From: an uncultured Spirochaetales bacterium
GTDB lineage: Bacteria > Spirochaetota > Spirochaetia > Sphaerochaetales > Sphaerochaetaceae
Length of the DNA: 47,024 nucleotides
Direction of reading: 5' to 3'
Assembly: GCA_949285145.1 (NCBI GenBank)
Contig: CASDXQ010000005.1
Location: forward strand, 1-47,024
Below the pieces are notes generated by a model. The model saw only the letters and a program-made list of their open reading frames with translations. It made no database searches and was not told the origin of the DNA. The stretch's first letter is position 1, and every line of letters starts with the position of its first letter. Positions 1 through 47,024 of this stretch are shown here, piece after piece. Both the position numbers and the translations under genes were made by a program.

Positions 1-26
1 CTGTTTCACTGGCTTCTTTGCCATAA

Positions 27-70
27 CAAAAACTCCTATGCCTTCTTCCTTCCAAGCATAGGAGCTTTTT
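27..70. terminator. Bidirectional intrinsic terminator
   Basis: A 9-bp perfect stem (CTCCTATGC at 33-41, GCATAGGAG at 56-64) is flanked by an A-run on the left and a T-run on the right, so it can end transcription from either side. For the minus strand it lies about 90 nt past the stop of the ABC exporter operon and probably ends it. Nothing else is evident in 65-152. Confidence 0.8.
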
Positions 71-152
71 CAAATGTCCTCAATTTTATTTACAGTCTCT
101 GAAAACACATAGCAGAAACCGTAAAACAGTTGCTGCATAATCCGTGAAATGA

Positions 153-1883
153 TCAGGAAACAGAAGCGAACTGGCTTCTGTAAAGCTCGCTGTAAAAGCC
201 GTTCTTCTTCAGCAGTTCCTCATGGTTTCCGGCTTCCACAATGTCCCCGTCTTTCATGACGAGAATGACATCGGCATTGCGTATTGTGGAAAGCCTGTGG
301 GCAACAACAAAGCTTGTACGGCCTTCCATCATCCTATTGAAAGAATCCTGAATCAGACCTTCAGTCCTCGTATCGATATTGCTCGTCGCCTCATCAAGTA
401 TGAGAAGATTGGGAAGATCGATCATGCAGCGCGCAATGGCTATGAGCTGCCTTTCACCGCCTGAAAGAAGTCCTTCATCGTCGTCGAGAACCGTGTCGTA
501 ACCATTCTCAAGTCTCATTATTATGTTATGGACATGAGCTTTTTTACAGGCTTCAATAACTTCCTCGTCAGAAAAATCACGGCCCATGGTGATATTATCC
601 CTGACCGATGCCGACTTTATGAATGAATCCTGCAGCACGGAACCGAATGACCTGCGAAGACTCGACAGTTTTATATCCTTTATGCTGATGCCGTCAATCA
701 GTATATCCCCCTCATCGATTTCATAATAGCGCATGAGAAGGTTTATTATCGTGCTCTTTCCGGCTCCTGTCGGGCCTACGATCGCCACATGCTGGCCTTT
801 GCCGATCTTCAGTGAAAAATTCCTGATGAGATTCTGTCCCGGTGTATATGAGAAACAGACGTTGCGGAATTCAACACTGAGCGCGCCTTCCGGCAATTCC
901 TCCTTTCCCTCATCAACTATCTCTTTCTCATCAAGAAGCGCAAATACCCTGGAAGCACACACAAGTGCGTTCTGGAGCTCCGTCACGACACCTGTTATCT
1001 CATTGAATGGTTTCGTATACTGATTGGCATAGCTCAGCGCACTTACAAGACCGCCCACCGTAAGACGTCCCGCCAGTACAAGAAAACTTCCGCAAAGAGC
1101 CGCACATGCGTATACGATGCTGTTCACCGCTCTTGTCGCGGGATTGACCAGAGACGAATAGAATGTCCCTTTAAGTGAACTGTCTGCCCACTGTTCGTTG
1201 ACACGGTTGAATTTGTCCTGACATGCACTCTGGAGATTGTAGCAGATGACCTCCGGAGTGCTGGTTATGAACTCATCGGTAAGATCTGTCTGCAGACTTC
1301 TCATCTGGGCAGTGCTCTTGAAGAAACGGTGGGTACGGCTTGCGATGAATTTTGCGACAAGGAACGAAAGAGGACTGACCAGGATGACGACAAGTGCGAT
1401 TATGAAGTCAAGAGAGAAAAGGTAATATATTGTGACTATGATCGTAAGGGAAGCCGAGAAGAACTGGCTGAAGCCGAGCAGCAGGCCGTCTGAAAGCTGC
1501 TCGACATCATTGATTATCCTCGAGACAATGTCTCCCTGGCGGTTGCTGTCAAGATAGCTGAAAGGAAGCACTTCTATCTTCCTGAATGCATCATTCCTCA
1601 CATCCCTTGCGATACGGTATGTCATCCTGTTGTTCAGACGCGAGAGAACATACTGGGAGACAAAACATACGATGGCAGTTATGAAAATACGCACGGCATC
1701 CGCTGAAAGCGACACGAAGTCAACACTGCCGGGTCCTATGAGGCTGTCTATCGCACGGCCGGCAAGCAGAGGAATATACAGCGATGCGATCACATAGATG
1801 AACGCCATCAGGACTGAAAGGAAAAATTCCAGCCTGTAGTTAGAAAGATAGGAAAGACACCGCTTTATAGTCTGTTTATACAT
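153..1883 (-). CDS. Heterodimeric ABC exporter, consensus-site subunit
   Basis: A 576-residue type IV ABC exporter half-transporter: N-terminal six-helix membrane domain (about 1-320), then a nucleotide-binding domain. Walker A GPTGAGKST is at about 370-378, signature LSGGERQ at about 473-479, and Walker B LLILDE at about 493-498, with the catalytic glutamate present and an intact H-loop (AHRLST). The signature has Glu where LSGGQ is usual. The start is ATG at 1883: it has a strong upstream AAGGAGG and overlaps the previous gene by 8 bp; an in-frame extension to 1958 would lie inside that gene. The partner at 1876-3630 has a degenerate ATPase site, so the pair resembles TM287/288 or BmrCD heterodimers. 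The substrate cannot be told from sequence; drugs, lipids or peptides are all possible. Confidence 0.93.
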   Translation of the reverse strand: MYKQTIKRCLSYLSNYRLEFFLSVLMAFIYVIASLYIPLLAGRAIDSLIGPGSVDFVSLSADAVRIFITAIVCFVSQYVLSRLNNRMTYRIARDVRNDAFRKIEVLPFSYLDSNRQGDIVSRIINDVEQLSDGLLLGFSQFFSASLTIIVTIYYLFSLDFIIALVVILVSPLSFLVAKFIASRTHRFFKSTAQMRSLQTDLTDEFITSTPEVICYNLQSACQDKFNRVNEQWADSSLKGTFYSSLVNPATRAVNSIVYACAALCGSFLVLAGRLTVGGLVSALSYANQYTKPFNEITGVVTELQNALVCASRVFALLDEKEIVDEGKEELPEGALSVEFRNVCFSYTPGQNLIRNFSLKIGKGQHVAIVGPTGAGKSTIINLLMRYYEIDEGDILIDGISIKDIKLSSLRRSFGSVLQDSFIKSASVRDNITMGRDFSDEEVIEACKKAHVHNIIMRLENGYDTVLDDDEGLLSGGERQLIAIARCMIDLPNLLILDEATSNIDTRTEGLIQDSFNRMMEGRTSFVVAHRLSTIRNADVILVMKDGDIVEAGNHEELLKKNGFYSELYRSQFASVS

Positions 1884-3630
1884 CTGCCTTTTCCTCCTTC
1901 TCGAACTGAGTGTAATAGATATCCTGATAAATGCTGCTGGTTGCAAGCAGCTCCTCATGTGTGCCCATTGCGCTTATGCAGCCGTTCTCAAGCAGTATGA
2001 TCTTGTCGGCATTCAGAATCGAAGACGTGCGCTGTGAGATTATGACTTTTGTCAGATCCCGTTTCGCAAGTGCCGCTCTTACGGCAGAATCCGTCATATA
2101 GTCAAGTGCGGAGAAGCTGTCATCCAGTATCAGGATACGTCCTCCATGCACAAGTGAACGTGCAATTGACAGACGCTGTCTCTGTCCGCCTGAGAAATTG
2201 CGGCCTCCGGCTTCCACCGGGCTGTCAAGCCCTTTCTGCATGACAAAGTCATATGCAGAGGCATCCTTAAGCGCCGCCAAGATATCCTCTTCGCCGGCAT
2301 CAGGGTCTGCAAGCAGCATATTCTCCCTTATCGTACCTTTGAACAGCCTGGCTTTCTGAAGAGCGAGTGTCACATTGCTGTGGAGGAAAGGCAGGCTGTA
2401 GTCCCTGACATTACGGCCGAAAATATCAACTTCACCGCTTTTCACATTATACAGACGGGCGATCAGGGCTGCCAGCGTCGACTTGCCGCTTCCGGTTGCG
2501 CCGATGATTCCCAGCGTCTGCCCCTTCCTGAGTGAGAACGATATATCCGTAAGGACATTCTCGCTTGAATCATTATAGGAGAACGAGACGTTCCTGAATT
2601 CTATTGCCGTGTCACAGGAATCATCTATTTCATTCACACTGCCGCCAGCCATGCTGGAGGTGCTGTCGAATACAGCCTCTACTCTTCTGGCACTGGCCAG
2701 AGCTTTTGTTATGGTCTGTATAAGGGATGCAAGCTTTATGAGCTCGACAAGTATCTGGCTCATGTAATTGAAAAGAGCGACGACACTTCCCTGCGAAAGC
2801 GTTCCGGTATCAACCCTGAGTCCGCCGTAGTAAATGATCGCTATGATGGCGGTATTGACCACAAAGGATGTCATGGGATTCGTCAGCACCGATATCTTAC
2901 CTGCCCTGAGCTGGGATGAGAGCAGTTTCCCGTTTGATTCCCTGAATGAAGAAACTTCCTCATCCTGGAGGCTGAAAGCTCTTATGACTCTGGCTCCTTT
3001 ATAATTCTCCCTGCTCCGGGCAAGAAGTCCGTCACTGTGTGACTGAACCGTTCTGAAACGCGGGACACTTATTCTCAGAAGGACATAAACGATCAGGGAA
3101 AGAAGCGGTATTGCAACAGCGAAGATCAGCGCTGCTTTCACATCCACCGTGAATGCCATCAGCGCCGCACCGAAAACCACAAACGGAGAGCGCAGCAGAA
3201 GCCGCAGCGTCATGTTCACGCCTGACTGCACCTGATTCATGTCACCCGTCATTCTGTTGATAAGGGTTGCAAGTCCCGTCCTGTCACAGTCGGCAAGTGA
3301 GAATGTCTGTATATGGGCAAAAAGCGCTTTCTTGGCATCTCGTGCGTGGGCAAAAAGCGCTTTCTTGGCATCTCGTGCGAAACAGGCCGCAGCCTTTGCC
3401 GAGAAATACTGGGCCGTGAATGACACTATAAGTCCGGCAGCGGCAAGGGCAAAGAGAATGAGAACCATCTGCATGATAAGCCCCCTGTCGCCCTGCGGGA
3501 TTGCATCATCAACGATCGAAGCCACGACAAGCGGTACGAAAAGCTCGAGCAGAGCCTCAAAAAGTTTAAAAAGGGGTGCAAGAATGCACTCCCTTGTATA
3601 TTTTCTGAGAAAAGAAGCTAAAGTCCCCAC
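1876..3630 (-). CDS. Heterodimeric ABC exporter, degenerate-site subunit with 11-aa tandem duplication
   Basis: A 584-residue ABC exporter half-transporter with membrane domain then NBD (Walker A GATGSGKST, signature FSGGQRQ). Two catalytic positions are altered: Walker B is followed by Asp rather than Glu (LILDDSFSALD), and the H-loop has Gln for His (ISQRTSSI). In the family these changes mark the non-hydrolysing site of heterodimers such as TM287/288. Residues 85-95 (ARDAKKALFAH) are repeated exactly at 96-106, encoded by a perfect 33-bp tandem repeat at 3314-3379, just before coupling helix 1. The start is GTG at 3630 with GAGGAG upstream, 18 nt after the lysS stop. It overlaps the downstream subunit gene, so the two are probably translationally coupled. 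Confidence 0.92.
   Translation of the reverse strand: MGTLASFLRKYTRECILAPLFKLFEALLELFVPLVVASIVDDAIPQGDRGLIMQMVLILFALAAAGLIVSFTAQYFSAKAAACFARDAKKALFAHARDAKKALFAHIQTFSLADCDRTGLATLINRMTGDMNQVQSGVNMTLRLLLRSPFVVFGAALMAFTVDVKAALIFAVAIPLLSLIVYVLLRISVPRFRTVQSHSDGLLARSRENYKGARVIRAFSLQDEEVSSFRESNGKLLSSQLRAGKISVLTNPMTSFVVNTAIIAIIYYGGLRVDTGTLSQGSVVALFNYMSQILVELIKLASLIQTITKALASARRVEAVFDSTSSMAGGSVNEIDDSCDTAIEFRNVSFSYNDSSENVLTDISFSLRKGQTLGIIGATGSGKSTLAALIARLYNVKSGEVDIFGRNVRDYSLPFLHSNVTLALQKARLFKGTIRENMLLADPDAGEEDILAALKDASAYDFVMQKGLDSPVEAGGRNFSGGQRQRLSIARSLVHGGRILILDDSFSALDYMTDSAVRAALAKRDLTKVIISQRTSSILNADKIILLENGCISAMGTHEELLATSSIYQDIYYTQFEKEEKADV
3314..3379. repeat. Perfect 33-bp tandem duplication inside an ABC exporter gene
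   Basis: Two identical 33-bp units (3314-3346 and 3347-3379) sit head to tail. The bases flanking the pair do not extend the match, so the duplication is exactly 66 bp. It keeps frame and adds 11 residues. With no divergence between units it looks recent, or it is an assembly artefact. Confidence 0.95.
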
Positions 3631-3648
3631 CTTGCACTCCTCTGGATC

Positions 3649-5220
3649 TCAATAGCGAGAAAGTATATTCACAAGCTTTTCCTTTGAACATGCCTTGAGG
3701 AAACCTGCAAGTTTCGGACCTTTCTCCTTTCCGATGAGAACTCTGTAGACGAGGCGGAAGAAATCGGCATTCTCAATACCGTTGTCCGCACATGCTTTGT
3801 AGATATAAGCGGAGAAATCCTTCTCGCTCAGCTCATCCAGATACTGTTCTATATAAGAAGACAGATCCCTGAGAGCCTTTCTCTCATCATCACTGACGCT
3901 GACCGGCTCGCTGTTCTCGCCGGAAAGAGAGAAACGGAAATCTTCCGGTGCGAAATTCGTGATCCATGCCCAGGCACAGCGGCAGCGGACCTGGAGTCTT
4001 TCCCGCTGTCCGGGTGTAAGACCGTCCAGACTGTCCAGTACTGCATCGATGTTGCCGGAATGGATCTGCAGCAGATTGCAAAGATGCCTGAAAGGAATCT
4101 GGTATCCGGGTTCGGATGGCACACCGTCCACCTGCGAAAGCTCGTAGATTCTCTTCTCCTTCTCCTTTCTCTTCTCATTGACAGGAAGAAGACCGAAATA
4201 GATTCTCTCGCAGTTGTCATAATCCTCATATATCTTCAGTACATCAAGGTCAAAAGAAATTGCAAATTCTGTATTCGGCCTTGTGGACACGAAAAGATAG
4301 CGGCAGATCTCCGGAGTATAGACCTCAAGAACATCATAAAGTGAAATGACCTCACCGGATGATGACGAAATCTTACCTCCGCGTCCCTTGATTGAGATGA
4401 AGTCATACTGGAATGAAACCGGTGCCTCACCGCCGAAGAATCTCACAACTTTTTTTGAGGTGTCGAAAGAACCTCCTTCAGAGTGATGGTCCTTTCCTGC
4501 AGGTTCGAAGTCAACACCTTCCCTTGCCCATCTCATCGGCCAGTCGATGCGCCAGGGAAGCTTGGCATATGGCGTTGTCCTGAGGTCGATCGTCTCTTCC
4601 TGACCTGTTGAATCATCACGGTATGTGAGACCGTATTCACCGTCCCATGCAAGTATTGTGGTCGTATCCCTGTCGGTGAATGAGGAGAAGACGGAGACCG
4701 GCCACCAGTCTTCGCCCAGAGGCTGGGTGCGGTACTCATTCAGGACGGCCTTTATCTCTTCCTTATGTTCAAGAGCCGTCTTTATTCCTTCGGCATACAT
4801 GCTGCTTCTGTATCTCTCAGCCTGATAAAGATACTCCGGCCTGACACCTACAGACGGCAGGATTCTCTCAACATCAATCTCATTCTTTCTTGCATAGTTC
4901 TCCGCCTGACCGGTAGTATCAGGGACAAGCGTGATCGGCTTCCTGAGATATGTCTCGAGAAGCTCAGGCTGAGGCATGTTCTTGGGTACTTTCCTGAACA
5001 CATCATAATCATCCCAGCTGTAGATGAAACGCACGTTCTTTCCCTTGGCGCGCAATGCCCTTACAACAAGTTCGACAGAGATGATTTCCCTGAAATTCCC
5101 GATATGTACAGTACCTGAGGGTGTTATTCCGCTGGCGCAGGTGTAAAGCTCCTTGTCACCCTTCTCACGAATAATCTTATCGGCGTATATATCCGCCCAA
5201 TGTGTCTGATTTTCACTCAT
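3649..5220 (-). CDS. lysS: Lysyl-tRNA synthetase, class I
   Basis: Charges tRNA-Lys with lysine. This is the class I (archaeal/spirochaetal) enzyme, not the class II one of most bacteria. Visible motifs: HIGN at about 39-42 and KISSS, the KMSKS equivalent, at about 283-287. Strongly conserved stretches include YTCASGITPSGTVHIGNFRE, FIYSWDDYDVFRKVPKNMP, LPWRIDWPMRW and KGPKLAGF. The length (523 aa) is normal. ATG at 5220 fits the family N-terminus (MSENQTHWAD); a TTG at 5256 would add 12 residues, and neither has a strong ribosome site. The region at about 179-208, where the Borrelia enzyme has Cys pairs of a zinc finger, contains no cysteine here. It lies between the DUF5107 gene and the ABC exporter genes, probably in one transcript. 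Confidence 0.95.
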   Translation of the reverse strand: MSENQTHWADIYADKIIREKGDKELYTCASGITPSGTVHIGNFREIISVELVVRALRAKGKNVRFIYSWDDYDVFRKVPKNMPQPELLETYLRKPITLVPDTTGQAENYARKNEIDVERILPSVGVRPEYLYQAERYRSSMYAEGIKTALEHKEEIKAVLNEYRTQPLGEDWWPVSVFSSFTDRDTTTILAWDGEYGLTYRDDSTGQEETIDLRTTPYAKLPWRIDWPMRWAREGVDFEPAGKDHHSEGGSFDTSKKVVRFFGGEAPVSFQYDFISIKGRGGKISSSSGEVISLYDVLEVYTPEICRYLFVSTRPNTEFAISFDLDVLKIYEDYDNCERIYFGLLPVNEKRKEKEKRIYELSQVDGVPSEPGYQIPFRHLCNLLQIHSGNIDAVLDSLDGLTPGQRERLQVRCRCAWAWITNFAPEDFRFSLSGENSEPVSVSDDERKALRDLSSYIEQYLDELSEKDFSAYIYKACADNGIENADFFRLVYRVLIGKEKGPKLAGFLKACSKEKLVNILSRY

Positions 5221-5270
5221 GCCCTGGATTATGTCAGAACACACAAGTTTCTTCAACCTGAGAGAACATT

Positions 5271-7265
5271 TCAGCCAAGCCGGAACTCATGACGGAAAGG
5301 AATCCTGTTCTCCTTCTCAAAGCGTCTAACCAGTTCCTGTGTATAAGGTATGCCGTTCTTCTCGGCCTCATTCATCGCCTGATAGGCGAAGTATGAATCC
5401 GTATAGTTTCTCTCACCCTCCCTTATCACCGCGAAATCCCTTTCAAACTGTGCTTCAAGGAAATCCTTCCTGCCAAGCGCGCAGGCCGCCGGCATCATGG
5501 TGATCGAAAGTCTTTCATCAGATCTCACATCTTCATCAAGGGAAAAATAATACTCCCACGCTTCCCCATACATCTTCCTGTCAATGAGAAGAGATGCGTA
5601 TTCTTCCGCCATTTCCCGGCAAGAATCAAGACTGACTGCTTTCTTCATGAGGGAAACAGCTTCATCATCCATCCCCTGCATTTTCCTCATGATGGCAAGA
5701 CAGCGGTATGCAAACGCATTCTCCTTCAGGGAAAGTGATGTCCTGAAATACGTTTCGGCTTCATCATCCTTCTCAGCTTCAAGCGCCATCACGCCCAGAA
5801 TATTGAATGTGCTGAAATTCTTACCATCCAGCTTCTCAATATATGGTTTCCACCTTTCATCCGTCATATAGCTTGAGGGAATGTCATCAGGCGGAGGAGT
5901 CCTGCCCTCCAGCACACCGAGCCAGACTCTTTCTTCATCTTTTATGGAATCAGGTGGGAAATAAAAACCGTCCGGAGTAATGGAGCTGTCCCTCACTGCT
6001 TCAAGAGCACCATATCCGCTTCCGTACTGCAGAAAATCCCCGGGAACGAGTGAAGAAGAAGCAGCATAGCGCTGTTTTCTCTCAGAAAGCTCAGCCTGTG
6101 GTACAAGAGATTCTATTTTCTCGTAAATTCCATTCTTTCCGGAATCATAGTCTCCGTGCGTAAAATCGGAAGAGCCGGTGAAAAGTCCGAAACACTGAAT
6201 GAAATCACGCATGGAATGCGCAGCTATGTCTTCTCCATGTACCTGTGTCGGAGAAAACCCGGCCTGAAGCTCGACATAATCTCCCTTTCCTTCCTCACAA
6301 AGGTAATCACGCCAGTGCCGACCTCCTGGCTCACCACCCCAGCAGAACATCTTATGGTAGCGCAGGGATTCATCACAACGGTCGAAAAACACCCTTCCGC
6401 CACAGTACGCAGCCGCTTCCCATGAAGCGTCCGCTCTTGCGGGATTCTGAAAGAAATATTCATTGGAATAATCCGTGAAATTCTCAGGATAAGTGTAATC
6501 GACCCCTTCTTTTATTCCGAGATATGGAAGTCTGCCGTGTGCCATCACACGTACGGCATCCTCACTCATGAGCGACCTTGAGTCGATGAATATCACATCA
6601 TTTGTTCCTGAATATATGCGCATACCCTTTTCTTCCGGAACTGCAATATTTGTCCAGTAATAGAACGGCTGTTTCTCATCACGCGGGTTGACAAAACGGC
6701 CATAGGCAAAAAGAAATCTGTCATCCCTGCCCAGATGGAAATCAATGGACCAGTACAGACCTTTCTGTCTCTCATACTCAAAGGTACGGAGGAACTCCTC
6801 TCCATTCTCATCCTTCATCCTGGAAACAAAAAGAGGTTCACATGTAGCGAACGAATGTCCGAGCTGTCCGAAATTCCATTCAATGCCGCCGCTGAACCAG
6901 GCACGCCTTATAGCAAGATTGCCGAACTGCAGCACAGGATTTGAAAAAAGAATCTCCCCGCTTCCGTCTTTCTGGATAAGGCTTGCAAGCCTCATCCCGT
7001 ACTGGGGATAGAACTCTGCACGCACATGATCATTTTCCATCACAATGGTTCTGACTTCGATTTCACTCCTCTCGCGGGAATACAGGTCCTGCCATTTATA
7101 AGGGAGAAATCTGTCCCCGGTCTCATATCCGTATCCCTTCTTCTCTTCCTCCGGCAGGAATGAATCATCAAGAATCCTTTCATGAGGGCGGCTTCTGAAT
7201 TTCGCAAGTCTGTTGAGACCGAGGTATGCATTACCCATTATTTTCTTAACTTCGACACTGATCAT
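5271..7265 (-). CDS. DUF5107 domain and TPR-repeat protein
   Basis: About 660 residues with no signal peptide. The first half (about 45-350) resembles the DUF5107 beta-rich domain found near carbohydrate-metabolism genes, with segments such as YPQYGMRLASL, FSGGIEWNFGQLGHS and YYWTNIAVPEEKGMRIYSGT. The C-terminal part (about 480-640) has TPR-like helical repeats (NILGVMALEAEKDDEAETYF, CLAIMRKMQGMDDEAVSLM). I infer a sugar-binding or glycan-processing role; the catalytic function is unknown. The start is uncertain: ATG at 7265 is used, ATG at 7238 (MGNAYLGLNRL) is equally possible, and neither has a clear ribosome site. First gene of the minus-strand string with lysS and the exporter. The AT-rich DNA at 7266-7358 should hold its promoter. 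Confidence 0.75.
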   Translation of the reverse strand: MISVEVKKIMGNAYLGLNRLAKFRSRPHERILDDSFLPEEEKKGYGYETGDRFLPYKWQDLYSRERSEIEVRTIVMENDHVRAEFYPQYGMRLASLIQKDGSGEILFSNPVLQFGNLAIRRAWFSGGIEWNFGQLGHSFATCEPLFVSRMKDENGEEFLRTFEYERQKGLYWSIDFHLGRDDRFLFAYGRFVNPRDEKQPFYYWTNIAVPEEKGMRIYSGTNDVIFIDSRSLMSEDAVRVMAHGRLPYLGIKEGVDYTYPENFTDYSNEYFFQNPARADASWEAAAYCGGRVFFDRCDESLRYHKMFCWGGEPGGRHWRDYLCEEGKGDYVELQAGFSPTQVHGEDIAAHSMRDFIQCFGLFTGSSDFTHGDYDSGKNGIYEKIESLVPQAELSERKQRYAASSSLVPGDFLQYGSGYGALEAVRDSSITPDGFYFPPDSIKDEERVWLGVLEGRTPPPDDIPSSYMTDERWKPYIEKLDGKNFSTFNILGVMALEAEKDDEAETYFRTSLSLKENAFAYRCLAIMRKMQGMDDEAVSLMKKAVSLDSCREMAEEYASLLIDRKMYGEAWEYYFSLDEDVRSDERLSITMMPAACALGRKDFLEAQFERDFAVIREGERNYTDSYFAYQAMNEAEKNGIPYTQELVRRFEKENRIPFRHEFRLG

Positions 7266-7358
7266 GGCAAATGCCAATATTCAACCAAACACAGATATTT
7301 GTCAACAGAAATCAGAAACATAGAATTTGTTTTACTGTATAAAATTATCATAACATAT

Positions 7359-7380
7359 AAAAGCCATAATGAAGGCTTTT
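7359..7380 (-). terminator. Putative terminator after PIG-L gene
   Basis: A 7-bp stem AAAAGCC/GGCTTTT with an 8-nt loop, about 85 nt past the PIG-L stop. On the minus strand the stem ends in TTTT followed by ATA, so the U-tract is short. The rest of 7266-7463 is AT-rich and shows no gene. Confidence 0.5.
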
Positions 7381-7463
7381 TCCAAATGTCATGCATCAGC
7401 ACGGCGGCATCTCAATGTTCTCAGTAAAGCAGGCTATTGATTCATTTGGCAGAAGGCTTCACC

Positions 7464-8210
7464 TCATTTTCCCCTTTCGGGAAGACAATGCAGCTCTGTC
7501 TGTGACAGCAGGCGGAAGCCTTCTGCATGAAGCGACAGCTTTCTGAACCCGTAATTCAGCGATCTCAGCTTGAGATATGTAAAAATGATGTTCCCTTTAT
7601 CAAACTGGCTTTTATGGCAGGAAAGAGCGTTCATCTGCACTCTGAAATATTTTCCCGTCCTGACAAATACATCTGGTTTCGCACTCATGTAAAATGCCAC
7701 AGCCTTGACCGGGGACGGAGAAAGACCCATTTCATTCATTATTCCTCCGTATGGAGCAAAGCAGGCAATGTTTCCCGCAGCGCGCCCGACATTCAGATGA
7801 TCTTTATGGAACTCGCTGGTCACACAGGGATCAGGAGCGAATATGATGTCAGGACGGAAGGCCGAGACCTCAGCGGCCATTGCCCTGTAAAGTTCATCAG
7901 TATCATAGAACCCTCCGTCGGAGAATGAAAGGAACACAACATCATTCACACCGAGAAGACGGGCACTCTCAAGTGCCTCGGCCTTTCTTATTCCGGCAAG
8001 CTTTTCAGGTTCTGTGGTCTCAGAACCGAAACGCCCGTCCGTGACAACAGTGAAACGGACCTTCTTTCCCATTGCCGCAAGCTTCGCGGCAGTTGCTCCC
8101 GCCCCTATTTCAATGTCGTCAGGATGCGGGCCGAAGAACAGGAAACGGTCAGCTTCCTCTATCTTCAGTTTTGGCAGTGCAAAATGAAGAACAGCTTTCA
8201 CAAGATTCAT
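7464..8210 (-). CDS. PIG-L (LmbE-like) family deacetylase
   Basis: A 248-residue zinc-dependent N-acetylglucosamine-type deacetylase of the PIG-L/LmbE fold. It has the metal-binding motif HPDD in FFGPHPDDIEIGAGATA near residue 28 and the downstream HKDH in SEFHKDHLNVG near residue 134. Family members deacetylate GlcNAc-linked small molecules or glycans; the substrate here is unknown. No signal peptide, so cytoplasmic. It overlaps the upstream sugar transporter gene by 4 bp (ATGA), so the two are coupled and the substrate may be an imported sugar. Confidence 0.88.
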   Translation of the reverse strand: MNLVKAVLHFALPKLKIEEADRFLFFGPHPDDIEIGAGATAAKLAAMGKKVRFTVVTDGRFGSETTEPEKLAGIRKAEALESARLLGVNDVVFLSFSDGGFYDTDELYRAMAAEVSAFRPDIIFAPDPCVTSEFHKDHLNVGRAAGNIACFAPYGGIMNEMGLSPSPVKAVAFYMSAKPDVFVRTGKYFRVQMNALSCHKSQFDKGNIIFTYLKLRSLNYGFRKLSLHAEGFRLLSQTELHCLPERGK

Positions 8211-9673
8211 CTGTTTCTCTCCTCCAGAGACCTGCAGATCCTGTCATAGGCCTTTTCATCAAGCCTGTACTTTTTCAGATACACGAATGAAGAGAGCACC
8301 AGCAGGATCACAGGGATGATGCACATCGCACAAAGCATTGCCGTGCTGCGGCCTTCCCCTGCACTCTGCAGTACAGCTTCGATTGATGAAAGCTTATCAG
8401 CTTCGCTTATGATTCCCCTTGCCGCCAGATTCTCATAATCAGAGATGCTGTTGGTGTAATCAATCACACCGAAAATAATGTAGCTTGCACTTGCAATGAC
8501 AACGGTAAGCGCGGATGCAAGTTTTGTGACAAACGGTCTGAGGGAAGCTATTATTGCCTCGTCTCTCGTTCCGTTGCGGTATTCATTGTACTCAACAGTG
8601 TTAAGTATCGAGATCATTGCAATCAGATACAGTCCGTACTGGCCGAAATTGGCAAGCACGTAGCCGCCTGTGAGGAAAGAGAACTTCAGCATGGAGGAAG
8701 AAGGAAGGACAAGACCGCAGACAAGGGTGACAACATACCCCGCAAATGCCGTGACACTCAGTATTTCCGCCAGTCTTTTCCGCCCGGCCTTCCGGCTCAG
8801 GAGAGGATAGAAGATCATGAGGAAAGCTGTCGGCAGCATGCCGATGGTGGTGTAAAGGGAGAACAGCCCTCCGCTGTAGCCGAATTCGAAATATATGTAT
8901 GTCGCACCGAGTCCGGAAAGCGCTATACCATTTCCAACCTGCTGCAGCAGGAGGAAGATACAGCACCACACCAGCTGGTCATTGTTTCTGATCGTCGAGA
9001 ATATTTTCCTGAAACTCACCGGAGGAGCTGTCTTTTCAAGATCCCTCCTGTCCTCCTTTGCCCCGGCAATTGTGAAAAGAAGGAAGAGAGGCGCAATGAT
9101 TGCAATGATCAGGGCAATGCGGCCGTATGCTGTTTTCGCAGAACCTCCGATGGCGAAAGATCCGGTTGTCAGCATCGGAATGAGTATATTTGCAAGCGTC
9201 CCACCGATTCCTGCAATGAGGGTTGTCCGGCTTGTAAGACGGTTCCTCATCCCGGCATCCCTGCTCAGGGCGGGAATCATGCCCCAGTATGAGATGTCAT
9301 GCATCGTGTAGGCAATGCTGTATGAGAAATATATTACACCGAAGAAAATGACAAAAGCCCAGCCTTCAAGCGGCACATTGAACATAAGAAAGATTACGAG
9401 AGATGTCAGCAGTATCCCGCTCAACAGATACGGCTTGAACTTTCCCCATCTCGTTCTCGTCTTCTCTATGATGTTGCCCATGACAGGATCATTAAGTGCA
9501 TCAAAGACCCTTGCTCCTATCATTATGGCGGTCACTGCCGCAAGCTGCGAGGCATTCAGATTCTGCGTGAAAAGAATGAATGTGAGAAGGAAATTCGTTA
9601 CAAGAGCATAAACCATGTCCCTGCCGAATGTTCCAAGCGGAAAGAATAGAATGTTTCTTCTGTCTTCAGTCAT
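8207..9673 (-). CDS. GPH-family sugar:cation symporter (MFS)
   Basis: A 488-residue transporter of the glycoside-pentoside-hexuronide family (MelB/XylP type) with about 12 hydrophobic segments. The family motif between helices 2 and 3 is clear: ALNDPVMGNIIEKTRTRWGKFKPYLLSG region, about residues 59-87. It would import a glycoside or sugar with a cation. ATG at 9673 has only a weak purine-rich upstream site. It lies 38 nt after the UPF0210 gene and overlaps the PIG-L deacetylase gene, which suggests uptake and processing of an acetylated sugar (inference). Confidence 0.88.
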   Translation of the reverse strand: MTEDRRNILFFPLGTFGRDMVYALVTNFLLTFILFTQNLNASQLAAVTAIMIGARVFDALNDPVMGNIIEKTRTRWGKFKPYLLSGILLTSLVIFLMFNVPLEGWAFVIFFGVIYFSYSIAYTMHDISYWGMIPALSRDAGMRNRLTSRTTLIAGIGGTLANILIPMLTTGSFAIGGSAKTAYGRIALIIAIIAPLFLLFTIAGAKEDRRDLEKTAPPVSFRKIFSTIRNNDQLVWCCIFLLLQQVGNGIALSGLGATYIYFEFGYSGGLFSLYTTIGMLPTAFLMIFYPLLSRKAGRKRLAEILSVTAFAGYVVTLVCGLVLPSSSMLKFSFLTGGYVLANFGQYGLYLIAMISILNTVEYNEYRNGTRDEAIIASLRPFVTKLASALTVVIASASYIIFGVIDYTNSISDYENLAARGIISEADKLSSIEAVLQSAGEGRSTAMLCAMCIIPVILLVLSSFVYLKKYRLDEKAYDRICRSLEERNR

Positions 9674-9711
9674 TCTTTTATTCTAGCATCCGGCCGGGCT
9701 TTGCGGTATTG

Positions 9712-11076
9712 CTAATTTTTAAAACTGTGAACGGGAGCCGGGATTCTTCCTCCGCGCTTCACGAAATCATCGCAGGAATAGCTGCTGACCTTCATCACGG
9801 GGGCCGTTCCAAGAAGCCCGCCGAACTCAGCAGACTCACCCACACTCTTTCCGATGACAGGAATCACTCGTACGGCGGTTGTCTTCTGATTGATCATTCC
9901 GATCGCCATCTCATCGGCGATTATTCCTGAAATCGTGGTTGCCTTCGTGTCCCCGGGGATTGCGATCATGTCAAGACCGACAGAACAGACACATGTCATG
10001 GCCTCAAGCTTTTCTATCGTCAGCGCACCGCACTTTGCCGCCTCGATCATCGCATGATCCTCACTGACCGGAATGAAAGCACCGGAGAGACCTCCTACAT
10101 AGCTTGATGCCATTATTCCGCCTTTCTTCACCTGGTCATTCAGCAGAGCTATTGCTGCAGTGGTTCCTGGAGCACCTGCCTTTTCCAGTCCCATTACCTC
10201 GAGAATCTCTGCAATTGAATCTCCGACAGCAGGAGTCGGAGCAAGTGAAAGATCGACAATGCCGAACGGGATGTTCATCCTGCGGCTTGCCTCCTGTGCG
10301 ACAAGCTGTCCCAGTCTCGTGATCTTGAAAGCCGTCTTCTTTATCTTCTCGCACAGTGCACCGAAGTCCTGTCCCCTGACCGTCTCAAGAGCGCTTTTGA
10401 TGACACCGGGGCCGGAAACACCGACATTGATGACATTGTCCGTTTCCGTGACACCATGGAAGGCTCCGGCCATGAACGGGTTGTCATCAGGAGCATTGCA
10501 GAACACCACAAGCTTCGCACAGCCGATGGAATCCCTGTCAGCGGTAAGCTCGGCGGTTTTTCTTATGATCCGTCCCATGAGAAGAACTGCATCCATGTTT
10601 ATACCAGTCTTCGTGGATCCCAGATTAACAGATGCACATATATTGTCAGTACAGCTGAGTGCTTCAGGGATTGACTTTATGAGCAGCTCCTCGGCCTTTG
10701 TCATGCCTTTCGCAGGAAGCGCGGAATAACCTCCGAGGAAATTGACTCCCACTTTCTTCGCAGCCCGGTCAAGGGTCTTTGCAATCTGGACGAAATCGCT
10801 GACGGATCTGCAGGCAGCTGCACCGATGATTGAAACCGGAGTAACACTTATGCGCTTGTTCACAATCGGAAGCGCATATTCCCTCTCGATCCGGTTTCCC
10901 GTCTTCACAAGATCCCTTGCAACCGTGGTGATCTTCTCATAAATATTGTCGCACAGTTTCTCAAGATTATCCGAAATGCAGTCTATGAGTGAAATACCGA
11001 GAGTGATTGTCCTCACATCAAGGTTTTCCTTTTCGATCATCGCATTGGTTTCTATGACTTCATTGATGTTTATCAC
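9712..11076 (-). CDS. UPF0210 (PFL) family protein
   Basis: A 454-residue member of the conserved UPF0210/PFL family, recognisable from the N-terminus ([14 protein letters not shown]) and the glycine-rich blocks [26 protein letters not shown] and [13 protein letters not shown]. Its biochemical role is not established in my knowledge. It starts at GTG 11076, 2 nt after the ACT-domain gene, with GAGGAT upstream. This gene pair is widely conserved in bacteria, which suggests the ACT protein regulates it. Cytoplasmic. Confidence 0.9.
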
Positions 11077-11078
11077 GG

Positions 11079-11351
11079 CTAGATCCTCTGCATCTGATTG
11101 AATATGTCTTCTCTCTGGAGCTTTATAATACAGTCCATGGAACGTCCCAGCTCCTCAAGGCCTTCAGACAGAGGAAGGAACTCGACGGATGCATTGTTGG
11201 TATCAGTGATCATCATCATATTGAAGAACCCGTCAACGATTGTCTGGCTTATATCCAGTATGTTTACATTATTCTCAGCCAGGTAAGTGCAGACCCTGGC
11301 AATGATGCCGACGCGGTCCTTTCCGACAACAGTAATAATAGATTTCTGCAT
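11079..11351 (-). CDS. ACT domain protein (UPF0237 family)
   Basis: A single 90-residue ACT domain. It opens with [18 protein letters not shown] and continues [21 protein letters not shown], the typical ligand-binding regulatory fold for amino acids or other small molecules. ATG at 11351 has GTGAGG upstream. Directly upstream of the UPF0210 gene, and the pairing is conserved in other bacteria; it is probably that protein's regulatory partner. Confidence 0.9.
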
Positions 11352-11441
11352 ATGCTAACCTCACTGTGAGTTTGCTTCATTACGGGGAAAAAGACAATCC
11401 TTCCCATTCACTATGCACATTTCATGATGCATTTATGTATT

Positions 11442-11480
11442 TTGTGTGAACAGAGGCTGACTGCCGGCATCTTCACACAA
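11442..11480. promoter_or_regulatory. Inverted repeat in a divergent promoter region
   Basis: TTGTGTGAA (11442-11450) and TTCACACAA (11472-11480) form a perfect 9-bp inverted repeat separated by 21 nt. It lies between the divergent ACT gene (start 11351) and the secreted InlB-repeat gene (start 11544). It could be a regulator operator or a hairpin. The regulator is unknown. Confidence 0.45.
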
Positions 11481-11543
11481 TCTTCATTTGAATTTTGTCA
11501 TGATGAGAGTTATCACTGGCTGTGAGAAAGGAGAAAAAGACAT

Positions 11544-12716
11544 ATGAAAACAAGAAAATTCATTTCAGTCTTATTGATCATGATACTCTGTGCAGGACTC
11601 ACCTTCGCTTCAGGTGCACAGAGTCTTTACAGCGACTTTGAGACTGCCGTCCAGAACGGTGATGTGCCAGGGGCAATTGAAGCATACAGCAGTCTGAAAG
11701 ATCAGATCGCAAAAGAAAAGGAAAACATACAGAAATCCATAGAAAAGGCTTTCGATAAACACGACAGGGAGCTTTACCGCAATGCGATGAACGATCTGAG
11801 AGGCCTCAGCTCATACTCGATCAGCAGGCAGGATACTGATGCCCTGCTCACTGCAATCGTGAATTCAGACAGCAGCGAGGCCGGACAATGGGCCGCATGG
11901 CTTTATGAGAATTCCTCATACTACCATCCGGTGCTCACCTTCTCTACAGATATCTCGGGTGACGGCTATGCCCAGAGCTACAGGAGAAGCATCTCCGTCG
12001 CACCGGGCAGTGATGTGACACTTCCTGACAGCTCCTCATTTGCGACCAACACAACTGCAAGCGGCGTGCTCACAGGATGGGGTCTCACCCCGGATGAGGT
12101 GCTCTACGAACCCGGAGAGACAATAAAAATGCCTTATACCGATCAGACTTTGTATGCCGTATACAAGGCTCAGGTTGTCTTCAGTGATGAATACAGCGGC
12201 AACAATACCGTCTTTGACGATGTGAAGGCCGGCGATGTTATTGAAGTTCCAGTCCTCCGGGATCAGCCGGATGCGATCTTTGAAGGCTGGTATGACAGAA
12301 CAAGCGGACAGTATCTGAGTCCGGACGAAAACGAGTACACGGTGCGCGGCATGGGAGCTTCGTTCCAGGCTCTTTACATAAAAGCGGAGGCGACAAGCAT
12401 CTCAACCGGACACTACGATGTATCAAAGCTTCCCAGTGCGACACAGATTCCTCTCAGCTTCGCAATTGAGAACACCGGCTCCGAGGATCTGAGGGGCGTC
12501 GACATCAGCGTATCCTCGGAAAGCGGATACGTGACACTCATGAACACGAATGCATATATAAGGAACATGGTGGCCGGAAAGAGCTACAACCTGACCGGAG
12601 TGAAGGCCGTGATCTCATCTTCCTGCCCGTCCGGCACAGACATACCGGTGAGTGTCACGATGACTGACAGCGAAGGAAACACATTCACAAGCACATTCAA
12701 CCTGACCTCCAAGTGA
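11544..12716 (+). CDS. Secreted protein with InlB B-repeat domains
   Basis: A 390-residue exported protein. Residues 1-23 are a signal peptide (MKTRKFISVLLIMILCAGLT, cleavage near FASGA), without a lipobox. About 25-125 is helical. At about 150-282 there are two Listeria-Bacteroides (InlB B / Flg_new) repeats, seen as VLTGWGLTPDEVLYEPGETI...LYAVYKA and AIFEGWYDRTSGQYLSPDE...FQALYIKA. The C-terminus (285-390) looks like an Ig-like beta domain (FAIENTGSEDLRGVDISVSS). Such repeats occur in surface adhesins. Ribosome site GAAAGGAG precedes the ATG. It stands alone with its own terminator; the partner is unknown. Confidence 0.85.
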   Translation: MKTRKFISVLLIMILCAGLTFASGAQSLYSDFETAVQNGDVPGAIEAYSSLKDQIAKEKENIQKSIEKAFDKHDRELYRNAMNDLRGLSSYSISRQDTDALLTAIVNSDSSEAGQWAAWLYENSSYYHPVLTFSTDISGDGYAQSYRRSISVAPGSDVTLPDSSSFATNTTASGVLTGWGLTPDEVLYEPGETIKMPYTDQTLYAVYKAQVVFSDEYSGNNTVFDDVKAGDVIEVPVLRDQPDAIFEGWYDRTSGQYLSPDENEYTVRGMGASFQALYIKAEATSISTGHYDVSKLPSATQIPLSFAIENTGSEDLRGVDISVSSESGYVTLMNTNAYIRNMVAGKSYNLTGVKAVISSSCPSGTDIPVSVTMTDSEGNTFTSTFNLTSK

Positions 12717-12751
12717 AGAACAAGGAAGGATGTACTGATCATCAGTCCCGG

Positions 12752-12787
12752 CTGCCGCGTCACAACAGGTGGTGCGGCAGTCTTTTT
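12752..12787 (+). terminator. Rho-independent terminator after InlB-repeat gene
   Basis: Stem CTGCCGC (12752-12758) / GCGGCAG (12774-12780) followed by TCTTTTT. It lies 36 nt past the stop codon and also separates this gene from the convergent membrane-protein gene. Confidence 0.85.
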
Positions 12788-12789
12788 CA

Positions 12790-13527
12790 TCACAAGAAGG
12801 CCGCTGCGATAAGGCAGGGCGGTATGACACATAAAGCGCTGAGCACGCTGCCTGCGTAAAGCCGCATGCCGTAGTCTTCCCTTTTTCTTATGGCAAGGGA
12901 GAAAAGAGCGCACTTTGCAAAAAAGAAAATGGCAAAGGAAAGCCAGGAACCGTAGAAAATGGAAGATGCATACAGCAGCCTTTCGATGATTCCGATCACA
13001 GAACCTCTGTAGCCGGTGTTCTCATCCTGCCCTTCTTCGATGAGAAAGAGGAGTTTCCTTATGATCACGTTTGACGGACGCATGATCAGGACAAGGGTGA
13101 ATGCAAAGGAGAGAACCTGATTGTAATCAAGGGCAAACCTGTCAAGAAAGAAACGCACCTGCCTCCATGGTTCGAAGCTTCCCCACCTGACGGAGTGAAG
13201 AAATGCCAGTGCGGCGAAGGCTGCAACCTTCAGAACCTCGAATATGACAAAAACAGTATCCCTCACCTTTTCATTCCCGCTTCTGCCGGCAGTGAAGAAA
13301 TAAATCACGGAAAGCAGAACATGAAAGATAAGTATGCTGAGCGCATAGAGATAGTTGTTGCCGTCCAGCACCGGAGAGAAGGCCAGGGCAAGGGCTATGG
13401 TGTAGATCAGAAACTCAATGATCAGGCGCCATGGCTTCCTGCCTTGTCCGAATGATGAAAAATAGTAAAAAGCGAACGCATGTGCGCACATAAAAAGCAT
13501 AAATGCCTGTCTCATATCCATGTGCAT
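12790..13527 (-). CDS. Multi-pass membrane protein, function unknown
   Basis: A 245-residue integral membrane protein with about seven hydrophobic segments separated by short charged loops (GQGRKPWR, AGRSGNEKVRD, EEGQDENTGYRG). I do not recognise the family. The start is ATG at 13527 (MHMDMRQAF), chosen because GGAAGGAAAGG lies 8 nt upstream; a TTG at 13569 would add 14 residues. Monocistronic, divergent from the phosphofructokinase operon, and convergent with the InlB-repeat gene. Confidence 0.7.
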   Translation of the reverse strand: MHMDMRQAFMLFMCAHAFAFYYFSSFGQGRKPWRLIIEFLIYTIALALAFSPVLDGNNYLYALSILIFHVLLSVIYFFTAGRSGNEKVRDTVFVIFEVLKVAAFAALAFLHSVRWGSFEPWRQVRFFLDRFALDYNQVLSFAFTLVLIMRPSNVIIRKLLFLIEEGQDENTGYRGSVIGIIERLLYASSIFYGSWLSFAIFFFAKCALFSLAIRKREDYGMRLYAGSVLSALCVIPPCLIAAAFL

Positions 13528-13608
13528 GATGATAGCCTTTCCTTCCGGATTAAGAAAGAACCCCCTCAAGCCGGCAATCCATGTTAGAATATTTCATGTT
13601 TTACACAG

Positions 13609-13656
13609 TTTTCACATCCGAAACGTTTTTCATTATGTGAAAAACTTTGCTAAGAT
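13609..13656 (+). promoter_or_regulatory. Putative pfk operon promoter with inverted-repeat operator
   Basis: TTTTCACAT (13609-13617) and ATGTGAAAA (13635-13643) form a perfect 9-bp inverted repeat. The right arm falls just upstream of a -10-like TAAGAT (13651-13656); no good -35 is visible. A start site near 13663 would leave a short leader carrying AAAGGAGG before the pfk ATG at 13679. An arm inside the promoter spacer fits an operator. Inference from position only. Confidence 0.4.
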
Positions 13657-13678
13657 GTTAAAAAAAGGAGGACAGATT

Positions 13679-14767
13679 ATGAGAATCGGTATTTTAACAG
13701 CAGGCGGCGACTGCCCGGGTCTTAACGCAGTCATCAGAGGTTTCGCGAAATATGTTTACAATCAGATCCCGGATGCGGAGATAATAGGTGTCTCGGATGG
13801 TTACCGCGGACTCATCAACGGAGAGTTCAAGAACCTGAAGGAATCCGACTTCTCCGGTATCCTCAACATCGGTGGAACAATCCTGGGAACATCCCGCCAG
13901 CCTTTCAAGGAAATGACAAAGGAAGAACAGAACGGCAGCACGCGTCTTGAACAGATGGTGAAGAACTACAAAAAAGCAAAACTTGATCTTGTCGTCACGC
14001 TGGGAGGAGCCGGAACTCATAAGACGGCAGCCCTCCTCTCTGAAGCCGGATGCAACGTCATCGGACTGCCCAAGACCATTGACAACGACATCTGGGGAAC
14101 GGACATCACCTTCGGTTTCCATTCCGCAGTCGACATAGACACAGAGTGCATCGACCGCCTTCACACCACAGCTGCAAGCCATGGCAGGACAATGGTAGTC
14201 GAGATCATGGGAAACAAGGTCGGCTGGCTCACCCTGTACTCTGGTATCGCAGGAGGTGCGGACATCATTCTCATTCCGGAAATTCCGTTCGACCCGGATG
14301 AAGTGTGCAAGACCGTTGCAAAGCGCTACAAGAGCGGAAAGGACTTCACTATCATCGCCATCGCGGAAGGTGCAATGACAAAAGCGGAAGCTGAAATGAA
14401 GAAAGCAGACAGACTAGCCGCAAGGGGAAACGATACAACCGCGACCAATTCAATTGCCCGCTATATCCAGGAACAGGTAGGAGTCGAGACAAGGACAGTT
14501 GTCATCGGACACCTACAGAGAGGCGGCAGCCCCTCCCCGTATGACCGTCTCATCTCCACTGAGCTTGGCAGCTTTGCCGGAAAGCTCGTTCAGGAAGGAA
14601 ACTTCGGAACCACGGTTGCCGTGCAGAACAATGCCATCACCTATAACTGGCTCAGTGATGTTGCGGGAAAGACGAAATACGTGAGCGAAGACAATCAGAT
14701 GGTCAATGTCGCCCGTTCAATCGGAATCTCGTTCGGAGACGGCAGAAAATTCAAGGGAATAAAATGA
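13679..14767 (+). CDS. pfkA: 6-phosphofructokinase (ATP or PPi donor unclear)
   Basis: A 362-residue phosphofructokinase that phosphorylates fructose 6-phosphate in glycolysis. Motifs: GGDCPGLNAVIRG (9-21), PKTIDND (131-137) with catalytic TIDND, and MGNKVGW. ATG at 13679 follows AAAGGAGG. The donor-site loop GGDG(S/T) of ATP enzymes is LGGAGTHKTA here: GGAGT at 109-113, with Ala (codon GCC) where Asp, or Asn in many clostridial relatives, is expected. Lys precedes TIDND, as in PPi-dependent enzymes, while Gly follows the altered position, as in ATP enzymes. The donor therefore cannot be called from sequence. The gene overlaps the Ppx/GppA-like gene by 4 bp, and ppk1 follows. Confidence 0.92.
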   Translation: MRIGILTAGGDCPGLNAVIRGFAKYVYNQIPDAEIIGVSDGYRGLINGEFKNLKESDFSGILNIGGTILGTSRQPFKEMTKEEQNGSTRLEQMVKNYKKAKLDLVVTLGGAGTHKTAALLSEAGCNVIGLPKTIDNDIWGTDITFGFHSAVDIDTECIDRLHTTAASHGRTMVVEIMGNKVGWLTLYSGIAGGADIILIPEIPFDPDEVCKTVAKRYKSGKDFTIIAIAEGAMTKAEAEMKKADRLAARGNDTTATNSIARYIQEQVGVETRTVVIGHLQRGGSPSPYDRLISTELGSFAGKLVQEGNFGTTVAVQNNAITYNWLSDVAGKTKYVSEDNQMVNVARSIGISFGDGRKFKGIK

Positions 14768-15693
14768 GAAAATACGCAATTATAGACTTTTCAGCTTCCT
14801 CCCTGTCTCTTCTGATCGCAAAAATCGAGGGACAGAGAATGGAAGGACTTCTGCACACCAGAATGCCCCTCAGCTTCTCATCCTCGATTTTCGAAGGAAG
14901 AGTATTGAGCGAAGTGGAAAAACTTGAGGTGATCGAATCGGCGGAAAGCATGATTGAACTATGCCGGCAGAATGATGTCGACAGAGTTTATGCAATCGCA
15001 TCTTCCACCCTGTCGTCGATCAGTGAGGCTGATGATCTCATCAGCACGGTCTCTATCAGACTTTCGCTTCACATCCAGAAGCTCGACATTGCGGAGGAAG
15101 GAGAAGCCAGACTGATTGCGAATGAACGTTACAGCATACTGCCGCGCGCCGTACTGGTGGATTTCGGATCCCTCTCCACAAAGCTTTACAGCTTCTCCAA
15201 CTACCTGTGCACGATACCTGCAGGCCCGCTCGGTCTGTACAAGGAGCTGGTGTCCCAGGTCGTTCCCAGTGTCAGGGAAGCTTCAAACATAAAAGAGAAG
15301 ATCAGAACGGTTCTGGATGAGGCGAACCTGCCCGGAGAAGGATATTTCGACAATGCAGTTCTGGCAGGCGTGTACAGCTGGTCTGTCTACCAGCTGTACG
15401 CTGATTATTTCAAGCTCTCCCATCAGCACGGCGAGAAAATAATGCAGTATAAAAAACTCAAGAAGCTGTGCAGGTATCTCATAAAACAGGATAACAGCCG
15501 TTCCCTGATGATACTCAGGAATGCTCCGGAAGTAATGACACAGGTAGTTCCCGCTGCCATTCTGGCAAAGGAACTGCTGAAAAGATTCGGTGTTTCAAGC
15601 ATCATAATCTCAGATCTCGGGGTGAAAGAAGGAATATTGAAACAGATTGTCTGCGCAAACCGCAGTGCCGAGGGACTTGAGCTGAAGGATTAA
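14764..15693 (+). CDS. Degenerate Ppx/GppA-like protein
   Basis: A 309-residue protein with the exopolyphosphatase/guanosine-pentaphosphatase (actin-like ATPase) fold. The N-terminal loop DFSASSLSLLIA (8-19) stands for DIGSNSxRLL. LDIAEEGEARLI (108-119) matches the SGEEEA region. LVDFGSLSTKL (131-141) replaces the canonical DIGGGStEL, losing the glycine triplet and the Glu. There is no C-terminal HD domain like that of long Ppx enzymes. ATGA overlap with pfk; ppk1 starts 4 nt after its stop. It may bind polyphosphate or a nucleotide without normal hydrolysis, or be a diverged exopolyphosphatase; the substitutions favour an altered activity. Confidence 0.75.
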   Translation: MRKYAIIDFSASSLSLLIAKIEGQRMEGLLHTRMPLSFSSSIFEGRVLSEVEKLEVIESAESMIELCRQNDVDRVYAIASSTLSSISEADDLISTVSIRLSLHIQKLDIAEEGEARLIANERYSILPRAVLVDFGSLSTKLYSFSNYLCTIPAGPLGLYKELVSQVVPSVREASNIKEKIRTVLDEANLPGEGYFDNAVLAGVYSWSVYQLYADYFKLSHQHGEKIMQYKKLKKLCRYLIKQDNSRSLMILRNAPEVMTQVVPAAILAKELLKRFGVSSIIISDLGVKEGILKQIVCANRSAEGLELKD

Positions 15694-15697
15694 TGGT

Positions 15698-17767
15698 ATG
15701 TCAAAAGAACTTGATGTAATGAGTAAATGCATAAAAGGGGCATATGGAAACAGGGAAATCAGCTGGCTTGCCTTCAATAAAAGAGTGCTTGATCAGGCAA
15801 TGGACCTGACCAATCCGCTGCTTGAGAGATGCAAATTCCTTTCAATCTTCATTTCCAATCTGGATGAATTCATCCAGGTCAGGCTTGGCACCCTGATCAA
15901 CCAGGATGAAAAAGATCCGGGAGCAAGAGAGAACAAGACCGAAATGACGGCAAAGGAACAGATTGATGCGATACTTCATTGCCTTCCATCTCTCTATAAA
16001 GCCAGCAACGAGACATACCGTTTCCTTAAAAACGAACTGTATGACAAAGGCATAAGCATAATAAAGGGAAAAGACCTGTCCGAACGCCAGCTCAGCGTTG
16101 CAAAGGAAGCGTTCCACAGCCAGATCCTGCCCAGAACCAATCCGATGGTTCTGGACTCGAAACATCCGCTCTACCGCTTTGAGAATTTCAGGATTTACCT
16201 TGTCGTTTCGCTTGAGAGGAAGGGAAGAGAAATGACAGGAGTGGCATCTCTGCACACCACAACACCGCGTCTCATAAAACTTTCAGGCGGAAAGAAAATC
16301 CATCTCATGCGCAGCGAGGAAATGCTCCTCAGCTTCGCAGACAGCGTCTTCCCCGGTTTCACAGTGAAGGACAAAGCCCTCATCCGTGTCACACGCAATG
16401 CAGACTTCGATGCAAGTGCTGAAGATGCCGATGATGAATACGGATTTGATTTCTCACGCCTAATCCAGACAAAGGTTGAAGGCAGAACCAGCAATGATGT
16501 GATCCGCCTTGAGACCACTGTCATTTCCGACAGTCTCAAAGGTTTTCTTCTCAAGACGCTGAGCATAAAGAAAAACAGCTGTTTCCTCATTCAGGGATGT
16601 TTTGACTACAAGTTCATGTTCCGCATCGGGGATTACTTTGATTACGAGACTCTCTCATCCCTCCGCTATCCGGCATACAAGCCGGTGGTGCCCCGCTATC
16701 TGTCCCTCTCAGAAGATCTGATCAGTGAAGTGAGGAAGAAGGACATATTCCTCGCCTATCCTTATCAGAGCATTGATGTACTTCTCCGCCTGCTTGAACA
16801 GGCGGCATGCGACAGGAGGGTCACTTCGATAAAAATCACCATCTACCGCCTTGCCAGCAGATCAAAAATCATTGAAGCACTTCTCAAGGCGGCGGAAAAC
16901 GGCAAGGAAGTTGTCGCCATCATGGAGCTGTGCGCACGCTTTGATGAGGAGAACAATCTTTACAATGCAGACTTGCTGCGTGATGCAGGATGCACTGTCT
17001 TCTATGGAATAGAAAACTACAAGGTCCATTCCAAGATCATATCCATAACAATGGAAGATGAAGATGGAATAAGCTACATAACCCATATTGGAACAGGAAA
17101 CTACAACGAGTCGACGGCAAAGCAGTACACTGACCTGAATATCATAACGGCAAACCGGGAGATCGGAGAAGACGGTGCTTCTTTCTTCAGGAATCTTGCC
17201 GTTCTCAATGTCGAGTACGATTACACCAGGCTTCTTGTCGCGCCGTATTCTCTCAAGGCCGGTCTCCTGGCTGAAATGGACAGGGAAATCGCAAAAGGCG
17301 GCAATGGTGTGATACGTGCAAAGTTCAACTCCCTCACCGACAGGGACTGCATTGAAAAGCTCATTGAGGCAAGCCGTGCCGGCTGTCAGGTGTCTCTTGT
17401 CGTAAGGGGTATCTGCTGTCTGGTTCCGGGGGTGAAGGATCTTACCGAGAATATTACCGTGATAAGCATAGTGGGACGTTTCCTTGAGCACTCGAGAATC
17501 TATTCATTCGGCTGTGAAGGCGAAGAGAGAGTGTACATCGCAAGTGCCGACATGATGACAAGGAATCTTGAGAAGAGAGTCGAAATCGCCACCCCCGTTC
17601 TCGATTCCGATGTGAAGAAAAAAGTACTTCATATCCTCTCCCTCGTGGAAAACGACAATGTGAAAGCCCGCCGTATGGACAGCACTGGCCGCTATGCCAA
17701 GATACAGAACCTCTCATCCCCGATCAACAGTCAGGAAGAATGTCTGAGGGAAGCTCTGAATCTCTAG
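15698..17767 (+). CDS. ppk1: Polyphosphate kinase 1
   Basis: Makes inorganic polyphosphate from ATP (reversible). A 689-residue protein of normal family length. It has the N-terminal NREISWLAFNKRVLDQA, the middle ELCARFDEENN, the phospho-acceptor histidine in YKVHSKII, THIGTGNYNE, and the C-terminal phospholipase-D-like half with RIYSFG and IASADMMTRNLEKRVEI. The catalytic residues appear intact. ATG at 15698 follows AAGGAT. Third gene of the pfk - Ppx-like - ppk1 operon, followed by a strong terminator. Cytoplasmic or membrane-associated. Confidence 0.95.
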   Translation: MSKELDVMSKCIKGAYGNREISWLAFNKRVLDQAMDLTNPLLERCKFLSIFISNLDEFIQVRLGTLINQDEKDPGARENKTEMTAKEQIDAILHCLPSLYKASNETYRFLKNELYDKGISIIKGKDLSERQLSVAKEAFHSQILPRTNPMVLDSKHPLYRFENFRIYLVVSLERKGREMTGVASLHTTTPRLIKLSGGKKIHLMRSEEMLLSFADSVFPGFTVKDKALIRVTRNADFDASAEDADDEYGFDFSRLIQTKVEGRTSNDVIRLETTVISDSLKGFLLKTLSIKKNSCFLIQGCFDYKFMFRIGDYFDYETLSSLRYPAYKPVVPRYLSLSEDLISEVRKKDIFLAYPYQSIDVLLRLLEQAACDRRVTSIKITIYRLASRSKIIEALLKAAENGKEVVAIMELCARFDEENNLYNADLLRDAGCTVFYGIENYKVHSKIISITMEDEDGISYITHIGTGNYNESTAKQYTDLNIITANREIGEDGASFFRNLAVLNVEYDYTRLLVAPYSLKAGLLAEMDREIAKGGNGVIRAKFNSLTDRDCIEKLIEASRAGCQVSLVVRGICCLVPGVKDLTENITVISIVGRFLEHSRIYSFGCEGEERVYIASADMMTRNLEKRVEIATPVLDSDVKKKVLHILSLVENDNVKARRMDSTGRYAKIQNLSSPINSQEECLREALNL

Positions 17768-17790
17768 AAAAAAGAAGTCACTGAAAAAGA

Positions 17791-17834
17791 AACAAGGCAT
17801 TCCGTCCAGTCTGGCAGACGGGATGCCTTGTTTT
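17791..17834. terminator. Bidirectional terminator between ppk1 and lipoprotein gene
   Basis: A 16-bp near-perfect stem (17791-17806 with 17817-17832, one mismatch) has an A-rich left flank and TTTTG on the right. It serves ppk1 on the plus strand and the convergent lipoprotein gene on the minus strand. Confidence 0.85.
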
Positions 17835-17846
17835 GAAATAAACCTG

Positions 17847-19289
17847 TTATAGAACTTTTTCCACTTTCAGGGTGACCGCGTTACGCCCGCTGCCGTAACG
17901 CGGTTCTATGTATGCATATGTCAGCTCGAGCTCCGGATCGTTTTCAGATGAGAAATCGAATGATGGCTTTCCTTTGTGAATGTTCTGTCCTGAACAGCCT
18001 TTTTCACTGAAAGCAACAACTCTTATACTGCTGACAGCATCAAAGCTGTCTGCAGATATCTTCAGGCCTTTAAGATCTTCTTTACTGCCTTCAAATATTA
18101 CAGGAATGAAACGGAGGGAATCAGGATCAAACTGTATTGTTTTGCTTTTTTCTTCTGAAACATCGAAAGTCACAAACGAGTCTTCAATTTCTGCAGCTTC
18201 TTTTTCACTTAGTTCTCTCCATGAAATGCTTCCGATATCATCCTTTCTGCAAAGTCCCTGAGGAGATGAAAGATAATAGTTGAACCAGAATTCGGGCTGT
18301 CCTCCTTTCACATATATTTCAAGATCACCGTTCTCATTGTATCCAAGAGGAAAGAAATAACGGACATCATAAGAACCTTTACCGTCAACGGTTGTTCCCA
18401 ATATCTCATGAAGCTGATACATAAAACCTTCAGGGATACCGTCGTCATTCAGTTCTATTGTTATTATCGCAGCCTTGTCGCTTTGTGGAACAATGTAGTA
18501 AGCCGGAGAATTAAGCTCAGCAGGCACATCTGCCTTCAGCTCCAGAGGTGTTTTCAGCATCACCTCATATCGCAGATTATCATCCTGTGTACCGGCGACA
18601 TCCAGATCTTCAAGACGCCTGTGCAGAGAAAAGTAGATTTTTACCGCATCAAGAGAAGAACAGGCATCTATGTCATTTGTATTCACGCCGTATCCTGAAT
18701 TGTCAAAAACCTGGGTGACGCTCAGGCCGCCGCCATCTCCAGTACGCAGAACTTCAGCGATCAATCGGTCAGGATCTTCTATTCCATATTTTTCATTATT
18801 CTCAAGGTCAATATAGAAATATGACTGATATACAGGGCGTCCTTCTTCATCATAATACAGAATCTCACTGTCTTTCGGGACGAATACAAGATCCTCAGGA
18901 GAAGTGAATTTCTCCTGAGGCAGCTCATAAACAAGTGCATCCGAGGCATTGAAGTCAGAAAGAGAGAAAACCGCCTCCCCTTTTTCATCAGGTATGATCA
19001 GATAAGTCCCGTTCCCGATATTTCTGAGCGAAGACGATACGTATCTCTTAGCAGATTTCTGCAGAGATCCTGAAAAAGAAACAGCGTACATCTTCTCCGC
19101 TTCAAGAGATGACAGAAAAACAACATCAGATGTTATCTCCTGCACACCTTCTTCAAGCTGACCTGACGTAATTTCAACACTCCCTTCTGGCAGTACAGTT
19201 TCCTCACTTTCATCAGGAAACGTGCCGGTAGTACCGTCACAGGAAACCAGCATGAACACAATAAGCAGAACTGCAAATATATTTTTCAT
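17847..19289 (-). CDS. Large lipoprotein, function unknown
   Basis: A 480-residue predicted lipoprotein. The signal peptide MKNIFAVLLIVFMLVSC ends in lipobox LVSC, with the lipidated Cys at residue 17. The mature part is acidic and beta-rich without a family I recognise; segments such as AYYIVPQSDKAAIITIEL and GSYDVRYFFPLGYNENGD suggest beta-sandwich domains. ATG at 19289 is preferred because AAGGG lies upstream; a GTG at 19298 is too close to it. Monocistronic, between terminators. Probably attached to the outer or inner membrane facing the periplasm or surface. Confidence 0.75.
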   Translation of the reverse strand: MKNIFAVLLIVFMLVSCDGTTGTFPDESEETVLPEGSVEITSGQLEEGVQEITSDVVFLSSLEAEKMYAVSFSGSLQKSAKRYVSSSLRNIGNGTYLIIPDEKGEAVFSLSDFNASDALVYELPQEKFTSPEDLVFVPKDSEILYYDEEGRPVYQSYFYIDLENNEKYGIEDPDRLIAEVLRTGDGGGLSVTQVFDNSGYGVNTNDIDACSSLDAVKIYFSLHRRLEDLDVAGTQDDNLRYEVMLKTPLELKADVPAELNSPAYYIVPQSDKAAIITIELNDDGIPEGFMYQLHEILGTTVDGKGSYDVRYFFPLGYNENGDLEIYVKGGQPEFWFNYYLSSPQGLCRKDDIGSISWRELSEKEAAEIEDSFVTFDVSEEKSKTIQFDPDSLRFIPVIFEGSKEDLKGLKISADSFDAVSSIRVVAFSEKGCSGQNIHKGKPSFDFSSENDPELELTYAYIEPRYGSGRNAVTLKVEKVL

Positions 19290-19525
19290 GAATATCACCC
19301 TTCCCTTTTGTCATTATATGCCCAGAATAATGTATTTTTTTTCCTGTATACTTTTATGCATTTTATTCCGTATTTTGCGGCACGAGTGCAGGGAATTGAA
19401 AACACTACATACCAAGACAACCTTTTCAGCCCCATATACCAGAAACTCGATTTCGGTTAAAAGCACTCATTTCAGAAAGCAGCTCCAGCCTGTGAATTTT
19501 CCAAAAAAGAAGTCTATAAAACAGC

Positions 19526-19566
19526 AAAGGCATCCTGCCAGTACCCAAAGCAGAATGCCTTTTGTT
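19526..19566. terminator. Putative terminator after Gfo/Idh gene
   Basis: Stem AAAGGCATCCTGC (19526-19538) / GCAGAATGCCTTT (19550-19562), one mismatch, followed on the plus strand by TTGTTT and preceded by A-rich DNA. It lies about 20 nt past the Gfo/Idh stop on the minus strand. It resembles the ppk1 terminator in sequence. The DNA between it and the lipoprotein start (19290-19525) shows no gene. Confidence 0.55.
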
Positions 19567-19580
19567 TCAAATCATAGCTC

Positions 19581-20573
19581 TCACTCTTCAAGCTCACCGG
19601 CAAGCTTTATCTTCCATATCTCTCTCAATGCATCAGTGTATGTAAGAACCCTCAGAGTCTCACTCCATGGCATATGAGGATCTTCAATCTTTCCCTCTGC
19701 TATGCAGTTTGCGGCAGAAAGCAGCTCATACTCATAGCCGTTTACCTCATGGGTGATCTCGATTGTCTCAAGCAGAACGGGATTCCTGTCACCGGAGAAA
19801 ACTTCAATCTTCTCAGGATTGTTGACATTCGTCACCTCAATATGCCCGTCAGTGCCGTATATGATACCTTTTCTGTCGGTCACGCAGCAGGACTCTGAGT
19901 ATACACTCGCCTGGGCACCGTTTTTGAATGTGATGTTGATGAAGCTCCTCTCATCAACGCCCTTCTCTGTTTTCACGCAGGTTCCGGTGAGTGTGGAAAC
20001 AGGAGTACCCTCCATTGCCATGAGTGTGAAATTGAGAGGATACACACCGACATCAAGCAAAGCACCTCCGGCAAGAGACGGCTCGCTGATCCTCGGCTTC
20101 TGGATGATGGTGTAGCCAAGATTTGCAGTGATTGACTTCACCTCTCCTATGCGTCCTGAATCAATGATATCCCTGATCATCTTTCTTGAAGGCATATAGC
20201 GTGTCCATATGGCTTCTGCAACATAAAGATTCTTTTCTTTCGCAAGTGCGAAGACTTCCCTCGCCTCTGACGCATTCACACAGAAAGCCTTCTCACACAG
20301 CACGTGCTTACCGTGATTCAAGGCATCAAGCATTATTTCCTTGTGATGCGAATGAGGAGTTGCGACATAAACGATATCAACATCAGAATCTTCATACAGT
20401 TCACCGTATGAGCCGTAGGCCTTACCGATCGAGAAACGTGAGGCAAATTCCTCCGCCTTTTCTTTAGAACGGGATGCCGCTGCTTCAATCTTCATCACCT
20501 CAGGATAGTGATTCATCACAGGTGCAAGCGTCGATGCGATGTTGCCGCATCCGACAATACCGATTCTCATCAT
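19581..20573 (-). CDS. Gfo/Idh/MocA family oxidoreductase
   Basis: A 330-residue NAD(P)-dependent sugar or inositol dehydrogenase-type protein. The N-terminal Rossmann motif is GIVGCGNIASTLAP (about 4-18). DIVYVATPHSHHKE and CEKAFCVNASEA carry the family's catalytic-lysine EK motif near residue 95. The C-terminal alpha/beta domain holds GGALLDVGVYPLNF. The substrate is unknown. Start at ATG 20573 (or 20570), with GGAGG embedded in the last codons of the upstream membrane-protein gene; 6-nt gap, so the two are probably coupled. Confidence 0.9.
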   Translation of the reverse strand: MMRIGIVGCGNIASTLAPVMNHYPEVMKIEAAASRSKEKAEEFASRFSIGKAYGSYGELYEDSDVDIVYVATPHSHHKEIMLDALNHGKHVLCEKAFCVNASEAREVFALAKEKNLYVAEAIWTRYMPSRKMIRDIIDSGRIGEVKSITANLGYTIIQKPRISEPSLAGGALLDVGVYPLNFTLMAMEGTPVSTLTGTCVKTEKGVDERSFINITFKNGAQASVYSESCCVTDRKGIIYGTDGHIEVTNVNNPEKIEVFSGDRNPVLLETIEITHEVNGYEYELLSAANCIAEGKIEDPHMPWSETLRVLTYTDALREIWKIKLAGELEE

Positions 20574-20579
20574 CTGTCA

Positions 20580-21452
20580 TTATCCTCCTTGTTTCTTCCT
20601 GCTTTTCATCTTCTCCGCTTTCCTTTCGGCTTTTCTCTTCTTTGCCTCATCTGCTTCCTTGTACTTCACAGTCGGGATGAAGAGACGTGCAAAACGCCCT
20701 TCTCCCCTGTTTTTCGAATAAAAGAATCCGATGAAGGAAAATACCAGGGCACCGACAAAATTGACAAACAGATCCTTCATTGTATCAATCAGACCGATGT
20801 CAAGATAGCCGCCGAGGCCGAGATTGGTGCCATCCGGGAAGTACACGTCGGTTATACCGTCTATTGTCACCACTTTATTGGAACGTGTGAGATCAAGCTC
20901 AACTGTGTGTATGGTATTTATCACTGTGTCTTTCTGCATGTCAGAACCGAAAAGCTGATCAGCAGAGAACTCAAAGAATTCCCAGCACACAGCCACCGTC
21001 ATGGAGAAACAGAAGGCGACAAAGGCAAGAAAAAACGGAGAAAGGGAGAATTTTATCTTCTCATTTCTGTTGAAAATATCGCAAAGGGAAAACCCGACCG
21101 CAGCGGCAAGGAACCCGGTGATCGTGTGCAGCATGGTATCCCAGAAGGGGATATTTATATAATATGCCCTCAGTTCTCCGAGTATTTCCGCAGCATAAAT
21201 GAAGAGAATGACTATTATTTCAAGTGTATCCGGTATGTCAATATGCCAGTTGTCCTCAATGAAAGAGGGAATAAGCATGAGAATGAGGGAGAGAACACAG
21301 TAGAACACATTCTCCCAGTTTCCGTTGAATATCTGAGCAATCAGAATCAGCACAACGGAAAGACGGAGTGCGAAATAGACAGCAAAAAGAGCCTTATGCT
21401 CTTTTACGCGCGCCGCGAAACTTTCAGAGTGGATTTTTTCCCTTTTCGCCAT
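20580..21452 (-). CDS. Multi-pass membrane protein, function unknown
   Basis: A 290-residue membrane protein with about six hydrophobic segments and a strongly basic C-terminus (KKRKAERKAEKMKSRKKQGG). Motifs FWDTMLHTITGFLAAAVGF, VCWEFFEFSADQLFGSDMQKD and GGYLDIGLIDTMKDL recall a family of unassigned YjdF/DUF2238-like membrane proteins; I am not certain of membership. The start is ATG at 21452 (MAKREKI); a TTG at 21465-21467 would add five residues. It precedes the Gfo/Idh gene in a two-gene operon. Confidence 0.7.
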   Translation of the reverse strand: MAKREKIHSESFAARVKEHKALFAVYFALRLSVVLILIAQIFNGNWENVFYCVLSLILMLIPSFIEDNWHIDIPDTLEIIVILFIYAAEILGELRAYYINIPFWDTMLHTITGFLAAAVGFSLCDIFNRNEKIKFSLSPFFLAFVAFCFSMTVAVCWEFFEFSADQLFGSDMQKDTVINTIHTVELDLTRSNKVVTIDGITDVYFPDGTNLGLGGYLDIGLIDTMKDLFVNFVGALVFSFIGFFYSKNRGEGRFARLFIPTVKYKEADEAKKRKAERKAEKMKSRKKQGG

Positions 21453-21480
21453 AAGTGAATCATACAATCTTTTTCTTTCT

Positions 21481-21509
21481 GTGACAAACTGGAGAATTCA
21501 TATTATATT
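21481..21509 (+). promoter_or_regulatory. Putative promoter of the M18 aminopeptidase gene
   Basis: GTGACA (21481-21486), 17 nt, then TATATT (21504-21509) resembles a sigma-70 promoter. The aminopeptidase ATG is 25 nt downstream of the -10 with GACAGGAG in between. Confidence 0.45.
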
Positions 21510-21533
21510 ATTTCAGGTAGACAGGAGAGTTTT

Positions 21534-22844
21534 ATGGATCTCATCAATACTTACAAAACATTCCTCGACAGGGGAAAAACGGAAAGGGAATGCGTGAGCG
21601 TGTCACTTGAGCTCGCGGAGAAAGCCGGTTTCAGGGATATCAGCAAATATGATTCCCTCAAGACCGGAGACAAGGTATACATTGTCAACAAGGATAAGTC
21701 CCTTGCACTCTTCATCATCGGGCGCAAGAGCCTCCAGGACGGTATCAACTTCGTGACGGCACACATCGACTCACCCCGCCTGGATCTGAAGATGAAGCCT
21801 GTGTATGAAAAAGACGGCATCGTCTATCTCAACACTCATTACTACGGCGGCATCAAGAAATACCAGTGGGTGACCATGCCGCTTGCACTTCACGGTGTCG
21901 TGTTCAGAAAAGACGGAAGCCGTGCGGATATCTGTATCGGCGAAGATGAAGAAGGCCCGTCATTCTGCATCAGCGATATTCTTCCGCACATGGCTCAGGA
22001 TCAGATGAAAAAAGGTGCTTCAGAATTCATCGACGGAGAGAACCTCGACATCGTTGCAGGTCTGAACCTGAAAGGAGATGAGAAGGAGGGGGGCAAGAAT
22101 GAAATCCTCAGGATCATTGAGAAAGAGTACAAGATAAAGGAAGAGGATTTCATTTCCGCTGAGATCGAAGTCGTTCCTGCAGGAAAATCCCGTTCTCTCG
22201 GCTTCGACAGCTCAATGGTCATGGCTTACGGCCAAGACGACCGGGTATGCGCATACACAGCCCTTCAGGCTTTGCTAGACAGCAGCTGCGATCTTGAGAC
22301 AACAGCATGCACCCTGCTTGTGGACAAGGAGGAAATCGGGTCTGTCGGCGCAACCGGAATGGACAGCGAGATGCTTCCCAACATGGTCAGCGAAATCATG
22401 GACAAGGCAGGGGAATATTCATCTCTTGCACTCAGACGCTGCCTGAGAAATTCGCACATGCTTTCAAGCGATGTGACTGCAGCATTCGATCCGCTCAACG
22501 GAGACCTCTATGACAAGATGAATGCATCTTTCATGTCAAAAGGTGTTTCATTTGAGAAATATACGGGAAGCAGAGGCAAAAGCGGCTCAAGCGATGCATG
22601 TCCCGAATTCATTGCAAAACTCAGGAAGACGCTTGATGATGCAGGGGTTGTCTACCAGATGAATGAAATGTCAAAAGTCGATGTAGGCGGCGGCGGCACA
22701 ATCGCGAAATTCGCAGCATTCTACGGCATGGATGTCATTGATTGCGGAGTATGCGTGCTTTCAATGCACAGCCCGTGGGAAATCACAGCAGCAAAAGACA
22801 TAGAAAGTGCATACAGTGCTTACAAGGCATTCTTCACCATCTGA
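21534..22844 (+). CDS. M18 family aminopeptidase
   Basis: A 436-residue zinc aminopeptidase of the aspartyl aminopeptidase family (ApeB/Lap4 type), releasing N-terminal, often acidic, residues in the cytoplasm. Metal and catalytic motifs in order: VTAHIDSPRLDLK (His, near 83), GQDDRVCAYTAL (Asp), VDKEEIGSVGATGMDSEML (Glu pair), SSDVTAAFDP, and the C-terminal VLSMHSPWE (His). ACAGGAG lies 7 nt before the ATG. Monocistronic, ending in a palindromic terminator shared with glnN. Confidence 0.93.
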   Translation: MDLINTYKTFLDRGKTERECVSVSLELAEKAGFRDISKYDSLKTGDKVYIVNKDKSLALFIIGRKSLQDGINFVTAHIDSPRLDLKMKPVYEKDGIVYLNTHYYGGIKKYQWVTMPLALHGVVFRKDGSRADICIGEDEEGPSFCISDILPHMAQDQMKKGASEFIDGENLDIVAGLNLKGDEKEGGKNEILRIIEKEYKIKEEDFISAEIEVVPAGKSRSLGFDSSMVMAYGQDDRVCAYTALQALLDSSCDLETTACTLLVDKEEIGSVGATGMDSEMLPNMVSEIMDKAGEYSSLALRRCLRNSHMLSSDVTAAFDPLNGDLYDKMNASFMSKGVSFEKYTGSRGKSGSSDACPEFIAKLRKTLDDAGVVYQMNEMSKVDVGGGGTIAKFAAFYGMDVIDCGVCVLSMHSPWEITAAKDIESAYSAYKAFFTI

Positions 22845-22870
22845 AAAAAACAATATCTGACATGAAAGGA

Positions 22871-22898
22871 ATCAGGAGCCGGCCGGCTCCTGATTTTT
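22871..22898. terminator. Palindromic terminator between M18 aminopeptidase and glnN
   Basis: A perfect 24-bp palindrome (22871-22894, ATCAGGAGCCGG and its complement) followed by a T-run on the plus strand. It terminates the aminopeptidase gene. On the minus strand it lies just past the glnN stop, without a good U-tract. Confidence 0.8.
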
Positions 22899-22919
22899 CA
22901 TCATCCTGAATATGAAAAG

Positions 22920-25007
22920 CTACACGTAGAAAAGCATCTGCCCGTATGTCGGATACGGCCACACCTTCTCATCGACGATAAGTTCAAGCCTGTCACTGAC
23001 GCTGCGCACAGCCTGCATCTGGGAAAGGATGTGCTTTCTTGAGTAATGTGCAAGATCTGAACCGTGGAAAGCTCCTGCAGCCTGCACAGCCTCATCCAGT
23101 TTGTCAGTCTGCTGTGCAAGTTCATCGAGAAGCCCCGTGATCTCTTTCACAAGAGCGGTCTCAGAGCGGCATTCAAGATCCGGAATCAGGCTTTTCTTCG
23201 CATTCACCGAGCTGGCAAGTTTCATCGAATAAGCTGAAACAGCAGGAATGATCTGCTTGTTCACCATATCCACAAGAGTGACCGCTTCAATATGGACTGT
23301 CTTTGAATATTCCTCATTGAGAATCTCATAGCGGGCATGCATCTCGACCGAGTTGAAAATATTGAAACCTGCAAACAGGTCAATATTCTTCTGAAGAAGG
23401 AAGGTATCATAAGCTTCAGGAGAGCTTGAAAGATTGAGAAGGCCTCTTTTCTCTGCCTCTCCTATCCATTCAGGAGCGTAATTGTTGCCGTTGAATACGA
23501 TTCTCTTGTGTTCGCTGTACACTCTCTTCACCAGCTCCTGCACTGCATTGTCGAAATCAGAAGCGTCTTTGAGCTCCTCATGGAATGTGCGCAGAGAATT
23601 GGCCACAATAGTGTTGAGAACGGTATTGGGATCGGCAACGGAGAAGGAAGAACCCAGCATGCGGAATTCAAACTTGTTTCCTGTGAATGCGAAAGGACTC
23701 GTCCTGTTCCTGTCTGTTGTATCCCGCGGGATTGGAGGCAGGACGTGAACACCAAGCTTCATCTGTTTCTTTCCTCTGCCGGCAACTGCATTACCGCTGG
23801 CAAGGCCTTCAAGTATTTCAGTAAGCTCATCTCCGAGGAACATTGAGACGATTGCAGGAGGAGCCTCAAAACCTCCGAGGCGATGATCATTGCCGGCACT
23901 GGAGACACTGACTCTCAGCAGATCCTGATATTCATCCACAGCTTTTATCACAGCGACAAGGAAAAGCAGGAACTGAGCATTGTCTTTGGGATTGTCGCCG
24001 GGCTCAAGCAGGTTGCTGCCTGTGTCTGTCGAAAGAGACCAGTTGTTATGTTTGCCGGAACCGTTGAAGCCGGCAAAAGGCTTTTCATGCAGCAGACATG
24101 CGAAACCGTGTCTGCCGGCAATTTTCTTCATAAGCTCCATTGTCAGCTGGTTCTGATCCACAGCGACATTCGTTGTTGTGTAAACCGGAGCAAGCTCATG
24201 CTGGCACGGTGCAACTTCATTATGGCTTGTCTTGGCATATATTCCCAGCCGCCACAGTTCGTGATCAAGATCCTTCATGTAAGCGGACACACGGGTTCTG
24301 AGAGGTCCGAAGTAATGATCTTCAAGTTCCTGTCCTTTCGGGCTCCTCGCTCCGATCAGAGTACGCCCTGTATAGATAAGATCCTTGCGTCTCTCATAAT
24401 CTTTTCTGTCAATGAGGAAATATTCCTGTTCGGCTCCTACTGTCGTTATAACTCTTTTCACATCTGTCTTGCCGAAGAGGTGAAGTATTTTCACAGCCTC
24501 CTCGCTGAGAGCTTCCATGCTCCGGAGAAGAGGAGTTTTCTTATCGAGAACCTCACCGGAGAATGAGCAGAAGGCTGTGGGAATACACAAAGTCTCGTCT
24601 TTTATGAAAGCATAGCTTGTAGGATCCCATGCTGTATAGCCGCGGGCTTCAAATGTTGCCCTTATTCCGCCGGACGGGAAACTCGACGCATCCGGCTCTC
24701 CCTTTATGAGCTCCTTTCCGCTGAACTCCATTATGATCCTTCCGCCGCCTGCGGGAACTATGAAGGCATCATGTTTCTCGGCAGTTATTCCGGTCATGGG
24801 CTGGAACCAGTGAGTATAATGGGTCGCACCGTTCTCAATTGCCCATACTTTCATGGCATGGGCCACACTGTTTGCAATATTCAGGTCGAGGTCCTTGCCT
24901 TCTCCGACAGTTTTCTTAAGCTGTCTGTATACATCCTTCGGCAGACGGGATCTCATCTCGTCGTCATTGAATACAAGCTCACCGAAATAAGATGTGACAT
25001 CATCCAT
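22920..25007 (-). CDS. glnN: Glutamine synthetase, type III
   Basis: Makes glutamine from glutamate, ammonia and ATP. A 695-residue protein of the large GSIII class. Visible are the N-terminal VTSYFGELVFND, HYTHWFQPMTG, GRIIMEFSGKELIKGEPDASSFPSGG, the GSIII signature NGSGKHNNWSLSTDTGSNLL, VSVSSAGNDHRLGG, RDTTDRNRTSPFAFTGNKFEFR and the helical C-terminal extension. ATG at 25007 has GGGAGA upstream. Monocistronic. No nitrogen-regulator site was recognised upstream. Confidence 0.96.
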   Translation of the reverse strand: MDDVTSYFGELVFNDDEMRSRLPKDVYRQLKKTVGEGKDLDLNIANSVAHAMKVWAIENGATHYTHWFQPMTGITAEKHDAFIVPAGGGRIIMEFSGKELIKGEPDASSFPSGGIRATFEARGYTAWDPTSYAFIKDETLCIPTAFCSFSGEVLDKKTPLLRSMEALSEEAVKILHLFGKTDVKRVITTVGAEQEYFLIDRKDYERRKDLIYTGRTLIGARSPKGQELEDHYFGPLRTRVSAYMKDLDHELWRLGIYAKTSHNEVAPCQHELAPVYTTTNVAVDQNQLTMELMKKIAGRHGFACLLHEKPFAGFNGSGKHNNWSLSTDTGSNLLEPGDNPKDNAQFLLFLVAVIKAVDEYQDLLRVSVSSAGNDHRLGGFEAPPAIVSMFLGDELTEILEGLASGNAVAGRGKKQMKLGVHVLPPIPRDTTDRNRTSPFAFTGNKFEFRMLGSSFSVADPNTVLNTIVANSLRTFHEELKDASDFDNAVQELVKRVYSEHKRIVFNGNNYAPEWIGEAEKRGLLNLSSSPEAYDTFLLQKNIDLFAGFNIFNSVEMHARYEILNEEYSKTVHIEAVTLVDMVNKQIIPAVSAYSMKLASSVNAKKSLIPDLECRSETALVKEITGLLDELAQQTDKLDEAVQAAGAFHGSDLAHYSRKHILSQMQAVRSVSDRLELIVDEKVWPYPTYGQMLFYV

Positions 25008-25130
25008 GTTTTGTATCTCCCGGCTATATATGTTACAAACGGTTGCAGACTGTTTCCAGTTGATAGAGCTACTCTAGCAGATGTTTTGATCTTAGCCAAC
25101 CGGAAAACAGAACAGACGGCACCACTCTGA

Positions 25131-25176
25131 AAAGAAAAAAACATCCCTGCCGCCGGATAAGCCGGATGCAGGGATG
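25131..25176 (-). terminator. Terminator of the first LPP20/barrel gene
   Basis: Stem CATCCCTGC (25142-25150) / GCAGGGATG (25168-25176). On the minus strand it is followed by seven T and TCTTTT, a strong intrinsic terminator 22 nt past the stop at 25199. Confidence 0.88.
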
Positions 25177-25198
25177 AAAAAATTCCGGAAAGCAGGAA

Positions 25199-27145
25199 TC
25201 AGAACAGATATACGACACCGATAAGAGGACGTACACCTATTGTGAACACTTCATTGTAGTTGATGTTGAGAGTGATACCCAGATTCAGTTCAAGATGATT
25301 GTTGAACATTCTCGTATAGCCTGCACCTACATCACCGAATACAGACAGTCCGTTGCCGAAACCGGCACCTGCGCCGCCGTAAATCGTGAGGAAATTATCA
25401 AGAGTACCGTCAAGAGGCAGCATATAATAGCCGTTCACAGCTGCGGAATAAGACATATCCGCAAATGCGGCATCAGTTCCGCTCTCACTGTCATAATGCA
25501 TAAGTCCATTGACAAAACTTACAGAAACCCTGCCGCCGACGCCATAGTAGCGCTTTGCCTTTCCTTCCGAATCATTCTCGAATCTTGCACCGGCTTCAAC
25601 AGAAACACCTGCCGTGAAACCGAAATCAAACGCACTGGAGTTGTCTGAGGATGCCGTCTCCTCTTCACTCAAAGCTCCGCCAATGCTTTCAAACGCCTTG
25701 TCATTGAGGATAATGCCGAATGAACCATTGACATCGGCCTGTACATAGAATCTGGTATTTGTGGCACCCTTCACTTCCTCATTGGTCTTTTTCCTGATTG
25801 AGCTGTCTTCAACATCTCCAAGATCAACCGGAGTACCATATTCAAAAGTGATAGTCACAGGATTCTGGATATCTTCCATGTTCCTTACAGTCTGTGTGCT
25901 TCCGTCAGAATCAGTATATCTGTCAATCCTGAGCGAATTGATAGTGAAGACATACTCGTTTCCGATGTACTGACCGCGCACTGTATAGCCGATTGTGAGA
26001 CGGATGATATCATCAGGATTGTTCATCAGCTCATCGTTCCAGCGCTCGAATGTGATATCATTATATGAACTGCCTACAAGATCTTCATAAGGAACGAGGA
26101 ATGAGAACTGGAGTGTCTGGTTACCAAGCATGATATTGCCGCGTGCGATCCATCCTCCCATCTGGGCATTGTAGCTGAGCACATCGATTGAAAGGTCATC
26201 CGTATTGCTTACGGCAGTGAATTCCGATCTTGAAATGGTATCAAGGTCATCGATTGCTGTTGTTGCCAGCTCGACAAGGCGGTCATTCATATTGATCGGG
26301 CTGTTTCTGTAATAAGAGAATGCGCTTCTGTTGGCCTCAATACGCAGCATATAGTCAGATGCGGACTGAGGATCAGTCGATGAATACTCCATCGTGGCAA
26401 ATGTTACGGAATCCCTTCCCTCTCCGGCAAGCATGCCGAGATCGTTCGCCAGTCCCAGATAGCGTTCCTGATATGTTTCAAGAAGCTTCATGTCTTGCGC
26501 ATCAAGATCTCCGTTTGCGAGACGCAGTGTCATTGAAGCGATTTCCGTTTCAAGACTGTTTTTCTCTCTGTTGAGCATGTCTTCGTATTCAAGACGCACC
26601 CTGTTCATTGAAACAGGAAGCACCGGCACATCAGAAGACGGAGAGAGAATGGATACAATCAGGCTGTAGTTGGAATAGTCATAGCAGAGATCGAGAAGAG
26701 TCTCCTGCCATGAAATGTTCTTCTCAGCTGAAGTATCATTTATAATCTGATTATTGATATCGACAATCTCATCATAAAGCGAACCGATCTGCTCCTGATA
26801 AAGAGAGATCGATGATGACGGAATTACTGCCTTGGTATGCCAGTTCATACCGAATTCAGCAGTCGGATCCTCACTGTCGCTGTATTCAATATTAAGCAGA
26901 GGAAGCTCTCTTGAATATTCTGTTATGAGAACAGAGAAAGAATCAGAGCTTCTCTCGTCGGATTCATATGTTTCAATTGTTGTTGTGGATTCCTGCTCAA
27001 CAATGATCTGAGCCTTGATATCCTGAACAGCGTTTGCCCTTGACTCGTCTCTCGTGGAACCGTATCCGGAACCAGTCAGGTCAGCTGCATACATATTTGA
27101 AAAGGTAAACAGAACAGCAAAAAGTAAGACAAGTGCCTTTTTCAT
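25199..27145 (-). CDS. LPP20-like domain / helical / C-terminal barrel-like envelope protein (paralogue 1)
   Basis: A 648-residue exported protein. Signal peptide MKKALVLLFAVLFTFSNMYA. Then an LPP20-like domain (LTGSGYGSTRDESRANAVQDIKAQI, residues about 21-45), long helices at about 130-290, a beta domain (about 315-450) and a glycine- and aromatic-alternating C-terminal region (about 470-648) ending GVRPLIGVVYLF. A terminal Phe after alternating hydrophobics is the outer-membrane insertion signature. ATG at 27145 has GGAGG 8 nt upstream. It shares architecture with 34193-36469 and 37223-39466. The LPP20 domain is known from Helicobacter lipoprotein LPP20 and Vibrio FlgP; the whole-protein function is unknown. 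A terminator-like hairpin lies just upstream. Confidence 0.72.
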   Translation of the reverse strand: MKKALVLLFAVLFTFSNMYAADLTGSGYGSTRDESRANAVQDIKAQIIVEQESTTTIETYESDERSSDSFSVLITEYSRELPLLNIEYSDSEDPTAEFGMNWHTKAVIPSSSISLYQEQIGSLYDEIVDINNQIINDTSAEKNISWQETLLDLCYDYSNYSLIVSILSPSSDVPVLPVSMNRVRLEYEDMLNREKNSLETEIASMTLRLANGDLDAQDMKLLETYQERYLGLANDLGMLAGEGRDSVTFATMEYSSTDPQSASDYMLRIEANRSAFSYYRNSPINMNDRLVELATTAIDDLDTISRSEFTAVSNTDDLSIDVLSYNAQMGGWIARGNIMLGNQTLQFSFLVPYEDLVGSSYNDITFERWNDELMNNPDDIIRLTIGYTVRGQYIGNEYVFTINSLRIDRYTDSDGSTQTVRNMEDIQNPVTITFEYGTPVDLGDVEDSSIRKKTNEEVKGATNTRFYVQADVNGSFGIILNDKAFESIGGALSEEETASSDNSSAFDFGFTAGVSVEAGARFENDSEGKAKRYYGVGGRVSVSFVNGLMHYDSESGTDAAFADMSYSAAVNGYYMLPLDGTLDNFLTIYGGAGAGFGNGLSVFGDVGAGYTRMFNNHLELNLGITLNINYNEVFTIGVRPLIGVVYLF

Positions 27146-27165
27146 AAAAATTTCCTCCGTGAGAA

Positions 27166-27203
27166 TGAAAAAAGAAATGCTTCCTCCACGCGGAAGGAAG
27201 CAT
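27166..27203 (-). terminator. Terminator or attenuator between two envelope genes
   Basis: Minus-strand stem ATGCTTCCT/AGGAAGCAT (27177-27203) followed by TTTCTTTTTT. It ends only about 20 nt before the ATG of the large protein at 27145, leaving no space for a separate promoter. Confidence 0.7.
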
Positions 27204-27215
27204 CCCATATCAATA

Positions 27216-27941
27216 TCAGCCTACGAATGTGGCATCTGTTCCGGCTTCAGCCTGGACTCTGGCCTGTGCCGCATCAATGAAAGCACCTGCCGGATACTCT
27301 TCAACATAGAGAGCTGCGCACTGTGCACCGAAATCGCCGCCGGCACTGAAGAGCTGCGAAGCAAAAGCTGCAACGTCAGATGCATAAGGAGCAAGAGTGT
27401 AGCTCTTGACATCTGTAAGTCCGACAAGCTCATTGTAGAGATCTTCAGCCCATTTGATCACTGTAGCCGCATCTGTCTGCTTCTGAAGCAGTGACAGAGC
27501 TGTCTGAGCAAGGACTGTCAGAGATGAGCTGTCAACAATGCGGTAGTAGTTGATATCATAACCACGGTAATCATTGTACTCATCCGGCTCGATTTCCGTT
27601 GTTTCGTAAAGCTCGATCTTATAACCCAGAGCGCTCAGAGCACGGAGAGTGACATCAGGCACGCTTGTGGAACTTGTGTCTTCAGAGAAAATGCCGAACA
27701 TGCCCTGCCATACAAGTCCCCACTGGTCGTCAAGAGAAAGGCTTTCAAAAGTAGCAGCACCTCTGATGATTGCATCACATGCTGTGGAACTCGGAGCATA
27801 GACAAGACCGAAAACAGCACCGAATGAGTTCATCAGAACCTGGAATGCGGAACATGCAGTTGTTGTGAGAAGAACCATTGCGATCAGAAGTACAGCAACG
27901 ATCTTCACAGCCTTACTGCGAACAGATAAATTAGAAAACAT
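27216..27941 (-). CDS. Exported or lipoprotein of unknown function
   Basis: A 241-residue protein. The N-terminal hydrophobic segment after basic residues (RSKAVKIVAVLLIAMVLLTTTAC) has a relaxed lipobox TTAC, so lipidation at about Cys30 is possible. The mature part is largely helical with Ala-rich stretches and a repeated acidic/Tyr section (ETTEIEPDEYNDYRGYDINYY). No family recognised. ATG at 27941 follows a GGGGGGAAA ribosome site. It lies upstream of the first LPP20/barrel gene and separated from it by an attenuator-like hairpin, so the two may form an operon. Confidence 0.65.
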   Translation of the reverse strand: MFSNLSVRSKAVKIVAVLLIAMVLLTTTACSAFQVLMNSFGAVFGLVYAPSSTACDAIIRGAATFESLSLDDQWGLVWQGMFGIFSEDTSSTSVPDVTLRALSALGYKIELYETTEIEPDEYNDYRGYDINYYRIVDSSSLTVLAQTALSLLQKQTDAATVIKWAEDLYNELVGLTDVKSYTLAPYASDVAAFASQLFSAGGDFGAQCAALYVEEYPAGAFIDAAQARVQAEAGTDATFVG

Positions 27942-28217
27942 GATTGTTTCCCCCCACCTGAAAATTAAGCTGTATAACTATCAGCTATCTTTCAGTAAAG
28001 GCCAAAACAAAACGTCTGTCAATATTTTTATCTCTGAAAGTCGTAATTTTCCGGTATACGGCAGAATACAGAGTGAGAGGAAATCAATATCGGATGAAAT
28101 ACAGCAAAAAAGAACCGGCAGGACATCAGTGAAATACAAAACATTCATCTGACAAGCGCCAGCATAAGAGGCAGGGACAGGATTCCTTTGAAAACAGAAA
28201 GAATGTGGATAAAATGA
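27942..28217. other. Gene-free interval with probable promoter
   Basis: No convincing gene on either strand. Reading the minus strand, TTGACA is visible near 28020 and a TTTACT-N17-TATACA pair lies nearer the start of the gene at 27941; either could be its promoter. CTTTCAG/CTGAAAG also form a loose inverted repeat across this stretch. Nothing else seen. Confidence 0.4.
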
Positions 28218-28243
28218 AGCCACAGATTCCCAGATCTGCGGCT
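28218..28243 (-). terminator. Putative terminator after small outer-membrane protein gene
   Basis: AGCCACAGAT/ATCTGCGGCT, a 10-bp stem with one wobble and a 6-nt loop, followed on the minus strand by TTCATTTTAT. It is 40 nt past the stop at 28283. Confidence 0.6.
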
Positions 28244-28282
28244 ATATGGTAAAGCTCTGAAAAGCTGCCTCCGGAGAATCAG

Positions 28283-28870
28283 TCAGCGCATCAGGCCGAA
28301 CGTGACTGTCGGATACACATACCAGCCAGTATTGAAATCATTTACCGCAAAATAATCATTATTGCCCATATTCGCAAAATCAGCTCCGCCGCTGATGCCA
28401 AGGCAAATGACATAATGGCTGATGATTTCATACGAAATTATAACAGATCCACCCGCACCTATTGTCATCAGGGATGCAGTGTTTTCAAGATATCCGCTTC
28501 TGTCGAACATATCAAAACCTATTGACAGGCCCGCACCGATTTCCAGATCGAGCGCATCTCCGTCAATCACCTTGAAAGAAGGGCCGGCAAGAAGATTCAT
28601 GTATAAACCTGTTGTCTCCCATCCTCCGTTCACCGCAAGGCCGTTACCAATGTTGTATCCTGCACCGAATACAAAATAACCGCCTATGGGGAAATCTCCG
28701 TAAAAAGATCCTGCAACAGAACCTCCCGGCACCTGAAGACTCTGTGCTCCGGCTTCAAAATCCGCTTCACCGTAAAGATATCCAGCGCCTGCTGTCAGCA
28801 TGAGATCATATGCAAAAAGAGAAGAAAACGACAGACAGACAATTAAAGAGAATAGAATAAGTCGTTTCAT
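28283..28870 (-). CDS. Small outer-membrane beta-barrel-like protein
   Basis: A 195-residue exported protein. Signal peptide MKRLILFSLIVCLSFSSLFA. The rest alternates glycine/aromatic beta-strands (LTAGAGYLYGEADF, GGYFVFGAGYNIGNGL, EIGAGLSIGFDMF, TIGAGGSVIISYEI, VYPTVTFGLMR), as in an eight-stranded outer-membrane barrel. It ends in Arg, not the usual aromatic. The start is ATG at 28870 with AGAGG upstream, 16 nt after the preceding lipoprotein gene; an in-frame start at 28894 would overlap that gene. Function unknown; likely structural or surface. Confidence 0.7.
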   Translation of the reverse strand: MKRLILFSLIVCLSFSSLFAYDLMLTAGAGYLYGEADFEAGAQSLQVPGGSVAGSFYGDFPIGGYFVFGAGYNIGNGLAVNGGWETTGLYMNLLAGPSFKVIDGDALDLEIGAGLSIGFDMFDRSGYLENTASLMTIGAGGSVIISYEIISHYVICLGISGGADFANMGNNDYFAVNDFNTGWYVYPTVTFGLMR

Positions 28871-28886
28871 AAACACCTCTGCTCTA

Positions 28887-29639
28887 TCAGACAATTACTG
28901 TTCCGCCACCGCTGCCGGATGAAGAAGAAGCTGAAGAAGATCCCGGAATCTCAGTTCCGCGCGGGGTGAAAATCACCTCGTATGTTCTGGTTTCATTCGT
29001 ATCACTGTCCTTTATATCAAGCGTGTATTCCTTTGACCAGTCACCTCCGCCATAATATCTGACTGTACATTCCACATCAGTAATTACGTAATAATGCTTT
29101 CTGTCATAAGAAGTGCCGTTCTGATAAACACTTTCTTCTATGAAAAAACTATAAGCACCGGATATATTGCTTATATGACGATATGCTGTGACACTTGCCA
29201 TTCCCTCATAGTTTCCAGCCCATATATCCTTTATTATATCTTTAATTGCACTGCCGACTGTCGTTTTTATACTTGAAGAAGCTTCTGAAGTGCCTTTTTT
29301 TACTGACAAGTCATATGGATTTGCCGCAGACTGGGTGGCAATATATTTTGTGTTATCATACAAGAATGAGAAAGATGTCCCGGCATAATCACAATTGTAC
29401 GATGCATAATTCATTTTCAGAGTACCAGTAAGATCATTCATTAAATAGTTGTACTCGTAATTATCCAGTTTTACGGTGTACATGTCTTTAGTCTTGGAGC
29501 TCTCCCAGTTTAGGTCATTTTCAATCGTCTTGACTGCCGTGTAGATCACTTCTGAAGGCATTCCGGTACTGTTTGAGCATGATGCAATAAAAAGCAGACA
29601 TACAGCAAGAAAGAAACAAGAGCCAAATGTTTTTCTCAT
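28887..29639 (-). CDS. Lipoprotein of unknown function
   Basis: A 250-residue predicted lipoprotein (MRKTFGSCFFLAVCLLFIASC, lipobox IASC). The mature protein is rich in Ser, Thr and Tyr with beta character and ends in a low-complexity Ser/Gly tail (GSSSASSSSGSGGG). No family recognised. ATG at 29639 has AAAGGGGA upstream; an in-frame start at 29669 lacks a better site. Operon with the barrel-like protein downstream. Divergent from the LPP20 lipoprotein operon starting near 29774. Confidence 0.7.
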   Translation of the reverse strand: MRKTFGSCFFLAVCLLFIASCSNSTGMPSEVIYTAVKTIENDLNWESSKTKDMYTVKLDNYEYNYLMNDLTGTLKMNYASYNCDYAGTSFSFLYDNTKYIATQSAANPYDLSVKKGTSEASSSIKTTVGSAIKDIIKDIWAGNYEGMASVTAYRHISNISGAYSFFIEESVYQNGTSYDRKHYYVITDVECTVRYYGGGDWSKEYTLDIKDSDTNETRTYEVIFTPRGTEIPGSSSASSSSGSGGGTVIV

Positions 29640-29738
29640 TATTATCCCCTTTATCCCATGGATTTTCATGGCAAATTGTAAGTATCCCCCCCATTGTCAA
29701 TATTCGGTAATGCTTCCTGAATTTTAATCATCCTGATC

Positions 29739-29767
29739 TTGATTTTCATATACCTCACTGCTAGAAT
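29739..29767 (+). promoter_or_regulatory. Promoter of the plus-strand LPP20 lipoprotein operon
   Basis: TTGATT (29739-29744), 17-nt spacer, TAGAAT (29762-29767). The predicted start is near 29774. The same -35 and -10 hexamers with the same spacing, and similar spacer bases, lie in front of the large gene at 34193-36469. Confidence 0.6.
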
Positions 29768-29886
29768 GCTCTCATAGGTAGTGCTGAGGGGACTGCGGTT
29801 TCATGACTGTAAGTTATAATCCGGGTTTCTTATTCATTACAAAATTATCCGGGAGGTCGTTTCCTGTCACAGGAAACAAGTCAGGG

Positions 29887-30615
29887 GTGAAAAAGATTCT
29901 TCTTTTAATATTGGCAGCCGCACTTCTGCTTTCATCATGCTCCAGTACACAGCAAGGACAGAATGCATCTCCGTCCGATGACTTTGCTGTTCAGATAAAC
30001 AGAATATTCGATGAGTATGAAGCCCTTGAAGGACAGGTTTTCATAGGCATTTCCGGGCCATTCACCAACCAGATGAAAGCCGTTCAGGAAGCAACTGAGA
30101 ATGCCTATTACATGGCATTGCTTTATGAAGATCTGGTAATGAGAGTCGACATAAGCATCGATGTGAATACAGCAAGACAGAGAGACAGTTTCAGAACATA
30201 TTCAGATGCCGTCTATGATCCTGACCGTCTCGCAGAGGTCGCCTCAAGACTTGAGATCGCCGATGTGCAGTGGGTCGGCGGTGATGTCGGCGCAGTTGTT
30301 CTTGCACAGTATGCGGATCAGGACAACAGGGACAAGAGCGGAGATTATGTTTACGCCGACGGTACGATATTCACATATTATTATATACAGGATTCCATGT
30401 TCGCTGCAGCATATGAGGCCGCTGTGAATCTGGCAATCGGGCAGAGTGATCTTTCTGCAGTAGTTGATCACACAACAACGCACAATGAAAATATGACAAG
30501 ACAGGCCTGGCAGATAAATCTCTCAGATCTGAACGGCTTTGAGATTGTATCATATTCCTATAACCCTGAAACCAGGGAATATACGTGTACGGCACGTGCA
30601 TTGAAGAGAAATTGA
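29887..30615 (+). CDS. LPP20-like lipoprotein
   Basis: About 242 residues. Hydrophobic signal VKKILLLILAAALLLSSC with lipobox LSSC. GQVFIGISGPFTNQMKAVQEATENAYYMALL recalls the LPP20 pattern (a Gly-rich strand then an Ala-rich helix of 'eAraeA' type), though more diverged than the next two genes. GTG at 29887 gives a standard lipoprotein signal; an ATG at 29803 also has GAGGGG upstream but would place the signal sequence internally. First gene of a three-gene operon. Periplasmic or outer-membrane anchored; function unknown. Confidence 0.68.
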   Translation: MKKILLLILAAALLLSSCSSTQQGQNASPSDDFAVQINRIFDEYEALEGQVFIGISGPFTNQMKAVQEATENAYYMALLYEDLVMRVDISIDVNTARQRDSFRTYSDAVYDPDRLAEVASRLEIADVQWVGGDVGAVVLAQYADQDNRDKSGDYVYADGTIFTYYYIQDSMFAAAYEAAVNLAIGQSDLSAVVDHTTTHNENMTRQAWQINLSDLNGFEIVSYSYNPETREYTCTARALKRN

Positions 30616-30630
30616 CAGCAGTGATGCTGT
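30615..30630 (+). other. Small hairpin after the first LPP20-like gene
   Basis: ACAGCA (30615-30620), loop GTGA, TGCTGT (30625-30630), immediately after the stop codon and followed by TAAAATAAAA rather than a T-run. More likely an mRNA-end or stability element than a terminator. Confidence 0.4.
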
Positions 30631-30658
30631 TAAAATAAAACAAACAGGAGAAATTGAA

Positions 30659-31222
30659 ATGAAAAAAACAATTATTGCTCTCGCACTCGTTCTGATCACA
30701 GTTCTCGCCGGCTGTTCCTCAACAGCGGAAGTTGCTCCGGTCGAAGATGCAAACGGACTTCCTCAGTGGGTTTATCAGGATATGTCAACACAGGATGTTC
30801 ACTATGCAGTAGGCTATGCAAAGATGTCAAACCAGCAGACTTCAATGCAGAGAGCTCAGGCTGAGGCAAGAAACCTCATCGCACAGTGGGTAAACACAAG
30901 TGTTGAGCAGATCATCACAACCTACACAAATGATGCAGGTACAGATGCAAACCGCCAGGCTATGGATGCATTTGAATCTCTCTCAATCCAGAATGCAAGC
31001 GCAATCCTCTCCGGTACAAAGCAGGAGAATATGTACATTGACGAGGACGGCGGCGTATACATCCAGATGAGCATTCCTGTGGCAAACGTTGAATCACAGA
31101 TGTACGGTTTCGTGGAAGAAGCTGTTGCTCAGACTCCGTTCGAGAAGAACGAAGCTGCTGAAGAAGCAAACGCCATGATGAATGACGCTATCGCAAAGTA
31201 CTTCGGTACAGCCAGCAACTGA
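30659..31222 (+). CDS. LPP20 family lipoprotein
   Basis: A 187-residue lipoprotein. Signal MKKTIIALALVLITVLAGC with lipobox LAGC. It has a classic LPP20 domain: PQWVYQDMSTQDVHYAVGYAKMSNQQTSMQRAQAEARNLIAQWV, then a helix and beta-strand end (GGVYIQMSIPVANVESQMY). LPP20 proteins sit in the outer membrane; in Vibrio FlgP forms a flagellar ring, and in Helicobacter LPP20 is an antigen. No flagellar gene is nearby, so the role here is unknown. ACAGGAG lies 8 nt upstream of the ATG. Second gene of the lipoprotein operon, followed by a terminator-like structure before the third. Confidence 0.88.
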   Translation: MKKTIIALALVLITVLAGCSSTAEVAPVEDANGLPQWVYQDMSTQDVHYAVGYAKMSNQQTSMQRAQAEARNLIAQWVNTSVEQIITTYTNDAGTDANRQAMDAFESLSIQNASAILSGTKQENMYIDEDGGVYIQMSIPVANVESQMYGFVEEAVAQTPFEKNEAAEEANAMMNDAIAKYFGTASN

Positions 31223-31223
31223 A

Positions 31224-31280
31224 CCTCAGCATAGCTTGAGACAGAATCAAGGCTGAGGGGATTTCCTTCAGCCTTTTGTT
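31224..31280 (+). terminator. Terminator with alternative upstream pairing (attenuator-like)
   Basis: Stem AAGGCTGA (31249-31256) / TCAGCCTT (31268-31275) followed by TTGTTT forms a terminator. CCTCAGC (31224-31230), 2 nt after the preceding stop codon, can instead pair with GCTGAGG (31252-31258) and would block it. Confidence 0.6.
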
Positions 31281-31295
31281 TCAAAAGGAGAAAAA

Positions 31296-31967
31296 ATGTT
31301 CAAAAAACTTATTTTCATCCTGCTTTCACTCCTCATCATCACTTCATGTGCCACCGAAACAGATATTGATGCCGTAAATGATGACGGCTCTCCGATATGG
31401 ACCACCATTGTTCCGGAAAGCAATAAGTATGTATACGGAGTCGGACGGGCTAAGCTTTCAAATGAAGCGAACTCAACAGCATCAGCCGACGCTGACGCAC
31501 GTGCTGATCTTGCAAGCAAGCTCCAGTCAACAATCAAGGAAGCCACTTCCAACTATACAAATGACAGCGAAGGGGATCTGCGCAACGCATATGAGCAGAT
31601 CACTATCCAGTTTGTCGAATTCACGATGAGAGGTGTCAAGACAGAACAGCACTGGACTGCACCTGACGGCACGGTCTGGTCTCTTGTCTCGCTTGAAGCC
31701 AAAACTCTCGATGATCAGTATGCACTTGCCGCAAATGACTATCTGACGCAGATTGAGGCAAAGAAAGTCGAAACAGAAAGCAAGCTCGCTGATCTTCTTG
31801 AAGCTCTCGCTGCTCAGGAAGGAGACACGTCCGCAGCTGCTGAAGAAGCAAACAGACAGGCACAGATCATCATCAACTCCTGTGACAACCAGCTCAACGG
31901 TATAGATGTTGACGGTCTTGCTGCAGTCATTGATGCCTACACAACAGCTCAGGGTTATATCGAATAA
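31296..31967 (+). CDS. LPP20 family lipoprotein with helical C-terminal extension
   Basis: A 223-residue lipoprotein. Signal MFKKLIFILLSLLIITSC, lipobox ITSC. The LPP20 domain is seen as PIWTTIVPESNKYVYGVGRAKLSNEANSTASADADARADLASKL, parallel to the previous gene, with WSLVSLEAKTLDDQY as the closing strand. A C-terminal Ala/Glu-rich helical region (about 150-223) is absent from its neighbour. AAAAGGAG lies 7 nt upstream of the ATG. Third gene of the operon, possibly expressed at a different level because of the intergenic terminator. Function unknown. Confidence 0.86.
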   Translation: MFKKLIFILLSLLIITSCATETDIDAVNDDGSPIWTTIVPESNKYVYGVGRAKLSNEANSTASADADARADLASKLQSTIKEATSNYTNDSEGDLRNAYEQITIQFVEFTMRGVKTEQHWTAPDGTVWSLVSLEAKTLDDQYALAANDYLTQIEAKKVETESKLADLLEALAAQEGDTSAAAEEANRQAQIIINSCDNQLNGIDVDGLAAVIDAYTTAQGYIE

Positions 31968-31986
31968 GCCTTTTCATCTGCTTTTT

Positions 31987-32024
31987 AAAGCCTGCCCGCA
32001 TAACCGGTGCAGGCTTTATTTTTT
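31987..32024 (+). terminator. Terminator of the LPP20 lipoprotein operon
   Basis: Perfect 9-bp stem AAAGCCTGC (31987-31995) / GCAGGCTTT (32009-32017) followed by ATTTTTT. Confidence 0.9.
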
Positions 32025-32229
32025 GAGTTCCGGAACCTGCTCTACACCTTATGCCCTCTCAAGACAGACAGGAATCAAATTGACAGAATACTGAAAACAA
32101 TTTCTGCAAAACTCCTCACTCTGTTTTGCCGGTTCTTTGGCATTGTATGCTTAAAATACTGATGTCAGCAATTTTGAATTCACCTTACGTCCCAGAGAAA
32201 ATTCACAAAAGGCGCAAATTGAGGAAATG

Positions 32230-32260
32230 AAAAAAACAGGGTCGCATCACTGCAACCCTG
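32230..32260 (-). terminator. Terminator of the minus-strand envelope operon
   Basis: CAGGGT (32237-32242) / ACCCTG (32255-32260) with an inner GCA/TGC pairing, followed on the minus strand by seven T. It lies 32 nt past the stop at 32292. The DNA between 32025 and 32229 shows no gene. Confidence 0.85.
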
Positions 32261-32291
32261 CACTGCATAAGAAGATTCCAGATTATTATCC

Positions 32292-33644
32292 TTAAATAAC
32301 CTGAATAGTGGAATTGAGACGGCACATATTATAACCGTCACTGTCGAATCCGAAGACCATGACAGTATATGTACCTGTTTTCTCAGGAACAAAGGTGAAA
32401 CTGTTATATTCAAACGGTGTGTCTGAACCCCATCCGCCGGAAATCATGCCTTCAAGCGCCGTGTTGTTTGTTGAAATGGATCTGTTTCCGGAATAGACGC
32501 GCTCACCGTTGCTGTCAAAAACGTAAACCCTTACACGGGAGAATCTGTCTTCGGGCGAGAATGCAGAGATTGAAGCATCAATGCTGACTCTGGTGTCGAC
32601 CAGCGCGGCTGCACCTTCCATTGCATTTGTGGATGCCATGACACCGGTTATCTCGCACATTGAGTTGCCGAATGTCTCAACCGGATATGAAACGATGCCC
32701 TGATAGATGTTGCCGTCAGTGTCATCACAGATTCTGACATTTATCACGACATCTTCCTCATCAGCATATGCAGCACTGTCTGCAAACCCTCTTCCCGGAA
32801 CAAGATAGAACTGGAATGACTGGGATGACGAACTGGAGCTGTATTCCCTGAAGTTCTCGCTCAGATCATCTTCATCAAATGTAACTGAAAGCACATCCTC
32901 ATACGGGGCAGCTACATCAAGATAGATTCTGTAATCATGTCTTGCGGCATTCAGGGATGAATATCTCAGCGTTCCGCAGCTTACAGCATCTGCAATCACG
33001 CCACGTGTATCAAGACCATAGGCATTGATGTCAAGTGTCTCATCAGCTGTCAGTCCGTATAGTCTTGTTGTCGGTGTATCTGCCATCTCTGTCGCGACTG
33101 TCGGTGTGATATTCATCGTGATGTCACCGGTGGCACTTGCAGCAAGATAGCTTGATCCGGAATTATAGCTGATTCTCGACTCAAGAATGGACCATACATC
33201 AACGACAGTCGAAACAGGAGTGTCAACATTCTTTGCCGTGAAAACAATCTCATCAGCACAGATATCATATCCGCCTGATGATCTTTCAGCATATGAAGCA
33301 TCTACAATCTCATACAGACGTCCGTCTATCAGGTCTGCATCCAGATGATATATTTCAACCGGAGAGAAATCATCAGTAGTCTCATTATCCAGTGTCAGAT
33401 ACTTCGGGTCATATGCGACAAGCCAGTACATATCATCAAACAGATCAAGATCTGCAACAAAAACAGATGTTTTCTCCAGACCGGCCACGCTGTTTGATGA
33501 AATCTGATAAGTCAGTTCACTGACTGAGCTTCCGCCTCCGCTTTCACCTGAGGAAGATGAAGATCCGAATCCAAGAAGCGCACATGATGAAAGCAGCAGT
33601 ACAGACAGAGACAGAATAGCCAGAACATTAACAATTTTTTTCAT
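32292..33644 (-). CDS. Large lipoprotein with C-terminal Ig-like domain
   Basis: A 450-residue lipoprotein. Signal MKKIVNVLAILSLSVLLLSSC, lipobox LSSC, followed by a Ser/Gly-rich linker (GSSSSSGESGGGSS). The mature protein is beta-rich and Asp/Ser/Tyr-rich. The last about 100 residues (IDASISAFSPEDRFSRVRVYVF...FTFVPEKTGTYTVMVFGFDSDG) look like a PKD/Ig-like beta-sandwich. No family assigned. ATG at 33644 has AGGAGG 5 nt upstream and lies 28 nt after the NPCBM-like gene. Last gene of the three-gene operon begun by the large LPP20/barrel protein. Likely surface or periplasmic. Confidence 0.78.
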   Translation of the reverse strand: MKKIVNVLAILSLSVLLLSSCALLGFGSSSSSGESGGGSSVSELTYQISSNSVAGLEKTSVFVADLDLFDDMYWLVAYDPKYLTLDNETTDDFSPVEIYHLDADLIDGRLYEIVDASYAERSSGGYDICADEIVFTAKNVDTPVSTVVDVWSILESRISYNSGSSYLAASATGDITMNITPTVATEMADTPTTRLYGLTADETLDINAYGLDTRGVIADAVSCGTLRYSSLNAARHDYRIYLDVAAPYEDVLSVTFDEDDLSENFREYSSSSSSQSFQFYLVPGRGFADSAAYADEEDVVINVRICDDTDGNIYQGIVSYPVETFGNSMCEITGVMASTNAMEGAAALVDTRVSIDASISAFSPEDRFSRVRVYVFDSNGERVYSGNRSISTNNTALEGMISGGWGSDTPFEYNSFTFVPEKTGTYTVMVFGFDSDGYNMCRLNSTIQVI

Positions 33645-33672
33645 AATTACCTCCTGCTATTTTCATATCCTG

Positions 33673-34113
33673 TTATTTGAAATCGACATTTGTCAAAATC
33701 ATTCCGTTCTTTTTAATTGCAGAATATGGTTCAAGTACAATTTTCAGCTGCCTCTGATAATTGAGATCGATTTCAAACTCTTCAGGGAAATCGCCGCCTT
33801 TGAAAACATGAGTCTCAACAAGCACGTTATCCACATAAATCTCAAGAGTATTTTCCTTGTCAAGTGTTGCATCATCTGAAACACCGACCGTCATTGTCAC
33901 AGTCTTATACCTGTTTTTAAGGTTATAAAGCAAAGTAGCAGGTCTGCTGTTGGTCGCATATCCATCAGAATATTCATCTCCCACCATTGTCAGAACATTG
34001 GCCGGAGAAAGCTCATATGCACCTGTAACCTTATACGGATTCAGGCTCTCGGCAGACAACGCACAGAGTGTGGCAAGTGCAACCAGCGCAACCATAATCA
34101 ATTTCTTTTTCAT
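33673..34113 (-). CDS. Small secreted NPCBM-like protein (copy A)
   Basis: A 146-residue secreted protein. Signal peptide MKKKLIMVALVALATLCALS. It has a single beta-sandwich module reminiscent of NPCBM/CBM51 carbohydrate-binding domains: LLYNLKNRYKTVTMTVGVSDD, LEIYVDNVLVETHV, FPEEFEIDLNYQRQLKIVL and a closing NVDFK. It is a clear paralogue of 36789-37226 (shared YNLKN.Y, SDD, YVDN, FPEE.EI.LNY.RQLK, DFK). ATG at 34113 has GGAGGG upstream; an earlier in-frame start at 34140 is less likely. It follows the large LPP20/barrel gene. A glycan-binding role is inferred from the resemblance only. Confidence 0.75.
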   Translation of the reverse strand: MKKKLIMVALVALATLCALSAESLNPYKVTGAYELSPANVLTMVGDEYSDGYATNSRPATLLYNLKNRYKTVTMTVGVSDDATLDKENTLEIYVDNVLVETHVFKGGDFPEEFEIDLNYQRQLKIVLEPYSAIKKNGMILTNVDFK

Positions 34114-34125
34114 AAACCCTCCAAA

Positions 34126-34183
34126 GCGGATAATCCGCAATTTTCTTATTCATTTTATCTCATCTGACAGATGCAGATGAGAT
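34126..34183 (-). other. Two intergenic mRNA hairpins in the envelope operon
   Basis: A 10-bp perfect stem ATCTCATCTG (34157-34166) / CAGATGAGAT (34174-34183) lies 10 nt past the large gene's stop, without a U-tract. A second palindrome GCGGATAATCCGC (34126-34138) lies next to the ribosome site of the NPCBM-like gene. They may set mRNA stability or translation of the small gene relative to its neighbour. Confidence 0.45.
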
Positions 34184-34192
34184 ACAGCCTTT

Positions 34193-36469
34193 TCAGAAAG
34201 ACATTGAGAAACCGGCGGAAGCTCCGAAATAAAGCTCATTGTCCAGCCAGGCTGCATTTCCGGAAACTTTGATTCCAAATCCGCTTGAAGTGCCGTATAT
34301 GACACCGGCACTGCCAGCAGCACCAAAATAGAGCAGATTCGAGTCAAACTTGAAATCACCCTCCATATTGTACCGCATGCCGCCACCGGCAGAAACAGCA
34401 GCATATATATAAAGCGAATGAGAAACCGGATACATCAGGTTAAGAGATGGTCCGATATAGATATGGGAAGGAGATGCAAGGGCATTGCTTCCAATCGGTA
34501 TATCCACAAGAAAAGTTCCCTGGACACCGACTGAGAAGAAATTCACTTTCGGAATTATGCTGACCCACGCTCCAGTCCAGAATGAATCAAAGTCAGATGT
34601 TGTAAGCGCAGATACTTCAGCATCTATGATAAATCTCCTGTAAAGGTATCCGTCCTCAAGCTTCTTTGAGAACGAAGACTTTTCCTTTTTCTTTTCATCA
34701 GTGCGATTATCCTGAACAGCTTCAGCAGCAGATGCAGCATCATCCTGCCCTGATTTCCCAGAAAGCGCATTCTGAGCTGAAGATGCAGTATCCGCATTCT
34801 GTCCTGAGCCGGAATTTCTCGCATACTTGAACTGTGACATATCCAGAAGCTCATCATAAGTCACTGAAAAATCAGTCAGACTTGTACGAGAAGGATATGA
34901 AAGCGTATCGGTCTGGTCAATCGATGTTGAGAAGACTTCTTCCCCTGTATCGTTTCTGGTGATTGAGAAGCGGTGGAAGTTGACTTCATATGTAGATGAA
35001 TAGTCATTTGAAATCGTGAACTCAAACTCAACCGTATAGATTTCAGGGAACTCACGCATGATCTCAAACCAGTCATATGCATTATCCCTGTACATGGAAT
35101 ATGCGGAAATATCTCCCTGGGAAGGAACGCTTTCGCCAGTCCAGTTCTCATATGGAATCCTGAAATAGAGGGTAATGACTTCATTACCGATGGTGATCTC
35201 TGCGACACCGCTGAAAAGCTTTGCCGCTTCTGCATAGGAGTCAATATAGGTATTGACTTCCGGAGCGAAGGAATTAAGCGTGAACCGGCCTTTTCTGAGC
35301 TGGTCAACATAAGAGAGAGAATAATCCGTGAGAGCACTCATTCTGGCAAACGCTTCCTGATAGACTGCATTCGCCTGAGGTGCATACTGCCCTCTCAGAT
35401 TTTCTATCTCAGCTTCAAGAACCTGTTCTCTGTATCTTCTTGCGGAAACAGTCGGCTGACCGTTGATCATTTCGTTTGCCTCGTACGGCATGATCTCATA
35501 CTTGCGGCGCAGCTCACTTACTGCATCATCATATGCATTCTCTATATTCCTGAGCTGGCTGTTGACACTGTCCTTTATGGCCTGAAGCGTGGCCCTGTTG
35601 GCTTCAATATTGTTGATCAGCTGAGAATAGGACATATCTCCTGTTACGGCACTGACATTTGCCGCATCAAACTCTGCCTGGAGCTGGGAGATGGTGGCTG
35701 CCATAGACTGCTGGAATTCTTCTCTTCTCATTGAGTAATCCTGTTCAGCCAGCGCCTGCAGTTCTTCCTGCTGTTTTCTGTTCTCTTCCAGCTGAGCGAG
35801 AGCTTCTTTCAGTTCCTGTTCTCCCTGAATGGAAAGGATACCCATCTGAGCCTGCTGCTGCAGGTTTGTAACAGTAATACTTGTATTGCTGTTCTCAACA
35901 AGAAGCCTGCTCTGATATTCAGCCTCAATCACGGTTCTTGTTACGGGAAGCATCCTGGCGGCAGCACTGCTGGAAGGATTCAGCTGCAGAACGACGATCT
36001 GGTATATCTCATAGTCTCTCAAAGCTGAAATCAGGCGGAGATAAGTGTTTTTCTGACTGGCGAAATCACCATCAGAATCCAGGGAGGCATATAGCGAAGA
36101 GATTGTGCTGTAAAGATTGTTCAGCTGAGCCTCATAAAGAGGTGCCTGGGCTTCAGTAAGCGATGATGTTGCAAAATATCCGCCGTTCTGTCTTTCTGTC
36201 TCTTCCTGCACGCCCAGAAGATTGAATGATGAGGACTGGAGACTGTAAGAACCCAGAGATGAGCTGCTGGCACCATATCCGTCATCTTCCGCAGATGCAT
36301 AAGTAACTGACGAAATATTTATGGAGAATCTTGAGATGAGATCCGCCCTTGAGTTCTGAAGAGCTGCTTCTTCTGTCTCACCCCAGCCTGTACCAGTGAC
36401 AGTTCCGGCACAAAGAGGTATCAAAGATGCAGCAAACAGCAGAAAAACGGCAAGTACTGCTTTTTTCAT
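34193..36469 (-). CDS. LPP20-like / coiled-coil / C-terminal barrel-like envelope protein (paralogue 2)
   Basis: A 758-residue exported protein. Signal peptide MKKAVLAVFLLFAASLIPLCA. LPP20-like domain (TGTGWGETEEAALQNSRADLISRFSINISS). A long coiled-coil region at about 195-380 (LKEALAQLEENRKQQEELQ and later Glu/Gln-rich helices). A beta domain at about 395-545 (EITIGNEVITLYFRIPYENWTG, FEFTISNDYSSTYEVNFHRF). An Ala/Ser/Asp/Lys linker. Then a barrel-like C-terminus of about 170 residues ending YFGASAGFSMSF, a terminal Phe like an outer-membrane assembly signal. ATG at 36469 has AAGGGG upstream. It heads the operon with NPCBM-like copy A and a lipoprotein. Function unknown; the layout suggests a periplasm-spanning protein anchored in the outer membrane. 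Confidence 0.75.
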   Translation of the reverse strand: MKKAVLAVFLLFAASLIPLCAGTVTGTGWGETEEAALQNSRADLISRFSINISSVTYASAEDDGYGASSSSLGSYSLQSSSFNLLGVQEETERQNGGYFATSSLTEAQAPLYEAQLNNLYSTISSLYASLDSDGDFASQKNTYLRLISALRDYEIYQIVVLQLNPSSSAAARMLPVTRTVIEAEYQSRLLVENSNTSITVTNLQQQAQMGILSIQGEQELKEALAQLEENRKQQEELQALAEQDYSMRREEFQQSMAATISQLQAEFDAANVSAVTGDMSYSQLINNIEANRATLQAIKDSVNSQLRNIENAYDDAVSELRRKYEIMPYEANEMINGQPTVSARRYREQVLEAEIENLRGQYAPQANAVYQEAFARMSALTDYSLSYVDQLRKGRFTLNSFAPEVNTYIDSYAEAAKLFSGVAEITIGNEVITLYFRIPYENWTGESVPSQGDISAYSMYRDNAYDWFEIMREFPEIYTVEFEFTISNDYSSTYEVNFHRFSITRNDTGEEVFSTSIDQTDTLSYPSRTSLTDFSVTYDELLDMSQFKYARNSGSGQNADTASSAQNALSGKSGQDDAASAAEAVQDNRTDEKKKEKSSFSKKLEDGYLYRRFIIDAEVSALTTSDFDSFWTGAWVSIIPKVNFFSVGVQGTFLVDIPIGSNALASPSHIYIGPSLNLMYPVSHSLYIYAAVSAGGGMRYNMEGDFKFDSNLLYFGAAGSAGVIYGTSSGFGIKVSGNAAWLDNELYFGASAGFSMSF

Positions 36470-36552
36470 TTTCGCACACACCCCTTACAGTAAAATCAGA
36501 AGGGATGATTTAAAAGAAACAAATCATTACCCTCTGTTTTTTTATTGACAGT

Positions 36553-36581
36553 ATTCTAACAGCAAGAGTATTGAAAATCAA
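36553..36581 (-). promoter_or_regulatory. Promoter of the LPP20/barrel paralogue 2 operon
   Basis: On the minus strand TTGATT (36581-36576), 17-nt spacer, TAGAAT (36558-36553). Hexamers and spacing are identical to those at 29739-29767, and the spacers are alike (both begin TTCA and contain TGCTG or CTGC before the -10). The leader is about 77 nt. Confidence 0.6.
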
Positions 36582-36724
36582 TCAATTCAAAATTCCGCTG
36601 AGAACAAACCATTCATTGCGTTTCTCAATACTGCATCAAGGATTCGTCCCAAGTTCTTTCCAGATATGTGCAGAATGAGACATATTCACCAATTTTGCAT
36701 ATATTTGCTTACTTATCAAAACAC

Positions 36725-36762
36725 AAAAAAGCTGCATCAAAAGCATTCACTTTCAAAGCAGC
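36725..36762 (-). terminator. Terminator after NPCBM-like copy B
   Basis: GCTGC (36731-36735) / GCAGC (36758-36762) with a partly paired inner loop (AAAG/CTTT), followed on the minus strand by six T. It is 27 nt past the stop at 36789. The interval 36582-36724 shows no gene. Confidence 0.65.
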
Positions 36763-36788
36763 CTTATGATTTTAAATCAATGAATCAC

Positions 36789-37226
36789 TCACTTGAAATC
36801 CATATCTGAAATTACGGCATGATCTCCGCCAACATAAAGCTTCAGCTGCCTGCCATAATTCAATGGAATTTCAATCTCCTCAGGAAAGCCTCCGCCGGCA
36901 ATACTGTATGAAGCTATTTTCTCGTTATCCACATAAAACTCAAATGTCAGCTTCTGTCCGATTCCCACATCATCAGACGGCGCAATTGTGCAGGAGAGAA
37001 CCCGGTAGTTGTTTTTCAGGTTATACAATTGTGTAAAACTGTTTCCTCCCCACCCTGTCCCTGCTTTGAATCCGTTATTACATGGCTCACCCATAATGTA
37101 AACAGGATTAGAGCTGTCGATTTTACCACAGTTTCCCTCTGTTCTGTACGGTGTAAGCTGCACGGCTCCCAGCACTTCCAAGAAAACAAACAGCCATAAT
37201 GCTGACACAAAAAACTTTTTTCTCAT
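36789..37226 (-). CDS. Small secreted NPCBM-like protein (copy B)
   Basis: A 145-residue secreted protein. Signal peptide MRKKFFVSALWLFVFLEVLG. The mature module is paralogous to 33673-34113: LYNLKNNYRVLSCTIAPSDD, FEFYVDNEKIASYSI, FPEEIEIPLNYGRQLKLYV, DMDFK. It carries three cysteines absent from copy A. It overlaps the large upstream gene by 4 bp (ATGA), so the two are translationally coupled. The glycan-binding function is inferred from NPCBM-like strands and is not certain. Confidence 0.75.
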   Translation of the reverse strand: MRKKFFVSALWLFVFLEVLGAVQLTPYRTEGNCGKIDSSNPVYIMGEPCNNGFKAGTGWGGNSFTQLYNLKNNYRVLSCTIAPSDDVGIGQKLTFEFYVDNEKIASYSIAGGGFPEEIEIPLNYGRQLKLYVGGDHAVISDMDFK

Positions 37227-39466
37227 CTATTTCCTCCTAAATTGTAAACAACGCCAGCTGCCAGCATCAGGCCGGAATAACATCCAGATTTTGCAAACTG
37301 AAGAGAAAATCTCATGTCTGTTTTTTCTCCAACAGGGTAATGCACGCTGACACCGAACGAACCATTGATATCAAAGAGAACCCTTCCGTCATAGGAGAAG
37401 AAAATGCCAGGACCGGCAGCGGCATTGAGGTACCAGTAGCACTGTCCATGTGTCATCAGCCATGATGCGGCAACTCCTATATATAAAGATGCTTCATTTC
37501 CAAAGAACACACCTTCAAGCAAACCGCCAGCCTTGAGCCGGGAATTGAGACTTGCAAGCAGAGAAAGCCTTACACCGAACCCTATTTCATCCCCGACGAT
37601 ACCCACTGCAATCTCCGCATCTCCTATAATCGACAGATCAGCAGTTTTCCTCTCTTGTTTTTCGATATGTTCCAGCACACCTGAGTTATCCATTCCAACA
37701 TTCTCACCTGGTGATGTTTTTATATCCGCAGGATTTTCATTGACTTCATTCTCATAAACACGTGTTTCGTAAATGAATTTTGCTTCTGTAACACCCATAT
37801 CGTCTGAATCTTCCGGTTCATTTCCAACCGCTCCGGAATTATTTTCCTCAGCTGACACAGTTCTGTTTTTATAAGGATCAAAAACGAAAAGAGAAGTATC
37901 CAGAAGGTCATCATATGTTACGGAAAAATCTGTAAGCTCTGTGCGTGATTCGTATCTGAGATCATCTGTCTGATCAATTTTCCATGAGAATACCTGTTCT
38001 CCGGTATCATTTCTTATGATTCTGAACTGCGAGAATCTGACTTCATAAGACGGACTGTAATCTGTTGAAACCGAAAAGTCGACTTCCAGAGTATAGATTG
38101 ATGGATAATCCTGAAGTATCTCCAGCCAGTAGCCGGCATCTGATTCATATGCAAGATACGCTTCATGATCACTCTCAGAAGGTATCTCAAATCCCGTCCA
38201 GCTCTCATATGGAATACGGAAATACAGTCTTATTGATTCATTGCCGATTGTTATATCTGCTATGCCGCTGTAAAGCCGTGCATTGTCGAAATACCCCTCA
38301 ATATATGCAGAGAGGCAAGAATCATTTGAAGAAGCGGTAAATGTACGGCTGCTCAGTTCATCAGCTAAGCCCAATGAATGTGTTGCAATATCAGACATCA
38401 TGTTGAAAGCTTCCAGATAAAACGAATTTGCCTGTTGCTGGAAATCTCTTCTTGTGCGTTCTGTTTCCTGTTGTACCTCCCTTGGAGAATTATATTCACT
38501 GCTGACAATTGAATTGATTTCATTCTGAAAAGATTCTTCTAGTGACCTGAGCCATTCATTGGCATTATCCCTTATAGCCTGAATTGTAGCTCTGTCAGCC
38601 TCAATTGAATTAATCAGATTCTCAAAACTGTTATCAGGCTCATCGCCTGATGTCATATCAGAAGATTCGGGAAAAATTTTTTCATTATCTGCTGTGTGTA
38701 CGTCATCTATTCCAAATTTCTCAAGCATCAGTGCCATATCATCTGCCGCAAGCCTTCTCATCTGTTCCTGCTGTTTCCTGATCTCTTCAAGACGATCCGA
38801 AGCTTCTGTAAGTATCTCATCATTGCCATGCAGGATTCCCATCTGTGCTTGTTTCGTAAGTGATGAGACAATAATTTCTGTTTCATTTTCTTCAAGCGTC
38901 AGACGCGACTGATACTCATTCTCTATAACAGCTCTTGTTACAGGAAGAACTCTTTTGCCTATATCACTGTCTGGAGAAAGCCTTAATACTACAATCTGAT
39001 ATATTTCGTATTCCCTGAGAGCTGATATCAACCTGGGATAAACATTTTTCTGAACATCAAAATCTCCAGAAGGATCGACATATGGTAAAAGCTCATTAAT
39101 TGTTGTGAAAAGATTATTCAGCTGTGCTTCATAAAGAGGAACCTGGGCTTCACTCAATGATGATGTAGCAGAAAATGATCCATCTTCATTCTGTACAGTA
39201 GTCTCGTTTGCACCCAGAAGTTTGAACGATGTTGTCTGAAGACTCATTGAAGAGAGATTTGCAGTGCTGTTTTCTCCATCATCTGAGACAGAAGACAGAA
39301 TAAGAGAAGAAATATTGACAGAGAACCGGGATGCAAGATCCGCCCTTGCATTGGACAATGCAACCTCAGGATCAGATCCGGATCCGGATCCTGTCACAAC
39401 GTCAGATGCATAAATGACAGAAATTGAGAATATGACAAGACTGAAAATAATTAAGGCTTTTCTCAA
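37223..39466 (-). CDS. LPP20-like / coiled-coil / C-terminal barrel-like envelope protein (paralogue 3)
   Basis: A 747-residue exported protein with the same plan as 34193-36469. Signal LRKALIIFSLVIFSISVIYA. LPP20-like domain (TGSGSGSDPEVALSNARADLASRFSVNISS). Coiled coil (ASDRLEEIRKQQEQMRRLA). Beta domain with the near-identical motif ADITIGNESIRLYFRIPYESWTG. Acidic linker, then a glycine-rich barrel-like end (AAGVVYNLGGNR) that lacks the terminal aromatic. TTG at 39466 is chosen because AGGAG lies 8 nt upstream; ATG at 39487 has no ribosome site. The spectrum of shared motifs (AQVPLYEAQLNNLFTTI, REYEIYQIVVLRL, QTDDLRYESRTELTDFSVTYDDLLD) shows tandem duplication with paralogue 2. Coupled to NPCBM-like copy B. 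Confidence 0.74.
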   Translation of the reverse strand: MRKALIIFSLVIFSISVIYASDVVTGSGSGSDPEVALSNARADLASRFSVNISSLILSSVSDDGENSTANLSSMSLQTTSFKLLGANETTVQNEDGSFSATSSLSEAQVPLYEAQLNNLFTTINELLPYVDPSGDFDVQKNVYPRLISALREYEIYQIVVLRLSPDSDIGKRVLPVTRAVIENEYQSRLTLEENETEIIVSSLTKQAQMGILHGNDEILTEASDRLEEIRKQQEQMRRLAADDMALMLEKFGIDDVHTADNEKIFPESSDMTSGDEPDNSFENLINSIEADRATIQAIRDNANEWLRSLEESFQNEINSIVSSEYNSPREVQQETERTRRDFQQQANSFYLEAFNMMSDIATHSLGLADELSSRTFTASSNDSCLSAYIEGYFDNARLYSGIADITIGNESIRLYFRIPYESWTGFEIPSESDHEAYLAYESDAGYWLEILQDYPSIYTLEVDFSVSTDYSPSYEVRFSQFRIIRNDTGEQVFSWKIDQTDDLRYESRTELTDFSVTYDDLLDTSLFVFDPYKNRTVSAEENNSGAVGNEPEDSDDMGVTEAKFIYETRVYENEVNENPADIKTSPGENVGMDNSGVLEHIEKQERKTADLSIIGDAEIAVGIVGDEIGFGVRLSLLASLNSRLKAGGLLEGVFFGNEASLYIGVAASWLMTHGQCYWYLNAAAGPGIFFSYDGRVLFDINGSFGVSVHYPVGEKTDMRFSLQFAKSGCYSGLMLAAGVVYNLGGNR

Positions 39467-39723
39467 TACATACGCTCCTGTTTCCATTTAAAAAGCATGG
39501 CAAGCTGAAAATAATAGTCCGTAACATAATAAGAACCCGGATTTATCTTAAACTCCCCTCTCTTTTGCAAAATGCACTCGGCTTCAAATCCGTTTTGATC
39601 ATAAATATAAGCTATTTTTTTTTCCACGCAAGATTTATCGCAATTTCTCTGCTTCATTTCCCTGCTTGCCCGTTTTCTCTGTTTCCTGCTCCGCATTACT
39701 GTCTGATAACGAAAGTCACACAT
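39463..39723 (-). pseudogene. Possible remnant of another barrel-type paralogue
   Basis: An open frame of up to 86 residues whose TGA overlaps the TTG start of paralogue 3 (TTGA). No ribosome site fits its ATG codons. The last about 45 residues (ECILQKRGEFKINPGSYYVT, then DYYFQLAMLFKW) look like two amphipathic beta-strands at the end of an outer-membrane barrel. Either a decayed C-terminus of a further paralogue or a chance frame. Confidence 0.25.
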
Positions 39724-40015
39724 GCACGTACAATCCGCACATGAAAAGCAAGCCTGAGGAAGCCGTTTCAGAAATTCTCTTCATCAGTTTCAGCCGGATG
39801 GAAGCAACGGGGCTCTCAGCTTAGAGATATTTTATTATAATTCTTTAATTTAAAACATTATATTTCATTTATTAGAGTTAATATGAACAATTTTGCTGTT
39901 TTCTGCTCTTATTTTAATATCAAACAGTTATGGGTATTTTTGTCTGATTTTAATCAAATGTTTAGATATCTTGAATATACTCTGCACGCCTTTCGCTTAT
40001 TATACTTTAATTACT
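39724..40015. other. AT-rich intergenic region upstream of the RND efflux operon
   Basis: No convincing gene. The right part (about 39830-40010) is strongly AT-rich. A -10-like TATACT (40001-40006) lies only 9 nt before the MFP ATG, and no clear -35 at 17 nt or ribosome site is visible. A promoter for the minus-strand envelope operon should also lie here, but I could not place it. Confidence 0.4.
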
Positions 40016-41083
40016 ATGAGTGAAAATAAGAAACCATTATGGAAACGCAGTATAAAATACATTGTTTTCATTATAATCATCAGCCTTGCAGTTGCAGGAC
40101 TCTGGATGTTCTTCTCCTCAAGAACAGCGGAAACATACACATCTCCGCTCAGGAATGTTGCAGTTTCTACTGCTGTCAGGAGGGACATAAGCGAAAGCGT
40201 GACCGCCTCTTCTTATATTGAATCCCGGAGCATGGTGCCCGTGGTTCCATTCGTGAGCGGAACAATAGAGAAGTACGGTATTGAAGCGGGAGACAGTGTC
40301 GAGAAAGGCGATGTCATAGCTGTCATAGACAAAAGCGCATATGAGCTTCAGGCCGCGCAGGCTCAGGCTGCACTGAGCGCCTATTCCAGCTCATACACAA
40401 GACTTCTTCAGCTGCAGAAATCAGGAGCTGTGTCACAGCAGGATATCGAGACAGTGAAAGCCCAGCTTGATGCAGCACAGGCACAGAACGATCTGGCGCA
40501 GCTTCAGCTGTCATATACTGAAGTCACCGCACCGGTTAGCGGCAGAATAATCATGGCTCCTTCCACTCAGGGCAGCATAGCAAGCAGCCAGTCTCCGCTT
40601 GCCGTCATCGCAGATACTGAGAATCTTGTCGTGAATGTGGAAATCAGTGAACGGTATTATCCGCTCATCAGCGCCGCCGGCGACAGCCTTGAAATAACAG
40701 TGTACAGCACTCAGGGCGGTGTCTCTTCCTCAGCTTCCCTTATATCAATCGCTCCGTACATAAACCCCGCAACGAAAACATTCACGCTGAAAGCCGGAAT
40801 AGATGATCCTTCCCTCTTCACAATAGGAATGTATGTGAAGGTCAATGTCGCATATGCATCACATGAGGATATGATGACACTGCCGCAGAGCGTGAGGAAA
40901 GCTGACGGATCACTCTATTATGTGGAAGACGGATATGCAAGATACATTGCGCCCTCAGATACGGTTGAGGATGATGAATATTTTGCAGTTCCCGCAGGAT
41001 ATGAGGACAAGCAGTTCATCATCGAGGGACAGAACTCCGTGCTTGACGGAGAGAAAGTGAATGTTGTGGAGAGTGAAAGGTGA
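40016..41083 (+). CDS. RND efflux membrane fusion protein (HlyD/AcrA type)
   Basis: A 355-residue periplasmic adaptor linking an RND pump to TolC. One N-terminal membrane anchor (IKYIVFIIIISLAVAGLWMF, about 12-31). A barrel-sandwich lipoyl half-motif VSGTIEKYGIEAGDSVEKGD and its return half VTAPVSGRIIMAP. A short alpha-hairpin rich in Ala/Gln (YELQAAQAQAALSAYSSSY...AQLDAAQAQNDLAQLQL). Then a beta-barrel domain (NLVVNVEISERYY). ATG at 40016 (MSENKKPLWKR) is chosen because it precedes the anchor properly, but it has no visible ribosome site. It overlaps the pump gene by 4 bp. Confidence 0.92.
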   Translation: MSENKKPLWKRSIKYIVFIIIISLAVAGLWMFFSSRTAETYTSPLRNVAVSTAVRRDISESVTASSYIESRSMVPVVPFVSGTIEKYGIEAGDSVEKGDVIAVIDKSAYELQAAQAQAALSAYSSSYTRLLQLQKSGAVSQQDIETVKAQLDAAQAQNDLAQLQLSYTEVTAPVSGRIIMAPSTQGSIASSQSPLAVIADTENLVVNVEISERYYPLISAAGDSLEITVYSTQGGVSSSASLISIAPYINPATKTFTLKAGIDDPSLFTIGMYVKVNVAYASHEDMMTLPQSVRKADGSLYYVEDGYARYIAPSDTVEDDEYFAVPAGYEDKQFIIEGQNSVLDGEKVNVVESER

Positions 41084-44000
41084 AAATCACACGATATGCG
41101 GTCAGGCATCCCGTTTACATAACAATGCTGCTTATTGCGCTGGTGCTCTTCGCGATGCTTTCCATTTCAAGCATGAACACCGAGTTCATAAGCGGCATGA
41201 ACATGCCTACTGTAATTGTATATGCAATCTATCCCGGAGCCAGTGCGCAGGAAGTCGAGAGAGGTGTAATAGACATACTCGAGGAAAATTTCGCAACACT
41301 CCCCGATTTCGCGTCAATGACAAGCAATGCCTACTCCAATGTCGGTGTCGTTCAGATTCAGTTCTCTGACGGTGTTGATGTATATGATCAGGTAGATGAA
41401 GTCAGAAACAGAATCAGACAGCTGTCGGATTCACTGCCTGCAGGACTGCAGGGAGAACCGGCCGTGATTGTCGGCGGAACAGAAATGCTGCCGGTCTTCA
41501 CCTTCACGGTCGAAAGCGGGAATGATCTTGCTTCAACAACTGAATACATCAACAGCACAATAACTCCGATGATCACCCAGCTTGAAGGTGTCAGCGGCGT
41601 TACGGTTTCCGGCGGAAGCGAGAGAGAGGTTCTGATCACGCTCGACACAGATGAACTCAAAAGCAAAGGAATTTCGCCAGCTGCTGTCTATCAGGTGCTC
41701 AGCTACAGCAACACAAACCTTCCTCTTGCCATGACAACATATGAAGGCAAAAGCTCTTCCCTGCGTTTTGATGCGGAATTCAATGATCTTGCCGATATGG
41801 AAAATCTGGCTGTGGGAGCCGATGAAGAAGGAAACATCATACGGCTTGCCGATGTAGCGGAAGTGGAAATAAAAGCCTCAGAACCGGAAACCGTCATAAA
41901 AAACGACGGAAAGAACATTGTCCTTGTCGATGTGACAAAACGCGCTGACGGGGATACGATGTCAATCTCATCATGGATAAGGCAGATCCTTGATCAGCAG
42001 GAGAAGGAAATGAACGGAGCCGTTCATTTCAACATCATAGCCGATGATGCCAGAACGATCAGTGCTTCGCTTGAAGCTGTGATCAATTCCGGGATAATGG
42101 GAGTCATTGTCGCGATTCTCGTCATCTTCTTCATTCTGGGCAATGTCCAGGCGACACTCACAATTGCGATCTCAATGCCGCTTTCCATATTCTTCACATT
42201 CATAGCAATGGCTGCAAGCGGGATCAGCATCAGCCTCATGAGCATTTCCGGAATGGTTGTCGCACTCGGTGCAATAGTAGACGGTTCCATCGTCATGCTG
42301 GAGCAGGTATACAAGCACTGGCAGACGAAGAAGAACGGACGTTTCCTCTACACTGTCAGCGAAAGCATTTTCAAAAGCGCGGATGAGGTGGGTTCATCCA
42401 TTCTCGGTTCTACAATAACCACTGTCATTGTCTTTGTTCCTATCCTCTTCGTCAGTGGACTCGGCGGACAGATCATGTATGAAGTGGCTTTGACGTTCAT
42501 GTATGCGCTTTCCGCATCATGCATAGTCGCGATTGTCATAATCCCCTATCTTCTGAAGAAACTTCTCAAGGAAGAACGCAAGGATATGAAGGACAATGCG
42601 ATAACGCGTTTTGCGGACAGGCTGACGGGAGTCTACGGCAATGCTGTCAGCTGGACACTGAAAAACAGGAAATTCGTAATTCTCATGTCAGTGGTGATCC
42701 TGCTTGTCACGGTCTGGGCAGTCGTACAGCTCGGTATCGCCTTCATCCCGTCAACAGACAACAGCGAGTTCTATGTCAACCTTTACTTCCCATCCAGCTA
42801 TACGCAGGACAGAACAGAAGCAGAGATTGACAGAGCCGAACAGATTGTCCGGCAGATAATCCCTGAAGTGCAGACAATAGTGACGACAGTCGGCTCAACC
42901 AGCGGACTGAGTTTCAGCTCCAGCACATACAACGGAAACATAAGAGTGATCCTCCCTCCTGTCGCGCAGCGAGACAAGGACAGGGATGTGCATACGCTTA
43001 TGACTGCCGTGAAGACAGCTCTCGACAGCATCATGATCGATTGTCAGGTGGAAGTTCTAAATGGAGGCTTTGACAATCTTGCAAGCTATGTAACGGGAGG
43101 AGGCGGGTTCGGCCTCACTCTTGTCGGAGAGGACATGGACACGCTCTACAGTGATGCAGAACGGATAAAGAGATATCTTGAGAGCGATCCCGAAGTGATG
43201 TCGGTTACAATGGATTCATCATATGATGCGTACTCCACCGTGATCGAAGCCAGCAATGAGCTGCTTTCATCACTCGGCATAACCGGCTATGAGGCGGGAA
43301 CAACCACGGCAATTCTCTTCAACGGCATGGACTGCGGCATTTACACTGATCCGGACAGCGGAGAACGCTATGACATCCGCCTTGAAAGCAGCGTCGCAGG
43401 TGAACCCGTGACAATGGACACTCTTGAGAATCTTGAGATAATAAGCCAGAGCGGAATAAAAGTGAATTATGCCGCAGTTGCGAATCTGGCAGTGGAAAAC
43501 ACAATCAGCCAGATAAACCATACCGACAGGGCAAACACAATAAGTCTGTCGGCAGCCATAACGGGAGAAAGCTCATCTTCAATCCAGAGCCGTCTTGATG
43601 ATTACCTTGAAGATCATCCTCTCAGCAGCGGAGTGAGCACGCAGACCGGAGGAGTCGGAGAGCTCATACAGGACACGATGGGACCGCTTGTCATAGCTAT
43701 GCTCATAGGTTTCTTCCTTGTCTTCATGGTCATGGTGTTCCAGTTCGAACGTTTCAGCCAGCCTCTTCTTGTCATGCTCACAATCCCGTTCTGTTTCATC
43801 GGTGTCGCACTTGGACTCCTTGCATTCAATTCAACACTCAACATCCTCTCTATGCTCGGTGTCATAACCCTCGGCGGAACCGCGGTGAACAACGGCATCA
43901 TACTTTATGACTACATCAACATGGTCATAAAGAGAAAGAGGACAAGCGCAGTTGAGGAAAAGGAGAACATAAAGGCGGATGAGGATACAGTCATCGAAGG

Positions 44001-44313
44001 CAGGCTTACATATGAAGAGGAAAGGGAAATCCTCTCATCCTCAATAGTCGAATCGGCACAGAACAGACTCAAATCCATCCTTATGACAACCCTTACCACT
44101 ATGATGGGTGTCGTTCCCATGGCCGTGGCAACTGGAGAAGGCAGCGAGATATATGCATCCCTGGGGCAGGCCATTGCCGGAGGTCTTTTCGCAACAACTC
44201 TCATTTCCCTCTTCGTCCTTCCTGTTCTCTACTACACACTTGAGAGGAGAAGAATAAGGAAGATCTACTCAAAGAGCCGCAGGGATGTGAAGAAGCTGGA
44301 GGTGAAACTGTGA
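41080..44313 (+). CDS. RND efflux pump, AcrB/HAE1-like inner-membrane subunit
   Basis: A 1077-residue proton-driven exporter with the RND layout: one N-terminal helix, a large periplasmic loop, six helices, a second loop and six helices. Visible: RYAVRHPVYITMLLIALVLFAMLS, GASAQEVERGVIDILEE, and the helix-4 motif GMVVALGAIVDGSIVMLEQV. The helix-4 motif keeps one Asp of the proton relay and has Gly at the second (DD in AcrB, DN in many HAE1 pumps). Helix 10 carries TLGGTAVNNGIILYDYIN. Start is GTG at 41080, overlapping the MFP stop (GTGA). Substrate unknown (drugs, bile salts, lipids). Middle gene of the complete MFP-RND-TolC operon. Confidence 0.95.
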   Translation: MKITRYAVRHPVYITMLLIALVLFAMLSISSMNTEFISGMNMPTVIVYAIYPGASAQEVERGVIDILEENFATLPDFASMTSNAYSNVGVVQIQFSDGVDVYDQVDEVRNRIRQLSDSLPAGLQGEPAVIVGGTEMLPVFTFTVESGNDLASTTEYINSTITPMITQLEGVSGVTVSGGSEREVLITLDTDELKSKGISPAAVYQVLSYSNTNLPLAMTTYEGKSSSLRFDAEFNDLADMENLAVGADEEGNIIRLADVAEVEIKASEPETVIKNDGKNIVLVDVTKRADGDTMSISSWIRQILDQQEKEMNGAVHFNIIADDARTISASLEAVINSGIMGVIVAILVIFFILGNVQATLTIAISMPLSIFFTFIAMAASGISISLMSISGMVVALGAIVDGSIVMLEQVYKHWQTKKNGRFLYTVSESIFKSADEVGSSILGSTITTVIVFVPILFVSGLGGQIMYEVALTFMYALSASCIVAIVIIPYLLKKLLKEERKDMKDNAITRFADRLTGVYGNAVSWTLKNRKFVILMSVVILLVTVWAVVQLGIAFIPSTDNSEFYVNLYFPSSYTQDRTEAEIDRAEQIVRQIIPEVQTIVTTVGSTSGLSFSSSTYNGNIRVILPPVAQRDKDRDVHTLMTAVKTALDSIMIDCQVEVLNGGFDNLASYVTGGGGFGLTLVGEDMDTLYSDAERIKRYLESDPEVMSVTMDSSYDAYSTVIEASNELLSSLGITGYEAGTTTAILFNGMDCGIYTDPDSGERYDIRLESSVAGEPVTMDTLENLEIISQSGIKVNYAAVANLAVENTISQINHTDRANTISLSAAITGESSSSIQSRLDDYLEDHPLSSGVSTQTGGVGELIQDTMGPLVIAMLIGFFLVFMVMVFQFERFSQPLLVMLTIPFCFIGVALGLLAFNSTLNILSMLGVITLGGTAVNNGIILYDYINMVIKRKRTSAVEEKENIKADEDTVIEGRLTYEEEREILSSSIVESAQNRLKSILMTTLTTMMGVVPMAVATGEGSEIYASLGQAIAGGLFATTLISLFVLPVLYYTLERRRIRKIYSKSRRDVKKLEVKL

Positions 44314-45782
44314 TGAGAAAATTCAGGAAATTCCTTTTATATACAATGCTTGCCGCATCTGCATGCACTCTTTGTGCCGCAGGAGAAGATACTCTGACAT
44401 TCGACGATCTTGTCACAGCGCTTGAAAATAACAACACCACCCTGCTCCAGAGCATTGAGGACTACAGAAGTGCGACACTTGATGTCAAGGATGCGAAGGC
44501 AAACTACCACCCTCAGATCACATACACTATTGCCGGAAGCTATGTGTACAATCATCAGGTGATGGATCTGGATACGAGTTCGCTAGGTAACAAGCTTTCC
44601 GATGTTCCATATTCAGTTTATATTCAAAATCCATTTTTTCCAGATGACATAAACAATGCGCTTGCTGTGCCAGTTTCTGTATTAGGTTCCATGATTCCAT
44701 CAAGTGTTGAAGTTCCAATAGATGTCAGCGATCCCTACTTCAATGCCCAGATTTCCCTAGTCCAGCCTATCTGGACATGGGGAAAGGTGGGAAGCAGCGT
44801 CGAGATGTATGAGGAGATTGAAAGTGCCCGAGCCCTTCAGATAGGAGACACCGAAAAACGCCTCATAACCGAGCTTAAAGCCTATCTTGCATCACTGTAT
44901 TATCTGGAGAAGATCGACAATGTGCTCTCAGAGCTTCAGGCCGACTCTCAGGAACTGGTAACACTTGCACAGGACAGCAGCGATGCAGGAGCACTGCTTG
45001 CCGTAGATGCGGCAAAAGCCCGTGTCACCGCAAGCCAGATTGATGTCAGCCGCACTCAGATACAGACTCAGATGGAAAGCATCCTCACAAGCATTGAGAC
45101 TCTCACCGGTATAAACGACATAACAGCAGACATGATCGATTTCATACCGGATGAGAATTATTTCAAGGAAATGGCAGAGACTGAGCGCACAATGCTCCTG
45201 GCCATGGCAACAGGCGGCAGCCAGGCATCAATGCAGATGCTGACCCATATGATAAATGCGGCCCAGGCCGCATCAAAGGCTGCAGACAGATCAATGTACT
45301 GGTATCCTGATATAGCACTGAGTGTAAGTGCAAACTACACCGCCCCCATGACAAGCAAATGGGCCGACAACAGCAGCTGGGGTGTAACGGTGGCAGTAGG
45401 CCTTCAGGGTACGCTGTGGGACGGCGGCAAGAAGCTGAATGATCAGGACAGGGCAGAAAGTGCAGCCGCGAGTGCACAGATCAGCAGAAATGAAGCTGTC
45501 AGCACAATAAAGACCACACTTACTGAGAACCTCAATACAATTGACCTTGCTCTAGCCAATATTGACTACCAGAAGTCAAATATAGAACTCCTCACATCAG
45601 AACTTGAACTTGAGGAAAAAAAACTTGAACTCGGCGCCTCAAGCAGAAGCGATGTGCTGAATAAAAGAATCGAGCTCAATCAGGCACGCATTGAGGAGAT
45701 TACAAACAGGATAAGCCTCGCATCTGCAGTCTACACGGTTGAATACCTGACAGGATACGTTCCTGATACTGTTTCCGACTAA
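44310..45782 (+). CDS. TolC family outer-membrane efflux channel
   Basis: A 490-residue outer-membrane factor. Signal peptide MMRKFRKFLLYTMLAASACT. Two long helical repeats typical of TolC: about 28-75 plus 165-280, and about 290-320 plus 375-485. Motifs LVQPIWTWGKV and GLQGTLWDGGKKLNDQDRAE mark the beta-strand/helix transitions. The start is GTG 44310 or ATG 44313; GGAGG is 7 or 10 nt upstream. It overlaps the pump stop. Residues about 92-139, predicted as the first surface loop, are encoded by visibly AT-richer DNA in which all six prolines use CCA, unlike the rest of the gene. Third gene of the efflux operon. Confidence 0.93.
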   Translation: MMRKFRKFLLYTMLAASACTLCAAGEDTLTFDDLVTALENNNTTLLQSIEDYRSATLDVKDAKANYHPQITYTIAGSYVYNHQVMDLDTSSLGNKLSDVPYSVYIQNPFFPDDINNALAVPVSVLGSMIPSSVEVPIDVSDPYFNAQISLVQPIWTWGKVGSSVEMYEEIESARALQIGDTEKRLITELKAYLASLYYLEKIDNVLSELQADSQELVTLAQDSSDAGALLAVDAAKARVTASQIDVSRTQIQTQMESILTSIETLTGINDITADMIDFIPDENYFKEMAETERTMLLAMATGGSQASMQMLTHMINAAQAASKAADRSMYWYPDIALSVSANYTAPMTSKWADNSSWGVTVAVGLQGTLWDGGKKLNDQDRAESAAASAQISRNEAVSTIKTTLTENLNTIDLALANIDYQKSNIELLTSELELEEKKLELGASSRSDVLNKRIELNQARIEEITNRISLASAVYTVEYLTGYVPDTVSD

Positions 45783-45790
45783 CCCTCTGG

Positions 45791-45821
45791 GCCCCGGTTG
45801 AAAGAATCTTCCGGGGCTTTT
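45791..45821 (+). terminator. Terminator of the RND efflux operon
   Basis: Stem GCCCCGG (45791-45797) / CCGGGGC (45811-45817) followed by TTTTCT, 9 nt past the tolC-like stop. Confidence 0.85.
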
Positions 45822-45918
45822 CTCGAAACAAGCAACCTGATAACAAAAGAAATTGTGATCATTTAACCACATACCCAAAAATAAGATATACTTACTCATG
45901 CAAGGAAGTATAAAGAAG

Positions 45919-46001
45919 ATGCAGTTTGAATGGGATGAAGAATAAGTATTGTGAGAATAATATCTCCAATGAAAACAATGAAGAAGAAATGCAACGAGTA
46001 G
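45919..46001 (+). pseudogene. brnT: BrnT toxin relic with internal deletion
   Basis: ATG at 45919 opens MQFEWDEE then TAA, matching the usual BrnT start (M-x-F-E-W-D-x-x-K). From 45951, in another frame, VRIISPMKTMKKKCNE and TAG (45999-46001) match the usual BrnT end (IRIISARxAtkkE). The roughly 60 residues normally between them, including the RNase core, are missing. AAGGAAG precedes the ATG. The antitoxin gene starts 2 nt after the TAG, as in intact brnTA operons. BrnT is a ribonuclease toxin; this copy cannot make one. Confidence 0.75.
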
Positions 46002-46002
46002 T

Positions 46003-46299
46003 ATGAAAAGAATGACATTGGAAGACGTTAAGGCATATAAACCGAATGCTGAAGAACTTGAACGGGCACGAACTTTCAAGAATACAGATTTCTCCGACTG
46101 CCCCAAAATGACAAAAGAGGAATTGAAGAACTTTCACCGTGCAGGTTCGATCTACAAGCCCTTGAAAAGCCATATCTTTCTCCGCCTCGACAATGACATA
46201 ATCGCCATATTCAAAGCAGAAGGCAAAGGCTATCAGACAAGAATCAACCAGGCTCTCAGGGAATATATTTCAGAACATCCCGAAATGACGAGAGCATAA
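46003..46299 (+). CDS. brnA: BrnA family antitoxin
   Basis: A 98-residue antitoxin of the BrnA (COG3514) family. The C-terminal DNA-binding signature LRLDNDIIAIFKAEGKGYQT then RINQALREYI (about 60-89) is intact. The N-terminal part (MTLEDVKAY...DFSDCPKMTKEEL) is the toxin-binding side in family members. In complete systems BrnA dimers repress the brnTA promoter and neutralise BrnT. Here the toxin gene just upstream is a relic, so this is an orphan antitoxin that may still act as a repressor or guard against another BrnT. Confidence 0.88.
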   Translation: MKRMTLEDVKAYKPNAEELERARTFKNTDFSDCPKMTKEELKNFHRAGSIYKPLKSHIFLRLDNDIIAIFKAEGKGYQTRINQALREYISEHPEMTRA

Positions 46300-46499
46300 A
46301 AACTACAAAAGTGCAGAATAAGTACCGGCTGATAAGATTCTCCCGGGACTTTCTGCTAATATGAGGATCATGGAAACAATAATTCTCGATCTTGATACAG
46401 TCCACCTCTGCGCAGACTCCATCTTCTGTAATGTGGAAAAAGCAGGAGAATAATGTGATTTTGGTTGCAAATATCTCCTTTTTGTGCTAGTAATTAGAC
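46300..46499. other. Interval between antitoxin and transposase fragment
   Basis: No convincing gene. A short reading frame at 46371-46454 (27 codons, METIILDLDTV...) has no ribosome site and no recognisable family. Around 46331-46362 a weak CCGG hairpin resembles a worn copy of the efflux-operon terminator. Confidence 0.4.
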
Positions 46500-47024
46500 A
46501 TGAAGATAATGGTGCCGGGAGAGGTCAGGATTGTGGATGCATTCAAGGTATTTCCTGACACCATTGCAATATATCAGGATGCTGTTTCCTTCCTCATCGA
46601 TGTTGTGAATGAACACTATGCCAATGTCTGTGGTCTTCCCTCCCAGAAGGCAATGACATTTATAGAGAGACTTGTCCACTCCACATCCACAAGAGAAGCA
46701 GCTTATCCATCTTTCGACATCCGCTTTCATAAGTTTCCATCTTACCTCAGACGCTCTGCAATCTTTGATGCCATTGCTGCAATCAAACTCTACAGGAAGA
46801 ATCTCGCAGACTGGGAAGTTTCAGACAAGCTTAAGAAGAAGCCTTTCCTTAAGAGGAAGAGAAATGTCATGCCAGCCTTCTACAGGGACAATATGTTCAT
46901 ACTGGACGAGGAGAATGGAGTGTACATGGCATCGCAGAAGCCGGAGAGCCCATCGACGCAGCAGACGAGTATGTCCTGTACTCCTCTGGCCTTGAGATCA
47001 TTGAGGACGCCCAGCCAGTATTTC
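46500..47024 (+). pseudogene. TnpB/IS605 OrfB-like transposase fragment, truncated
   Basis: From ATG 46500 the frame stays open to the window end. Residues 1 to about 140 match what I recall of TnpB-like (IS200/IS605 OrfB) N-termini in Clostridia-type elements: KVFPDTIAIYQDAVSFLIDV, YPSFDIRFHKFPSYLRRSAI, AIKLYRKNLADWE, and MPAFYRDNMFILDEENGVYM. After about 46925 this frame becomes Ser/Pro/Thr-rich and unlike TnpB. Frame +2 instead reads GIAEAGEPIDAADEYVLYSS then GLEIIEDAQPVF, which looks protein-coding. A frameshift or deletion junction is likely. The C-terminal RuvC nuclease half is not in view. TnpB proteins are RNA-guided nucleases; no guide RNA end can be identified here. Confidence 0.55.

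What the first reader, a model, noticed from the sequence alone, without database searches (positions are those of the whole stretch)
25199..39466. A 14-kb envelope island built around repeated LPP20-type proteins
Eleven or twelve consecutive exported proteins include three large paralogues (signal peptide, LPP20-like domain, long helices or coiled coil, beta domain, barrel-like C-terminus), three LPP20-like lipoproteins, two NPCBM-like secreted proteins, a small barrel and further lipoproteins. I know no described system with a protein combining an N-terminal LPP20-like domain, a periplasm-length coiled coil and an outer-membrane barrel. LPP20 relatives (FlgP) form rings, so a multi-protein outer-membrane/periplasmic assembly is a reasonable hypothesis.
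Basis: partly seen in the sequence, partly recalled or inferred. Interest (0 to 1): 0.75.

Follow-up and report, generated by a model that had tools for sequence, protein, structure and literature searches.

The report
Mobile island of LPP20 stalk-barrel proteins
A gut spirochaete without flagella carries an acquired 14.6-kb gene island for an undescribed cell-envelope assembly: large proteins predicted to be anchored in the outer membrane by a small barrel and to end in a domain of the Helicobacter Lpp20 / flagellar-ring family, made next to small lipoproteins of that family.

Summary
Observation largely confirmed. All 12 island products have N-terminal export signals. The three large proteins (J 34193-36469, L 37223-39463, A 25199-27148) are paralogues. 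J is modelled as an LPP20-like domain, long helices, a beta domain, a linker and an 8-stranded outer-membrane-type barrel. J's N-domain matches Helicobacter HP1454 and lipoproteins F and G match Lpp20 (HP1456); both come from one H. pylori operon. I and K are true NPCBM proteins. E is only doubtfully LPP20-like.

The genes stay together: 14 of 18 genomes with a J protein have F/G or E within 6 kb, and four other species carry J-I-H-E/F/G as one block. No genome of the order has FliG, so this is not a flagellar ring. Seven congeners show an empty site: glutamine synthetase and the efflux adaptor lie about 0.2-0.3 kb apart there, 14.9 kb apart here. Protein L and partner K are closer to another genus than to a congener, so the island was probably acquired.

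New: the architecture, its modularity (the same beta domain behind caspase or LpoB N-domains elsewhere) and its mobility. Proposed, untested: a periplasmic tether or scaffold on the outer membrane.

The parts
25199..27148 (-). A: third large paralogue (649 aa): LPP20-like N-domain, short helical part, beta domain; C-terminus reads as 8 amphipathic strands ending in F
   Evidence: Nlpp HMM 2e-15, Beta HMM 3e-12; Pfam LPP20 0.07, below cut-off; strand alternation z 3.4; orthologue next to B in L064
27216..27941 (-). B: exported protein with atypical lipobox, partner of A
   Evidence: B-A pair also in L064 (44% and 53% identity)
28283..28894 (-). C: small exported barrel-like protein
   Evidence: NCBIfam TDE1717 family 1e-4, below cut-off; strand alternation z 2.1
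28887..29669 (-). D: lipoprotein, no relatives found
   Evidence: lipobox IASC; only itself in the HMM survey
29884..30615 (+). E: lipoprotein, conserved marker of the module; beta-alpha-beta-beta pattern twice in a low-confidence model
   Evidence: A3 profile: 12 of 393 genomes of the phylum, 11 of them in this family; model pLDDT 44
30659..31222 (+). F: LPP20-type lipoprotein
   Evidence: F/G profile hits H. pylori Lpp20 (5ok8) E 8e-6; lipobox LAGC
31296..31967 (+). G: LPP20 lipoprotein
   Evidence: PF02169 2e-8, 34.9 bits against cut-off 25.9; lipobox ITSC
32292..33644 (-). H: lipoprotein, third gene of the J-I-H unit; terminator-like stem follows at 32261
   Evidence: orthologues in the same order in L015, L061, L063, L065
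33673..34140 (-). I: secreted NPCBM/NEW2 protein paired with J
   Evidence: PF08305 1e-10; next to J in L015, L061, L063, L065
34193..36469 (-). J: signal peptide, LPP20-like domain (about 24-107), helices (106-393), beta domain (395-524), linker, 8-stranded barrel (623-757)
   Evidence: AF2, VIA-align, 4kzs HMM, domain HMMs
36789..37226 (-). K: secreted NPCBM protein, overlaps L by 4 bases
   Evidence: PF08305 3e-5, 24.5 bits against cut-off 23.9; L-K pair in L014 and L062
37223..39463 (-). L: large paralogue of J with the same domain plan
   Evidence: 47% identity to J; sister of a G121 gene, 64% identity
25008..39892 (.). inserted segment between glutamine synthetase III and the RND adaptor gene
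   Evidence: these flank genes lie about 0.2-0.3 kb apart in seven congeners

Best explanation
The island encodes an accessory outer-membrane/periplasmic scaffold. SHOWN by sequence: exported proteins; LPP20 domains in F, G and the N-terminus of J, L and A; a conserved gene set; insertion at a site that is empty in relatives; no flagellum gene FliG. MODELLED: J is fixed in the outer membrane by a C-terminal 8-stranded barrel; its linker, beta domain and helices form a stalk in the periplasm with the LPP20 domain at the N-terminal end. INFERRED: that LPP20 domain binds, or packs in one layer with, the LPP20 lipoproteins F and G (and perhaps E), as LPP20-fold proteins do in FlgP and FlgT rings, so that J ties the outer membrane to a lipoprotein layer or the inner side of the envelope; each J-type protein works with its own small NPCBM protein (I or K), which may bind envelope or host glycan. 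The barrel is mainly an anchor with variable loops, and the conserved work is done in the periplasm. The module would stabilise or space the outer membrane in a spirochaete that lacks periplasmic flagella, and spreads between genera as cassettes (L-K, J-I-H-E-F-G, B-A).
For: N-domain to HP1454 and F/G to Lpp20; HP1454 and Lpp20 are encoded in one H. pylori operon and both bind FapH and FlgP (PMC11756786). J N-domain against the F/G family by hhalign: 80 columns in register, E 2e-6. Barrel Z 9-11. Between orthologues the helical part next to LPP20 is 56-86% identical and the beta domain 57-83%, except in the more distant L015 (35% and 49%); the barrel is 20-50% and the linker 23-42%. J lies within 6 kb of F/G or E in 14 of 18 genomes. 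FliG_C in 0 of 139 genomes of the order, with controls positive. Barrel-only proteins homologous to J's C-terminus sit next to J relatives in L016 and L058.
Against: No interaction, location or phenotype is known. Distal placement of the LPP20 domain would separate it from outer-membrane lipoproteins unless the coil folds back or F and G sit in the inner membrane. In H. pylori HP1454 and HP1456 did not interact in two-hybrid tests, and deletion of hp1456 gave no motor phenotype (PMC11756786). The model is of moderate quality (pLDDT 67, pTM 0.53).
Confidence: 0.45

Rival explanations
1. Glycan capture or adhesion: J/L with their NPCBM partners bind gut glycans at the cell surface; the LPP20 part only assembles or stabilises the complex.
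For: NPCBM proteins pair strictly with J and L in several genomes; the barrel is the fastest evolving folded part; patchy, mobile, multicopy distribution is typical of surface functions.
Against: An 8-stranded barrel exposes only loops; conservation lies in the parts modelled as periplasmic. Several J loci (L018, L058, L067, L069, L071, L074, L075, L077) have no NPCBM gene nearby.
Confidence: 0.2
2. Envelope sensing or regulated proteolysis: the coil plus beta domain is a transducer that carries exchangeable N-terminal heads (LPP20, LpoB/CsgG-like, caspase); the island is a head variant without the protease.
For: The beta-domain HMM hits caspase fusions (L075, L076, E 1e-9; L021 by the whole-protein HMM) and LpoB-headed proteins in another family (L081, E 2e-11), with no hit among shuffled sequences; in L075 the caspase fusion lies in one cluster with J, E, F and an LPP20-DUF4384 protein.
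Against: No caspase gene was found in the island. Domain sharing does not show shared function.
Confidence: 0.2
3. A hotspot collection: unrelated envelope genes gathered at one insertion site, without a joint assembly.
For: The three cassettes (L-K, J-I-H-E-F-G, B-A) occur at separate loci in relatives; the sister species G001 and G012 hold a different lipoprotein gene at this junction; C and D have no relatives.
Against: Within the main cassette J, I, H, E, F and G stay together in four other species (L015, L061, L063, L065).
Confidence: 0.15

Closest known systems
Helicobacter pylori lpp20 operon (HP1454, HP1456/Lpp20)
   Same: An exported protein with an N-terminal LPP20 domain encoded with an Lpp20 lipoprotein; significant profile matches for J to HP1454 and F/G to Lpp20.
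   Different: The HP1454 chain in the PDB has 285 residues; J has 758, with beta domain, linker and barrel. No E, H or NPCBM partner is known to me there. H. pylori is flagellated; this order has no FliG.
Campylobacter FlgP basal disk and Vibrio FlgT H-ring
   Same: LPP20/SHS2-like domain on outer-membrane-associated periplasmic proteins (PMC12222027).
   Different: No flagellum here; ring-forming beta-hairpin not established; FlgP/FlgT have no coil-beta-barrel extension (own knowledge).
NspA/OmpW/OmpA-type 8-stranded outer-membrane barrels
   Same: C-terminal 140 residues of J (Z 9-11).
   Different: Here the barrel is the C-terminal anchor of a long periplasmic protein; in OmpA the barrel is N-terminal (own knowledge).
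Secreted bacterial caspase-like (Peptidase_C14) proteins of spirochaetes
   Same: Share J's coil plus beta domain (L075, L076, L021).
   Different: Caspase instead of LPP20 at the N-terminus; repeats (RCC1, NPCBM-associated-like) instead of a barrel at the C-terminus.

Membership tests
LPP20 lipoprotein family (PF02169) | Pfam match over the curated cut-off | tested here: met
   Met by G only (34.9 bits against 25.9). F, J and L have no Pfam LPP20 hit and A is below the cut-off.
LPP20 lipoprotein family (PF02169) | Significant profile match to a solved LPP20 fold | tested here: met
   J family to HP1454 4kzs E 9e-6; F/G to 5ok8 E 8e-6
LPP20 lipoprotein family, protein E | LPP20 fold | tested here: inconclusive
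   hhalign of E's second half to F/G: probability 30%, E 6e-4; model pLDDT 44; no PDB hit
Flagellar FlgP/FlgT ring proteins | Part of a flagellated cell's motor | tested here: not met
   FliG_C in 0 of 139 genomes of the order including this one; controls positive
Flagellar FlgP/FlgT ring proteins | Ring-forming beta-hairpin between helix 1 and strand 2 | tested here: inconclusive
   J residues 50-81 lie there but have pLDDT under 50
8-stranded outer-membrane barrel | Eight-strand meander matching solved OM barrels, in an exported protein | tested here: met
   Z 9-11 to NspA, PagL, OmpW, OprF, OmpA; signal peptide. Model confidence only about 65, and soluble avidin-type barrels also score 7-9.
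HP1454-type protein | Whole-length architecture (285-residue chain) | tested here: not met
   J shares only the N-terminal part (model 21-193, Z 7.6; profile 24-107); J is 758 aa with a barrel
NPCBM/NEW2 (PF08305) | Pfam match over the cut-off | tested here: met
   I 41.9 bits, K 24.5 bits, cut-off 23.9. Sugar binding itself not tested.

The most novel reading that the evidence does not exclude
A flagellum-independent LPP20 assembly: outer-membrane barrel stalk proteins and LPP20 lipoproteins build a periplasmic ring, layer or tether in non-flagellated spirochaetes, and the stalk is a general spirochaete platform with exchangeable heads (LPP20, LpoB, caspase). It would suggest that flagellar LPP20 rings were recruited from a wider class of outer-membrane assemblies.
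Probability: 0.3. Interest if true: 0.8.

Novelty: new variant of a known kind. Interest (0 to 1): 0.62.

Why it matters
LPP20-fold proteins are known mainly as flagellar disk parts or as orphan Helicobacter antigens. Here the same fold is joined in one chain to a predicted outer-membrane anchor, is co-inherited with LPP20 lipoproteins, and occurs in an order in which FliG was not found in any of 139 genomes. That makes the question what LPP20 assemblies do apart from flagella testable, and gives a named gene set for studying how non-flagellated spirochaetes organise their envelope.

Tried and rejected
E as a firm LPP20 member: an apparent strong hit of the iterated G profile to E (4e-23) is not trusted; hhalign matched only the signal peptides, and the mature halves gave at best E 6e-4.

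Coiled-coil artefact: some J/A-profile hits could be coil similarity, so domain HMMs without the coil were used; no hits in shuffled sequences.

Flagellar ring: rejected by absence of FliG_C. Anti-phage defence: no PADLOC match. Plasmid or phage carriage: no match for J. Structured RNA and tRNA-linked integration: none in the window. Direct repeats: apart from paralogue similarity only short matches inside the insert; no pair bounding it as a mobile element would; no integrase-like gene noticed among the island ORFs.

Leads not completed: the FlgT structure paper is not held; PHROGs was not searched. The fold of the beta domain was barely tested and is not claimed to be new. The phylum survey scored at most two candidates per genome, so counts there are lower bounds.
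Full report
SETTING. The window is contig 5 of a 2.06-Mb draft genome. A genome of the same genus (G009) contains a contig of the same length and with the same gene as the named record Candidatus Aphodenecus pullistercoris; Candidatus Ornithospirochaeta avicola corresponds to a genome of another genus of the family in the same way (G045). Nothing in the order has the flagellar switch protein FliG: 0 of 139 genomes, with E. coli, B. subtilis, C. vibrioides and T. maritima positive as controls.

THE GENES. Between glutamine synthetase III and an RND efflux operon lie 12 genes for exported proteins. Units by spacing: L-K (overlap ATGA), J-I-H, E-F-G (opposite strand), D-C, B-A. Terminator-like stems follow H (32261) and lie between B and A (27206).

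THE LARGE PROTEINS. J, L and A are paralogues and the only J-type proteins of this genome. AlphaFold2 on J with seven relatives (pLDDT 67, pTM 0.53) gives strand 24-30, helix 33-48, a low-confidence insert 50-81, strands 88-94 and 97-104, helix 106-129; further helices to 393; a beta domain 395-524; a disordered linker; and eight strands 623-757. VIA-align puts the last part on NspA, PagL, OmpW, OprF and OmpA barrels (Z 9-11), and residues 21-193 on HP1454 (Z 7.6). Independently of the model, the J-family profile finds HP1454 in the PDB (E 9e-6, residues 24-107), the F/G profile finds Lpp20, HP1456 (E 8e-6), and the J N-domain profile matches the F/G profile (E 2e-6). HP1454 and HP1456 are encoded in one operon; HP1454's first domain resembles HP1456; both interact with FapH and FlgP (PMC11756786). 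This double match is the best external anchor for the island. Shuffled-sequence controls gave no domain-HMM hits.

WHERE CONSTRAINT LIES. Between orthologues the LPP20 domain (47-76%), the helices after it (35-86%) and the beta domain (49-83%) are conserved, while the linker (23-42%) and barrel (20-50%) drift. This fits an anchor with variable loops and a conserved periplasmic part.

NEIGHBOURHOODS. A J-family profile finds matches in 34 of 139 genomes of the order (11 of 22 genera), but full-length J proteins in only two genomes of its own genus of 16. In 14 of 18 genomes examined with a J protein, an F/G or E gene lies within 6 kb. With about three F/G-type matches in a 2-Mb genome this is far above chance (my estimate: a few percent per genome). 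In L015, L061, L063 and L065 the block J-I-H with E, F and G is intact, with a small barrel gene at the end in L015 and L065. In a Sphaerochaeta-type complete genome (L079) E and F sit with an LpoB-like lipoprotein and a longer LPP20 protein, without J (the LpoB reading of that small protein is by eye).

AN ACQUIRED ISLAND. In seven congeners (G011, G015, G009, G014, G008, G002, G005) glutamine synthetase and the RND adaptor gene lie about 0.2-0.3 kb apart in the same gene order, whereas here the gap is 14,886 bases. G009 carries its own J-type and E genes at other loci and has the site empty. The closest species, G001 and G012 (96% identical synthetase), have a different lipoprotein gene at this junction, so the site looks like a hotspot. 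In the tree L groups with a gene of another genus (G121; support 100/100) rather than with that of G009; identity L 64% against 48%, K 70% against 49%, while a housekeeping protein (window 3649-5256) shows the reverse, 73% against 81%. Transfer between genera is the simplest reading; old duplication with differential loss is not excluded. L-K, B-A and the J block occur at separate loci in relatives, so three cassettes were brought together here.

MODULARITY. The beta domain, searched without the coil, also occurs behind caspase domains (L075, L076) and an LpoB-type domain (L081) and in other long proteins of a second family (L083-L087, L093). A stalk with exchangeable heads and tails is therefore likely.

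MECHANISM. Shown: export signals, domain content, co-inheritance, insertion, absence of FliG. Modelled: barrel and LPP20 fold of J. Inferred: co-assembly of J with F/G and function as tether or scaffold, with I/K as glycan-binding partners. The geometry is open: three helices of 43-53 residues could form a stalk of 7-8 nm if folded back, or longer if stacked.

VERDICT. A real, conserved and mobile envelope module with an undescribed architecture; its parts belong to known families. New variant of a known kind.

Noticed in passing
L075 7887-14170 (G024): Secreted caspase-like protein fused to the J-type coil and beta domain, in one cluster with J, E, F and an LPP20-DUF4384 protein.
   Followed up: partly
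L022 1999-4670 (G010, same genus): Operon of an LPP20 lipoprotein, a longer LPP20 protein and an LpoB/CsgG-like domain fused to a barrel: a FlgP/FlgT/FlgO-like domain set without flagella.
   Followed up: partly
L079 9197-12897 and L080 9994-12239 (Sphaerochaeta-type complete genomes): LPP20 lipoproteins, a long LPP20 protein and an LpoB-like lipoprotein in a row; E is included in L079. No J.
   Followed up: partly
L016 2609-14661 (G056): Run of about a dozen small exported proteins of 190-245 aa beside a 1243-aa protein and a J relative; unknown.
   Followed up: no
L095 7314-8516, L096 8789-9571, L097 6764-7345 (G001, G012): Sister species hold a different, apparently duplicated lipoprotein gene at the junction that holds the island here; contigs of G012 break in it.
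   Followed up: partly
window 27174-27206: Strong terminator-like stem (14 pairs, T-run) between B and the likely start of A at 27148; possible attenuation of A.
   Followed up: no
L093 6672-13079 (G384): Two long proteins with CsgG/LpoB-like heads (by eye), coil, beta domain and barrel-like end flank a longer LPP20 protein in a different family of the class.
   Followed up: partly

Follow-up and report, generated by a model that had tools for sequence, protein, structure and literature searches.

Close to the end of one contig of an uncultured Spirochaetales bacterium, a complete gene for a BrnA antitoxin is preceded by two very short reading frames which resemble the ends of a BrnT toxin. 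This raises the question of whether a type II toxin–antitoxin (TA) locus has decayed here, in which way its parts were lost and what has become of the remaining antitoxin. The window, i.e. the whole stretch of 47,024 nucleotides that was analysed (contig CASDXQ010000005.1), belongs to the genome called G000 in the following; G012 (CASFTW010000043.1) and G001 (CALXYO010000014.1) are two sister species of the same genus, both uncultured Spirochaetales. In the window brnT has lost its core and no longer reads in one frame, with a complete BrnA behind it, and the same relic occupies the same place in both sister species. Most probably this is a decayed BrnTA locus with a history of two modules, in which the toxin ends were kept as expression signals of brnA and BrnA itself is likely live yet decaying. 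The features of the locus are compiled in Table 1.

Table 1 Features at the brnT relic and in its surroundings (positions of the window)
Feature	Position	Strand	Basis or remark
Outer membrane efflux gene (TolC-like, OEP), last in an RND pump operon	44310..45782	+	PF02321, E=3.8e-40
135-bp block identical in three species (promoter, leader, 5' end of the relic, start of the 3' piece)	45844..45978	+	Alignment
Sigma-70-like promoter TTAACC-18-TATACT	45863..45892	+	Consensus match only
Inverted repeat TATACTTACT/AGGAAGTATA, putative BrnA operator, covering both the -10 box and the ribosome-binding site	45887..45912	+	Sequence
brnT 5' relic, MQFEWDEE and stop (ATG 45919, TAA 45943-45945), DNA ATGCAGTTTGAATGGGATGAAGAATAA	45919..45945	+	ORF reading and DNA match to intact relatives
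Likely continuation of the brnT 5' part in another frame; may hold a second lesion and the deletion junction	45944..45961	+	Inference from 11-13/18 nt identity
brnT 3' relic, VRIISPMKTMKKKCNE and stop, conserved RIIS motif (GTG 45951, TAG 45999-46001)	45951..46001	+	ORF reading and DNA match
ACG at the ancestral brnA start site	45994..45996	+	Alignment; ATG in G012, G001 and intact homologues
Gene of the BrnA antitoxin, 98 aa, with the whole C-terminal PF14384 domain (ribbon-helix-helix), ATG 46003, TAA ending at 46299	46003..46299	+	PF14384, E=1.1e-17
First part of a multicopy ORF that runs off the contig end	46500..47024	+	Five copies in own genome, four in G012

The preliminary description of this DNA took the two peptides, separated by 5 nt, for the ends of a BrnT whose middle had been lost, and the DNA comparison bears this out. 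Aligned to the intact brnT of a relative (G099:C18, 93 aa), the 5' piece (27 nt) reached a score of 22 and the 3' piece (57 nt) a score of 26, values that 5000 dinucleotide shuffles of each piece never attained, nor did any of about 6650 stretches elsewhere in the window. In a BLAST search on the genome scale both pieces matched one intact brnT locus in collinear order (80% over 64 bp, E=9e-10; 89% over 34 bp, E=4e-5), with about 180 bp extra between them in the intact gene; the alignment to intact brnT amounts to a net deletion of about 178 bp, which is no multiple of three. The idea of chance peptides at a place where a toxin was never present draws on the shortness of each piece and on the joined peptide ends having no match in Pfam, but it is refuted by the collinearity and the shuffle test, as well as by the correct placement of the relic ahead of BrnA, and its probability is negligible. 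Alignment to BrnT profiles, which had been proposed as a check, failed at the Pfam level, while the alignment at the DNA level was far better than chance.

The profile of BrnT (PF04365) found no match in the whole genome G000. The relic falls outside the profile, and its homology rests on the DNA alignment to intact relatives; judged by this alignment, the piece is a relic of the BrnT family and not a member of it. A catalytic core is lacking, as the frame stops after residue 8 and about 180 bp are gone, and only a broken relic stands directly upstream of brnA, where a BrnTA operon has its toxin gene. The expectation that such a relic stays hidden from detection holds for profile searches, and since relics this small are missed by them, TA decay is probably undercounted. 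The homology to the 5' end of brnT probably extends about five codons beyond MQFEWDEE, shifted by one base, because 11-13 of the 18 nt at 45944-45961 are identical to four homologues (shuffle p 0.0006-0.01). There may thus have been two lesions, a frameshift of 1 nt and the large deletion, and the deletion joint may lie within a short AGAAT similarity ahead of RIIS. Two further reading frames at this place, an antisense ORF over the relic (45896-46018, minus strand) and a short ORF whose stop overlaps the ATG of brnA (45935-46006, plus strand), give no sign of being genes. The exact relic pattern was not found in viral contigs.

In both sister species (G012:C43 and G001:C14) the relic has the same junction and lies directly behind the orthologous efflux gene, which is 92% and 85% identical to that of the window, respectively. 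A scan of GTDB with BrnA also returned G012 and G001 as the only near-identical neighbours, and the full stretch from promoter to relic has no further match among 139 genomes of the family. Elsewhere in the genus, genomes have the efflux gene and any brnTA on different contigs; the module seems therefore to have reached this site in the ancestor of the three species. Complete brnTA pairs, with which the preliminary description proposed to compare the locus, do exist in relatives (G005:C27, G012:C25 and G099:C18), none of them at the relic locus. That an intact brnT was collapsed during assembly might be suspected in a genome of 61 contigs whose window ends inside a repeated ORF beginning about 200 bp past brnA, but it is very improbable in view of the same junction in the genomes of two further species, which were assembled separately.

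BrnA itself matches PF14384 with 64.5 bits (curated cut-off 26.1) over profile positions 1-68 of 68 and belongs to this family; NCBIfam gave no family for it or for an intact relative of BrnT. With an intact BrnA and its partner toxin absent nearby and, by the BrnT profile, throughout a genome that is 96% complete, the earlier classification as an orphan antitoxin stands. The spacing of the two genes, said to have survived with 2 nt between relic and antitoxin, has to be revised. The actual gap is 1 nt, and in intact relatives BrnT ends with KATKEECNEYYEENDN and brnA begins within that stretch. Similarly, VRIISPMKTMKKKCNE had been regarded as the last residues of BrnT, yet the intact homologues run on (ECNEYYEENDN) into brnA. 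The TAG of the relic stands where intact brnT has a Tyr codon, so that VRIIS..CNE is not the true C-terminus and the gap of 1 nt is not the ancestral spacing. Furthermore, where intact loci have the Shine-Dalgarno-like AAGGAGGAA, the window reads GAAGAAGAA; together with the ACG at the ancestral start site this means that brnA is possibly poorly translated here.

The order of pieces in G001 also speaks against the implicit claim that BrnA is the partner of the relic. There, the ends of a first toxin (T1) are followed by a truncated antitoxin A1 (52 aa), the tail of a second toxin T2 (ISARSAEEDEINEYYGKND) and an antitoxin A2 (50 aa). A1 represents a different BrnA type, with 39% identity over the matched stretch, and A2 covers residues 1-50 of a BrnA with 94% identity to that of the window. 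From this arrangement, the BrnA of the window probably served as antitoxin in a second module that has since disappeared. The simplest reading would be a tandem T1-A1-T2-A2 array as the ancestor, from which G000 and G012 would later have lost A1 and the tail of T2, a segment flanked by two similar joints of about 25 bp. Relatives commonly carry brnTA in tandem (G083:C7, G087:C6, G139, G140). Alternatively, the extra unit in G001 may be an insertion and not ancestral, given that the three genomes are mosaic. The closest pair is G001 and G012 in the RND gene, G000 and G012 in tolC, and G000 and G001 at the C25 locus, a second BrnA locus on contig C25 of G000, where the divergence between the latter two is 3.8% versus 17% in the RND gene. 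These shifting ranks suggest recombination between the three genomes.

Starting from such an array, the locus could have come about as follows. The first toxin would have lost its core, including the codon matching Lys9 and the region of Arg41 of Brucella BrnT, two residues needed for RNase activity within the catalytic set Asp6, Glu7, Lys9, Arg41 and Glu78 (PMC5086665). Recombination between short stretches that resemble each other where toxin and antitoxin genes join would have removed the first antitoxin and the second toxin, and the second antitoxin would thereby have ended up behind the relic of toxin 1. The toxin ends would survive as expression signals of brnA, with promoter, operator and leader on the side of the 5' end, and ribosome-binding site and start within the 3' end of brnT. 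BrnA would probably be made from the relic promoter and repress it via its RHH domain; it may also neutralise incoming BrnT. After a period of purifying selection, its decay would now be beginning.

In which state the antitoxin persists can be judged from its substitutions. Between G000 and G012, brnA differs by 9 synonymous and 5 nonsynonymous changes (pS 0.151, pN 0.021, p=0.0003, omega 0.13), a pattern by which BrnA was under purifying selection for at least part of the divergence of the two species. A role as shield or repressor fits this selection as well as the inverted repeat at the promoter, a feature that also precedes several intact brnT genes at a comparable distance; a resident target for a shield is absent, as the genome of the window has no BrnT. 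In G001 both BrnA copies are without the RHH domain, so the function of BrnA is not kept throughout the group, and this truncation and the lost start codon in the window argue for ongoing decay. Pure neutral decay, by which the toxin was lost by drift and a functionless BrnA is only the last piece to go, would account for the truncation in G001, for a brnA of the window whose start codon is lost and whose ribosome-binding site is weakened, for the insertion-like elements close behind brnA and for the further BrnA remnants of G000 on C25, C51 and C36, the first of which, in the same genomes, has no significant constraint (p=0.09). It is at odds with the substitution pattern of brnA and with a promoter and inverted repeat that are unchanged across three species; we give it somewhat less than an even chance.

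The promoter and the inverted repeat are part of a block of 135 bp (Table 1), the longest invariant run in the three-way alignment of 7.4 kb and three times as long as the next (45 bp); divergence reaches 25% in the 61 bp immediately before it and 8-12% in tolC. Such an island without a single change, which is preserved even in G001 with its truncated BrnA, could mean that the block has a function of its own and was selected in the relic form, e.g. as leader peptide, regulatory RNA or operator acting in trans. Yet the control locus, the pseudo-BrnA region on C25 of the same genomes with its low and mosaic divergence, contains an invariant run of 133 bp at the end of the marR-like gene. This weakens the invariance as proof of selection, and with the mosaic divergence pointing to exchange between species, recent recombination is an adequate alternative. 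RNA structure in the block does not exceed the level of chance (z=0.14) and Rfam has no match to it above threshold, all of which leaves an own function of the block unlikely.

How brnT genes break in general was counted in the 139 family genomes, many of which seem to be MAGs, so that some single frameshifts may be assembly errors. At the 138 loci with an open BrnA, BrnT is intact in 70, broken in 29 and not detected in 39, although on inspection some of the latter still hold short BrnT tails. The reverse case, an intact BrnT with a broken BrnA, occurred once; six intact BrnT genes were without a PF14384 match, several of them followed on inspection by a BrnA-like N-terminus and a divergent C-terminus. 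A separate profile pass over the fetched loci yielded 70 intact, 34 broken and 28 without BrnT, in a set partly picked for breakage, whose proportions are no rate. Among the relics which had lost at least 15 profile positions (n=16), 14 retained the C-terminal end and 7 the middle, and an N-terminal end was detected in 3, the last count being biased low since short pieces escape the profile; 11 kept the C-terminal and lost the N-terminal end, and none showed the reverse. The frequent retention of the 3' end agrees with the idea that it is kept because the ribosome-binding site and start of brnA lie there. Counts of Shine-Dalgarno motifs gave no useful separation of intact and broken loci. Independent losses which preserved both ends were found at L279 (MFEWDVNK.., then IRIISARKA.., then BrnA), L239 and L107; L114 kept only the start of brnT. 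At one further locus (G005:C11:48532-49044), BrnT and BrnA form one open frame of 177 aa after a frameshift that removed the end of the toxin; BrnT-BrnA fusions have been described (PMC11980606).

The locus shares with BrnT/BrnA of Brucella abortus (PF04365/PF14384) the toxin-first order, the BrnT ends FEWDEEK.. and RIIS.., a BrnA with C-terminal RHH domain and a promoter inverted repeat as expected for autoregulation, here as putative operator; it differs in its deleted toxin core and broken frame and in the orphan BrnA, which is probably not the partner of the relic. In E. coli, the chromosomal ccdO157 locus likewise loses its components step by step at one fixed site (Mine et al. 2009, as cited in PMC7167474 and PMC2654758). 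That case belongs to another TA family, whereas here a large internal deletion spared both toxin ends, in several spirochaete lineages. Antitoxins without toxin are abundant in Klebsiella pneumoniae (PMC7192599), and anti-addiction is the role usually proposed for them (PMC2654758). The persistence of the antitoxin is common to these and the present case; the toxin relic that is still visible ahead of the antitoxin, with a shared start region, distinguishes the latter. As stepwise TA decay and orphan antitoxins are already known, the locus of the window is a real, mostly ordinary case. It is at the same time a clean example of the death of a TA module, in which the toxin core goes first and the antitoxin later, at a fixed chromosomal site and in several species, and most valuable among what is new are its history of two modules, the loss of the start codon and the repeated survival of the 3' end of the toxin.

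A wider claim would be that toxin-first TA operons with overlapping genes undergo a stereotyped internal deletion of the catalytic core which keeps both ends as signals of the antitoxin (promoter and operator at one end, ribosome-binding site and start at the other) and turns the relic into the selected leader of an orphan, autoregulated antitoxin, many independent times in spirochaetes. We regard this as possible but doubtful. No paper stating the end-preserving pattern or its explanation was found within an incomplete coverage of the literature, and both may be a modest new generalisation. The family census puts numbers on a bias usually argued from single cases, and the shaping of surviving toxin fragments by overlapping gene ends is testable in any toxin-first TA family.

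On the 3' side, the multicopy ORF behind brnA has no match in Pfam, and several of its copies lie near contig ends; it is probably an unclassified mobile element. G012 has a different reading frame directly behind brnA (G012:C43:1-158), which we take to be transposase-like. With different elements in the two genomes, the 3' side seems to have been struck by different mobile elements in each species. Elsewhere in G000 there are three more BrnA remnants (C25:30829-30990, C51:5678-5740 and C36:7922-7996), which together with the absence of BrnT indicate that brnTA is eroded throughout this genome. The remnant on C25 lies between marR-like and response-regulator-like genes in all three sister species, and in G012 an in-frame BrnT tail (TERKGDVIRIISARKA) is still present ahead of it.
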